From IMG/VR virus record IMGVR_UViG_3300035183_000082, positions 1-36,979 of that record: DNA of 36,979 nt. One strand, 5' to 3'. Under the pieces are notes generated by a model. The model saw only the letters and a list, made by a program, of their open reading frames with translations, made no database searches and was not told the origin of the DNA. Positions 1-36,979 of the stretch are shown here, one piece after another. Positions within the stretch are counted from its first letter, which is position 1. Each line of letters opens with the position of its first letter. Source of the DNA: a virus. A program made the position numbers and the translations under genes.

Positions 1-147
1 GGCGTTGTGGATGACAGGGGCGACGAAGAAGAGCCCGACAAGATCGACTGCGGTGAGATCGTCACGATCCCCCGCGGTTGCGTATGTGGGGACATAATCC
101 CGCTTGACGTGCGTCCTGCACTGAAGAAAAAGGTGGTGCTGAAGTGA
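1..147 (+). CDS. 3' end of an unidentified gene (partial)
   Basis: An open frame enters from the left edge and ends at a TGA at 145-147, leaving 48 visible residues. The tail is acidic at first and then lysine-rich, with three cysteines (one TIPRGCVCGD stretch) that could bind metal, but no family is recognisable from so little. Its stop overlaps the GTG start of the dNMP kinase gene (GTGA), the tight coupling seen throughout this operon, which is the main reason to believe it is translated. Function unknown. Confidence 0.55.
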   Translation, partial: GVVDDRGDEEEPDKIDCGEIVTIPRGCVCGDIIPLDVRPALKKKVVLK

Positions 148-698
148 TCATCGGGCTTGCTGGTAAGATCGGAGCAGGTAAGACAACAGCCGCCCTCGAT
201 CTTTGCGACAACTACGGGTTCACCCGCAATCGTTTCGCGGGCCCCATCAAAGACATGATGCGCGCCCTCGGACTGACTGAGCAGGAGATCGATGGGGATC
301 TCAAGAATAGCCCCTGTCCACTTCTATGTGGGCGTACTCCTCGCCATGCGATGCAGACGCTTGGAACGGAGTGGGGACGCGATTTGATCCATCCCGACTT
401 TTGGGTGTCGGTCTGGAAGTCTCGTTGTAGCTCCGACCGCATCGTTGCCGATGACGTGCGCTTCCCGAATGAAGCCGCCGCCATCCGTGCGATGGGCGGT
501 AAGGTCATCATGATCAAGCGCCCCATCAAGGTCCCTGCCGATCTAGTGGACCCCGCAGGCTCTCCTTTCGAGACGAAAACCCTGCACGCCTCGGAGCGTT
601 TCGAGTTCGAGCCTGACACGGAAGTCGTGAATGACGGTACCCTCGAGCAGCTCTATACGCGCGTTCGAGCAGCCGCCTGCCTTGTGAGTCAGTCATGA
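144..698 (+). CDS. Deoxynucleoside monophosphate kinase
   Basis: A 184-residue P-loop kinase predicted to phosphorylate dNMPs to dNDPs in the cytoplasm for phage DNA synthesis. The Walker A motif GKIGAGKTT is at residues 7-15. A DDVRFPNEA segment near residues 103-111 and the overall length match the phage dNMP kinase family (T4 gp1-like). The start is a GTG overlapping the stop of the preceding gene, and its own end overlaps the next ATG (ATGA at 695-698). It sits among head genes beside an HD nucleotidase, so nucleotide metabolism genes are found in both transcription blocks of this phage. Which dNMPs it accepts, and whether one is a modified base, cannot be read from the sequence. Confidence 0.85.
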   Translation: MIIGLAGKIGAGKTTAALDLCDNYGFTRNRFAGPIKDMMRALGLTEQEIDGDLKNSPCPLLCGRTPRHAMQTLGTEWGRDLIHPDFWVSVWKSRCSSDRIVADDVRFPNEAAAIRAMGGKVIMIKRPIKVPADLVDPAGSPFETKTLHASERFEFEPDTEVVNDGTLEQLYTRVRAAACLVSQS

Positions 699-1309
699 GC
701 CAGGAAAGCATCATGCGCGGCGACGGCTGCGGGTGGATACAACTGGCGACTGGTCGCAAGTTCCGGGTGCCCGCCTTTTCGCCGGACGAGATCACAATCG
801 AGGACGTGGCGCATGCCCTGTCCATGCAATGTAGATATGCGGGGCATTGCCTCCGGTTCCTCTCCGTCGCCGAGCATTGCGTGCACCTATGGCGTTGTGC
901 CCCTGCACACGTCAAATATCCCGCCCTGATGCACGACAGCTCCGAGTCCGTCTTGTCGGACATTCCGCGTTCTATCAAAGACTTGATGCCTGAGTATCGC
1001 GCACTCGAGGATCGGATCATGCACATGATGGCGAAGAAGTGGTGCTTCGAGTGGCCGATGCACCCAATCGTCCGGGAGCTCGACTCGCGCATCCTGCTTG
1101 ACGAGCGGGCACAGAATATGCCGAAGTTCCTGCTCCCGGGTCAGCCCTTCTCCGCTCCTGCCGGCTACAGCTACGTCGAAGAGGAGGCCGATGGCTGGCC
1201 CTTCCAGTTGGAGCCTCTCGGCATCAAGCTCGAGTTCTGGTCCCCGCATGAAGCCGAGATGCGGTTCTTGGAGGCATTCAATGTCAGTGCACCAGCATCA
1301 GTGCGGTGA
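695..1309 (+). CDS. HD-domain nucleotidase (YfbR-like)
   Basis: A 204-residue HD-superfamily metal-dependent phosphohydrolase. Visible metal ligands are H61 in the SVAEHC segment, the H80-D81 doublet in ALMHDSSE, and D89 in LSDIP. This matches the order H...HD...D of YfbR-type 5'-deoxynucleotidases, which remove phosphate from dNMPs. It is translationally coupled to the kinase before it (ATGA overlap). The 3' end overlaps the start of the minor head gene by 29 bases. A kinase and an HD nucleotidase side by side suggest control of the deoxynucleotide pool during infection. The exact substrate is inference, and dNTPase activity is also possible for this superfamily. Confidence 0.8.
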   Translation: MSQESIMRGDGCGWIQLATGRKFRVPAFSPDEITIEDVAHALSMQCRYAGHCLRFLSVAEHCVHLWRCAPAHVKYPALMHDSSESVLSDIPRSIKDLMPEYRALEDRIMHMMAKKWCFEWPMHPIVRELDSRILLDERAQNMPKFLLPGQPFSAPAGYSYVEEEADGWPFQLEPLGIKLEFWSPHEAEMRFLEAFNVSAPASVR

Positions 1310-2204
1310 CCATGGGGTCCCTGATCGGGACCCTACTGGCACCTTCAAGATCAGGCGGCGCTTCGACCGCGAGGTAACGGAACGCTACGACAAGCTCCGC
1401 AAGCTCGTCTCGAGGACCTTGCTCGGCCTCGACGTGCTTGGAGCCAAGGGCGCATCGGAGAGCTCCATCTCCTTTGCGCGATTGTATGGGGACCACAATC
1501 CATATCACGCCTTCATGGCTTGGCTCCGCGATGCGACGGCACAAACGGTATTGGGGCCGACGAACGCGCGCTGGTCCGACGTATACGTGCTGGCCTCGTA
1601 CGCGCATGGAGCGCGTAAGGCGACCATGAAGTGCCGTGCCGCGAAGACGCGCGGCGTCTGGACCCGTATCAAGGACGCCGACTCGACAGACCCAATCCAT
1701 GCGACCTCCCTGGCGACAGGGTACTCCCGGACATTCGACAGCTTCAAGAACGTGACCGACGTGATGCTCGCGCAGGTCTCGCGCATTATCGCGGAAGCTG
1801 CCATGCGCCAGTGGGACCCGGAGAAGGTCAATAGGGCCGTACTCGATCGGGTGGCGCGCATCGGCATGACACGGTCGCGGGTCGTGGTGGCATATGAGAC
1901 CGTCATGTCCTACTACGCTGCCAGCTTGAACGTCTACTCGGAAGCCGGCGTGCACAACTTGAGGATCATTCCTGAGTACGTGCCGAACCCGCAACGCAAG
2001 GTCAGAGACGCCACTCGTGTCTACTACGTGCCGAAGGGGCGATGGCCGAAGGCCGAGTGGGTGACGCAAAAAGACGATCTAGTTTGCCCGCAGTGCGAGG
2101 CCCTTGACGGCCAGATCTTTACCATCTACACGGCCTCACGTATGTTGCCAGTGCATCCGAACTGCCGATGCGACTATGAGCCGATCTTTGACGAGGACGC
2201 GTAA
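1281..2204 (+). CDS. Minor head protein, Mu gpF / SPP1 gp7-like
   Basis: A 307-residue protein whose C-terminus carries the family signature: CPQCEALDGQ at 269-278, followed by P-V-H-P-N-C-R-C at 290-297. This is the Cys/His-rich end of phage Mu protein F-like head morphogenesis proteins. These proteins lie inside the procapsid near the portal and help head assembly or DNA ejection. The ATG at 1281 was chosen because GGAGG lies about 7 bases upstream and the conserved region begins soon after. The frame is open further upstream, but only antisense to nothing useful and inside the HD gene. The stop overlaps the next start (TAATG). The portal gene would be expected to the left of the window. 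Confidence 0.85.
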   Translation: MSVHQHQCGDHGVPDRDPTGTFKIRRRFDREVTERYDKLRKLVSRTLLGLDVLGAKGASESSISFARLYGDHNPYHAFMAWLRDATAQTVLGPTNARWSDVYVLASYAHGARKATMKCRAAKTRGVWTRIKDADSTDPIHATSLATGYSRTFDSFKNVTDVMLAQVSRIIAEAAMRQWDPEKVNRAVLDRVARIGMTRSRVVVAYETVMSYYAASLNVYSEAGVHNLRIIPEYVPNPQRKVRDATRVYYVPKGRWPKAEWVTQKDDLVCPQCEALDGQIFTIYTASRMLPVHPNCRCDYEPIFDEDA

Positions 2205-2482
2205 TGACAAAAGTCAATGGGGTGAAAATCACGCAGCCGCTCTTTGGGCCGGACGGCAATCCGGTCACTGGCCGCACCCTCGATCCCGAGGAGGTTTCCA
2301 AGCGGGTCCGCAAGAGACCCGCGCATGAGTACGAGGAAGCATCGAAACGTCTTTTCATTATGGCCGAGTTCTTCCAGAAGTCCAACATGCCGAAGAATAT
2401 CGTGGACGATGTAGTGAAGGGCGCGGTCCTACTTGGAGAGGTATACGTTGCCAAGAGAGAAGGGATCATCAAGAACGCATAA
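2204..2482 (+). CDS. Hypothetical protein, 92 residues
   Basis: A short soluble protein of no family I recognise. The N-terminus contains a G-P-D-G-N-P-V-T-G-R turn-rich stretch and the rest looks helical and charged (EEVSKRVRKR, then EYEEASKRLF). Its start overlaps the stop of the minor head gene by one base (TAATG), so it is probably translated by re-initiation. By position it may be a small head-associated factor, but nothing in the sequence proves that. Confidence 0.65.
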   Translation: MTKVNGVKITQPLFGPDGNPVTGRTLDPEEVSKRVRKRPAHEYEEASKRLFIMAEFFQKSNMPKNIVDDVVKGAVLLGEVYVAKREGIIKNA

Positions 2483-2639
2483 GGTCATTTGGTGCTTGAA
2501 TGACCGCGGAGCATGGGGAAGCTCCTTGTGGGATGTGCTTCGGAAGCGTGGGTGGGGTGGGGGCCTATTTCAATCGCCGATAACGCCGACAGGGCATCCT
2601 TGCTTCGCCTTCATGCGGATCAATCAAGGGGGCTTCCGC
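2483..2639. other. Short non-coding gap before the ATP-grasp cassette
   Basis: About 157 bases in a genome where neighbouring genes usually overlap. Frames crossing it look like shadows without ribosome binding sites. The run contains a G-rich stretch around 2550-2570 and ends in an AAGGGGG ribosome binding site serving the ATG at 2640. No convincing promoter or terminator is visible. The gap marks the left edge of the accessory cassette. Confidence 0.4.
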
Positions 2640-3362
2640 ATGGATCAGGAGAAAGAGATCCTCATGAAGCTGAGCCAAGCCGGGTTCGTCACGATCCCCT
2701 CAGTCGAAGACTCGGAAGCCTATGAGGACAAACTCCTGCAGTCCCGTCTCTACCGCAAGTGGATGCCCCGGACTCTGATCTCTACCAATCGTGCCGAGGC
2801 CGAGTCGTTTGTCGGAACGCTGCCGTACCCGTTCATCTCTAAGTCGCGAACGGGGTCTGCTTCGTGTAATGTGCGACTTGTCAAGAGTGCGGCGGAAGCT
2901 CGCAAGGAGATCGCTCAGGCCTTTGGTCCTATCGGTCTTCGCGTACCACACAAGCTGGGTGAGCATATTCAAAAGGGGTACATCATCTGGCAGGAGTTTT
3001 GCCTTGATAATCCCTATGACTACCGTGTCTGCCGGATTGGTAACGATACGATGATGCTTCGCCGGTATAATCGTGACGATGTTCCGTTTGCATCGGGGTC
3101 CGGCAAAACAGAACCCGTGAAAATACTAGATGGTGAGACGCTGGACGTATTCACCTTTGCTGATCAGTTCTTCACAGCGACGGGAACCAAATGGTGCGGC
3201 ATCGACGTTGTGAAGGCGCGCGGGGGCTGGAAACTTCTGGAGACGACAATCGGTTGGTCGCAAAAGGCGTATGCCGATTGTGTATTCTTCGAGTCTGGGC
3301 GCCCCGGTGCGGATATTTGGGAGCTGACAGCAGATCAGTTGGAGCGAGGAGTTTTCGGATGA
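2640..3362 (+). CDS. ATP-grasp superfamily ligase
   Basis: A 240-residue protein with the ATP-grasp layout: a lysine in the PFISKSRTGSAS segment (K68, phosphate-loop region), a hinge-like IIWQEFCLDNPYDYRV stretch (115-130), R-R-Y-N near 141-144, and metal-ligand candidates D189 (WCGIDVVKA) and E201 (LLETTIGWS). ATP-grasp enzymes join a carboxylate to an amine or thiol through an acyl-phosphate. The partner substrates here are unknown. The ATG at 2640 is preferred because AAGGGGG lies 7-8 bases before it; an earlier in-frame ATG at 2613 has no such site. The domain is compact, lacking much of the N-terminal subdomain of typical members. It overlaps the next gene by ATGA. Possible roles are modification of a sugar, a nucleotide or a virion protein. 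Confidence 0.7.
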   Translation: MDQEKEILMKLSQAGFVTIPSVEDSEAYEDKLLQSRLYRKWMPRTLISTNRAEAESFVGTLPYPFISKSRTGSASCNVRLVKSAAEARKEIAQAFGPIGLRVPHKLGEHIQKGYIIWQEFCLDNPYDYRVCRIGNDTMMLRRYNRDDVPFASGSGKTEPVKILDGETLDVFTFADQFFTATGTKWCGIDVVKARGGWKLLETTIGWSQKAYADCVFFESGRPGADIWELTADQLERGVFG

Positions 3363-3616
3363 ACTTGGCAAAAGTGTGTGACAGGGTAGACGTGCGTATG
3401 GAGCACTTGCGTGAGGGACTTAGAGAACTTTCAATCGGGGACGCTGCAACCCAGGCAGGAGCTTTTATGCCGAGACTTAAAATCTCGCGCCGCGCCGTGG
3501 CGGCAATCTTCGCCACGCATTTTCACTGCCTGCAGTTTCCCCCTGAGTCGCAGGAGCCGACGCATGAGGAGCTGCTAGAGCTCTGGAAGATCCTTAAAGA
3601 GGAGATCATTGACTGA
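3359..3616 (+). CDS. Hypothetical protein, 85 residues
   Basis: Small, apparently helical and soluble, ending in an acidic and leucine-rich C-terminus (EELLELWKILKEEI). I recognise no family. The ATG at 3359 overlaps the ATP-grasp stop (ATGA), and its TGA overlaps the epimerase start (TGATG), so it is locked between two enzyme genes and is very likely translated. An upstream extension in the same frame lies wholly inside the ATP-grasp gene and is rejected. It may be a small partner of one of its neighbours. Confidence 0.65.
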   Translation: MNLAKVCDRVDVRMEHLREGLRELSIGDAATQAGAFMPRLKISRRAVAAIFATHFHCLQFPPESQEPTHEELLELWKILKEEIID

Positions 3617-4542
3617 TGGGGGGCATCCTTATCACCGGCTGCTACGGGTTCCTCGGGCACGCTACCGCCGTCCGCTTGTTGAGGGAGGGGCATCGCGTCA
3701 TCGGCATTGACAAGGAGCGTGATGCGATTAGCCCCAAGGGGCCGCGCATCGCCGACCTCGCGCAGTACAAGCAATTCGAGTTCAACGACCTGAACCTCAC
3801 GAACTATGACGGGGTCGTGAAGCTGTTTTGCGATAATAAGCCCGATATGGTCGTGCACTTCGCGGCGCAGTACTCTGTGCCTCTTCGCACACAAACGGCG
3901 CTTCAGTTCAGAGATGCAAATCTGATTGGATACTTCAATCTAATGGAAGCGTGCCGCATCTCAGGAGTACCCAAAGTGCTCTATGCCAGCTCGACCTTCG
4001 TACAGGATAATTCTCTTCCGAAGTCGATGTATGGAGCCACCAAGGAGTTCGGCGAGCGATGCGGCAACGTCTATTGTCATGAGGCCGGGATGGGCTTCAC
4101 GGCACTTCGCTTCGGCTCGACTTATGGCCCCGACTGCCGCCCCGATGTCGCCGCACACCAGCTCGTGAAGAAGCTCTTCGCGCGCCAGCCCATTGATGTC
4201 ACAGTCGGCGGCTTCAATTACAAGGTTGCGTTCCTCTACGTTGATGATGCGGTCGAGACCGTGGTGCGCTGCCTCAGCGTCGATTGGCCTTGTCTCTACA
4301 ATGTCTATACAGTCGTAGCCGAGGACTATCTCGCCGACCTGAACGATATTCTGACCGCGCTCGAGGAGCACTCCGGCATCAAGGCTGATCGGCGCGGTGA
4401 GCTGTCACCCCGACAAGGCTTCGTCATTCCGACTGAGAAGTGCGAACGTCTCCGCGAGTTCTGCGGATATGCCCCATCAACAAAACTCAACGAAGGCATC
4501 CGGCAGTTCGTGGAATGGTACAAGACGAAGCGCTCACGGTAG
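3616..4542 (+). CDS. NAD-dependent sugar-nucleotide epimerase (extended SDR)
   Basis: A 308-residue extended short-chain dehydrogenase. The Rossmann motif ITGCYGFLG is at residues 6-14, an acidic residue D32 ends the second strand, and the HFAAQ segment is at 81-85. The catalytic set is S125/S126/T127 with Y139-x3-K143 (MYGATKEFGE). The ordering and the LYASST segment resemble NDP-sugar 4-epimerases, in particular UDP-glucuronate epimerase-like proteins, so the expected reaction is epimerisation or dehydration of a nucleotide sugar. It is followed directly by two glycosyltransferase-like genes, which suggests it supplies their donor sugar. The gene overlaps the next one by 28 bases. Confidence 0.85.
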   Translation: MGGILITGCYGFLGHATAVRLLREGHRVIGIDKERDAISPKGPRIADLAQYKQFEFNDLNLTNYDGVVKLFCDNKPDMVVHFAAQYSVPLRTQTALQFRDANLIGYFNLMEACRISGVPKVLYASSTFVQDNSLPKSMYGATKEFGERCGNVYCHEAGMGFTALRFGSTYGPDCRPDVAAHQLVKKLFARQPIDVTVGGFNYKVAFLYVDDAVETVVRCLSVDWPCLYNVYTVVAEDYLADLNDILTALEEHSGIKADRRGELSPRQGFVIPTEKCERLREFCGYAPSTKLNEGIRQFVEWYKTKRSR

Positions 4543-5336
4543 TTCTCTGGCTTTGGAATGGGTGGCGTCCTGTCTACGACTACACCCATGTCAACGCCAT
4601 GGTGCGCATGCTCCGCGCGAACCTCAGCATCCCGTTTCGGATTGTCTGCTTCACGGACCTGCCGGACACTAGCAGCTTCATTTGCGAGACTCGTCCGCTT
4701 TGGGATATTGAGTTCAATGTCCTCGACCTTGACACAAAACCCGGTGCGCGACGGCCCCCTTTGCATAGGCTGAACCATAAGCCCTTGCATCCTCGCTTGC
4801 GAAAACCTCTTATTGTGCAGCCTATAGTGCAGCCTCCACAGCCGACTACAAAACCGAACTCCTACCGGCGTCTTCGCATGTTCAGTGAGTGGGCAGCGCA
4901 AGAGTTTCCCGGCACGATACTAAGCATTGACCTCGATGCGGTTGTAGTCAGCGACCTAGCGCCGATCCTGACCGATCATGACTTCCGTATCAATAAGGGG
5001 CGCTGCTCTCCCTATAACGGAGGCATGTGGATGCTCCGGACAGGGACAAGGCAACAGGTTTGGGATCAGTTCGGGTGCCATGCGTACCGCACCACAAGAC
5101 AGCGCGGTTGGATTGGTTCCGATCAGGCATGGATTGCCCACGTCTGCCCGAATGAGGCAACCTGGGATGCGGAGGACGGGGTCTACCATTACTCCTTGGC
5201 GACGAGGTCTGATCCCCTGCCGGAGTGCCGGGTCATGTTTACTGCGGGTGCAATCAAGCCTTGGCACGAGCAATTTCGCAAGCGCCATCCTGTGTTGCAC
5301 GGCATCTACATGAGGGCCCTTCGGTGCTCAACGTAA
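4515..5336 (+). CDS. Glycosyltransferase-like protein A (GT-A fold, DxD)
   Basis: A 273-residue protein with a GT-A-type nucleotide-sugar binding core: the hydrophobic strand TILSIDLDAVVVSDL carries the D139-L-D141 motif, followed by YNGGMWMLR and GSDQAW. All of these recur in the next gene, so the two are paralogs. A proline- and lysine-rich insert at about residues 74-114, containing an IVQP near-repeat, separates the N-terminal strand region from the core and is absent from the paralog. The start at 4515 lies inside the end of the epimerase gene and no strong ribosome site is visible, so coupling is likely. The acceptor is unknown; capsid or tail protein, phage DNA and host surface glycan are all possible. 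Confidence 0.7.
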   Translation: MVQDEALTVVLWLWNGWRPVYDYTHVNAMVRMLRANLSIPFRIVCFTDLPDTSSFICETRPLWDIEFNVLDLDTKPGARRPPLHRLNHKPLHPRLRKPLIVQPIVQPPQPTTKPNSYRRLRMFSEWAAQEFPGTILSIDLDAVVVSDLAPILTDHDFRINKGRCSPYNGGMWMLRTGTRQQVWDQFGCHAYRTTRQRGWIGSDQAWIAHVCPNEATWDAEDGVYHYSLATRSDPLPECRVMFTAGAIKPWHEQFRKRHPVLHGIYMRALRCST

Positions 5337-6076
5337 TCTGCTGGAAGTGGGGCACGAAGTTCACCGCGCAGCATATCAACTGGCTTCGTGACCAGCTCCT
5401 TTGGGGTATGCGTGGCGAGTCGTTCCGGTTGATCTGTGTGACGGACGATGCGCGCGGCATCGAGTGTGAGACGTTTCCACTGTGGAATGATTACGCCGAC
5501 GTGCCTGCCCCGCACGGACCTCATGGCGCGAGCTGCTTCCGGCGTCTCAAGCTCTTCAAGCCCGGCCAACTCCGCGAGATGGGTATCGCCGATGGCGAGT
5601 GGGTCGTGTCGATTGACGTGGACGTGCTGGTCATGGGTGATATCCGTCCGATCATGTTCAAGGAGGGAGCCGACTTCCTCGGCCTCAAAGTGAAGGGTGC
5701 GCGACATCCCATCGTCTATAACGGCACCCTATGGAAGTTCCGCGCGGGGACCCTCGCCACTTTGTGGGAGGGGTTCAATCCGGCCGCTTCGCCGAAGCTG
5801 CACAAGAACGCCGGGTATTTTGGCAGTGATCAGGCTCATTTTTCCTACTGTCTGATCAGGGGGCAAGGCATGAGCGCAGGGTGGGATGAAAGTGACGGTA
5901 TATACGCCTATCGGAGTTTGCGCGGACAGGGCTCCATGCCCGCGAATGCTCGTCTAATCAATTTCTGTGGGAGGTGGAACCCCTGGGATGCCGATGTGCA
6001 GAAGCACTCAGCATGGGTTCTGAATTTTTGGCCTCCGCGTAACTCAGGTCTTGCAATCTCGGAGAACCGAGGCTAA
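5324..6076 (+). CDS. Glycosyltransferase-like protein B (GT-A fold, DxD)
   Basis: A 250-residue paralog of the preceding protein. Shared landmarks in the same order are PLW at 52-54, the DxD strand VVSIDVDVLVMGDI (D98-V-D100), an R-P-I after it, YNGTLWKFR, GSDQAHF and DGIYAYRS. It lacks the proline-rich insert of protein A. The start is a GTG at 5324, 13 bases inside the end of gene A, with a GAGGG stretch upstream. No ATG in frame fits better. It closes the cassette; an 80-base gap follows before the head maturation gene. A tandem duplication that then diverged could give two enzymes adding successive sugars. Confidence 0.7.
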   Translation: MLNVICWKWGTKFTAQHINWLRDQLLWGMRGESFRLICVTDDARGIECETFPLWNDYADVPAPHGPHGASCFRRLKLFKPGQLREMGIADGEWVVSIDVDVLVMGDIRPIMFKEGADFLGLKVKGARHPIVYNGTLWKFRAGTLATLWEGFNPAASPKLHKNAGYFGSDQAHFSYCLIRGQGMSAGWDESDGIYAYRSLRGQGSMPANARLINFCGRWNPWDADVQKHSAWVLNFWPPRNSGLAISENRG

Positions 6077-6156
6077 ATCCTACAAACGAGTTACCGCGGT
6101 GGGGGCAACTTGAGTGCGGTAGCTTTGACCCCTTATTCAATCGGACAGGTGTTGAC

Positions 6157-8172
6157 ATGCCGAAGCCTCACGCAGGTGAGAGCCAGGACGATTTTATCTC
6201 GCGCTGCATGGCCGACCCTGAGGCGCGGCGCGATCACCCCGGACAAAAGGAGCGCGCTGGCTTCTGCTATGGGATGTGGAAGCAGCACGCGAAGGATGCC
6301 GATCTCAAGGACGCCGATCTCTATGCGTCCTACTGTGCCGAGAAGTTCATCGTTACGGGTGACGGCATCTTCGAAGGTCGCGCGCTGACCTTCGCGACGG
6401 AAGACGACAATTACGGCTACACGTTTGCGCCGGACGCCTTCAACGACAGCCTTGAGACGCGCGGTGTGCGCGGCATCAAGATGCTCTATGAGCATGACGT
6501 GCAGAAGCCTGTCGGTGCGTGGCAAGAGATCCGAGTCCAGAGTGACGGCCTCTACGTAAGGGGTAAACTCACCCTCGAGACCGAACTCGGCAAAGAGGTC
6601 AAGGCGCTCATGGAGGATGGGGCCCTTGGCGCGCTCAGCGTCGGCTTCATGATCAAGGAGATCGAGGACAAGCACATCCTCAAAGCCGATCTCCTCGAGA
6701 TCTCCATTGTGTCCTTCCCTGCCGATCAGACCGCGACTATCGGCATGGACGCGCTTCGTCATTACCCCGCGAACGCGGCTCTACCGAAGGCCGTGCGCTC
6801 CGTGTTGCCTCCCGACGCACAGACGCTCTATCGGAAGGCGTACAACCAATACGCTGCCAGTCACCCCGATGCGCCGACCTCGCGCGCGGCGGCGGTGGCA
6901 TGGCAAGCCGTGAGACGCAAGTTCAGTGCTCCAGCAAAGGAAGCAGGCATGTGGGTTCAGAAGATCAAGCATGACGGCGATGGCGGTTCGACTTGTGTCA
7001 TGGCGGACGCCATGATGCTTGATGGCGTGAAGAGGACCGCCGATGGTTATCTCACTGCATACGCCAAAGTTGCCCGGACGGGTATTCAGCTCTACCGGGG
7101 TTTCGAGTGCGGGCGGCCGGACCTCGATGTAGTCCGGGTCTACCGTCCCCCTGCCGAGGTCTTCGACAGGGAAGCACTTATGTCCTTCGCCCACAAGCCG
7201 ATCACACTAGATCACCCAAGCGAAATGGTTTCTGCCGAGAACTGGAAGGGATTGGCAGTTGGGCAAATCGGGGACAAGGTGGAGTTCGGCGAAAACTTCG
7301 TGCGAGTTCCCCTTGTCCTCATGGATGCAGCCGCGATCAAAGCAGTTGAAAGCGGCAAGCGTGAGCTGTCGATGGGCTATACCTGCGACCTCAAATGGGG
7401 TCATGGGTACACCCCCGATGGCGAGGAATATGATGCTCAGCAAGTGGGCATCAAGGCTAACCACCTGGCAGTTGTCGCCAAGGCCCGCGGTGGTTCGGAT
7501 TTGAGGATTGGCGACGCAGGAAAGGAAGACGATATGCCTGAGTTGAAGACTCAGACCATCGACGTTGACGGTGTTGAGGTCGTCGTGGCCGATGCCTCGG
7601 CCTCGTACCTCAAGAAGTTCCTGTCCTCGCTCCAGGAGAAGGTTGCGAAGTTAGCGGCTTCAATGGAAGAGGATCAGAAGAAGGCCGACGAGAACCAGAA
7701 GGCCTATAAGAAGGCGAAGGACGAGCTGGACGCTGCCATCGCAGCCAAGGATGCGACCATTGCCGACTTGCAGGCCAAACTCAAGGACGCCGAGCTCACT
7801 CCTGCCAGGCTGGACGCTGCCGTCAAGGACCGCGCCGAGCTGATCGGGAAGGCCAAGGCGATCTTCGGCGACAAGCTCACGGTCGATGGTCAAACCGACT
7901 CGCAGATCCGCCGTCAGGTGGTCAATGCGAAACTCGGTGATACGGCAAAGGATTACACCGACGAGCAGGTTGCCGTCGCGTTCAACACCTTGGCCGCAAC
8001 CACGGACGGCACGAAGCAGCTCGGCTCCGCCATTCGCGACGCCGCGCCTGCTCACAAGCCGGGCTTCGCCGACTCCGGCGAGCACCCGGACAAGACGAAG
8101 GCCTACGACGAGTACGAGCACCGCCTCACCAGCGCGTGGCGTACTCCGAACCCTGCCGCAGCTCAGTATTAA
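6157..8172 (+). CDS. Fused head maturation protein: prohead protease, ChaB, DUF2213 and scaffold
   Basis: A 671-residue multidomain protein. Residues 1-45 form a Cys/Trp-containing N-terminal motif common ahead of phage prohead proteases. Residues about 70-195 are an HK97-type (S78) serine protease with H113 (YEHD) and S161 (GALSVGF). Residues 209-256 match ChaB. Residues about 285-447 match the DUF2213 phage family and repeat the protease pattern with H353 (LDHP) and S405 (ELSMGY). Residues 460-671 are charged, lysine/alanine-rich coiled coil typical of a scaffold. It would clear scaffold during head expansion. The full-length ATG has a weak GGACAGG site. Two internal ATGs, at 6949 and 7534, carry AAAGGAAG sites exactly at domain seams, so nested shorter products are likely. 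Confidence 0.85.
   Translation: MPKPHAGESQDDFISRCMADPEARRDHPGQKERAGFCYGMWKQHAKDADLKDADLYASYCAEKFIVTGDGIFEGRALTFATEDDNYGYTFAPDAFNDSLETRGVRGIKMLYEHDVQKPVGAWQEIRVQSDGLYVRGKLTLETELGKEVKALMEDGALGALSVGFMIKEIEDKHILKADLLEISIVSFPADQTATIGMDALRHYPANAALPKAVRSVLPPDAQTLYRKAYNQYAASHPDAPTSRAAAVAWQAVRRKFSAPAKEAGMWVQKIKHDGDGGSTCVMADAMMLDGVKRTADGYLTAYAKVARTGIQLYRGFECGRPDLDVVRVYRPPAEVFDREALMSFAHKPITLDHPSEMVSAENWKGLAVGQIGDKVEFGENFVRVPLVLMDAAAIKAVESGKRELSMGYTCDLKWGHGYTPDGEEYDAQQVGIKANHLAVVAKARGGSDLRIGDAGKEDDMPELKTQTIDVDGVEVVVADASASYLKKFLSSLQEKVAKLAASMEEDQKKADENQKAYKKAKDELDAAIAAKDATIADLQAKLKDAELTPARLDAAVKDRAELIGKAKAIFGDKLTVDGQTDSQIRRQVVNAKLGDTAKDYTDEQVAVAFNTLAATTDGTKQLGSAIRDAAPAHKPGFADSGEHPDKTKAYDEYEHRLTSAWRTPNPAAAQY
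6936..6951 (+). promoter_or_regulatory. Internal ribosome binding site and ATG before the DUF2213 domain
   Basis: AAAGGAAG at 6936-6943 followed five bases later by an in-frame ATG at 6949 (Met265 of the fused head maturation protein). The same AAAGGAA core precedes the cement, capsid and tail tube genes here. Starting here would give a 407-residue DUF2213 plus scaffold product. Confidence 0.5.
7519..7536 (+). promoter_or_regulatory. Internal ribosome binding site and ATG for a nested scaffold protein
   Basis: GGAAAGGAAG at 7519-7528 with a 5-base spacer to an in-frame ATG at 7534 (Met460). A product from here would be 212 residues (7534-8172) and would consist of just the coiled-coil scaffold. 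This is the arrangement of lambda Nu3 inside gene C, where an internal start yields free scaffold in excess over protease. Confidence 0.55.
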
Positions 8173-8228
8173 GCAGAGCCGGCTCCGGGAAACGTCTTCA
8201 CTGCAAACTCTGTTGAAAGGAAACTGAA

Positions 8229-8693
8229 ATGCCCGCAGTGCAAACCTCCTATTCGGAGCGGATTGCCCAGGCTGTCGAAGGCCAGGTCGGCAACGAGACG
8301 AACTGGGACGCTGACACCAAGATTGTCGAGACCGCAGCCGGTATCGGCTTCGGCAAGGCAGTCTCTCAGGGCACCAGCGACAAGCAGATTGTCGTTGGCG
8401 GCGCCCTGGCCGACTTCGTCGGCATCACGATCAGGGATATCACCCTGCCCGCGTCCCAGAATGACACTTTCGCGGAGGGCGACGAAGTCGGCGTCCTCAC
8501 GGAAGGCGACATTTGGGTCAAGCCCTCTGTCGAAGTCGTGGCCGGTGACCCCGTCCACTACAACGCGACGACCGGTGTGTTCACCAACACTGGCGGCTCG
8601 GGCCCGATCAAGGGCGCGCGCTACATGACCAGCAACGGTGGCGCGAATGGTCTTGCGTTGGTGCGGCTCGGCGGCGGTCTGCCCCCGAACTAA
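8229..8693 (+). CDS. Capsid cement/decoration protein (Gp24-like)
   Basis: A 154-residue protein resembling the structural cement (Gp24-like) family found next to DUF2184 capsid genes. The N-terminus VQTSYSERIAQAVEGQV leads into a beta-rich region with GIGFGKAV, FVGITIRDITLP and a GDEVGVLTEGDIWV stretch. These proteins bind the outside of the expanded capsid and stabilise it. A good AAAGGAA ribosome site lies upstream, and the gene lies just before the major capsid gene, as expected. Expression should be as high as that of the capsid protein. Confidence 0.8.
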   Translation: MPAVQTSYSERIAQAVEGQVGNETNWDADTKIVETAAGIGFGKAVSQGTSDKQIVVGGALADFVGITIRDITLPASQNDTFAEGDEVGVLTEGDIWVKPSVEVVAGDPVHYNATTGVFTNTGGSGPIKGARYMTSNGGANGLALVRLGGGLPPN

Positions 8694-8722
8694 GCCTGAG
8701 CCTCTCGCTCCATAAGTAACCA

Positions 8723-8744
8723 GGCCCGTCCCGGAGGACGTGCC
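8723..8744 (+). other. Hairpin in the leader of the major capsid gene
   Basis: GGCCCGTCC and GGACGTGCC, separated by CGGA, can form a 9-bp stem with one mismatch. It lies between the cement stop and the AAAGGAAG ribosome site at about 8758-8765. No T-run follows, so it is not a standard terminator. It could protect the capsid mRNA 5' end or mark a processing point. Functional assignment is inference. Confidence 0.35.
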
Positions 8745-8771
8745 CAGCTCCTGCAAGAAAGGAAGTACCAC

Positions 8772-9755
8772 ATGCCCCGCATGTCCTTTGCGGATGCCCA
8801 GCAACAGGCGCTGGGCTTCCTCATTGAGCAGACGTCGTATATTGAGCCGCAGGTCGTCAAGATCCTGTATCCCAATATCCAGTACCCTGCTCTCATCCCT
8901 GTTGATACTTCGGCACCTGAGTGGGCCAAGTCAGTCACGTTCTACTCGACCGACATGGTTGGTCGTGCAGAATGGTTCCATGCCAATGCCAAGGACATCC
9001 CGCTGGCCGACGTGACCCGCGAGAAGTTCGAGCAGGGCATCAAGATGGCGGCTATCGGCTACCGTTACAATCTCGAGGAGTTGGGCCAGGCCATGATGGT
9101 CGGCGTCAACCTGTCCTCGGATCGTGCGGAAGCGGCTCGTCGGGCGTACGAGGAATTCCTCGATGACAAGCTGCTCAACGGCGACGCCGACGTGCTCTGG
9201 GAAGGTCTGCTTGACAACTCCTCAGTCACGACCATTATCGCTGCCGAGAACACTGCCAGCTCTGCCAATACCACGTTGTGGACTGGCAAGACGGGTGATC
9301 AGGTCATTGCAGACGTCAACAATGCCCTGACCGGCGTTTGGACCAACTCGAAGCAAATCGAGATGGCCGACACCGTCCTGCTCTCGCCCGCGGATCTGTC
9401 GTACATTGCGACGACCCCGCGCGCGGCAGACGGCGCATCGGATATGTCGATCATGGACTGGCTGATGCGGTACAACGTCTACACGGCGATGACCGGGCAG
9501 CCTCTCATGGTTCGCGCAGTCCGTGGTCTCGAGACGGTCGGCACCGGCGGCTCTGGCCGCATGATTGTCTACCGCCGCGATCCGCAGGTGCTCAAGGCGC
9601 ATCTCCCGATGCCTCACCGCTTCCTGCCCGTTTGGCAGACCGGCCCTGTCACCTTCGACGTTCCGGGTATCTTCCGCTTCGGCGGTCTCGAGATCCGGCG
9701 TCCGGGTGCGGTCCGTTATGTTGACGGTATTAGCGGCGTGAACCTCTACTCGTAA
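8772..9755 (+). CDS. Major capsid protein (DUF2184, HK97-fold)
   Basis: A 327-residue major head subunit. The pattern of an N-terminal QTSYIEPQV segment, the YPALIPVDTSAPEWAKSVTF stretch, and a C-terminal LPVWQTGPVTFDVPGIFR region matches the DUF2184 capsid family used by BPP-1-like phages and others. It forms the icosahedral shell and is preceded by its protease/scaffold and cement genes. The ATG at 8772 follows AAAGGAAG with an 8-base spacer. A strong intrinsic terminator 30 bases after the stop ends this high-expression unit. Confidence 0.88.
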   Translation: MPRMSFADAQQQALGFLIEQTSYIEPQVVKILYPNIQYPALIPVDTSAPEWAKSVTFYSTDMVGRAEWFHANAKDIPLADVTREKFEQGIKMAAIGYRYNLEELGQAMMVGVNLSSDRAEAARRAYEEFLDDKLLNGDADVLWEGLLDNSSVTTIIAAENTASSANTTLWTGKTGDQVIADVNNALTGVWTNSKQIEMADTVLLSPADLSYIATTPRAADGASDMSIMDWLMRYNVYTAMTGQPLMVRAVRGLETVGTGGSGRMIVYRRDPQVLKAHLPMPHRFLPVWQTGPVTFDVPGIFRFGGLEIRRPGAVRYVDGISGVNLYS

Positions 9756-9785
9756 GGGTAGCGGCACACAAGAACAGTATGATTT

Positions 9786-9813
9786 GGGCGGGGCCTCTGG
9801 GTCCCGCCCTTTT
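9786..9813 (+). terminator. Rho-independent terminator after the major capsid gene
   Basis: GGGCGGGGCC at 9786-9795 pairs with GGTCCCGCCC at 9800-9809, with one G-T wobble, around a TCTG loop. TTTT (9810-9813) follows. It separates the head shell genes from the connector genes and probably lets some transcripts through, since no clear new promoter is visible before 9844. Confidence 0.8.
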
Positions 9814-9843
9814 CATATTAGAGTGAGGAAAGGAAACCTACCT

Positions 9844-10236
9844 GTGGTGAAAGTCGTTTTGCGAAACATGGGCAAAGCGCCCAAGGGGTGCCATGACAAG
9901 AACGGCCAGTCCGTCATGGTTGACCCCGGCAAGGAGCGGGAAGCCGATCTCACGGAGACGATGGCGAACTTCTTGTCGAACGCCGACAGCGATCTGGTGG
10001 TCATCATCAAGGGTGATCAGGGCGCCGATGCCCCGACTAAGCCCGAGGTGCAGAAGTCGGGAGTCAAGGACAGCAAGAAGCCAGGCAAGGCGATCCCGAT
10101 CCCTGCCGACTGGCCCAACCTGGGCTGGAACGCACGCCGGAAGCTGGCAATGGAGATCAGTGGCGGAAAGGTATCGGGTGGCGCGCACGCCAACTCGATC
10201 ATTGAAGCCGAACTCGAGCGTCAGGCCAGCCTCTAA
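9844..10236 (+). CDS. Hypothetical protein between capsid and connector genes, 130 residues
   Basis: The start is taken as GTG 9844 (or GTG 9847), since AAAGGAAA lies just upstream; the longer frame back to 9784 would run through the terminator and is rejected. The N-terminal half looks like a small beta domain (VVKVVLRNMG, then VMVDPGKEREADL). A basic linker with KSGVKDSKKPGK follows, and then a helical C-terminus beginning WNARRKLAMEI. No catalytic motif is visible. By position it may be a head-tail joining or head fibre base protein. Function is not established. Confidence 0.6.
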   Translation: MVKVVLRNMGKAPKGCHDKNGQSVMVDPGKEREADLTETMANFLSNADSDLVVIIKGDQGADAPTKPEVQKSGVKDSKKPGKAIPIPADWPNLGWNARRKLAMEISGGKVSGGAHANSIIEAELERQASL

Positions 10237-10245
10237 GAGGTTCCG

Positions 10246-10590
10246 ATGGCATATACCCCACCCACCATTGCCGACTTCCAGGCTCGGTTCCCCGAGTTCG
10301 AAGACGCGGAGGAGGAGCTTATCCAGCTCGCGCTCAACGACGCTGCACGCGCGGTTGGGACGAATTGGATTGAAGCCGACTATGCGACCGGCATCCTGCT
10401 TCTAGCAGCCCATGCCATGCAGGTGGGTGGGGGTGCCTACGACTCCGGCGGCCTGCGATCATTCTCAATCGGAGCCATCTCCGTGACGTATGCCGACTTC
10501 GACAAGGTGGCGAAGCTCGACACCACGTCCTACGGGCAGCAGTTCATCAGTCTGCGTAATAGGAACGCGCGCGGGGTGGTGGTGATCTGA
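10246..10590 (+). CDS. Head-tail adaptor (DUF4054-like)
   Basis: A 114-residue protein whose opening PPTIADFQARFPEF and following acidic helices with AARAVGTNW and GILLLAAHAM match the DUF4054 phage family. Members correspond to HK97 gp6-type adaptors that bind the portal under the capsid vertex. It starts ten bases after the previous stop with an AAGAGG ribosome site, and ends overlapping the next start (TGATG). It is the first gene of a coupled connector set of three. Confidence 0.75.
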   Translation: MAYTPPTIADFQARFPEFEDAEEELIQLALNDAARAVGTNWIEADYATGILLLAAHAMQVGGGAYDSGGLRSFSIGAISVTYADFDKVAKLDTTSYGQQFISLRNRNARGVVVI

Positions 10591-10925
10591 TGGGACTTAA
10601 TTATGCCCGGATGCAGCGCATTGTCGACCGCCAGATTAAGAGTTTTGGTGGCGGTACGAACAATGCTGCGCTTCGTCGGGCCGGGTCTGACAGGTCATGC
10701 AGCGTTGTTATTTTGTCGTTCAGCGAGCGCGACTTTGCGGGTGGTTTGATTGAGCGGACGGACAAGCGTGTTCTGATTAGCGCTCTGAACCTGACCCCTG
10801 ACCCCGACTTCCAGCTCGATAGTCTCATCCTCGGCGGTGTCGAGCACAAGATGGTATTCGCGCCGACCCCTCTGGCTCCCGATGGCACGACAGTGCTTTA
10901 TTGGGAAGTTGTCGCGAGATTGTAA
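10590..10925 (+). CDS. Probable head closure / neck protein
   Basis: A 111-residue beta-rich protein. It is placed between the DUF4054 adaptor and a tail-terminator-sized gene, which is the usual place for a head closure protein (HK97 gp7 / SPP1 gp16 role) that plugs the portal after packaging. The sequence itself has no diagnostic motif I recognise; it reads as strands (SCSVVILSFSE, KRVLISALNL, HKMVFAPTPL, TVLYWEVVARL). Start and stop overlap both neighbours (TGATG and TAATG), showing translational coupling. Confidence 0.55.
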   Translation: MGLNYARMQRIVDRQIKSFGGGTNNAALRRAGSDRSCSVVILSFSERDFAGGLIERTDKRVLISALNLTPDPDFQLDSLILGGVEHKMVFAPTPLAPDGTTVLYWEVVARL

Positions 10926-11425
10926 TGGCCGACAAGCGTACCATGATCCTCGAGCGGCTGCTCGCGATACTCGAGGCTGTGCCCTTGCAACTGGGGTATG
11001 ATCAGCACTCGGTATTCCGCGACAGGGGGCTGCTCCAAAAGGACCAGCTCCCGGCCTTCGTGCTGCTCGATGGCGTGGAGGAAGCGGCGAACGCTGACTT
11101 CCAAATGCTTCGCAGGGGCCGGCAGTTCATGGCTCCACAGTTGATGCAACTCCGTCCGCAAATCTTCGTGTTGCTCGAGGAGCGCAAGCTCCCTGGCAAC
11201 GAGGGGGTGGCGGAAGAACTGACCACCTTCCGCAACGCCATCATCTCGGCGGTTGCGAACGATGCACTGCTCATGCAGATCTGCGGTCCAAATGGCGGAG
11301 TTGCCCTGCTCCGCGTAGAGACCGATATGCAGACAGGGGCCGCGGTAGTCGGACAGCTCCGGTTCGACTTCGCGTTCAATTACGTCTTAGACCCGTACCG
11401 TTTGCCGGACGGTTCGACAACTTAA
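10925..11425 (+). CDS. Probable tail terminator / tail completion protein
   Basis: A 166-residue protein with an N-terminal helix (RTMILERLLAILEAV), followed by strands. An LFLEE-like patch, here FVLLEERKLPGNEG, and a C-terminal VGQLRFDFAFNYVLDP strand follow. Size, fold impression and position immediately before the tail tube gene fit the tail terminator that caps the tube and joins it to the head. The ATG at 10925 overlaps the previous stop (TAATG); an in-frame start at 10901 lies inside the upstream gene and is less likely. The assignment is mainly positional. Confidence 0.6.
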   Translation: MADKRTMILERLLAILEAVPLQLGYDQHSVFRDRGLLQKDQLPAFVLLDGVEEAANADFQMLRRGRQFMAPQLMQLRPQIFVLLEERKLPGNEGVAEELTTFRNAIISAVANDALLMQICGPNGGVALLRVETDMQTGAAVVGQLRFDFAFNYVLDPYRLPDGSTT

Positions 11426-11447
11426 CCGAAAGGAAAGGACGGCATAA

Positions 11448-12287
11448 ATGCCCAGTTTGTTCGCTCCCAACATCGATAACTACTTCGTCGGTAAGGGTGT
11501 GGTGATGTTCAAGCCGGACGGCGATACGCATTACCACTTCATTGGAAACGTGACGGAGTTCGAGTTCAGCCCGACGCTCGAAACCCTCGATCACTTTTCG
11601 TCCATGTCGGGTGTCAAGTCCAAGGACAAGACCGTCGTTCTGCAAAAGGGCGGCACGGTCCGCATGGTCATGGAAGAGCTGACCGCGCGCAACCTGGCCC
11701 TGTTCCTCTTGGGCGATGTCGATCTCACGGACCCGGACGTTCCGACCATCGAGATCTTTGGCTCCAACCTCAAGTCTGGTGCGATGAAGTTCATCGGCAC
11801 CAACGAGATCGGCCCGCGGTGGAACTATGACTTCGCCCGTGTCGACTTCGTGCCCTCGGGTTCGTTCAATCCGATCAGCGACGAGTGGGGCAATTTGGAG
11901 GTCACGGGAAACCTTGCCGAAGTGGATGGCACGTTCGGCACGGCGACCCTCACGAACCTAAACAACGAGGGTCCGCCGATCTGCATTGCTCTGCCCTCCT
12001 TCACGAGCAACGATGCCGACCTCGACACGATGTTGTCAGTCGGCGACACGCTCACGGCAGACAACGGCACCTGGCTCAACTACGGCGACACGGCGCTCAC
12101 TTATGCCTATCGCTGGTTGGCCGATGGAGTCGCGATTGGCGGTGCCACCGCGAGCACCTATACGCTCACGGGCAGCGAGGTGGGCTCGATCATTCAGGTC
12201 GAGGTCACTGCCACCAACGAGAACGGTTCTGCCGTCGCAGCCTCGGAGCCTTATGGTCCACTCCAGGGCTCTGACGTTACGACCTGA
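11448..12287 (+). CDS. Major tail tube protein with C-terminal Ig-like domain
   Basis: A 279-residue protein. Residues 1-190 have the tail tube layout (GKGVVMFKPDGD, then FIGNVTEFEFSP, then a W-N-Y-D-F strand near the end of the domain). Residues about 198-272 form a bacterial Ig-like domain, with LSVGDTLTADNGTW, then YAYRWLADGVAI, then YTLTGSEVGSIIQVEVTATN. The first part stacks as hexamers to form the tail tube. The Ig-like part would project from the tail surface and may weakly bind host glycans, as known for other phages. A strong AAAGGAAAGGA ribosome site precedes the ATG, consistent with high copy number. Confidence 0.8.
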   Translation: MPSLFAPNIDNYFVGKGVVMFKPDGDTHYHFIGNVTEFEFSPTLETLDHFSSMSGVKSKDKTVVLQKGGTVRMVMEELTARNLALFLLGDVDLTDPDVPTIEIFGSNLKSGAMKFIGTNEIGPRWNYDFARVDFVPSGSFNPISDEWGNLEVTGNLAEVDGTFGTATLTNLNNEGPPICIALPSFTSNDADLDTMLSVGDTLTADNGTWLNYGDTALTYAYRWLADGVAIGGATASTYTLTGSEVGSIIQVEVTATNENGSAVAASEPYGPLQGSDVTT

Positions 12288-12308
12288 CGGTCGGCAGTAT
12301 GAAAATGG

Positions 12309-12333
12309 CAGGGGCGGCTACGGGCCGCCCCTG
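12309..12333 (+). other. GC-rich hairpin between tail tube and tail chaperone genes
   Basis: GGGGCGGC at 12311-12318 pairs with GCCGCCCC at 12324-12331 (10 bp counting flanking CA/TG pairs) around a TACGG loop. No T-run follows, so it is more likely an attenuator, processing site or mRNA 3' stabiliser than a complete terminator. It would lower chaperone expression relative to tail tube. Confidence 0.55.
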
Positions 12334-12359
12334 ACCTATAAGGTAAGGAGAACGTCTGC

Positions 12360-12860
12360 ATGGTTGGTTTGCTCGATATTGGTCCAGCGTTCGAAGAAGT
12401 CGAAGTGCGTGGTACCAAACTCCAGGTGGTCGGATTGACGGCAGAAGGTCTTTTCCACCTGTTCGCTCAGTTCCCTGCCGTCGCCAAGTCCGTGTCGGAC
12501 AGAGGCGACCTCTCTGCCGAAGAAATGATGCAGCTGGCTCCTGATGCCGTCGCCTTCGCTATTGCGGCGGTGACTGGCGCTCCTGGCAACAAGGAAGCCA
12601 TCGCCATCGCGAAGAGCCTCTCTGCTCAGGAGCAGCTCGACATTCTGGAAGCCGGGATCAGACTGACCTTCCCAAGGGGTGCTGGCCCTTTCGTCCAGAC
12701 GCTCATGCGGCTAATCGAAAGCGCCGACGTGGGCGACGCATCTGGATGGGATCGGGTTACGAAGTCGCTCGCGCAGTCGAAGAGCTTATCTCGCTCGGCC
12801 ACTCGCCAGCCGAAGTCTGGCGATACACCCCAAGGCGACTTACAGGCTTCCTCCAGCTAG
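12360..12860 (+). CDS. Tail assembly chaperone (gpG-like)
   Basis: A 166-residue mostly helical protein located between the tail tube and tape measure genes, the fixed place of lambda gpG-type chaperones. It binds the tape measure during tail assembly and is absent from the finished virion. The body ends near residue 120. The remaining serine- and glutamine-rich tail overlaps the -1 frame that continues as the gpT-like ORF. A slippery heptamer CCCTTTC at codons 110-111 would send a fraction of ribosomes into that frame. ATG 12360 follows an AAGGAGAA ribosome site. Confidence 0.75.
   Translation: MVGLLDIGPAFEEVEVRGTKLQVVGLTAEGLFHLFAQFPAVAKSVSDRGDLSAEEMMQLAPDAVAFAIAAVTGAPGNKEAIAIAKSLSAQEQLDILEAGIRLTFPRGAGPFVQTLMRLIESADVGDASGWDRVTKSLAQSKSLSRSATRQPKSGDTPQGDLQASSS
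12686..12692 (+). promoter_or_regulatory. Programmed -1 ribosomal frameshift site (CCCTTTC)
   Basis: The heptamer has the X-XXY-YYZ form in the zero frame (C CCT TTC). Slipping back one base re-pairs Pro-tRNA on CCC and Phe-tRNA on TTT. From this point the -1 frame has no stop until 12982, and would give a fusion of 111 gpG residues plus 96 residues. The location and frame direction match gpG/gpGT pairs of siphoviruses. Confidence 0.6.
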
Positions 12861-12982
12861 CGAGGCGTCGGCGTTCCGCCGAGCTGGCAACGCAGCTCAG
12901 CCTAAACGCTCTTGCCGCAAATCCGGGTGACGGCAAGGAGCTAAAGAGACTTACCCGGAAGCTGGAAACCGAAGGCGAGTAA
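12692..12982 (+). CDS. Tail assembly chaperone extension (gpT-like, made by -1 frameshift)
   Basis: The -1 frame after the CCCTTTC site encodes 96 residues rich in arginine, leucine and alanine, including SGYEVARAVEELISLGHSP and a TPRRLTGFLQLARRRR stretch. These read as helices and resemble the T part of gpGT chaperones that contact the tail tube subunit. An ATG at 12746 exists in this frame but has no ribosome binding site, so production as a fusion with gpG (207 residues in total) is favoured. Its TAA overlaps the next ATG (TAATG). That downstream gene has no ribosome site of its own, so it appears to depend on ribosomes reading this frame. Confidence 0.65.
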   Translation, partial: RPDAHAANRKRRRGRRIWMGSGYEVARAVEELISLGHSPAEVWRYTPRRLTGFLQLARRRRSAELATQLSLNALAANPGDGKELKRLTRKLETEGE

Positions 12983-13542
12983 TGCCCCTACAGTTTCAAT
13001 TCCAAGGCCAGCCTCTAGGGCCCCAGCTTCGACACGGGCTCGAGAGGGCCCAGGCGCGTATTCGACAGACGATTGAACTCACCCTGAGGGAAGCGTCTTC
13101 GATCATCCTGCAACGCGGTCGTGCCGATATTGCAGCCGGTATTCGCGCCACCACAAGATGGACGCATGGCCTCCACGCCGACGTGACCATTGGTCGCACT
13201 CTGTCAACAATCTCCATCTCGCACGACGTTCCCTACTGGACAATCTTCCAACGCGGCGGAGTGATCAAGGGCAAGCCGTTGCTCTGGATCCCACTCCCGT
13301 TTGCTGGCGACGCACTCGGCGTTCGTGCTCGAGACTTCCCCGGCGGCCTGTTCCGCGTCGACCGGAAGAGCGGTGGGGCGCCGTTGCTCCTGTCGCGCGC
13401 GGACGCGCGGCCCAAGTACTTCGGCAAAGCCTCGGTCACGATCCCCAAGAAGTTCCATATCTTTGAGATCGTGCGCGAGGTCGCGCGCAACCTTCGTGCG
13501 ATCTACTCCAAGCACTTCCGTAACCTCACGGCGAGCGACTGA
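12982..13542 (+). CDS. Putative tail protein before the tape measure, 186 residues
   Basis: A basic protein with an N-terminal amphipathic helical region (RHGLERAQARIRQTIEL) and a central WTIFQRGGVIKGKPLLWIPL segment. A FPGGLFRVDRKSG turn and a C-terminal helical end follow. The layout suggests a minor tail or tail completion protein (possibly a DUF6441-type family), but I am not certain of the family. Start and stop both overlap their neighbours (TAATG and TGATG), so it is tied to the chaperone frame before and to the tape measure after. Confidence 0.55.
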   Translation: MPLQFQFQGQPLGPQLRHGLERAQARIRQTIELTLREASSIILQRGRADIAAGIRATTRWTHGLHADVTIGRTLSTISISHDVPYWTIFQRGGVIKGKPLLWIPLPFAGDALGVRARDFPGGLFRVDRKSGGAPLLLSRADARPKYFGKASVTIPKKFHIFEIVREVARNLRAIYSKHFRNLTASD

Positions 13543-16145
13543 TGGTCGAGAAAATTGAACAGCAGATTGTCCTGACTGGTGCTGAGCAGGTTGAAGCCCA
13601 GCTCAACAAGATCGGGGCTGCTGGCGAGCAAGCTTTCCGCAAGATTGATCAGGCCGCCAAGCAGGCTGGAAGCGGAAGCGGATTGAAGCAGATTGACAAG
13701 GGAGCATCGGATGCTTCCAAGTCACTGTCCGATCTCGCTACCGCTGCCCAGCGTATGCCCGGACCCCTCGGCAGCGTCGTCAGCATTGTGTCCGAGCTCG
13801 GCACGTCTCTAGGCACTATTGGCACGGCGGCGACGGTCTTCGTCGGGGCCGTGGGTGGGATCGGCATTGCTCTGACCAAGCTTGCTGAGTCAGCGGCGAA
13901 TACCACCACCGCTTTGCGCGACGCTGCCATCGCATCGGGTATTACGATTGAGGAGTTCCAGAAGTTCGCCTTTGCGGCGGAGCAGTCTGGTTCTTCTGCC
14001 GAGGCTATGCAGCGCGCCTTCGCCATTATTGCCGACGAAGCGGACAAGGCGCGGGAAGCGGGCACCCGTTCCTCTGGCGCATTTCAGCGACTTGGGATTG
14101 ATCTGCTGAATGCTTCCGGCAATACCCGGAACTTCGGCGACGTTCTTGGGGATCTGGCAGACAAGATCAAGGGGGCAAAGGACCCCTCTGACCAGCTCAC
14201 CATTGCCATCAGTGCGCTGACCCGTCGCGTCGGCCCTCAGCTCCTGCAAACCCTTCGTGACGGACGCCAGGGCTTTGCGGAGTTCGCCGCGACACTCGAT
14301 GCCCTGGGTGGGCCGATTACGACTGCCGAGGCGGAGCTTGGTGAGAACCTCTCCGATGCTCTTGACCGGACGGGTAAGGCCTTCGAGCTGCTCAGGACCC
14401 GCATCGGCCTCGCGTTTGCACCCGCCGTTATTGAGGGCGCCGATGCGTTGACGAAAGTCATTGCCGGACTTGGTGAGGTCCTGATCCCCCTTGCCGATGT
14501 AATCGGCGGTGCGCTGCTCAGCGGGCTAAAGGAGCTGGTCAATGTCGGCACCAACATCAAGGGCATCGTTACCGACATTGTTAGCATCGGTCAGAAGCTC
14601 GGTGACCTCGCTAACCAGCTCCCGATTGTGCGGCAACTTGTCGGCGCGTTCCGCGACCTTTCATCGGTCTTCAAGGATATCGTTTCGGTCATCCCCGGCG
14701 TCGGCTCATTCGTCCAAGCCCTGGACACCGCCAAGCTATCACTCGTCCAAGCCCTGGACACCGCCAAGCTATCACTCGACAAGCTGAACCAGCAGTTGGG
14801 CACGACTGGCGATGCTGCACGGAACGGATTGAACGCGGCGGGTCAGGCGGTCGATGAACTCGGTCGCAAGGTCGAAAACACCCGGCAGAATTTCCTTACC
14901 ATGGACTCTGCCATTGATGCAGTCGGAAACAAGGACAAGACGATCTCGGTCCTTGACGATGCGTTCAGGCGAGTCGACACCTCGGCGCAGCAGGCGGCTC
15001 AGGGTGGCATCTCCAGTGTTGCTACTGAGTTGGCAGGAGCCGGTGAAAGTGCGGCGCAAGCTGGCTCGGGTATCTCGCAGCTGTTCACCACACTAGATCA
15101 GGCGGCGGTGAACTTTTCCAATCAAATCACTACCGCGATTGGAAAGGTCACGGGTATTGACCTGACGCCATTCTTCCAGAAGTGGCAACAGACCTTCGAC
15201 CAGATTGTCAGTTCGGCATCGACCTCTGGTACCGATATTGTCAACGCTCTGGTCACCGCGATCTCGTCGGCAGACTTCTCCTCGATCTCCGGGGTGATCA
15301 CAGGCGCTTTCCAAGAAGCCGTCAACGAACTCAGCAACGTTGACTTCTCCGGTGCGGTCAGTGGGCTCGTTACCTCACTCCAGACGGCGTTAGCGCAGAT
15401 CCCGCAAATCGCGCAGAACACGTTCGGGCAGCTTCCCGCCATCCTGCAAAACATTGTTGCTCAGCTACCGGCACGGTTCCAGCAAGTTGCTGAGACCATC
15501 GGCCAAGCATTCAACACGGCGGTGAACCTGGCACGCACTGCCTTCTCGGCTCTTGGGACCGTCGCACAAACGGCTGGTAGTACTATCGCTGCTGCGATGA
15601 CCGCGGCCAAGTCCGACGTGGACTCTTTGAAGCAGGCAGCGGACAATGCGGCGGCAGCATTTAGCAATATGGCGGAAGCTGCCCGTGCAGCGGCGTCGGC
15701 AGCAGCAGCGGCGGCGGGTGCGGGTGCTGGTCACGCGCGTGGTGGTCCCGTTTACGGACCCGGCTCCAGCACGTCCGATAGCATCCCCGCGCGGCTGTCC
15801 GCTGGCGAGTGGGTGATCAGGGCCGCTGCCGTCCGCAAGTACGGTCATGCCCTATTCTATCTGCTCAACTCCATGCGCCTAGACCCGCGAAGGCTTCAGT
15901 CCATATTCACCCGAGGCTTCGCGCATGGCGGGCTTGTTAGTCCGCAAGCGATCAAGCCCGTTGCAGTTCCCCTCAGGATGGCAGGAGGTGGCCCCGTTCC
16001 GGCGCTTGCTCCTGTCACCCTGAACATCGGCGGTCAGTCCCTTACTGGGTTGCTGGCTCCTCGAGACGTTGCAGAAAAGCTCACGCGGTTCAGTATGAGT
16101 GAAAACATCAAGTCGGCTGGCCGTAAGCCGACATGGTTCTTCTAA
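13542..16145 (+). CDS. Tail tape measure protein
   Basis: An 867-residue tape measure that sets tail length and enters the cell envelope during DNA delivery. It is alanine-, glycine- and glutamine-rich with long coiled-coil potential at the N-terminus (IEQQIVLTGAEQVEAQLNKIG). Hydrophobic glycine-rich segments lie around residues 85-120 and 295-330. The C-terminal signature GGPVYGPGSSTSDSIPARLS followed by GEWVIRAAAVRKYG is common in phage and prophage tape measures. At about 0.15 nm per residue, the known rule for this family, the tail would be roughly 130 nm; that is inference. A perfect 11-residue tandem duplication is present at 391-412. Start overlaps the previous stop (TGATG). Confidence 0.85.
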   Translation: MVEKIEQQIVLTGAEQVEAQLNKIGAAGEQAFRKIDQAAKQAGSGSGLKQIDKGASDASKSLSDLATAAQRMPGPLGSVVSIVSELGTSLGTIGTAATVFVGAVGGIGIALTKLAESAANTTTALRDAAIASGITIEEFQKFAFAAEQSGSSAEAMQRAFAIIADEADKAREAGTRSSGAFQRLGIDLLNASGNTRNFGDVLGDLADKIKGAKDPSDQLTIAISALTRRVGPQLLQTLRDGRQGFAEFAATLDALGGPITTAEAELGENLSDALDRTGKAFELLRTRIGLAFAPAVIEGADALTKVIAGLGEVLIPLADVIGGALLSGLKELVNVGTNIKGIVTDIVSIGQKLGDLANQLPIVRQLVGAFRDLSSVFKDIVSVIPGVGSFVQALDTAKLSLVQALDTAKLSLDKLNQQLGTTGDAARNGLNAAGQAVDELGRKVENTRQNFLTMDSAIDAVGNKDKTISVLDDAFRRVDTSAQQAAQGGISSVATELAGAGESAAQAGSGISQLFTTLDQAAVNFSNQITTAIGKVTGIDLTPFFQKWQQTFDQIVSSASTSGTDIVNALVTAISSADFSSISGVITGAFQEAVNELSNVDFSGAVSGLVTSLQTALAQIPQIAQNTFGQLPAILQNIVAQLPARFQQVAETIGQAFNTAVNLARTAFSALGTVAQTAGSTIAAAMTAAKSDVDSLKQAADNAAAAFSNMAEAARAAASAAAAAAGAGAGHARGGPVYGPGSSTSDSIPARLSAGEWVIRAAAVRKYGHALFYLLNSMRLDPRRLQSIFTRGFAHGGLVSPQAIKPVAVPLRMAGGGPVPALAPVTLNIGGQSLTGLLAPRDVAEKLTRFSMSENIKSAGRKPTWFF
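14711..14776 (+). repeat. 33-bp perfect tandem repeat within the tape measure gene
   Basis: Two identical 33-base units at 14711-14743 and 14744-14776 encode VQALDTAKLSL twice (residues 391-401 and 402-412). The identity includes third codon positions, so the duplication is recent or maintained. It is in frame and adds one 11-residue helical step, which fits a ruler protein. Confidence 0.9.
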
Positions 16146-16158
16146 GGAGAAAGCGTGC

Positions 16159-17034
16159 ATGGCTATTGTCTACGTCACAACTGGGGCATGGGGCACTGGT
16201 ACAGGGGTCCCGAACTCTGCCGCTCAGGTCGATGGCAACTTCTACGACTTAGACCAGAGAGTGACCACCCTCGAGACGAGCGGAGTTTCGCCAAACAACA
16301 TCGCAAATATCACGGTCGTCGGTTCGCAGATGACCATCGTCATGGAAGACTCGTCGGTCTTTGGTCCCTTCACGCTCCCCATTGCGATGCTGCACTGGCG
16401 CGGTGACTGGGTGGCAGACGAGGATTATAACGAGTTGGACCTTGTCTTCGTCGCCGGCTCCGGTACCTACTTGGTTCTAAGAGATCACACTTCGGACCCA
16501 TATGAGTTCGACCCGAATGAAGTAGACTCTGAGAGCAACCCGCTCTACTTCCTGCTCTTCCCCGTACCGGACTTTAACCCGTCGTCGTTTAACTTGCAGG
16601 ATATTGGCAACGTTCTGGCAAGCGCTCCGACTGACGGAATGATCCTCGAGTATTCAGCGGCGAACACTGTTTGGGCAGCAGTGGTGCATCAGCACATAAT
16701 CGACTTCTACCGGGAAGGGACGATCCCACCCAGTCAAGTCATCTGGAGATGGGTGTCGATTGATAGTTTCTACCTCAACAATGCTGTCGCGCAGATCACG
16801 GGCTATGTGCCGACGCCTCCTAGTAATACCGTCAATTGTCAGCTTCGTCTAAATGGATCACAGATTGGTACGCTATCATTCGATGCGTTTAACAATCTGG
16901 CGACCGCTTCCCTGACCAGTCCTCAGCAGATTGCACCTTTCGACGTTCTCGACGTCTTTGCACCAGCAAACGCTACCAGCGACGCATTGGCAGATTTAAG
17001 CGTGACCCTGGCTCTATATAAGGGCGTCATGTAA
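16159..17034 (+). CDS. Putative tail tip or fibre protein with carbohydrate-binding-like segment
   Basis: A 291-residue protein. The N-terminal segment GTGTGVPNSAAQVDGNFYDLDQRV is a motif I associate with phage tail proteins that attach to the tip. It is followed by WRGDWVADEDYNELDLVFVAG and TYLVLRDHTS (from about residue 79), which has the W..Y..D.V...G..Y layout of CBM5/12-like or tail fibre carbohydrate-binding repeats. The C-terminal half is beta-rich. ATG 16159 follows AAGGAGA, 8-9 bases upstream; the earlier in-frame ATG lies inside the tape measure. Position right after the tape measure supports a distal tail role. Receptor recognition is inference. Confidence 0.6.
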   Translation: MAIVYVTTGAWGTGTGVPNSAAQVDGNFYDLDQRVTTLETSGVSPNNIANITVVGSQMTIVMEDSSVFGPFTLPIAMLHWRGDWVADEDYNELDLVFVAGSGTYLVLRDHTSDPYEFDPNEVDSESNPLYFLLFPVPDFNPSSFNLQDIGNVLASAPTDGMILEYSAANTVWAAVVHQHIIDFYREGTIPPSQVIWRWVSIDSFYLNNAVAQITGYVPTPPSNTVNCQLRLNGSQIGTLSFDAFNNLATASLTSPQQIAPFDVLDVFAPANATSDALADLSVTLALYKGVM

Positions 17035-17468
17035 TGTCGTTACCTCCGCGCACAGACCAGCTCGTGATCTCGAGCAGTAAGTTCCCACCATACTCAACGC
17101 GCGCAGCGAAGCAGTCGCTGACTGTTATTGATGCCGCAACACAGCTGGCGCGCACAGTGAATGGCGCCTTAGCTGACGTATCGGACCCCGTTTTTCGGAA
17201 GTTCCGATCAGAGATCACTTGTACCGATATGCAGGCTCCATTCCTCGCATGGCCCGGCACACAAGTGACGGTAGACTGTATTCAAGAACTATCGTATCTG
17301 ACCGCCGACAATAACCCGATTAGGACTGCAGTTCCTGGAAGTACGCGGGTGGTCGGTGATTATACGTTCTATCGCCCACGATTGACGATGCGGGTGAACG
17401 GCTACTCGATTGAAGAGGATGAGTGGGGTGCGGCAGTGAGCTGGACTATTCAGCTTGAGGAAGTCTGA
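17034..17468 (+). CDS. Putative minor tail protein, 144 residues
   Basis: A soluble, mostly beta protein with three cysteines. The C-terminal stretch YRPRLTMRVNGYSIEEDEWG and the final WTIQLEEV strand suggest a structural protein, but I recognise no family. It is coupled to both neighbours by TAATG and TGATG overlaps and sits between the fibre-like gene and the large tail hub-like gene, a usual place for distal tail components. Confidence 0.55.
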   Translation: MSLPPRTDQLVISSSKFPPYSTRAAKQSLTVIDAATQLARTVNGALADVSDPVFRKFRSEITCTDMQAPFLAWPGTQVTVDCIQELSYLTADNNPIRTAVPGSTRVVGDYTFYRPRLTMRVNGYSIEEDEWGAAVSWTIQLEEV

Positions 17469-19246
17469 TGACGTTCTACTTTGCGTGGGTAGATCCTGGT
17501 ACTGCGTTCAATGCAGGAACCCACTCGGTCGAGGACGAGGAAATCTTCTCGTTCGAGATCGTGCACTCCGAGGGTGACTTTGCTCAGCTGCAGATCGACA
17601 TCCGCAACCCGCGTGCGAACCTCCTCGATCCATCGCGCAAGCTGTGGGCGTGGCTGTCGCAGGATGGCACGGCGCTATTCTTTGGTCGCCTGGTTGCCTC
17701 CCCTGAGGATATCCAGAACGAGATTGTACGGTTGACCTTCCTTGCACGACCAGCTACTTATGAAGCTGACAAAGAAGCGCTCGCTGAGTCTCTTCGCACA
17801 CTGCCGTACTTCGACCCAATCTGGTTGGATGAAAACCGACTCGCTGATCCCGATGTTGTGCTAGAGGCTCGCTCCGAGCTCTGGCATATTGATCGCACGA
17901 CTCACGTACTGACGACCAGTAATATTACTGTTGGTGAGGACGGTACAGTCGTGTTGAACGCGGGTGATCACTTCTACGATGACCTTCGGTTCACCTATGG
18001 AGCGCCGCCTCTCCGCCGCGTCTCAGTCAAGGCCACCGTTAATTGGGATCAAGTGGCGGTCGGAACACTTGATATGACAAAGGAGCTGCTCGCGGCGTTT
18101 CAAACGGCTGGGTCGCCGCCCGGAGTCGTGTCGTCTTATACGGGTCAGGGGCTTGAAGCCGATTGGCCGAAAGCCAACTCGAATCTCCGTGGTGGGTGGA
18201 CAATCGGGCCTGATATTAGCCTTCGCCGCGCCGATGGTAGTGGGCGTCCATCGCGTTCCAAGATTGTCAAGGTCCGTAATATCACGGGTGGAGCTACTGT
18301 CGAAGCCGGCGACCTCGCGCAGCAGGTACTGGAGGTTCCGGGCAAGGCCAAGTTTTTCATCTGGGAGTTCTATCCGACCTTCCCCGTAGACTACGATGTC
18401 AAGCGTAAGCGCGTCGAAGTCGTTACGTTCACCTTGGAAGCGGACGTTCAGGCTCTTGTGGTGGATCCTGGAGAGGATGAGGAGTTTCTAATTACGCTGC
18501 AGACGAAGTCAGTCGGCGAGCCAGATTTGACCGATGAGTACTCCGAGCCGGCGATTGGGGATGTGCGTCGTAACTCATATATGAAGACACCGCGCGGGCA
18601 TCAAAGCTTTCAATACCTGATGCTCCTCGCGCGGGCCAAGCTCCTAGCACGTGCTCGCGCAGTGGAGATCGAGATCGGATGCCCGTTTGCTACTGGTGTT
18701 AATCTCTCTTGTAGGAAGAACGTTCAGGTATTCGATCCGCGTCTACCGAATGGTTCTGCTATTGGTAAGATCATCGAGTACCGTTTAACTGCGACCGGCG
18801 ATGGCGAGCAGCGATGTAAAATCGTCATTGGGTGCACAATCGGGGAGGGAAACACACTTATCATTAACCCAGGAACCGGTACCTACTGTGATGCGTCGTA
18901 CTGCGGCAATGACTATCAGCAATTCACTGGGGCCCAGATTGGCGTGGCCAATGACGAGATGGCCTACGACAGTTATGACGATGTACCAATACCTGATGAT
19001 GGGATCAATTTCCTGAACTTGAAGGCACAGGACGTCATTACGTCGTTTCAGGTGTTCAACGGTGAGAGCGCGCAGCAGAGTGTGCTCAACACAACATTCC
19101 AGGATATCCCGGCGGCTGTCGAAGCGCTCAATGCGGCCTTCACAGAAGCCGAGCTCGTTCTACGGCCGCTTACGGGAGGCCCCTTCCAGACGAATTTCGA
19201 CGTGACAGTTTCTGATTTGAAGATTCCGAAGACGATTGAGTTGTAG
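17468..19246 (+). CDS. Large distal tail / hub-like protein, 592 residues
   Basis: The largest protein after the tape measure. The N-terminal region (FEIVHSEGDFAQLQIDIRNPRA, then LWAWLSQDG and LFFGRLVASPE) has the layout of phage tail hub and baseplate proteins of the gp27/gpD type, which form the ring at the tail tip. The middle, about residues 200-420, is beta-rich and the end contains two short Cys-bearing loops (TYCDASYCGNDY). The last part, about 480-592, is acidic. It probably connects the tube to receptor-binding proteins. Assignment rests on N-terminal pattern, size and position. Confidence 0.6.
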   Translation: MTFYFAWVDPGTAFNAGTHSVEDEEIFSFEIVHSEGDFAQLQIDIRNPRANLLDPSRKLWAWLSQDGTALFFGRLVASPEDIQNEIVRLTFLARPATYEADKEALAESLRTLPYFDPIWLDENRLADPDVVLEARSELWHIDRTTHVLTTSNITVGEDGTVVLNAGDHFYDDLRFTYGAPPLRRVSVKATVNWDQVAVGTLDMTKELLAAFQTAGSPPGVVSSYTGQGLEADWPKANSNLRGGWTIGPDISLRRADGSGRPSRSKIVKVRNITGGATVEAGDLAQQVLEVPGKAKFFIWEFYPTFPVDYDVKRKRVEVVTFTLEADVQALVVDPGEDEEFLITLQTKSVGEPDLTDEYSEPAIGDVRRNSYMKTPRGHQSFQYLMLLARAKLLARARAVEIEIGCPFATGVNLSCRKNVQVFDPRLPNGSAIGKIIEYRLTATGDGEQRCKIVIGCTIGEGNTLIINPGTGTYCDASYCGNDYQQFTGAQIGVANDEMAYDSYDDVPIPDDGINFLNLKAQDVITSFQVFNGESAQQSVLNTTFQDIPAAVEALNAAFTEAELVLRPLTGGPFQTNFDVTVSDLKIPKTIEL

Positions 19247-19248
19247 AC

Positions 19249-19794
19249 ATGACTATTGGCGTCCTGGCTCAAATCATCCCCGTTACAATGAGGCCAAACG
19301 CGCCGCCTGACAAGCAGCGGACCGTGCCGGACCCTAACGTGGGTATTCGGTGGGGTAAGATGTCGCAATTCCGCTTCTCGGCTCAGAGCCCTGAGTTAGG
19401 GACAACCGGGGAGGTACCAGGAGCTCCCCTCCCATTCGTTCGTAATTCTACCAAGCATAAGTTCGAGACGCGTATTGAGACGATCCCTGCTCCGAACTTC
19501 ACTCAGTTCCGCAAGTTCAATCCTATCTTCGAGCACATCTTTTTTGGTGCTGATGGTAGCATAGAGCACAGCAGAGGGTCACAGGAACTGAACGGGGAGG
19601 TATATGAGTATCAGGTTGATTTGGGCGAGGAGGCGCAGCAGGAGATTGTCGGCTTCACGTCTTATCCTGATGGAAGTGTTGTTGAACGTTTCAAGACAAT
19701 ACTAGTCAAGCGTCTATTAGACGTAGCGATCACTAAACGACCATCGAGTCCAACGCCAGGCGGTCTAGGACGGGCGGAAGGAGAGCGAGAGTAG
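19249..19794 (+). CDS. PDVGxRWG-family tail-associated protein A (181 residues)
   Basis: First of three tandem paralogs. The N-terminus carries IIPVTMRPN, then DKQR and PDPNVGIRWGKMSQFRFS, which is repeated in the next two genes with small changes (here Asn replaces Asp in PDVG). The rest shares nothing obvious with them. The C-terminus is acidic and ends in a glycine- and serine-rich tail. The gene begins 2 bases after the hub gene stop. I recognise no family; by position it is a candidate tail tip, receptor-binding or fibre adaptor protein. Confidence 0.6.
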   Translation: MTIGVLAQIIPVTMRPNAPPDKQRTVPDPNVGIRWGKMSQFRFSAQSPELGTTGEVPGAPLPFVRNSTKHKFETRIETIPAPNFTQFRKFNPIFEHIFFGADGSIEHSRGSQELNGEVYEYQVDLGEEAQQEIVGFTSYPDGSVVERFKTILVKRLLDVAITKRPSSPTPGGLGRAEGERE

Positions 19795-19797
19795 CAG

Positions 19798-20250
19798 ATG
19801 GCACGTTTGGAGCAAGTTCTAAGCCAATACATTCCAGTCGTGGCGAGGTCAAACACATCGCCCACGAAGCAGCGTGAGATTGTCGATCCCGATGTTGGGA
19901 TTAGATGGGGCAAGGAGGCTTCCTTTGAGTTCTCCACAGCTGGCTTGATAAACGGTACTCTGCAGCCGGGACAGAAGGGGTTATGGGTCGAGATTGAAGA
20001 GAACAACGATAACCCACCCCGGCGTAGAAAAGAAATCCCAGCTTCCTTAGACATCTCTCGCGGTCTAGCGCATATAGAAGAACACTGCTTCTCGTGGGCA
20101 CCTACGATGGGTAGGGCGGTGTTCTTGGTGCCCACTGATTGGACTCTTGAGTTCACGGAGACTCTCCCTAAGAGACACCTCGGCGAGCTAGGTAATCCGG
20201 TTCGTCGTACCAAGTACATTATGAGTAGGGCAGCCGGAGTTTTTGACTGA
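19798..20250 (+). CDS. PDVGxRWG-family tail-associated protein B (150 residues)
   Basis: Second paralog. It shares the start IPVVARSN, then TKQREIVDPDVGIRWGKEAS with F-E-F-S after it, in the same order and spacing as protein A. The remaining 100 residues are different and include a basic PPRRRKEIP stretch. It starts 3 bases after gene A stops and ends overlapping gene C (TGATG). The base composition looks more AT-rich than the head genes, which may mean later acquisition or fast evolution. Confidence 0.6.
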   Translation: MARLEQVLSQYIPVVARSNTSPTKQREIVDPDVGIRWGKEASFEFSTAGLINGTLQPGQKGLWVEIEENNDNPPRRRKEIPASLDISRGLAHIEEHCFSWAPTMGRAVFLVPTDWTLEFTETLPKRHLGELGNPVRRTKYIMSRAAGVFD

Positions 20251-20837
20251 TGATTACCCGTGGTAGACCAGCGCATGTAAGCAGGTGGGTTAATCCTCGC
20301 ATCCCGATCCCTGTCTTCCAGACGGAAGGCGATCCCGAGCCCAAGCAGCGACCAGCTCCTGAGCCAGACGTGGGTACGCGTTGGGGGCGGCCCGCAGACT
20401 TGGCGTTTGCGCTGCCTCCTAGCAATCTTGACAATGGCGACAATCAGCAAGACTTGCCACCTAGTCTTGTGGTCGAAGATGCTGTGGAAGAGAGGTTGTT
20501 TGTAGGCAATGGTGTAGAGCACGCGACCGATCATCTTGGCAGAATTATCGCTTCCTCCCCACCCTTCGACAAGCACGACAACCCATTCTTAATACGTACC
20601 ATCTACTTCTGTGGAACCTTTACTGAGAAGTCGGAGGAGAAGAAGACCCTTCCTACAGGCGTAGAGGTTATTACGCCAGTAGAGACGCACATACGGCAAT
20701 ATGTTCAGTGGGACTCCGTACCAGACTGGGTTGATCTGAAGTATGACCTCGGCACCACCCTGGACGAGACACCGGTGCCTCCTGGAGGTCACCCCCCACA
20801 ACGATGTGGTCCGACAATCATTGGTCCAGGTGGGTAA
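20250..20837 (+). CDS. PDVGxRWG-family tail-associated protein C (195 residues)
   Basis: Third paralog. RIPIPVF, then PKQRPAPEPDVGTRWGRPADLAFA repeat the shared N-terminal block at residues 17-56. The remainder is acidic and differs from A and B. The C-terminus is proline- and glycine-rich (PVPPGGHPPQ). The gene is coupled to B by overlap and is followed after one base by the start of a membrane protein gene at 20839, so it is the last tail gene before the lysis module. Function unknown. Confidence 0.6.
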   Translation: MITRGRPAHVSRWVNPRIPIPVFQTEGDPEPKQRPAPEPDVGTRWGRPADLAFALPPSNLDNGDNQQDLPPSLVVEDAVEERLFVGNGVEHATDHLGRIIASSPPFDKHDNPFLIRTIYFCGTFTEKSEEKKTLPTGVEVITPVETHIRQYVQWDSVPDWVDLKYDLGTTLDETPVPPGGHPPQRCGPTIIGPGG

Positions 20838-20838
20838 A

Positions 20839-21129
20839 ATGCCTGACGCCGATCTGATCACAGCAATTTTCGACAACCTGGGCATCGCGGGCCTCGGTTG
20901 GGTCGTTGCACTATTCCTCGGCGTTGCTCTCGGCTACGTGCTGAGGTGGATTGCAAGAGAGCAGTCCAAGTGGCACGAGATCGAGCAGGAGCGTTCGGAC
21001 AAGGTGCTCGATGCGCTGAACCGAAACACGGAAGTGATTGCGCGGCACTCTGTCGCCTTTGAGCTGATCACGCGCGACTTGCAGGAGAAGCTCAAGGAGC
21101 TGATCTACAAGGGAGGCTTGAAGCAATGA
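20839..21129 (+). CDS. Small membrane protein with one TM segment (holin candidate)
   Basis: A 96-residue protein. Residues about 14-36 form one hydrophobic segment (LGWVVALFLGVALGYVLRW) followed by a charged helical cytoplasmic tail with coiled-coil character (IEQERSDKVLDALNRNTEV and then DLQEKLKELIYKGG). Proteins of this layout are common at the start of phage lysis modules and may be holins or holin regulators. The ATG at 20839 is preceded by GGTGGG. The end overlaps the next gene (ATGA). Holin function is not proven by the sequence. Confidence 0.55.
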   Translation: MPDADLITAIFDNLGIAGLGWVVALFLGVALGYVLRWIAREQSKWHEIEQERSDKVLDALNRNTEVIARHSVAFELITRDLQEKLKELIYKGGLKQ

Positions 21130-21341
21130 GTTTCTCAAAGCTCATGTCCTACTTGACAGGCGTTGATGTAAGCAAGGCGCGTGAGCTCAAGCGGCTGGAG
21201 ATATTGCAATCCGCCGCGCGCAATGCGGAGGTGCACGATTTCGCGCGGCAGCAGATGCGGAGGTCTAACACAGCCCTTGCACAAATGCTGCGTTTCCTTG
21301 ATATGCAACAGGCGAAGAAAGACAGGAGGCCCGGGCTATGA
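21126..21341 (+). CDS. Hypothetical protein, 71 residues
   Basis: A small basic, helix-rich soluble protein (KARELKRLEILQSAARNAE and RQQMRRSNTALAQMLRF). No membrane segment and no recognised family. It is linked by ATGA overlap to the single-TM protein before it and by an ATGATG overlap to the multi-TM protein after it, so it could be a partner of a holin complex. Function unknown. Confidence 0.6.
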   Translation: MSFSKLMSYLTGVDVSKARELKRLEILQSAARNAEVHDFARQQMRRSNTALAQMLRFLDMQQAKKDRRPGL

Positions 21342-21754
21342 TGCTGCTTCATGAAATGACTCACGGTGGCTGGTTCATCCTGTCACTGATCCTTGCTGGC
21401 ATGTTTACCAATATCACCCTTCGTGCGTGGTCCGAACTCGGCTATGGCGCGACGGAGACGAAAGCGGCAATCTCGCTCACCACGTACTTCGTTGCTTCTG
21501 CCTTCGCGCGCATGTGGAACTGGCTGATCATTTGGCTACCTCAGCATGGGTACCCGGAGCAAGGAGCGGTGGTTTTCACCTGGGTCTGGTGGCCGATCCT
21601 CGCCAATTTGATTGGCGTTGCCGGGGCTTTGTGTGCCGTCCGAATTTTTTACCCGTGGTTCAGCCGTAAAGAGGGTATGATCAGACAGGACACGACCTGG
21701 CTCATGCCCCTGGCAGTCGCCATCGTGTTCCTAGCAATTACGACTGCATGGTAA
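21338..21754 (+). CDS. Multi-spanning membrane protein (putative holin)
   Basis: A 138-residue protein with about four predicted hydrophobic segments: about 11-28, 45-70, 78-106 and 121-138. It has several aromatic residues at the interfaces (WNWLIIWLP, FTWVWWPIL). Size and place directly before the endolysin and spanin genes suggest a holin or pinholin component that releases or activates the SAR endolysin. It has no family motif that I recognise. Confidence 0.55.
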   Translation: MMLLHEMTHGGWFILSLILAGMFTNITLRAWSELGYGATETKAAISLTTYFVASAFARMWNWLIIWLPQHGYPEQGAVVFTWVWWPILANLIGVAGALCAVRIFYPWFSRKEGMIRQDTTWLMPLAVAIVFLAITTAW

Positions 21755-21764
21755 GGAGCGCGCA

Positions 21765-22040
21765 ATGGACCCGAAGACAGCTCTTGTAGTTCTGTTCGCC
21801 TTCTGCTCGATGCCGACAGGCGATTGTTCTCTGGTCGCAATTCACCCGCAGGGTGGCCCGACATTCGAGAACAAGCAGGAGTGCCGTGCGTTCGCGCTGG
21901 CGCTCAATAGCGATAAGTCCCGGCAAGAGGATTTACTCGAGGGTCATTCACTCCTGCAGCCGCCTTACAATACCCATGCGGTCTGTGGAACCATCGAGGA
22001 GAAAGTGGAGATACTGCAGTTCCTACACGGAAAGGGGTAG
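21765..22040 (+). CDS. Small exported Cys-containing protein, 91 residues
   Basis: Begins with a hydrophobic signal-like segment (TALVVLFAFCSMP) and then carries four more-or-less spaced cysteines including NKQECRAFALAL and HAVCGTIEEK. It is probably periplasmic or membrane anchored. AAGGAG lies 6 bases before ATG 21765. The cysteine placement resembles the next gene, so the two may be diverged relatives. A role in lysis or superinfection exclusion is possible, but not shown. Confidence 0.55.
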   Translation: MDPKTALVVLFAFCSMPTGDCSLVAIHPQGGPTFENKQECRAFALALNSDKSRQEDLLEGHSLLQPPYNTHAVCGTIEEKVEILQFLHGKG

Positions 22041-22043
22041 GTC

Positions 22044-22352
22044 ATGATCAAGTGCTTTCTAGTCATCTGCTCGGTCGCCAATCCAAACGCGTGCGGCGCA
22101 CCACTCGACATTACGCCGACAGATCACATCGTCACGTCTCCGATGGAGTGCGGGCGAGGTGGAGCAATCCTGTTCTCGCAAAAGCGCAGTGAGCAGCAAA
22201 CGCCGGAGCAGCTCGCCGATGGCAAGCCCGCTCCCGTTGAGGTCTTCGCAAAGACCTACTCCCGCATGGAAGGCGACGGCTCGGACATTGTTCCAAACTG
22301 GATTGCCGAAGAGAAGCGGCGCTTGACCGCGCAAGAACCTCAAATCAAGTAG
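22044..22352 (+). CDS. Small exported Cys-containing protein, 102 residues
   Basis: A short hydrophobic N-terminus (KCFLVICSVAN) precedes a hydrophilic domain with cysteines at ACGAP and PMECGRGG, again giving the early-Cys then E-C pattern of the gene before. It starts 3 bases after that gene stops. The C-terminus is charged. No family is recognised. Position immediately before the endolysin makes a lysis-associated or envelope role plausible. Confidence 0.55.
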   Translation: MIKCFLVICSVANPNACGAPLDITPTDHIVTSPMECGRGGAILFSQKRSEQQTPEQLADGKPAPVEVFAKTYSRMEGDGSDIVPNWIAEEKRRLTAQEPQIK

Positions 22353-22362
22353 GAAGACGTCA

Positions 22363-23091
22363 TTGCCTCAAAAGAAGACCCGCCTAAAGACAGCTGGCGG
22401 GGCAGCGTCGGTTCTCGGACTCCTGGCGATCTTTACGGTTGTCGGGTACGAGGGTATCGTGACGAAGTCTTATCGTGACCCTGTCGGCATCTGGACTTAT
22501 TGCGTGGGCGAGACCAAGGGCGCGAAGCCCGGAATGAAGTTCACGCGCGAGCAGTGCCTGCAGATCCTGCTCGACTCGGGGTTGGCGCGGCATGAAGCCG
22601 GGATGCGTAAGTGCATCAATGAGCCGGACATTGTGCCCACCAAGACCTACGTCGCGATGATCTCGCTCACCTATAACATCGGAGTCGGCGGCTTCTGCAA
22701 ATCCTCGATTGTGAAGCGCTGGAACGCGGGCGATCGCTACGGAGCATGCAACGCCTTCAGCGCCTATGTGAAGGCCAAGGGGCGGGTCCTGCCCGGACTC
22801 GTCGCTCGTCGCCGGGGTGAGCGCGCTCTCTGCGTTGACGGTCTTGACGAGCTGGTGACCGTGAACTTCGAAGACAGCATTGTGCCGGAGCATCGCCCCA
22901 TTCTGAAACTCGGGGCAAGTGGATTTTGGGTCGAGCAGGCTCAGCGTGATCTTGGCATCGCGGTGACGGGTAGGTTCGACTCCAAGATGGAAGATGCCGT
23001 CAAGGCATTCCAGAAAGCAACTGGCGCGCTCAAGGTTACTGGCGTCATCGACGCTGCTACCTGGGCCGTGCTGATCGGACAGGAGGACTAG
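22363..23091 (+). CDS. SAR endolysin: GH24 lysozyme with C-terminal peptidoglycan-binding domain
   Basis: A 242-residue muramidase that cleaves the glycan backbone of peptidoglycan. The weakly hydrophobic, glycine/alanine-rich N-terminus (residues 9-28) looks like a signal-arrest-release segment, so the enzyme would be held inactive in the membrane until the membrane is depolarised. The GH24 catalytic pattern E30-x8-D39-x5-T45 is present directly after it. Residues about 178-240 match a PG_binding_1 domain (LKLGASGFWVEQAQRDLGI, then VKAFQKATG). The start is TTG at 22363 with AGGA about 8 bases upstream; no in-frame ATG fits. Fusion of a SAR lysozyme with a binding domain is less common than lysozyme alone. 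Confidence 0.88.
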   Translation: MPQKKTRLKTAGGAASVLGLLAIFTVVGYEGIVTKSYRDPVGIWTYCVGETKGAKPGMKFTREQCLQILLDSGLARHEAGMRKCINEPDIVPTKTYVAMISLTYNIGVGGFCKSSIVKRWNAGDRYGACNAFSAYVKAKGRVLPGLVARRRGERALCVDGLDELVTVNFEDSIVPEHRPILKLGASGFWVEQAQRDLGIAVTGRFDSKMEDAVKAFQKATGALKVTGVIDAATWAVLIGQED

Positions 23092-23094
23092 TCC

Positions 23095-23520
23095 ATGTTT
23101 TCGATTTTCACAACCCTTTGGAGTTCTCTGTGGACGACAATCGCGCTGGCAGGAGTCGGAGCGGTGACGGGACTCCTGGCCTACTGGGCCGGGCGTTTGA
23201 CCACCTGGTGGATCCCGGCAATCGTCGGGGCGGTCCTTGTCGTGGGTGCCTACGGCTCCGGGAGTATGTCGCGTCTTATCTCCGACAACGCCAAGGCGCA
23301 GATCTCCCAGCTCGAGGCCGAGAAGGCAAAGCTCCAGCACGACTACGACGCCCTCGCGGCGGTACATGAGTTCGAGCAGGAGCAAGCAGCCGAGGAAGCT
23401 GAGAAGGCCAAGGAGACGGAGAAGAAGTACCAGGAAGTGCTTGCCATCATCGCCAAGCACAAGGATGACGACTCCTGCCTGTCAGCCGAGGAGCTGAAAG
23501 CAATCGGAGAAATGAAATGA
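23095..23520 (+). CDS. Inner-membrane spanin-like protein (Rz-like)
   Basis: A 141-residue protein with two hydrophobic N-terminal segments (about 12-32 and 37-57), then a long acidic coiled coil rich in E, A and K (QISQLEAEKAKLQ through EEAEKAKETEKKYQEV). One C-terminal Cys is present. Together with the overlapping lipoprotein gene that follows, it fits an i-spanin that spans the periplasm and fuses inner and outer membranes at lysis. Two N-terminal segments instead of one are unusual; the first may be a signal or the protein may have a different topology. Confidence 0.7.
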   Translation: MFSIFTTLWSSLWTTIALAGVGAVTGLLAYWAGRLTTWWIPAIVGAVLVVGAYGSGSMSRLISDNAKAQISQLEAEKAKLQHDYDALAAVHEFEQEQAAEEAEKAKETEKKYQEVLAIIAKHKDDDSCLSAEELKAIGEMK

Positions 23521-23795
23521 ACTGGAAGCTGTCAGTTGCCGCACCCGTGTTGGCCCTCATTCTCGTCGGGTGCAACGAAACAGGTAAGGTCCCGGTCGCG
23601 ACGATCCTACCGCATATTCCGGCCAAGTATCGGGTGTGTGCCGATCCGATCCTTCTACCTAAGGGCCAGCTCTCCCGATCAGACGTTGCCAAGCTCGTTG
23701 CGGACCTCCGCAGATCGGAGCTCGCGAAGTCGGATTGCATCAAAGGGCTGATTGCCTGGTACGACAAGGTCCGCGTCTCGTACGCGAAGCGGTGA
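23517..23795 (+). CDS. Outer-membrane spanin lipoprotein (Rz1-like)
   Basis: A 92-residue protein with a lipoprotein signal: basic start, hydrophobic core, and lipobox ILVGC with the modified Cys at residue 19. The mature part is short, with two further cysteines (YRVCAD and KSDCIKG). It overlaps the Rz-like gene by 4 bases (ATGA), the classical arrangement of separated but coupled Rz/Rz1 genes. It would sit in the outer membrane and bind the i-spanin coiled coil. Confidence 0.72.
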   Translation: MNWKLSVAAPVLALILVGCNETGKVPVATILPHIPAKYRVCADPILLPKGQLSRSDVAKLVADLRRSELAKSDCIKGLIAWYDKVRVSYAKR

Positions 23796-24079
23796 TGCTT
23801 ATGCACCCCGTAGCATATCTTGTACTGATTGTTGGTGCGGCGGCTTTGGGTGCTGCCGTCGCGCCGTCGCGCTTCTACCCTTACGTGGAGGCGTCCGGCA
23901 TCTATCAGGAGCACAATCGCCTCACAATGCAGTGGGCCGATCAGTCTTGGCATTCCTCGCGCGCTGAGTGCATCAAGCGCACGCGGGAGATGGCGAAGGC
24001 CGTCACTGACATGCTCTGGTACGTCCGAGGCTTCAAGCTTGATCGCTCACCGCGACAGGAGTGCCGCGACCACCTATAG
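23795..24079 (+). CDS. Small exported protein at the end of the lysis module, 94 residues
   Basis: An N-terminal hydrophobic segment (AYLVLIVGAAALGAAVAP) followed by a short soluble domain with an S-R-A-E-C-I-K-R-T-R helix and a second Cys near the C-terminus. It starts in overlap with the o-spanin stop (TGATG). It is the last + strand gene, 37 bases before the strong terminator. The E-C helix recalls the two Cys-containing proteins before the endolysin. Function unknown. Confidence 0.55.
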   Translation: MLMHPVAYLVLIVGAAALGAAVAPSRFYPYVEASGIYQEHNRLTMQWADQSWHSSRAECIKRTREMAKAVTDMLWYVRGFKLDRSPRQECRDHL

Positions 24080-24115
24080 ATGCACCGGAAGGTGTAGGAC
24101 GTTTCCTCCTCAACT

Positions 24116-24149
24116 GGCCGGGGCTCCGCATGGGGCTCCGGCCTTTTTT
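24116..24149 (+). terminator. Strong Rho-independent terminator ending the late operon
   Basis: A 12-bp stem, GGCCGGGGCTCC (24116-24127) with GGGGCTCCGGCC (24132-24143), with two G-T wobbles, closes a GCAT loop. TTTTTT follows at 24144-24149. It ends the + strand head-tail-lysis transcript just before the convergent - strand genes. Confidence 0.9.
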
Positions 24150-24299
24150 GTCTCTGCCGCCGATCTCCGTGCTGTGGCTTGTTTTCCGGGGCAGGGGGTC
24201 CATTTTGCCGTCCGGCAGGGGTCCCAGGTCCCGGAACGGACAAACGCCGCTCCTGCCCTCTCCTGCCCCTCAGAAAATGGCCGATTTTGGCCGTTCGGA
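24150..24299. other. Junction between convergent operons
   Basis: No gene is seen here. The only structure is a weak GGCC-GGCC hairpin around 24280-24295, which on the - strand would be followed by ATTTT and could act as a weak terminator for the replication operon. Upstream of it are C-rich and G-rich runs (GGCAGGGG, CTCCTGCCCCT) that may pair with each other. Confidence 0.4.
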
Positions 24300-26153
24300 T
24301 CACCCCTCGATTTGTGAGGCTCCGGTAGGGGTTTTAATCACTGTCAGCACGGATGCGAAGCGCGCGCTCTCAACGCTCTGGTGATCGACGTAGAAGGTCT
24401 GCCGTCGCAGTCCCTGAGCGCGTTGCGCCAGGTAGTCGCACAAATCGCGCACCCCTTCCGGCGACAAGTGTTGCGTCGGCTCGTCCAGGATCTCGAGACC
24501 GCACTCGACCCCGGCGTAGTTCATGAGGGTTTCTGAGAGTGCCAGGGCGCCGACGATGCGAAGGCGCTGCCCCTCACCCCCTGACCAAGACTCCCACTTG
24601 ACGGCCTTCTCCAGCCCCGGCGAAAGGACTGTGACGTTCAGGCCGCGTGTAGTCCCACCCGTCTTGTTCTCCTTCTCCACGTCGAACTTCACCTGCCATC
24701 CGATCAGCCCAACGTCCTCGAGCGCGGCGTTCGTGTTGATCTCTAGCTCCTGCAAGACGTCTTCGATGATGAAGAGCCTCACGTCCTTGAAGCCACGGCT
24801 CCAGTAGGCCGCGCGCTCGGACAGGCGGCCGAGAGTGGCGACACTCTTTTTCAGCTCCTTGATTTCAGCATTGGTCTTCGCGATCAGCTTGCGCGCGGAC
24901 TGCAGTTGCGCGGTATAGGGGTTGTCCTCTTCTTCGCGTTCCGTGCGGGTGCGCTCGAGAGCAGCGATTTGCGCGCGGGTTGTCTCCAGACTCTTGTTGA
25001 CGAGATCGAGCTCCTGGCGCGCATTCTCCAGCTCCGTCTCCCACCTCTCGGCACTCGCCTTGAGCAGCCGGACGGCGCGCTTCCATTTAGCAGCGGCCTT
25101 CTCGAGCTTCACGGTCGAGATCTTTTTGAGGTGCTTCTCCGCCTTCTCGATCTTGATGGTGACGTGGGTCTTGTCAATCTCCGATTTGATCGGCTGACCG
25201 CAGGTCGGACAGACCTTGTCACTCAGCGATGCACGGAGCTCGCGGATCTCCCTTCGCATCCGTTCGGCATTACCTTGTGCTGTCAGCAAAAGGGAGTTAG
25301 CCTTTTGCATCTCTTCGACCGCCGACGCGATCTCCTTGCGGATGCTTTTTAATTGAACTTCTGCCCAATCGGCCTTCGGGTCTAGTTCGGCGTGACGGTG
25401 CTCAAGACTCTCACGCGCCTTCTTAAGCTCCGTGAGTTCCTTCTCTTGCTGCGCGAGGCGTATTTGCCGCTCGTCCTCCCACTCCCTTGATCTGATCTTG
25501 CTCTCCTCGAGCTGCTCCTTGTAGCGCTCCAGGCTGACAGTCAGCGCGTCCAGTTCTCCTTGTCGGGTAGCCTGCTTCGTGCTGAGTGCCCGTGATTTCG
25601 CGGTTGCTGCCTCGGCACGGCGCTCCCATTTGTCCAGCTCCAGCACGTCGGAGAACAGCTGGAGCTTGTCGCGCGGGGGCATGTCGAAGAACAGTGGACG
25701 ACCTTGCCCCAGGAGTCGGGTATGCGTGAATGTCTCAAACGACAAACCCACGAGTCTCTCGACCTGCTCCTGTCCGATGCTGCCCGACTGTGGTGCTTCT
25801 CCTTTGCCTCCGTCCTCTTGCAGGTGCAGCATGTTCGGGTTCGCTGATCGGGTGAGGATGTAGGTCTTGCCGTCCACCCGCATCTCGAGGGTGACTTCGG
25901 TCCCGCGCTTCTTGCCGAACCAGGGGGTTATATCGGGATTGCGGAGGCCTTCGACTGTCCGGCCATATAAGCACCAGCACAGAGCATCCCATATTGACGA
26001 CTTGCCGGAACCGTTCGAGCCGAGAGCCGGCTCTTTGAGATTGCGGCCCCGAATGAAGTGAAGTCCTGGACCCATCGCCTCGAGATCAAGCCGCGCCTCG
26101 GCAAAGGCTTTGAAGTTCTTAATACCAATGCCGAGGAATTCGACCTTCTTCAT
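24300..26153 (-). CDS. SbcC/Rad50/T4 gp46-like recombination ATPase
   Basis: A 617-residue SMC-type ATPase, the partner of the SbcD-like nuclease encoded nearby. The Walker A motif GSNGSGKSS is at residues 45-53 and a zinc hook C315-P-T-C318 sits in the middle of a long coiled coil (about 180-480). The ABC signature SGGEGQ is at 524-529, Walker B LEILDEP at 553-559, and an H-loop histidine lies near 591. Complexes of this kind process double-strand ends to load the recombinase. The length is close to phage gp46. ATGA overlap joins it to the small ORF upstream; it is the last gene of the - strand operon. Confidence 0.9.
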   Translation of the reverse strand: MKKVEFLGIGIKNFKAFAEARLDLEAMGPGLHFIRGRNLKEPALGSNGSGKSSIWDALCWCLYGRTVEGLRNPDITPWFGKKRGTEVTLEMRVDGKTYILTRSANPNMLHLQEDGGKGEAPQSGSIGQEQVERLVGLSFETFTHTRLLGQGRPLFFDMPPRDKLQLFSDVLELDKWERRAEAATAKSRALSTKQATRQGELDALTVSLERYKEQLEESKIRSREWEDERQIRLAQQEKELTELKKARESLEHRHAELDPKADWAEVQLKSIRKEIASAVEEMQKANSLLLTAQGNAERMRREIRELRASLSDKVCPTCGQPIKSEIDKTHVTIKIEKAEKHLKKISTVKLEKAAAKWKRAVRLLKASAERWETELENARQELDLVNKSLETTRAQIAALERTRTEREEEDNPYTAQLQSARKLIAKTNAEIKELKKSVATLGRLSERAAYWSRGFKDVRLFIIEDVLQELEINTNAALEDVGLIGWQVKFDVEKENKTGGTTRGLNVTVLSPGLEKAVKWESWSGGEGQRLRIVGALALSETLMNYAGVECGLEILDEPTQHLSPEGVRDLCDYLAQRAQGLRRQTFYVDHQSVESARFASVLTVIKTPTGASQIEG

Positions 26154-26347
26154 TGTGGATGTCTCGTTCGCGGAGCACTGAACGGGCTGGCCCCCGACAG
26201 GATGCCGGAGTTGGCCCGGCGGTCGAAGATCATCAACTGGTCAATGTTCTCGATCTGTGCGACGAAGGGAGGCTTGGTCTCACACTCCACAATGGTAATG
26301 GTGAGCGTCTTCCCGTCTTGTGCGATCCCCACTCTGACCTGGCGCAT
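26150..26347 (-). CDS. Hypothetical protein, 65 residues
   Basis: Starts at ATG 26347, one base after the MazG-like gene stops, and ends overlapping the SbcC-like start (ATGA). An upstream extension of the frame inside the MazG-like gene is rejected. The sequence has a beta-type start (RVGIAQDGKTLTITIVE) and a basic C-terminus. No family recognised; its position between nuclease subunits suggests a possible accessory factor of that complex. Confidence 0.55.
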   Translation of the reverse strand: MRQVRVGIAQDGKTLTITIVECETKPPFVAQIENIDQLMIFDRRANSGILSGASPFSAPRTRHPQ

Positions 26348-26348
26348 G

Positions 26349-26720
26349 TCACCACACCAGTCGCGTCTTGAGGCCGCGCTCCCTAGATGTCGCATTGAAC
26401 TTGTCGGCAACGGCTTCTTCCATGTCGAAGCCGAACTCCATTGCGACGTCGGCAAGCTCGTCCTTGAGCTGATCGGGAGTCGCGCGCGAGCCACGAAGGC
26501 CGAGGCGCTCACGCTCGATCTTCTTGATGATGTTGCAGGCCTCACCCGTTTCACCTGCCAGCTCGTTCCCTCGGAATGATAGGGATAGCTGCACGTCTCC
26601 ATTTGAACCCTGACCCCACTCCCGCGCGCGGGTGATGTTCGCCGCGCGGAGTGAAAAGCAACGGAACCCGAGCGGGATCAGATTGTCGTCCCTCAGTTCC
26701 TCCTCGAGTAGCACCCTCAT
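26349..26720 (-). CDS. MazG-like nucleotide pyrophosphohydrolase
   Basis: A 123-residue all-alpha NTP-PPase. The metal-binding signature is visible as E57-T-G-E60 in the ELAGETGEACNIIKK helix and E88-L-A-D91 in the KDELADVAMEF helix, matching ExxE-(n)-ExxD. Such enzymes hydrolyse nucleoside triphosphates to monophosphates and are used by phages to adjust nucleotide or ppGpp pools. It lies between the SbcD- and SbcC-like genes, immediately after the SbcD-like stop. The N-terminal 40 residues are extra to the core. The substrate cannot be told from sequence. Confidence 0.82.
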   Translation of the reverse strand: MRVLLEEELRDDNLIPLGFRCFSLRAANITRAREWGQGSNGDVQLSLSFRGNELAGETGEACNIIKKIERERLGLRGSRATPDQLKDELADVAMEFGFDMEEAVADKFNATSRERGLKTRLVW

Positions 26721-27782
26721 TTACACCGTCTCCAATAGTTTGAAGCCCATCTTCGCCGTTAGGGGCTCGATGCCCCTCGCCTTCACATACGCCGCAAGCA
26801 ACTCCTTGTCAGTCTTGGCGGTACTCTTCCGCACCTTCTTCTTGTTGGTACCCCTGATGCTCTCGAGCATGACGGGCTCGACTGTGTGGATGATGAAGTC
26901 CTGCTTGGCGCCCCACTCCCGGACGGTCTGCCGAATGTTCGCCCAATCCGCCTTTTGCTTCGCATCAATCAAGACGCGCACCTTGAGGATATCTCCAGGG
27001 TTGCAGTACTTCGTGTTGACGGTGGGGTGGTGTTTCAATTCGCCAACACTGCCGAGTTCGACAAGTCGCTTTTGCGGACCCGAAACCGGAATGCTCGCCA
27101 CCGTCCACGCCTTCTTCTTACCGAGCTCCTTTCCGCGATCACGCAGCAGCAGTACGCGGGGTTGGTACTTGTCGCCGAAGTCGACAGTGTAGGGTGCGCC
27201 GACGTAGTGGATCATCTTGCCGAGCATTTGCGGGACGTGAATATCACCACTGATCACTGCGGCCTTACCGAAGGTATCTAGTGGCAGTCCTCGCATCTGC
27301 TGCCCGTGTCCGACATGCGCGCCTTGGAATGTCTGGTGGGTGAAAACCCAATCGAAGCGCTCCCGATCAGATTGCAGGGGATCGGAGCCGTGGGGGAACA
27401 ATAGAACGCGGCCCAGCCTTTGTAACAGGGGCAGGGGGAGGTCTTTGGCCTCTGTCGGCACATTCACCCACGTGATACCGGGAACGTGGCGTAGGAACGT
27501 GTAAAACGGGGCCGAGACATCGACGTAGTCATGATTACCCCTAATGATCACAACGGGGCAGAGCTTGGCGAGCCGCACCATCGCCTCGACAATCCGATTT
27601 ACCAACCATGCTCCGTGACGGTCCTTCTCCTCGGTCAGGTCGCCGAGAATAAGAACCATCTCCACCTTGTGCTTCTTGACGATGGCGCGGAGCTGCTTCT
27701 GGAACTCGAGCCTGTATCGGTCGCGCGGGTTGTCCGACAGGTGAAGGTCCGCGGTGACAAGGATCCTTGGATCAGGGGCCAT
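26721..27782 (-). CDS. SbcD/Mre11/T4 gp47-like nuclease
   Basis: A 353-residue calcineurin-type metallophosphoesterase. Metal ligands are visible in order: D12-L-H14 (TADLHLSD), G47-D48 (ILGDLTEE), N83-H84-D85 (RGNHDY), a histidine in the FTHQTF and AHVGHG segment, and SGDIH. This is the nuclease subunit that acts with the SbcC-like ATPase to resect or clear DNA ends. The start ATG at 27782 has AGAGGAG 5 bases upstream; the earlier ATG at 27803 has no such site and would overlap the HAD gene by more. The C-terminal 80 residues are lysine-rich and may bind DNA or the partner. Confidence 0.9.
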   Translation of the reverse strand: MAPDPRILVTADLHLSDNPRDRYRLEFQKQLRAIVKKHKVEMVLILGDLTEEKDRHGAWLVNRIVEAMVRLAKLCPVVIIRGNHDYVDVSAPFYTFLRHVPGITWVNVPTEAKDLPLPLLQRLGRVLLFPHGSDPLQSDRERFDWVFTHQTFQGAHVGHGQQMRGLPLDTFGKAAVISGDIHVPQMLGKMIHYVGAPYTVDFGDKYQPRVLLLRDRGKELGKKKAWTVASIPVSGPQKRLVELGSVGELKHHPTVNTKYCNPGDILKVRVLIDAKQKADWANIRQTVREWGAKQDFIIHTVEPVMLESIRGTNKKKVRKSTAKTDKELLAAYVKARGIEPLTAKMGFKLLETV

Positions 27783-28275
27783 AGCACTCCTCTTCACCTT
27801 CATCGTCCGACCAGTCCTGAGACTCGATCTCGAGGACGGGGATGCCGCGCGACTTCCAAAGCTTGATCACCGAGGGGCGGTCATCGAAGGCACAGAGCAC
27901 TTCATGCTCGGCGACAAGCTGGTCCAGGATCTCGGCTTTGATTACGGTGTCGGGGCGTGTGTCTCCTGCAACGCGCATGTACATCTCGTGGTAGGGGATG
28001 CCGTATTTCCACAGCCATGCCTCTGTCACCTCTCTGTGGCTGTCCGGGCGGCCGGACACGATGAAGAGCTTTAGCTTCGGGATAGCATCGAAGCCACGGC
28101 TCACATTCCAGAGCGCGCGCATGATCAGGCGGATATGCTTATATGGCGTATCTCGTCCGCATAGATCGAAGAACTCCTGCCACCGGCGCGGATGGGACTT
28201 AACAAGGTGGAGGCGGTGGGTCTGGTTCGCAATCGTGCCGTCCAGGTCAAAGATGAGGCAGGGGGTCTTCTTCAT
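27772..28275 (-). CDS. HAD-family phosphatase, polynucleotide 3'-phosphatase-like
   Basis: A 167-residue HAD hydrolase. Motif I is D10-L-D12-G-T, motif II is in FIVSGRPDS (about residues 71-79), a lysine follows in RPDTVIKAEIL, and motif IV is FDDRPSV. The SGRPDSHREVTEAWL and RPDTVIK segments resemble the phosphatase half of T4 Pnk. The expected role is therefore removal of 3'-phosphates from damaged nucleic acid ends. No kinase domain is attached. It overlaps the GcrA-like gene (ATGA) and the SbcD-like gene. A general nucleotide phosphatase is an alternative. Confidence 0.8.
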   Translation of the reverse strand: MKKTPCLIFDLDGTIANQTHRLHLVKSHPRRWQEFFDLCGRDTPYKHIRLIMRALWNVSRGFDAIPKLKLFIVSGRPDSHREVTEAWLWKYGIPYHEMYMRVAGDTRPDTVIKAEILDQLVAEHEVLCAFDDRPSVIKLWKSRGIPVLEIESQDWSDDEGEEECYGP

Positions 28276-28895
28276 AGCATCCCTACCTGGCGGAGCCGAC
28301 TCACTAGCCCGGCGATGGCTCCGCGCCCTTCCCTGCCGACACGCTTTGCGATCTTGCTGTAGGGCTCGCCCTTGCGCACGCAGGAGACGACGAGCTCTAC
28401 GTGCTCGTCTGACCAGTTAGTGAAGATGCGGGTCTGATAGCTCGCACCATTCTTGAGGTGGATTGTGCGGACGTACTTCGAGTCGATGGGTGAGCGCTCT
28501 TTGGCCTTCCGTACATGCTTTGGCTTGCGTGGTGGTAGCCCTTCCTTGACGACCTTCTGCCCCGGCGTGACCAGAATGAGGCCCGCGCCTCGGCGTGGCC
28601 GCTCCTGCTTTTCTTGTGGAGCTGGCTTGCAGGATTGAGCCATTGCCGTCCGGCGCCTCCGATAACTCTGTTGCGGCCTCGGTCGCCAGCCCGGCGTAAT
28701 GTGGTGGATACGGTTAAGGCTCTCACTCAGGTCGGCGACGGCGCCGCGCTGGATGGGGGTGTCTCCGTTCGGGTAGTAGTCCGCGATGCGCGTGCCGCGC
28801 GGTAGTTTGGCGAGCAACTCCCGGATTGTCGGGGCCTCAACCCTTCCGTGAAACCATGTCTGAGTCTTGGGATCGAACGCGGGTCTTACTTCCAT
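28272..28895 (-). CDS. GcrA-like DNA-binding protein
   Basis: A 207-residue basic protein. The last 50 residues, NWSDEHVELVVSCVRKGEP followed by YSKIAKRVGREGRGAIAGLV, follow the helix pattern of GcrA-type domains (W-T-D/E-E-R-V-E ... A-x-Q-I-A ... R-N-A-V-I-G-K-V-H-R-L). GcrA is an alphaproteobacterial cell-cycle regulator that recognises methylated DNA. The N-terminal half has no known domain and contains a basic proline-rich linker (about residues 78-130). The ATG at 28895 has AGGAG at a 7-base distance. It overlaps the resolvase gene by 59 bases. It may regulate phage or host promoters; this is inference. Confidence 0.65.
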   Translation of the reverse strand: MEVRPAFDPKTQTWFHGRVEAPTIRELLAKLPRGTRIADYYPNGDTPIQRGAVADLSESLNRIHHITPGWRPRPQQSYRRRRTAMAQSCKPAPQEKQERPRRGAGLILVTPGQKVVKEGLPPRKPKHVRKAKERSPIDSKYVRTIHLKNGASYQTRIFTNWSDEHVELVVSCVRKGEPYSKIAKRVGREGRGAIAGLVSRLRQVGML

Positions 28896-29412
28896 CGTAG
28901 TACTCCTGCAATGTAAGCGCATCGAAGCGGCAAACCACTACAGAATGCTTGCCGGTTACCTTATGCAAAAGTATCGGGAGATGGCTCCAAACCAACCGGC
29001 AGAGATCATTCTCATACCCGACGACCAGCGGCCCATGCCACCTGTTTTGTTTCATGATCAGTAGTGGCATCTTCTTGAAGCGCCGGGCCTGTCCGACTGC
29101 TTCCGACCAGAACGCTGCAATGGGCCCGCGATCCTCGAGTAGGAACAGTTCGAGGCCCAGGTTTTTGACGAACTTGCACTCGACGTAGAAGCGATCAGTC
29201 AGCGAACACCCCTCGAGCGACACGGCGGAGATGTCACCGGCTTGCCGACGATGCTCCTTACCGCGCTTCTTGCCGACAGAAGCGCGACCGCCGGACATGG
29301 CCGACCGCCAGAAGAGGTCTTCGTGCTGGCCTCCGCTGACCCACAAGCTCAGCCGCTTGCAGATGTCACGCTCGAACTGGGCACCCTTTTGCTTGCCACC
29401 TCCGGGCTTCAT
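28837..29412 (-). CDS. PD-(D/E)XK nuclease, probable Holliday junction resolvase
   Basis: A 191-residue nuclease. The catalytic arrangement is E14 (KGAQFERDICKRL), D60 in AGDISAVS and E78-C-K80 in FYVECKF, the layout of Hjc-like resolvases and related PD-(D/E)XK enzymes. Its place next to a recombinase, SSB and SbcCD homologs supports resolving branched DNA in recombination-dependent replication before packaging. The start overlaps the preceding stop (ATGA). A basic, glycine-rich insert (GGRASVGKKRGKEHRR) lies between the first two catalytic residues. A restriction-like or packaging-associated nuclease is a less likely alternative. Confidence 0.75.
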   Translation of the reverse strand: MKPGGGKQKGAQFERDICKRLSLWVSGGQHEDLFWRSAMSGGRASVGKKRGKEHRRQAGDISAVSLEGCSLTDRFYVECKFVKNLGLELFLLEDRGPIAAFWSEAVGQARRFKKMPLLIMKQNRWHGPLVVGYENDLCRLVWSHLPILLHKVTGKHSVVVCRFDALTLQEYYDGSKTRVRSQDSDMVSRKG

Positions 29413-29702
29413 GGTTGCACTCCTGTCACCCGTTGAATTGTCCGCACGAGCTCTTCGCCGAGCACGGTCGGGTTCAGCGTCTTGATCAGAGTGATCTCAC
29501 GTTGCGTCATGTTCTTGCGGGACTTCCATTCGAGGAAGTCCGCCGCATCCTCGGCCCCTGACCATCGCACGGAGAGCCATGCGAGTGCCGCATCGCACAC
29601 GGCATTGACGCCATGCCGATCGCCCAAGCGCTCACGGATGGCCTCGACATCTTCCATGGTCAGCCGCTTCAGCGCAATCATGCGGTCGTCGGGAATGATC
29701 AC
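29409..29702 (-). CDS. Hypothetical protein, 97 residues
   Basis: Starts at GTG 29702 with a GGAGGG ribosome site 7 bases upstream. Mostly helical, with an acidic first half (TMEDVEAIRERLGDRHGV), a WLSVRWSGAEDAADFLEW segment and a C-terminal helix. No motif of a known family. Its stop overlaps the resolvase start (ATGA), which suggests co-translation and perhaps a shared role. Function unknown. Confidence 0.65.
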   Translation of the reverse strand: MIIPDDRMIALKRLTMEDVEAIRERLGDRHGVNAVCDAALAWLSVRWSGAEDAADFLEWKSRKNMTQREITLIKTLNPTVLGEELVRTIQRVTGVQP

Positions 29703-29703
29703 G

Positions 29704-29796
29704 TTAGCACCCTCCGATCAGCGGATGAAGCGCATGGTGCAGGGCATCTAGCATCGGCCAGTATTCCAGGAGCCATTGGTAGTACATGCTCTTCAT
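29704..29796 (-). CDS. Very small ORF, 30 residues
   Basis: ATG 29796 to TAA 29704, fitted exactly between the recA-like stop (4 bases before it) and the next GTG (1 base after it). The peptide is aromatic and histidine-rich (MYYQWLLEYWP, then LHHALHPLIGG) and could be membrane-associated. A GGAAG lies 11-12 bases upstream of the start, which is far. The exact fit in a tightly packed operon is the main support. The GGAGGG inside it serves the next gene. Confidence 0.4.
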   Translation of the reverse strand: MKSMYYQWLLEYWPMLDALHHALHPLIGGC

Positions 29797-29800
29797 TTTT

Positions 29801-30853
29801 TCAGTACTTCCTTCTTGCTGGCATGAAGCTCTGCTCGATCTCGTACCAGCGGCGCTCCACTACTTCATGCACCTTGCTGATTGTCGCCGCGAATTTCTCC
29901 CGATCCCACTTCATGGCCGCGCGGGCCTCCTTCTTGATCTCGGTCTTGGCAATGCCGACCTCGGCGATGGAGCCGCACTCCGACAGCCACTCGAGGCAGG
30001 ACTTGTAATCGTCAATCCCGTAGCCGAAGCCGATCTCGAACTCGGCTTCGCGATATGGAAGCCCGACCTTGTTCTTCTCGACCTTGGCCTTGATCTTGAG
30101 GCCGATGGGGCGCTCGATGCCGGAGATCGTTTTCTTCTCCGTGCCGAGTTGTGCGAGGTATACTACCTGCGATGCGTAGAAGTCCAGGGCATGACCCCCT
30201 GAGCGCCTCGTCTTCTTCTGGAACATCATGGCGCCCACGTTATCGCGAATTTGCGACACGACGCCGAGCGTCACGTTTGATGCTGAGAGCTTGGTAACGA
30301 GGCGCCGGAACAGCTGCGACATCTGTTTGGCCTTGCCCATGCCGTAGGAGCCTTCATCGAAGTCCCTACCCATCTCAGCCCTGTCAGACAGTGCGTCCAG
30401 AGAGTCGAGGAAATAGAGTGTCGGATGCTTCGCCGTCTTGACTAGATGGTCCAGCTCCTCAAATAGATCTTCGACCGTTTCCAGCGGCTCGCCGAAGTCT
30501 ACGCGATCAAGCGGCATGCCCAGGGCTTCCGCATACTTCGGGTCGAAGGCGCTTTCGCACTCCGCATATCGGATGCGCCCTTTCGGATACCGCGCGGCGA
30601 AGTTGGCAGCGGCCTCAATACAGAGAAGGGTCTTGCCCGTGGACTTGTCACCCACGATGTTGAAGATGCGGTTCTCGGCCCAGCCCCCTCCGAGCGCCAG
30701 GTCTAACGTCTTGGACCCGGACGGAATGAACTTGAGGTCACGCTTGGGGCTGGCGAAGTAATTGCCGCCTGGTTCGAGGCGGGGCTTGGCGAACTTGGGG
30801 GCGGCCGTAGCCGCCCCCTTGTCGCGCTTACCCTTTAGACGGGCTCGCTTCAC
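29801..30853 (-). CDS. RecA/UvsX-like recombinase
   Basis: A 350-residue strand-exchange ATPase. Walker A GDKSTGKT is at residues 68-75, preceded by SGSKTLDLALGGGW, the RecA-family entry. Walker B is in TLYFLDSLDAL (about 144-154), and GVVSQIRDNVGAMM follows, matching the L1/L2 region. The N-terminus has a 35-residue basic extension (RARLKGKRDK). A GTG start at 30853 overlaps the SSB stop (GTGA), so its expression is linked to SSB. It would form filaments on single-stranded DNA made by the SbcCD-like complex, as T4 UvsX does. Confidence 0.9.
   Translation of the reverse strand: MKRARLKGKRDKGAATAAPKFAKPRLEPGGNYFASPKRDLKFIPSGSKTLDLALGGGWAENRIFNIVGDKSTGKTLLCIEAAANFAARYPKGRIRYAECESAFDPKYAEALGMPLDRVDFGEPLETVEDLFEELDHLVKTAKHPTLYFLDSLDALSDRAEMGRDFDEGSYGMGKAKQMSQLFRRLVTKLSASNVTLGVVSQIRDNVGAMMFQKKTRRSGGHALDFYASQVVYLAQLGTEKKTISGIERPIGLKIKAKVEKNKVGLPYREAEFEIGFGYGIDDYKSCLEWLSECGSIAEVGIAKTEIKKEARAAMKWDREKFAATISKVHEVVERRWYEIEQSFMPARRKY
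30797..30818 (-). other. Perfect 9-bp GC hairpin at the start of the recombinase gene
   Basis: On the - strand mRNA, GGGGGCGGC and GCCGCCCCC close a TACG loop; C(UACG)G is a very stable tetraloop. It lies at codons 12-19 of the recombinase. Nearly the same hairpin occurs at 12311-12331. It may slow ribosomes or block transcription partly, setting SSB above recombinase levels. Confidence 0.5.
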
Positions 30854-32127
30854 TTCTTGCCCCTGCGACGGGTGACTCCCGGACGGCGAGCCGGCGCTTT
30901 GGACTTGGACTTAGCTGCAGGTTTAGAGGGCTTCTTGCGAGAGCCGCCGCCACGGCGCGGAGCCTCCTCCTCTTCGTCCTCTTCCTCCTCTTCGTTCTCA
31001 GACTCGTCCTCTTCGTCCTCCTCATCTTCATCATCGGACTCGTCCTCGTCTTCGTCCTCAGACTCGTCCTCTTCGTCCTCCTCATCTTCATCATCGGACT
31101 CGTCCTCGTCTTCGTCCTCGTCCTCGGACTCTTCTTCGTCCTCCTCGTCCTCGTCCGAGTCGTCATCCTCGTCTTCGTCGGAGTCCTCGTCTTCCGACTC
31201 GTCGTCCTCATCGGACTCGTCGTCGTCGGACTCCTCCTCCTCCTCCTCCTCGTCTTCATCGTCCTCAGCCGGCTTGCGCTTGCCGCCCTTGGCAGGCTTC
31301 TTGCGCTTCGTCGCCTTGGACTTCTTCTTGTCGTCCTCGTCCTCCTCGTCCTCGTCCAAATCTTCGTCCGCCTCCTCGCTCGTGCCGGACAGAATACGGT
31401 CGAGGTACTTGGCATCATAGAAGTTCAGGACTGACGGGATCGGGTTCTCCTGCACGTACTCGAGGACTCCCTCTTGCACGTCCGGGTCGTCGCTGATCGG
31501 CGACGGCTCACGGTCGATGGAGATGCCGAAGTAACGAGTCTTGAGACCCGTTCCCTGGCGCTTCACCGTGACGTCGTATCCTTCATCGGGATGGTCGATC
31601 AGAAGCGTCTTGCCCGTCTTCTTGTTCTGGCAAAGGGCCGACACGTCACGGTCCATGGTCCATGACATATCCATGAGCTTCGGAGCATCGTCCTCGGCGT
31701 CGCGGTCGATGACCCACATGTAGACGCGCCGAGTGGGAGCGATGGACTTGGCGTCCTCGTCCTGCCCATCGTCCTTGAGCTCCTTATAGAGAGCGCAGAT
31801 CGGACAGGACTTGCCCTTCATCTTGTTGAGGCAGAGATACGCCGAGTTGTCCGCGCCGACGTTGCGGTGCACCCAAACGTCATACCCGTAGTGCTCATGA
31901 TCGTCCCACGTCGGGGGCAGGATGCGGAACGAATTGTCCCCCTGCTCGAACTTGAACATCTCGACGTTGGGCTTGACCGTTGAGTCGAAGCGTCCGCCTG
32001 TCTGTTCGGCGCGCGCCTTCACTGAGGCCGGATCACGCTCCTTGTAGACAAACGAGGACTTCTTTTTGCCAGGCTTGGACTTGCTGCCCTTTTTCGAGGA
32101 CAGCTTGCCCTTCTTGCTCAGAACCAT
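30850..32127 (-). CDS. gp32-like single-stranded DNA-binding protein with a giant acidic region
   Basis: A 425-residue protein. The basic N-terminus (residues 1-24) resembles the cooperativity region of T4 gp32. A core at about 50-250 includes a cysteine cluster C99, C108 and C111 with nearby histidines (H77, H79, H87) that could bind zinc as in gp32. Then comes a basic block (KKKSKATKRKKPAKGGKRK), about 100 residues almost wholly D, E and S, and a final basic tail of some 35 residues. In gp32 the acidic tail is short and terminal. The gene has an AAGGAG site 7 bases before ATG 32127. It lies directly before the recombinase gene and after the UvsY-like gene in transcription order. Confidence 0.8.
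   Translation of the reverse strand: MVLSKKGKLSSKKGSKSKPGKKKSSFVYKERDPASVKARAEQTGGRFDSTVKPNVEMFKFEQGDNSFRILPPTWDDHEHYGYDVWVHRNVGADNSAYLCLNKMKGKSCPICALYKELKDDGQDEDAKSIAPTRRVYMWVIDRDAEDDAPKLMDMSWTMDRDVSALCQNKKTGKTLLIDHPDEGYDVTVKRQGTGLKTRYFGISIDREPSPISDDPDVQEGVLEYVQENPIPSVLNFYDAKYLDRILSGTSEEADEDLDEDEEDEDDKKKSKATKRKKPAKGGKRKPAEDDEDEEEEEEESDDDESDEDDESEDEDSDEDEDDDSDEDEEDEEESEDEDEDEDESDDEDEEDEEDESEDEDEDESDDEDEEDEEDESENEEEEEDEEEEAPRRGGGSRKKPSKPAAKSKSKAPARRPGVTRRRGKK
30997..31119 (-). repeat. 60-bp tandem repeat inside the acidic region of the SSB gene
   Basis: Bases 30997-31059 and 31057-31119 are identical at a 60-base period, giving two in-frame copies of a 20-residue D/E/S unit. The surrounding 300 bases are simple-sequence TCC/TCT/TCG triplets on the + strand. 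Such DNA is prone to slippage, so copy number may vary between isolates. Confidence 0.85.
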
Positions 32128-32144
32128 TTCAGTTCTCCTTCTTG

Positions 32145-32810
32145 CTAATCGACACCCCGACGCTGCCGGTTCATGGCTCGTCGGGCAGTATCGGCGTCAC
32201 GGTCTTTCATACCGCGAACGCCCGCCCCCTTCGATGGGTCCGCCCAGTAGTTCAATGAGCAGAGCGTAACCATCTCGCGGAGCGCGTGGCCTCTGGCGAC
32301 CACAGACTCCTTGAGGGCTTGCCATTCTCGCACTGAGTGCTCCATGCGAAGAAGCTGATCCGTCGCTCGCACGACGTTGGAGTTCACGCGAATTTGGGCC
32401 TTCACGTCGCCCTCTGTCAGCTTGACCTCTGAGTTCCTGGCGCCCCGCCGGAGCCAGGCATCGACCTGCGCCTCCACGGTCGCTAGATATGTTTTTGCCG
32501 CGTCCCGTCGCGAGATTTGCAGGGCGAGCTTCCGCGATACGCGGAACATAAGGTCAGGCTGTTCCTGTACCGCCTCTTCAAGTGCATGCTCGTCAATTCT
32601 CAAGCAGCCGTCAAACGTCTCGAGGGTGATCTTGTCATCATCCGGGTTGTAGAAAGTCCCGATTGTCAGCCCGGCATCTTCGAAGGCACCGAGCATGCCG
32701 ACAGGAGTCATGACGCTCCGCTTTTTCTTCTTGCGAGCGATGGCATCCTCGAGATCGAGCTGCTCTTCGTACCCCTTTCGGCGGCCCAGTTTCGTCTTCA
32801 TTTTCGTCAT
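32145..32810 (-). CDS. Candidate UvsY-like recombination mediator
   Basis: A 221-residue, mainly helical, basic protein. The first 35 residues are strongly basic (RKKKKRS). Residues about 95-195 form helices with the ordering Y...VEAQVDAWL, then L-T-E-G-D-V-K, a long helix with R-M-E-H-S-V-R-E-W, and R-G-H-A-L-R-E-M. This resembles the C-terminal helical half of T4 UvsY as I remember it. The gene stands next to SSB and recombinase genes, the two partners of UvsY. The start may be 32810 or 32801; neither has a strong ribosome site. Without a profile search this is an inference; otherwise it is an uncharacterised replication protein. Confidence 0.5.
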   Translation of the reverse strand: MTKMKTKLGRRKGYEEQLDLEDAIARKKKKRSVMTPVGMLGAFEDAGLTIGTFYNPDDDKITLETFDGCLRIDEHALEEAVQEQPDLMFRVSRKLALQISRRDAAKTYLATVEAQVDAWLRRGARNSEVKLTEGDVKAQIRVNSNVVRATDQLLRMEHSVREWQALKESVVARGHALREMVTLCSLNYWADPSKGAGVRGMKDRDADTARRAMNRQRRGVD

Positions 32811-32825
32811 GCCATGACATACTTC

Positions 32826-33749
32826 TCATGCGTAGAGTACGCGGCCAATCGAGAGCATCAGCGGACCCATCTTCTCATACTCACGGTAGGGTTCGGAGAA
32901 CATCTCGAGGATGTGGAGCAGCCACTCTGGCTTTGCTACCTTCGGGTTCTTCAAGCATGCGGCGACGTAGTTGCAAATGACAATGCGTACTCCTTCGGGG
33001 CTTTCGTCGGTGAACTCAGCGACGATCTTCATGGCCCCCGCCCAATCCTTCCGTCGTTCGAAGCATAGGTACCGCGCCAGCTTTATGGTGGGGTCCGAGG
33101 CTTGCGCCGATTGCAGGAGTGCTGCCGCCTCGGCTTTCGTCTTGGCATCGGTGCAGAGCGCGAGATTGACGAGCATCTGCCGGGGCGAGCCGCCAGCCTC
33201 CTTGATGATAAGGTCGCCGATATCTCCCGGTAGCTCGATCCCCTCGGCCTTCACCACCCGATCATAAAGCTTGCCGAGCGTCTTCTCCGGCACGGATTTC
33301 AGATTGAGTGAGACGCAGCGCGTCTTGATGGTCGTCATAATCTTCGCCGGCTCCGTTGTGCAGAGGAACCACAGCAGATGCGCGGGAGGTTCTTCGATGA
33401 TTTTGAGCAGCGACTCCCAAGCCTGTTTCGACAGTCGATGGCACTCGTCCAGAATGACGGCGACCCGCTCCGTGTCTCCAAAGGGCTTGTACTGAACGAG
33501 CTGCTTGATCTCCCGCATGTTGTCCACGCCCGTATATGTCGCGGCGTCCAGCTCATGGATCGTTGCCTTGGAGCATCCGGCCTCGCGCGCGGCGATGCGT
33601 GCGAGAGTCGTCTTGCCGACGCCGGATGGTCCGGTCAGGAGAAAGGTCTGGACGCCTTTCTTGAGATTGGCCTTAAGTGATCGGACGGCAGCATCCTGGC
33701 CGAGCACCTTGTCGAAGGTCTTGGGTCTATACCTTGTGTGTAAGCTCAT
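32826..33749 (-). CDS. Clamp-loader-like AAA+ ATPase (DnaX / T4 gp44-like)
   Basis: A 307-residue AAA+ protein. The opening TRYRPKTFDKVLGQ is the clamp loader signature. Walker A GPSGVGKT is at residues 40-47, Walker B VILDECHRLS has D101-E102, sensor 1 lies in FLCTTEPAK, and the arginine finger region TRC is at 143-145. It has no zinc-binding cysteines of cellular DnaX, so it is closer to gp44/RFC small subunits. It would load a sliding clamp, whose gene is not seen here. ATG 33749 was chosen because the signature starts there; an upstream extension lies in the PRTase gene. It overlaps that gene by 23 bases. Confidence 0.85.
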   Translation of the reverse strand: MSLHTRYRPKTFDKVLGQDAAVRSLKANLKKGVQTFLLTGPSGVGKTTLARIAAREAGCSKATIHELDAATYTGVDNMREIKQLVQYKPFGDTERVAVILDECHRLSKQAWESLLKIIEEPPAHLLWFLCTTEPAKIMTTIKTRCVSLNLKSVPEKTLGKLYDRVVKAEGIELPGDIGDLIIKEAGGSPRQMLVNLALCTDAKTKAEAAALLQSAQASDPTIKLARYLCFERRKDWAGAMKIVAEFTDESPEGVRIVICNYVAACLKNPKVAKPEWLLHILEMFSEPYREYEKMGPLMLSIGRVLYA

Positions 33750-34158
33750 ATTTGCGAGCGTCCTCTTCTGCTTTCTGCCAATCCTCCCAGGGGAAAACAA
33801 CCCACGCCTCCGGGCTCTCGAAGCGACCGTACCCGGCGACAAGAGACGGGTTCTTGTTTACCCATACCCATGCGGCGAACTTTCCCTTGGGGAATATTTG
33901 ATAGAAGCGATTGATGGTCTTTTGCATCGTGTCGCCGGACTCGAGGATGTCATCAACGATAAGGCAACAGTCCTCGGGTTCCATTAGTAATGGAATGTCC
34001 AGGTGGTGCGACAATGAGGCGGCGAGGATCACACCCCCGCGCGGGATGCCGTAGACGCCTTTGAGTTTGCCGACGAGTGGCCCGGCTTTATAGTCGGCGA
34101 TGGCAGCGTAGACGCCATCATCGAAGTCATCCCATGTGAGAAACAGCTTCTTAACCAC
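33727..34158 (-). CDS. Phosphoribosyltransferase
   Basis: A 143-residue type I PRTase-fold protein. The PRPP-binding motif LIVDDILESGDTM is at about residues 66-78, and a GIPRGGVILA loop lies at 38-47. It would attach or remove phosphoribose on a purine- or pyrimidine-type base, acting in salvage. The start is GTG 34158 with AGGAG 6 bases upstream. A longer frame reaching into the polymerase gene is rejected. It overlaps the polymerase stop by 8 bases. It is short for the family, so it may be a minimal form (xanthine/hypoxanthine type), and substrate is unknown. Confidence 0.8.
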   Translation of the reverse strand: MVKKLFLTWDDFDDGVYAAIADYKAGPLVGKLKGVYGIPRGGVILAASLSHHLDIPLLMEPEDCCLIVDDILESGDTMQKTINRFYQIFPKGKFAAWVWVNKNPSLVAGYGRFESPEAWVVFPWEDWQKAEEDARKYELTHKV

Positions 34159-36727
34159 GTATCGCTCCTGTCCACTTGTCCGACCGGAACACCCCTCCAT
34201 TGGCGAGGCCGTCTGTCGCCTTGTCCGCCCAGTTCTGACCGACTGACATTTCAACAACGATAGGGACCACGTTCGCCCACTCGAAGGGGCATGCCAGCAT
34301 CTCCCGCACAACGATTTCGGCCAGTTCATCAATCCTCTTTTCTTCCCAAATGAAGGTCAGGTCGTCATGTATCTCCATACTCGCTTGAAGCAGGTCATGG
34401 TCTATCTTGGAGAGGCGTATCATGGCATCGAGCACGATGGCGGCTTCATCCGCCTGAATAGGCGCATTGATCAGCTCATTGGGGCTGATCGGAGCGCGAC
34501 GGCGGAAGCCCGTGCAGCCGGTGACATAGCCATGCTTCCAGTAGAATTTCTCTATGCGCTCGTGCCATCCTTTAATGTCGGGGAACATCTCCCAAAACTC
34601 GTCAAGGCACTCCTCGGCAATGTCCAGGGGTATACCGAGCTCACTAGCAATCTTCTTCGCTCGTGCGCCGAAGAATGATGGGAATACCATCTGGTTCTTC
34701 GTGTCTCCCCTCTTTGCCTTGAAGAGGTCTTTGTCCTCTTTGAGTGCGCGGCGGCCCCCTGGAACCCACTCCGGGTACTTGTCAATAATGCGCCAGGTCC
34801 AGTCCGCGTGAATGTCGTAGTCTTCCCAAAAGGCTTTCAGCAGTGCAGCATCGAGGCTCTCCATGCCCACGTTCCGGGCCTGAATTTGCCCGTAGTCGAA
34901 TGACACGACCTTATAGCCAGGCTTCGCCGCGATCTGAGAGCGGACCTCTTTCGTCTGCCGCTTGGGGAAGTTTTGAATGTTCGGGTCCTCGGAGCTGGTG
35001 CGCCATGTCCGAGTGGTGGTAGTGGAAATGATCGGGTGTACCATGCCGTCCGGGTAAAGGTGCGGCGACCCTGGCATCAACGGCTTGACGTAGGTCGAGT
35101 GTAGCTTGTTCGCTTTGCGCCAGCGAATGATCAGGCGCGCGACCGGATGCTTTATCTTGGCAATGGCCTTCTCGTCAGCATTGTCCAGAGGCACCCCGAC
35201 GATCTGCCGGAAGAAGTCGAGCACGTCTTTGGAAGCTGCCGGATTGAATGAATGACCGAAGCGCCGCTCGAACTTCTTGATACTAGGGAGCCGCGCGAGG
35301 CTGGCTTCGGCCTTCTCCCGGCGACGTGCGTAGCGTCGATCAAAGAGTGCAACGGCTTTCGGGTCGACAGGTACTCCCTTGAGTTGGGTGAGGACGAGAG
35401 TCGGGATGCGCGGGTAGTGCATCCGGTAGAGGTCCGATAACCCTTCCTCCTCGAGCCGCTTTCGCTGCTTTGTCCAGAGCAGCCGATGGTATTTCGCATC
35501 GAGGCCGTTATATCGGCAGACATGCTCGACAGGGTACTTGTCCAAGTTGTTCTTGTCGAGGTCGCCGGACAGGGCTTTCACGTTCAGCCCGAAGTACTGC
35601 ATGATCAGGAACTCGAGGGAGAGGGCGTCGGGCTTACCCATCTTCATGCGCTCGTCAAGCAGGTAGGCTTGTGAGGCCGTGTCGCCCCACTTCGTTCCGT
35701 GCAAGATCTCTTTGCCGAACCAGAACGCCGACCACTCCTGCTCGAAGTTGAGGAAGTGTGAGATCTTCCGGCACTTGGCTTTGTGGAAGAAGAGTTTGAG
35801 CTCCCGCATGATCAGCTCGCGCTCTTCGTGGTTCCATGTCGCACCTGAGTGATCAATCGGGAAGGCGAGTGTGCGGGCGCCTGTAGATAGCGCGACGGTG
35901 AGTATCTTGGCTCCTGCCGCATATGGCCTCTTCTTATTCGTCTCGTAGTCGAGGCCGACGGCCTTCTCCTCATAGAGCGATCGGAGGAAGGCGACGATGC
36001 GCCGCGCGTCCTTGCACTCGACCTCGATGCCCTCTAGTGCGGTCTCTTTTGTATGGACAATAGGTTTCGGTAGTCCGGCTTTGACGGCAGCGAAGGCGCG
36101 CTTCATGTCTAGCGCGAATTGGAATTCTTCATCGGAGCCGTAGCCCTTCGAGCGGAAGCCGCGCTCTGTCGCCTTCCGGGCGAGGTATGAGGGGTGCAGC
36201 ATGGGGAAGAACCAGCACGTATGCGACCCCACCTTGATCGGCACCATGCGCCCGCACCACTTGGTGATGCCCGTCATGTCGAGTGCCCATCTGAGGGGTA
36301 CTCCGCCGAACCCGAAGATAGCTTCCGGTTTTGTCTTCTCAATGTCGGCAATGACAGAGGGACGGCAGCACTCGATCTCGACCTGGGTGGGCGTGCGATT
36401 GCCGTCCCCCTCCTTTGGCCGGGTCCTTACGCAGTTGTTCCATCGGACTTTAGAGTGCCATTCAGGGGGCATATAAGAGCGCAGGAGCCGGCCTGCTTTG
36501 CCGACGAGCTGGCGGCCCTGCCGATCCTCTTTTTCCCCTGGCGCTTCGCCTAGCAGGTAGACTTGGGGGTTCTCACATCCCGTTGCTGGCATGTCCGGGT
36601 TGTGCAAATCGCAATGGAGCGATGCGAGGGGACATGCCTTGCATCCGGCAGCATGGAGTGTTTCGACAGAGATGCGGCCCGTATCGCGCCTAGGGCGCTT
36701 GGGCTCCACGAAGCTGAAGAACCCCAT
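34151..36727 (-). CDS. UDG-family domain fused to family A DNA polymerase
   Basis: An 858-residue replicative polymerase. Residues 25-215 resemble type IV/V uracil-DNA glycosylases: CxxC at 29-32, GEAPGEKED at 60-68, C99 and C120 with NRTP between them (likely 4Fe-4S ligands), and HPSY at 178-181. The 3'-5' exonuclease follows, with D260-Y-E262, N327/E329 and Y406...D410. The polymerase has TRTWRTSSEDPNIQNFP (572-588), motif A DYGQIQAR (611-618), motif B R673-x3-K677 with VFPSFFG, and motif C IHDD (786-789). Motif A has Gln616 where Glu is usual. UDG-like domains fused to Pol A are known in SPO1-type phages. The gene begins 6 bases after a partial upstream gene. Confidence 0.9.
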   Translation of the reverse strand: MGFFSFVEPKRPRRDTGRISVETLHAAGCKACPLASLHCDLHNPDMPATGCENPQVYLLGEAPGEKEDRQGRQLVGKAGRLLRSYMPPEWHSKVRWNNCVRTRPKEGDGNRTPTQVEIECCRPSVIADIEKTKPEAIFGFGGVPLRWALDMTGITKWCGRMVPIKVGSHTCWFFPMLHPSYLARKATERGFRSKGYGSDEEFQFALDMKRAFAAVKAGLPKPIVHTKETALEGIEVECKDARRIVAFLRSLYEEKAVGLDYETNKKRPYAAGAKILTVALSTGARTLAFPIDHSGATWNHEERELIMRELKLFFHKAKCRKISHFLNFEQEWSAFWFGKEILHGTKWGDTASQAYLLDERMKMGKPDALSLEFLIMQYFGLNVKALSGDLDKNNLDKYPVEHVCRYNGLDAKYHRLLWTKQRKRLEEEGLSDLYRMHYPRIPTLVLTQLKGVPVDPKAVALFDRRYARRREKAEASLARLPSIKKFERRFGHSFNPAASKDVLDFFRQIVGVPLDNADEKAIAKIKHPVARLIIRWRKANKLHSTYVKPLMPGSPHLYPDGMVHPIISTTTTRTWRTSSEDPNIQNFPKRQTKEVRSQIAAKPGYKVVSFDYGQIQARNVGMESLDAALLKAFWEDYDIHADWTWRIIDKYPEWVPGGRRALKEDKDLFKAKRGDTKNQMVFPSFFGARAKKIASELGIPLDIAEECLDEFWEMFPDIKGWHERIEKFYWKHGYVTGCTGFRRRAPISPNELINAPIQADEAAIVLDAMIRLSKIDHDLLQASMEIHDDLTFIWEEKRIDELAEIVVREMLACPFEWANVVPIVVEMSVGQNWADKATDGLANGGVFRSDKWTGAIRG

Positions 36728-36733
36728 GGTGCA

Positions 36734-36979
36734 TTACGCCGATGCCGAGCGGCCGGCCACCAGGTAGAAGCCGGCCTCCTTGCCGTGCATGATCAGACAG
36801 GAGTCGGTGAGGCAGAACTCTTCATACGCGCCGATGCCGGCCCTGATCAGGCGCGGCTCATAGCGCTTGACGGGGATCTCCGGGTGCTCCTTGAGGGTGA
36901 TGAAGTCAGAGACTTCCATCCTGCCGCTCTTGGAAAACACCCGGAGCTTGCCGCCTTCAACCCGTACCTGCGAGTAATC
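36734..36979 (-). CDS. 3' end of an unidentified gene (partial, runs off the right edge)
   Basis: The frame is open from the right edge to TAA 36734, giving 81 visible residues and not necessarily starting at the GTG at 36940. It contains VEGGKLRVFSKSG, which loosely recalls strand motifs of nucleotidyltransferases, and two cysteines (EEFCLTDSCLI). No family can be called. The stop is 6 bases before the polymerase start, so it is part of the same operon. Confidence 0.55.
   Translation of the reverse strand, partial: DYSQVRVEGGKLRVFSKSGRMEVSDFITLKEHPEIPVKRYEPRLIRAGIGAYEEFCLTDSCLIMHGKEAGFYLVAGRSASA

Follow-up and report, generated by a model that had tools for sequence, protein, structure and literature searches.

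Gene content of the locus

The window analysed here is the whole 36,979-nucleotide stretch of IMG/VR record IMGVR_UViG_3300035183_000082. Between a MuF-type minor head gene and an S78 prohead protease gene it carries genes for an ATP-grasp ligase, an 85-residue protein, an NDP-sugar epimerase and two glycosyltransferases (Table 1). Past this cassette, the protease and DUF2213 region is followed by a cement protein and then the major capsid protein (MCP). The initial annotation had described such a cassette between these neighbours, and both cassette and neighbours (Pfam and PHROG matches) were confirmed: all five reading frames are open on the plus strand, and codon preference was 0.005 to 0.19 log-odds per codon in frame, with -0.33 to -0.56 for both alternative frames. 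The weakest in-frame value was that of GT1 (0.005), and the 85-residue protein scored 0.066 in frame versus -0.55. Overlaps proposed between the genes were present at all four junctions (ATGA at 3359-3362, TGATG at 3614-3618, 4515-4542 and 5324-5336). The start of the cassette, previously placed at 2640, was wrong. The ATP-grasp frame is open from TTG 2433, TTG 2448 is preceded by a GGAGAGG site 6 bases upstream, and the N-terminal part lost with a start at 2640 is kept in eight of eight aligned relatives; because of this site and the conserved N-terminal part, the gene was taken to begin near 2448. Megablast of window positions 1-12000 against phages gave no match.

Table 1. Cassette genes, flanking genes and capsid features of the window
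Feature	Position	Strand	Remarks
MuF-type minor head protein	1098..2204 (ORF limits; true start probably later)	+	Borders the slot upstream; match to PHROG head morphogenesis, E 3.7e-20
92-aa protein between MuF and cassette	2204..2482	+	Relative in L012, 51%
ATP-grasp ligase, 304 aa, RimK/LysX/ArgX-like predicted fold	2448..3362	+	Corrected start TTG 2448; AF2 model, nine-member alignment
85-aa orphan protein	3359..3616	+	Overlaps both neighbours; in-frame codon preference
NDP-sugar epimerase	3616..4542	+	Pfam Epimerase, E 2.1e-33; nearest solved relatives UDP-glucuronate 4-epimerases
GT8-like glycosyltransferase 1 (GT1), 273 aa	4515..5336	+	PHROG glycosyltransferase, E 6.6e-6; DxD and GSDQ kept
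GT8-like glycosyltransferase 2 (GT2), 250 aa	5324..6076	+	AF2 pLDDT 91; family profile matches glycogenin, E 6e-4
Prohead protease (S78) + ChaB + DUF2213 protein	6157..8172	+	Downstream flank of the slot; Pfam-type domain matches
Major capsid protein (MCP)	8772..9755	+	Pfam Major_capside, E 7.3e-83
MCP C-terminal tail SGVNLYS	9732..9752	+	Proposed acceptor site; tail/cassette association

Predicted functions of the cassette proteins

The ATP-grasp protein is a predicted RimK/LysX-fold ligase, an assignment that comes mainly from its modelled structure. The AF2 model (pLDDT 88) aligned with ArgX over 265 residues (Z 23.6, rmsd 3.2) and with LysX and RimK at Z 22.4 each, at a sequence identity to these ligases of 16-19%. 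NCBIfam LysX/RimK models matched under their cut-offs (LysX_arch, E 1.7e-7), and no match was obtained to Pfam or PHROG models. Enzymes of the RimK type use a nucleotide-binding Lys and the metal ligands Asp and Glu-x-Asn. Of the putative counterparts, Lys132 and Asp253 were invariant in the nine-member alignment and Glu265 was present in eight of nine sequences (absent from L024), and the third metal-binding position, Asn in enzymes of the RimK type, was Thr in eight of nine (Thr/Ser across the family). No relatives were found among 50,697 phage records at 1e-5 or at 1, and the same held for the relative from L106; none was found among 72,556 plasmids for that of L012, and single-protein viral scans seeded with the ATP-grasp or protease sequence returned no relative. 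A PDB sequence search with the single protein gave one match (E 1.7), taken as chance, and a viral structure library contained many ATP-grasp models (TM about 0.3-0.55), none clearly of the same family.

The 85-residue protein matched nothing in Pfam, PHROGs or NCBIfam and had no relatives among the cassette loci compared. A role as a LysW-like carrier was rejected because the small ORFs beside the ATP-grasp gene vary between loci; a hydrophobic segment common to those of five loci is absent from the window's. The epimerase has the SDR nucleotide motif and the catalytic Tyr-xxx-Lys (Tyr139/Lys143), with T7, G8, G11, F12, G14, Y139 and K143 invariant in six relatives. Its sequence resembles UDP-glucuronate 4-epimerases, the best PDB match being 5u4q (E 1.9e-49), followed by 6zl6 and MoeE5. 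In the Bacillus cereus UDP-glucuronate 4-epimerase, Arg185 holds the product carboxylate (PMC12338863), and Arg175 of the phage protein aligns with Arg185 of 6zl6; other SDRs may also carry Arg at this position, so the residue is not decisive.

GT1 and GT2 are GT8-like, deep paralogs from two clades. The two proteins had been described as twins with DxD motifs; paralogy and motif were borne out, and a recent duplication was not, since they are 28% identical and fall in different clades of a tree of 45 chosen rows (every row from the ATP-grasp loci, together with 12 further loci); L012 has a separate counterpart of each. The GT1 clade also holds L012, L096 and L046. The DxD metal motif and an Asp-Gln pair (D98, D100, D169 and Q170) were invariant in 25 sequences, and structure prediction, run for GT2, gave a GT-A fold like that of LgtC (Z 18.7 over 217 residues), LARGE1 (16.7) and glycogenin (16.5). 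IMG/VR yielded at least 125 loci of the family, whereas 84,980 genomes of bacteria and archaea yielded 2 under a stricter pattern.

Recurrence among other phages

Scanning IMG/VR with an ATP-grasp profile returned 23 loci, or 19 distinct ones without identical contigs. The GT8 gene lay in the same cassette in 19/19 distinct contigs (22/23 loci; the sole exception, the fragment L095, is identical to L094), and all 19 had the cassette among virion genes, so that the homologs are not scattered, unrelated genes. The MuF-protease slot was occupied in 10/19, nine flanked by MuF on one side and protease on the other and one with MuF followed by the contig end; in four the cassette was downstream of terminase, and in five it stood beside other portal, protease, adaptor, terminase or tail genes. 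In L106 and L109 it is reduced to the ATP-grasp and GT8 pair. Across the 80 GT8 loci examined, 52 had a head or connector gene at most 2.5 kb away.

This setting bears on whether the cassette instead changes the host surface (O-antigen, for instance) and thereby blocks superinfection or adsorption, as epimerase and glycosyltransferase clusters of cyanophages have been interpreted (PMC7824862, whose relevant passages do not describe the ATP-grasp/GT8 gene set). Hydropathy reached at least 1.9 in only 3/75 cassette proteins (20 loci) and in 0/6 window proteins encoded at 2204-6076, for which the highest 19-residue value was 1.61; with so few hydrophobic proteins, no sign was seen of the membrane flippase or membrane glycosyltransferase that clusters for gtr-type O-antigen conversion carry. 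The lack of membrane proteins among these six, the late head-gene position and the placement among virion genes in all 19 distinct contigs make a host-surface role quite improbable.

DNA is a very improbable substrate. A dNMP kinase and an HD nucleotidase are encoded just upstream of the cassette region (144-1309), and glycosyltransferases of DNA-hypermodifying phages exist (a title cited in PMC12619734). Among the ATP-grasp loci mapped, however, the kinase/HD pair occurred only in the window and L012, L094, L095 and L096. The window proteins that were scanned (part of the proteins of an incomplete contig) included no base-modifying enzyme, none was encountered in or next to the cassettes, and DNA glycosylation would leave the capsid tail unexplained. 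Glycosylation of virion proteins or of packaged DNA had both been put forward; the placement among virion genes and the MCP tail support the former, and the latter is disfavoured.

A capsid tail associated with the cassette

Among the matches listed in an MCP-seeded scan (80 of 344 relatives), all 19 distinct MCPs of cassette phages had a C-terminal tail of 5-8 residues with Ser or Glu at its end, whereas 36/37 relatives without the cassette extended 0-4 residues past the same point (19/19 versus 1/37; Fisher P = 4.7e-14, with non-independent rows). For this comparison 94 loci were reduced to 70 distinct ones, of which 14 were set aside because their upstream side was not visible and 56 were used; L117 was counted as a cassette phage on the strength of an MCP identical to that of L118. 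The exceptions were L139, with the tail IIPAST, and L119 and L121, with 4-residue tails, in all of which the cassette was not found. On the MCP tree, among the matches listed, the association amounts to only 1-3 changes, and shared descent could therefore explain it. The association is a strong lead, not proof.

Another virion protein (a collagen-like fibre, a tail tube bearing an additional C-terminal domain, or MuF) might be the acceptor, with the MCP tail as a lineage marker, which we regard as unlikely. Phages whose capsids are of other types also have GT8 cassettes, which lie next to collagen-like proteins or, in L006, tail-fibre-like genes, so that the acceptor may differ between phages. 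Collagen-like GXY runs of 8 or more were present in 18/80 GT8 loci, many at the cassette edge, and in L046 a major tail protein with an Ig-like domain follows the cassette. The window's tail-tube candidate has a C-terminal extension, also in L012 and absent from three other distinct relatives. The window itself contains no GXY run of 8 or more, and a collagen-like acceptor was rejected for its phage.

Possible substrates of the ATP-grasp enzyme

Uronate-type enzymes were found in 8/21 ATP-grasp cassettes versus 1/61 GT8 cassettes without ATP-grasp (P = 4e-5), a comparison biased in that both uronate profiles were built from ATP-grasp loci; 13/21 ATP-grasp cassettes had no uronate enzyme by profile. 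L089 and L114, which are 86% identical, both count among the 21 loci, whereas L120, L128 and L137 do not; the 61 were reduced from 72, and absence of ATP-grasp is uncertain for L125 and L126, where there is little upstream sequence.

These counts weigh against a reading in which ATP-grasp acts on protein, adding an amino acid to a virion-protein carboxylate that the GT8 enzymes then glycosylate. The nearest folds, ArgX, LysX and RimK (Z 22-24), act on carboxylates of proteins, the capsid tails among the matches listed end in Ser or Glu, and the minimal pair in L106 and L109 comes without a sugar-making enzyme. Among the matches listed, however, these ends were alike with ATP-grasp (7 Ser and 3 Glu of 10) and where none was seen (7 Ser and 2 Glu of 9); the last tail residue was accordingly rejected as the ATP-grasp target, and we consider action on protein rather doubtful.

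Proposed function and relation to known systems

The particles of phages are generally regarded as bare protein. Because the gene set is common to many uncultured phages and coincides with an extra MCP tail, the cassette most likely coats the phage shell with an unusual sugar; glycosylation of virion proteins by the cassette as a whole is probable. The cassette would make a small sugar modification during assembly: the epimerase would turn a UDP-sugar into a uronic form (UDP-GlcA to UDP-GalA), the GT8 enzymes, assigned to their class from a modelled fold, would transfer sugars from UDP-linked donors to an acceptor in the cytoplasm, and ATP-grasp would activate a carboxylate with ATP and couple it to an amine, the most likely product being an amidated uronic acid. 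The amide-type linkage suggested in the initial annotation is consistent with the predicted fold and context; amidation of uronic acid in particular is a tentative assignment. The most likely acceptor, judging by correlation, would be the MCP tail (SGVNLYS in the window), whose role as main acceptor we hold to be close to evenly balanced. The fullest version, a phage-specific capsid coating in which a GT8-built sugar on that tail is closed by an amide from a dedicated ATP-grasp ligase (uronamide or amino-acid linkage) and tail and cassette are gained or lost together, is somewhat unlikely as a whole.

Virion glycosylation is known in mycobacteriophages; in the literature searched, which was light on subscription papers, we found no description of an ATP-grasp/GT8 version, no example of a GT8/ATP-grasp amide modification of protein and, in agreement with the initial annotation, no named system with this gene set. 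Cassette and capsid tail together suggest a concrete, testable candidate site at which virion proteins of phages other than mycobacteriophages may be glycosylated, and a sugar-amide chemistry for which the literature found gives no phage example. Sugars on the capsid could change how stable the particle is, how it sticks to mucus or biofilm and how the immune system recognises it, and the cassette may offer enzymes for tagging capsids.

Tetraselmis viridis virus S20 has a relative of the glycosyltransferases (31-35% identity) in a sugar-gene run between head-module genes, as here, but no ATP-grasp relative. Like LgtC, glycogenin and LARGE1, the phage GT8 proteins have the predicted fold and the DxD and D-Q residues; unlike cellular GT8 enzymes, they form a phage sequence family with few cellular relatives. 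The ATP-grasp protein shares its predicted fold with RimK, LysX and ArgX amino-acid ligases over the whole chain, and differs from them in the Thr/Ser at the putative position of the Asn metal ligand and in its phage head-gene context. An ATP-grasp domain amidates glucuronic acid in the Campylobacter capsule (PMC11800379), and Cj1438C of that system likewise sets an ATP-grasp fold beside sugar transferases and uronic acid chemistry (proposed here); it is TupA-like and serves a cellular capsule, whereas the window's protein is RimK/LysX-like and from a phage. Mycobacteriophages carry glycans on the C-termini of their capsid and tail-tube subunits (Freeman 2023, cited in PMC12619734). The system proposed here would resemble theirs in placing glycans on virion proteins with the capsid C-terminus as a site, and differs from it in its GT8 family, which is joined by an ATP-grasp ligase and by uronate enzymes within the head module.

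Recurrence and layout of the cassette

A scan of IMG/VR with the ATP-grasp protein alone recovered 23 loci (19 distinct; L-numbers denote IMG/VR contigs or loci carrying relatives). A GT8-like glycosyltransferase (GT8) gene, which the scan did not require, was present in the same cassette in 19 of 19 distinct contigs, and in three more ATP-grasp contigs from the capsid scan (L120, L128, L137). The initial annotation had proposed a search for the gene order in other phages; the ATP-grasp/GT8 pair recurred among virion genes. Nine of the 19 cassettes were flanked by a MuF gene upstream and a protease gene downstream, the arrangement seen in the window; one had MuF and then the contig end, and four lay downstream of a terminase gene. 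In the remaining five the neighbors were portal and protease genes in L108, a head protease in L105, a head-tail adaptor in L107, terminase in L113 and a major tail protein in L097 (the same contig as L046). Because the pair was constant and stood alone in L106 and L109, while other genes varied (methyltransferases, GT2 enzymes, sialyltransferase-like proteins, UDP-glucose dehydrogenase), we regard it as the cassette core. Gene order was reversed in L089, L112 and L114. In cassette-less L119, the MuF-protease slot holds instead a putative papain-type-protease-like protein (7343-8119); insertions at this position seem to be of a general kind.

Overlaps link all five genes of the cassette, as originally described. 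The start first assigned to the ATP-grasp gene (2640) would remove part of the N-terminal domain, and was replaced by TTG 2448, which has a ribosome-binding site and matches relatives. The kinase/nucleotidase pair directly 5' of MuF occupies the same place in L012, L095 and L096.

Features of the 36,979-base virus record
Feature	Position	Strand
dNMP kinase	144-698	+
HD nucleotidase	695-1309	+
MuF-type minor head protein (ORF)	1098-2204	+
92-aa protein	between MuF gene and cassette	+
Sugar cassette, five genes	2448-6076	+
671-aa protein (S78 protease, ChaB domain, DUF2213)	directly after cassette	+
Cement protein, then major capsid protein (MCP)	after 671-aa protein (MCP 8772-9755)	+
Tail-tube candidate	11448-12287	
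SbcC/SbcD-like pair, UvsX-like recombinase, single-strand-binding-like protein, clamp loader, DNA polymerase	24300-27803 and 29801-36727	-

Capsid protein tail and other possible acceptors

The best 80 of 344 MCP relatives in IMG/VR, plus 14 loci from earlier searches, gave 94 MCPs (70 distinct), of which 56 were compared after setting aside 14 whose upstream side was not visible. In all 19 MCPs with an upstream sugar cassette, a tail of 5-8 residues followed the conserved terminal RY.DG. These tails (SGVNLYS for the window; VTNQYS, SDYAS, IDADYE, LTSDELS and others) always ended in Ser or Glu. Among 37 without a cassette, tail length was 0 in 33, 1 in one, 4 in two (L119, L121) and 6 in one (L139). 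The cassette label required three changes on the MCP tree (a single change is compatible with the strongly supported branches; the mean for shuffled labels was 16), so this evidence amounts to a few events. Lineages with neither cassette nor tail (L127/L130/L133/L176; L132/L142/L178/L191) fell between cassette clades, at moderately supported forks.

Siphovirus-type GT8 cassettes (L023, L025, L028, L034, L043, L047, L048, L057, others) comprise collagen-like, sialyltransferase-like, GT8, FkbM, methyltransferase, GT2 and head-tail adaptor genes; in these the first sugar gene is overlapped or directly flanked by the collagen-like gene, whose product is a likely acceptor there. The tail-tube candidates of the window and L012 (13479-14324) both end in DVTT and have an extra C-terminal domain, absent from three other distinct relatives, which may be a second glycan site.

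Glycosyltransferases

GT1 and GT2 of the window belong to one family, whose profile matches glycogenin (E = 6e-4). The GT2 model (pLDDT 91) superposed on LgtC (Z = 18.7), LARGE1 (16.7) and glycogenin (16.5); Foldseek's own ranking placed blood-group A/B transferases, another GT-A family, at the top. In the GT tree, GT1 clustered (support 99/98) with its L012, L096 and L046 counterparts, and GT2 (99/95) with L012 GT2. Since well-supported branches part them, the two, initially called twins, are indeed paralogs, but old ones with separate histories. Relatives occurred in four of 50,697 phage records (one of EBPR siphovirus 3, the other three from a pair of Tetraselmis viridis viruses), in at least 125 IMG/VR loci (80 fetched), and in two loci of 84,980 genomes under a stricter pattern than for IMG/VR.

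ATP-grasp ligase and uronic acids

The ATP-grasp protein had no match in Pfam or PHROG, and no relatives among 50,697 phage records. Its model (pLDDT 88, from a nine-sequence alignment) superposed on ArgX (Z = 23.6; 265 aligned, rmsd 3.2), LysX (22.4) and RimK (22.4). Lys132 and Asp253 were invariant and Glu265 was present in 8/9 sequences; Thr (8/9) occupies a position that we take to be Asn in RimK-type enzymes. The L024 homolog (7104-7985) has TGFT instead of LETT in its active-site motif and is perhaps inactive. In L089 and L112-L115, a small protein (~80-110 residues) 3' of the ATP-grasp gene has one hydrophobic segment and a common RET...G..GR motif.

MCP tail ends were alike with and without visible ATP-grasp, which makes the tail's last residue a less likely substrate and points towards a sugar as what the ligase would modify. 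The epimerase matched 5u4q best (E = 1.9e-49), then 6zl6 and MoeE5; we take 6zl6 to be the B. cereus enzyme and 5u4q the same kind, UDP-glucuronate 4-epimerase. Epimerase Arg175 aligned to residue 185 of 6zl6. According to PMC12338863, MoeE5 is a UDP-glucuronate 4-epimerase, and Arg185 of the B. cereus enzyme holds the product carboxylate. Epimerase or UDP-glucose dehydrogenase occurred in 8/21 ATP-grasp cassettes versus 1/61 GT8 cassettes lacking this ligase (Fisher P = 4e-5, a guide only, because rows are related and profiles were built from ATP-grasp loci). Together with the amidation of glucuronic acid by a Campylobacter ATP-grasp domain (PMC11800379), this tracking favors the ligase amidating a uronic acid, by analogy; the other 13/21 would need host-derived uronate or another substrate.

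Relation to known virion glycosylation

The initial annotation proposed glycosylation of virion proteins or packaged DNA. The simplest reading is virion glycosylation, given that the cassette lies in the late head operon, encodes soluble enzymes, recurs beside virion genes and goes with the capsid tail; DNA, or the host surface, is a less likely target. For a C-terminal capsid glycan, mycobacteriophages offer precedent (as cited in PMC12619734). The literature searched contained no description of an ATP-grasp/GT8 version; virion glycosylation as a kind is already known, and what sets this case apart is the ATP-grasp/GT8 core, whose sequence families are centred on phages, together with the tail on the capsid protein.

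Follow-up and report, generated by a model that had tools for sequence, protein, structure and literature searches.

Genes in which a capsid protease and a scaffold are nested are already known from lambda (C/Nu3), Mu (I/Z) and the herpesviruses (UL26/UL26.5). The nested herpesvirus scaffold UL26.5 is made from a separate transcript, and the assemblin protease itself, whose triad in HCMV is His63, Ser132 and His157, needs to dimerise. Prohead proteases in known systems also process themselves. DUF2213 has been treated as a bacterial domain that has no known function and is putatively essential, with NUDIX, LPD3 and DUF1073 among its partners (PMC8770471). The B. cenocepacia gene BCAM1066 from that study may be the head protease-scaffold gene of a prophage, and a prophage may then explain why it appears essential. 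The DUF2213-family protein gp24 of Pa193 (9b40; E = 1.9e-15) is resolved at residues 286-326 as a helix-turn-helix pentamer, bound inside the five-fold vertices of the capsid; its authors name it a putative scaffold, and the protease domain goes unmentioned (PMC11042391). The location of these helices ties the C-terminal part of the DUF2213 family to coat binding.

Here, we analysed the virus record IMGVR_UViG_3300035183_000082 over its 36,979 nt (the window). On the plus strand at 6157-8172, it contains a gene that probably encodes a tandem-protease scaffold polyprotein of phage head assembly, with nested products most likely made from one mRNA.

Domain content and inheritance of the fused gene

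The open reading frame listing of the window gives 671 codons without interruption (6157..8172, +; stop included). The start ATG at 6157 is backed by an identical 17-nt start, ATGCCGAAGCCTCACGC, in the related record IMGVR_UViG_3300031997_000059 (L270), which carries a homologous ORF of 772 aa. The N-terminal leader (aa 1-66, 6157..6354, +) had no Pfam or PHROG match, but sequence comparison revealed a helical motif of RCM type that is also present before the S78 domain in some viral S78 proteases (L180-L188) and mostly missing from L270. It is followed by a Peptidase_S78, or HK97-type prohead protease, domain (aa 71-196, 6367..6744, +; Pfam E = 1.1e-19), which scored 71.7 bits against PF04586 (cut-off 21) and 82.4 bits against TIGR01543 (cut-off 59). 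A ChaB domain (aa 209-269, 6781..6963, +; E = 4.1e-11, 43.8 bits, cut-off 27) covers the full length of its profile, positions 1-60. Homology to DUF2213 begins near residue 284, and the Pfam domain extends over aa 292-453 (7030..7515, +; E = 7.8e-51, 172.8 bits, cut-off 22). The C-terminal scaffold region (aa 460-671, 7534..8172, +) consists of a coiled coil and a C-terminal domain and has a homologous region in Pa193 gp24. Residues 289-668 together matched phrog_530, “head maturation protease” (8e-97), and since this match spans both parts, DUF2213 and scaffold constitute one known family unit. An earlier note, made from the letters of the window, had described a single 671-codon gene joining S78, ChaB, DUF2213 and a scaffold coiled coil, and had proposed a profile search as a check; the frame, Pfam and phrog_530 all agree with that description, and each of the three domains was matched well above its curated cut-off. 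No S49 match, as expected for a ClpP-type protease like lambda C, was found by Pfam in the polyprotein, the protease domains being S78 and DUF2213.

Downstream lie the genes for a decoration or virion structural protein (8229..8693, +; phrog_563), preceded by the Shine-Dalgarno (SD) sequence AAAGGAA, and for the major head protein, or coat (8772..9755, +; phrog_264), preceded by AAAGGAAG. The order DUF2213-scaffold, decoration and coat is kept in Rhizobium, Pseudomonas, Acinetobacter, cyanobacterial and prophage relatives. Elsewhere in the window, a nucleotide-sugar epimerase gene and two overlapping glycosyltransferase-like ORFs occupy 3616-6076, directly upstream of the head operon, with a similar set in L270. 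Genes for SbcC- and SbcD-like nuclease subunits are found at 24300-27803 (-) and a DNA polymerase gene at 34151-36727 (-). A PF03237 search of the 37 kb record gave no terminase large subunit, although head and tail genes are present; the contig may be incomplete, or it may carry a divergent terminase.

The fused arrangement is rare. A tblastn search of 50,697 phage and 72,556 plasmid records returned no record covering 80% of the polyprotein, the ChaB segment alone gave nothing in phages by tblastn, and single-protein scans with P0001 or its N-terminal part found no relatives. We retrieved 170 DUF2213 relatives, drawn from annotated records, IMG/VR and GTDB genomes, and in none did the retrieved stretch contain S78 or ChaB; nor did any of 80 viral S78 relatives have ChaB or DUF2213. 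ChaB was missing from 50 DUF2213 and 50 S78 viral contigs. S78 occurred in one of the 50 DUF2213 viral contigs, there as a separate gene, which indicates that the two proteases are normally alternatives. Apparent S78-ChaB proteins in four bacterial genomes (G081, G244, G085 and G394) and in L272/L273 were rejected as alignment run-on containing no ChaB.

Such rarity among the DUF2213 relatives, S78 relatives and phage records is what a recent fusion, or an assembly chimera of unrelated genes, would produce. Against both stands L270, an independent contig reached only via its coat protein (72% identical), in which the ORF has S78, ChaB, DUF2213 and scaffold in the same order at 61% identity overall (S78 57%, ChaB 70%, DUF2213 73.5%, scaffold 46%). 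The approximate dN/dS between the two phages, with dS near saturation, was 0.12 for S78, 0.08 for ChaB, 0.13 for DUF2213 and 0.29 for the scaffold, suggesting purifying selection on every part of the polyprotein; the same saturation made a comparison of synonymous-site conservation uninformative. All six catalytic residues of the two proteases are kept in L270. Given the shared architecture, the purifying selection and the intact triads, the gene is not an artefact, and its fusion is not a fresh one. L270 rules out both, and we regard a chimera or recent fusion as exceedingly improbable. The proposal in the earlier note of a recent fusion with lost stop codons is likewise abandoned, given 57–73% identity and a dN/dS of about 0.1 for S78, ChaB and DUF2213. 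On the strength of these two sequences, the S78-ChaB-DUF2213-scaffold gene is an inherited, selected arrangement with two members so far, further IMG/VR scans for a third having found none.

Between ChaB and DUF2213, L270 has an insert of roughly 130-150 aa (L270:2816-3290), with no Pfam or PHROG match and with an internal repeat (YQDAGVMTRDSGFVVRSK / YKDVGILTNDTGFVARKA).

The earlier note had also counted three ancestral genes. No separate scaffold gene was seen in the related phages: DUF2213 and scaffold form a single gene in every relative examined, so that only two genes were joined. In four metagenomic phages (L017, L022, L024 and L037), a different N-terminal extension, a FYxSKNxGTITGVDS module, is fused upstream of the DUF2213 match, indicating that N-terminal additions to the DUF2213 protease recur.

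Residues and folds of the two protease domains

The S78 triad, H113 (6493), S161 (6637) and E181 (6697), was invariant in 49/49 aligned S78 rows. In DUF2213, the candidate triad consists of H353 (7213), S405 (7369) and H436 (7462), invariant in 71/71 aligned rows. The invariance of H436 makes the third residue a histidine, as in the herpesvirus assemblins, rather than a glutamate as in S78, and this predicted triad matches that of the herpesvirus proteases in residue types and order.

The earlier note had seen the S78 pattern of H113 and S161 repeated in H353 and S405. These residues exist; however, profile-profile comparison of the S78 and DUF2213 alignments did not bear out a repeat, aligning only 17 residues that were shared by construction. 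The H/S repeat is thus invisible in sequence, and kinship between the two domains rests on the fold. AlphaFold models of both domains were built from sequences of the window and related loci. The top PDB matches of the S78 model were herpesvirus proteases (E = 1.2e-5, probability 1.00, TM about 0.3-0.4). The DUF2213 model (pLDDT 85, about 95+ across the domain) independently gave herpesvirus proteases as its best PDB matches (EBV, E = 7e-3, probability 0.95; HCMV, probability 0.96; TM 0.26-0.37), with no PDB E-value as low as 0.001, and in BFVD it matched annotated prohead proteases, one of them a member of COG3740. The proposal of two assemblin-like domains in one chain agrees with these models, and both domains are likely to have the assemblin fold, an assignment that the low TM-scores (about 0.3-0.4) leave short of proof.

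We considered the possibility that one of the two domains has no catalytic role and has been retained for structure, serving perhaps in targeting or as one half of an intramolecular dimer. One protease suffices in relatives, as seen from the single S78-bearing contig among 50 DUF2213 phages, and herpesvirus proteases require dimerisation. However, both complete triads have been kept in both phages at 57-73% identity and low dN/dS, and we consider an idle domain rather unlikely.

Internal start signals

Two internal ATG codons of the gene are preceded by SD-like sequences, AAAGGAAGCAGGC-ATG (6936/6949, Met265) and AAAGGAAGACGAT-ATG (7521/7534, Met460). The pattern AAAGGAA-N4..8-ATG occurs four times in the window, compared to an expected 0.17, and none of 100 shuffles reached four. 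The other two occurrences are the decoration start (8229) and the capsid start (8772), so that the ribosome site core is indeed shared with the separate structural genes, as the earlier note had it. Within the window the two sites are not outstanding in SD energy (-5.6, compared to -6.5 for Met152 and -4.5 for the full-length start). In L270, the homologous sites rank first and second among the 40 ATGs of the ORF (-11.3 and -8.8), while the start of the polyprotein gene itself has a weak SD (-3.7). The earlier note had placed the two ATGs exactly before DUF2213 and before the scaffold. Both sites are exactly where they were reported, but 6949 falls within the ChaB tail and not at the DUF2213 border.

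The site at the DUF2213/scaffold seam (7521..7536, +; AAAGGAAG followed by the ATG of Met460) is a putative start for a nested scaffold and is kept across the DUF2213 family. An in-frame start was present in 118/119 distinct linkers (116 of them ATG), 5-12 codons ahead of a VDG motif. An SD energy of -5 or better was found for 96% of the seam starts; among 590 other in-frame ATGs of these genes, the share was 8%. The seam site was the best internal in-frame ATG in 118/133 relatives. On average, its SD was slightly stronger than that of the gene's own start (p = 1e-4, for relatives that are not independent of one another). The site also ranked first or second in six far-diverged DUF2213 phages, including PB1. 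The peptides that encode the SD differ (KEEKIM, EGGHM, GKGKRSM), as do the codon phases, which points to a nucleotide signal being kept. In synonymous shuffles of the relatives, 66% of the seam SDs stayed at -5 or better, so peptide composition carries part of the signal. Loss of the internal ATGs in relatives would have argued against nested starts. The scaffold start is instead kept family-wide and both internal sites are the best SD-ATG pairs in the L270 ORF, which argues for the starts, as distinct from their products.

Separate products could also arise by proteolysis. In that case, S78 would cut the linkers on either side of DUF2213, to ChaB and to the scaffold, and the ATGs within the gene would be incidental. 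Self-processing is known from other prohead proteases, and both seam linkers have low confidence in the models or are variable. However, proteolysis leaves unexplained why a start and an SD should be found at one seam in 118/119 distinct linkers with differing peptides and codon phases, and the seam start is also present in phages without any S78 (49/50 contigs). We therefore consider proteolysis an unlikely source of the separate products and favor internal initiation, at least at the scaffold seam.

The second site (6936..6951, +; AAAGGAAG followed by the ATG of Met265) lies inside the C-terminal motif of ChaB, where GMW aligns with GKW of bacterial ChaB, 19 residues ahead of DUF2213. If used, it would give a DUF2213-scaffold product of 407 aa. 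Comparison of this site is possible in L270 alone, and beyond the two fusion phages there is no relative able to test it. It may be that only the Met460 start is real, giving two products, and that the ChaB peptide K-E-A-G-M mimics an SD and ATG at Met265: the AAGGAR motif arises from Lys-Glu codons alone, the position is internal to a domain, and the opening cost (13.4) is the highest among the starts of the polyprotein ORF. On the other hand, GDDGKW of bacterial ChaB has become KEAGMW in both phages, yielding an SD and an ATG; the window site has exactly the AAAGGAA-type SD that the phage uses elsewhere; and its counterpart in L270, AAGGAGG-CTGGC-ATG, has the strongest SD of the 40 ATGs (-11.3). 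The chance that Met265 goes unused is, in our view, only somewhat short of even.

Proposed working and comparison with known systems

In the working that we propose, a gene for DUF2213 and scaffold, itself containing the nested start, would be the ancestral unit. In the lineage of this phage, S78 and ChaB would have been added in frame at its N-terminus, and a signal resembling a ribosome site lies close to where they meet. The full-length chain would be made at a low level from the weaker start at 6157, the scaffold alone (212 aa) in larger amount from Met460, and the 407-aa DUF2213-scaffold product possibly from Met265. The scaffold region would co-assemble with the major head protein and bring the proteases attached to it inside the procapsid. 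There the proteases would cleave the scaffold, and perhaps coat or portal, making way for the DNA. Relatives have a C-terminal tail after S78; it is absent here, and ChaB-DUF2213-scaffold, which stands in its place, could take over the packaging of the protease. It is conceivable, though doubtful, that two different active assemblin-fold proteases pair intramolecularly, delivered by the scaffold that they cut, and that the proportions of S78, DUF2213 and scaffold copies in the procapsid are set by three nested products.

Searches of open-access literature gave no account of the S78-ChaB-DUF2213-scaffold architecture, in agreement with the remark in the earlier note that ChaB plus a double protease was not known to it as a described unit, nor of DUF2213 genes that contain a nested start. 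As far as these searches reach, the placing of two protease families in tandem on a single scaffold is new, as are the predicted family-wide nested scaffold start and the candidate His-Ser-His set in DUF2213. The domain, listed in Pfam as of “unknown function”, thereby gains a concrete reading as an assemblin-like protease with Ser-His-His residues, joined to a scaffold that has a nested start of its own. This is the same logic as in herpesvirus UL26/UL26.5, and it bears on the common ancestry of capsid assembly in tailed phages and herpesviruses. The fused gene is also a natural experiment, in which two normally alternative proteases share one scaffold and their substrate differences become testable.

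With the DUF2213 family (PF09979, phrog_530), which includes Pa193 gp24 and the Pam3 head scaffold protein, the gene shares DUF2213, the scaffold, the putative nested scaffold start and the downstream decoration and coat genes, whereas S78 or ChaB was present in no relative tested except L270. With the HK97 gp4-type prohead proteases (Peptidase_S78, PF04586, TIGR01543) it shares a complete protease domain with the H-S-E triad, but gp4-type proteases are normally separate 20-30 kDa genes with a C-terminal tail, replaced here by ChaB-DUF2213-scaffold. Lambda C/Nu3 and Mu I/Z have an in-frame scaffold nested by means of an internal ribosome site, which is predicted here from the conserved signal; lambda C, however, has only one protease, of the S49 ClpP-like fold, where the window gene has S78 and DUF2213. 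Herpesvirus UL26/UL26.5 likewise joins an assemblin-fold Ser-His-His protease to a scaffold, the nested in-frame scaffold being predicted here. The phage gene differs from it in its tandem of two protease domains and its predicted internal ribosome sites, and the two have no detectable sequence homology.
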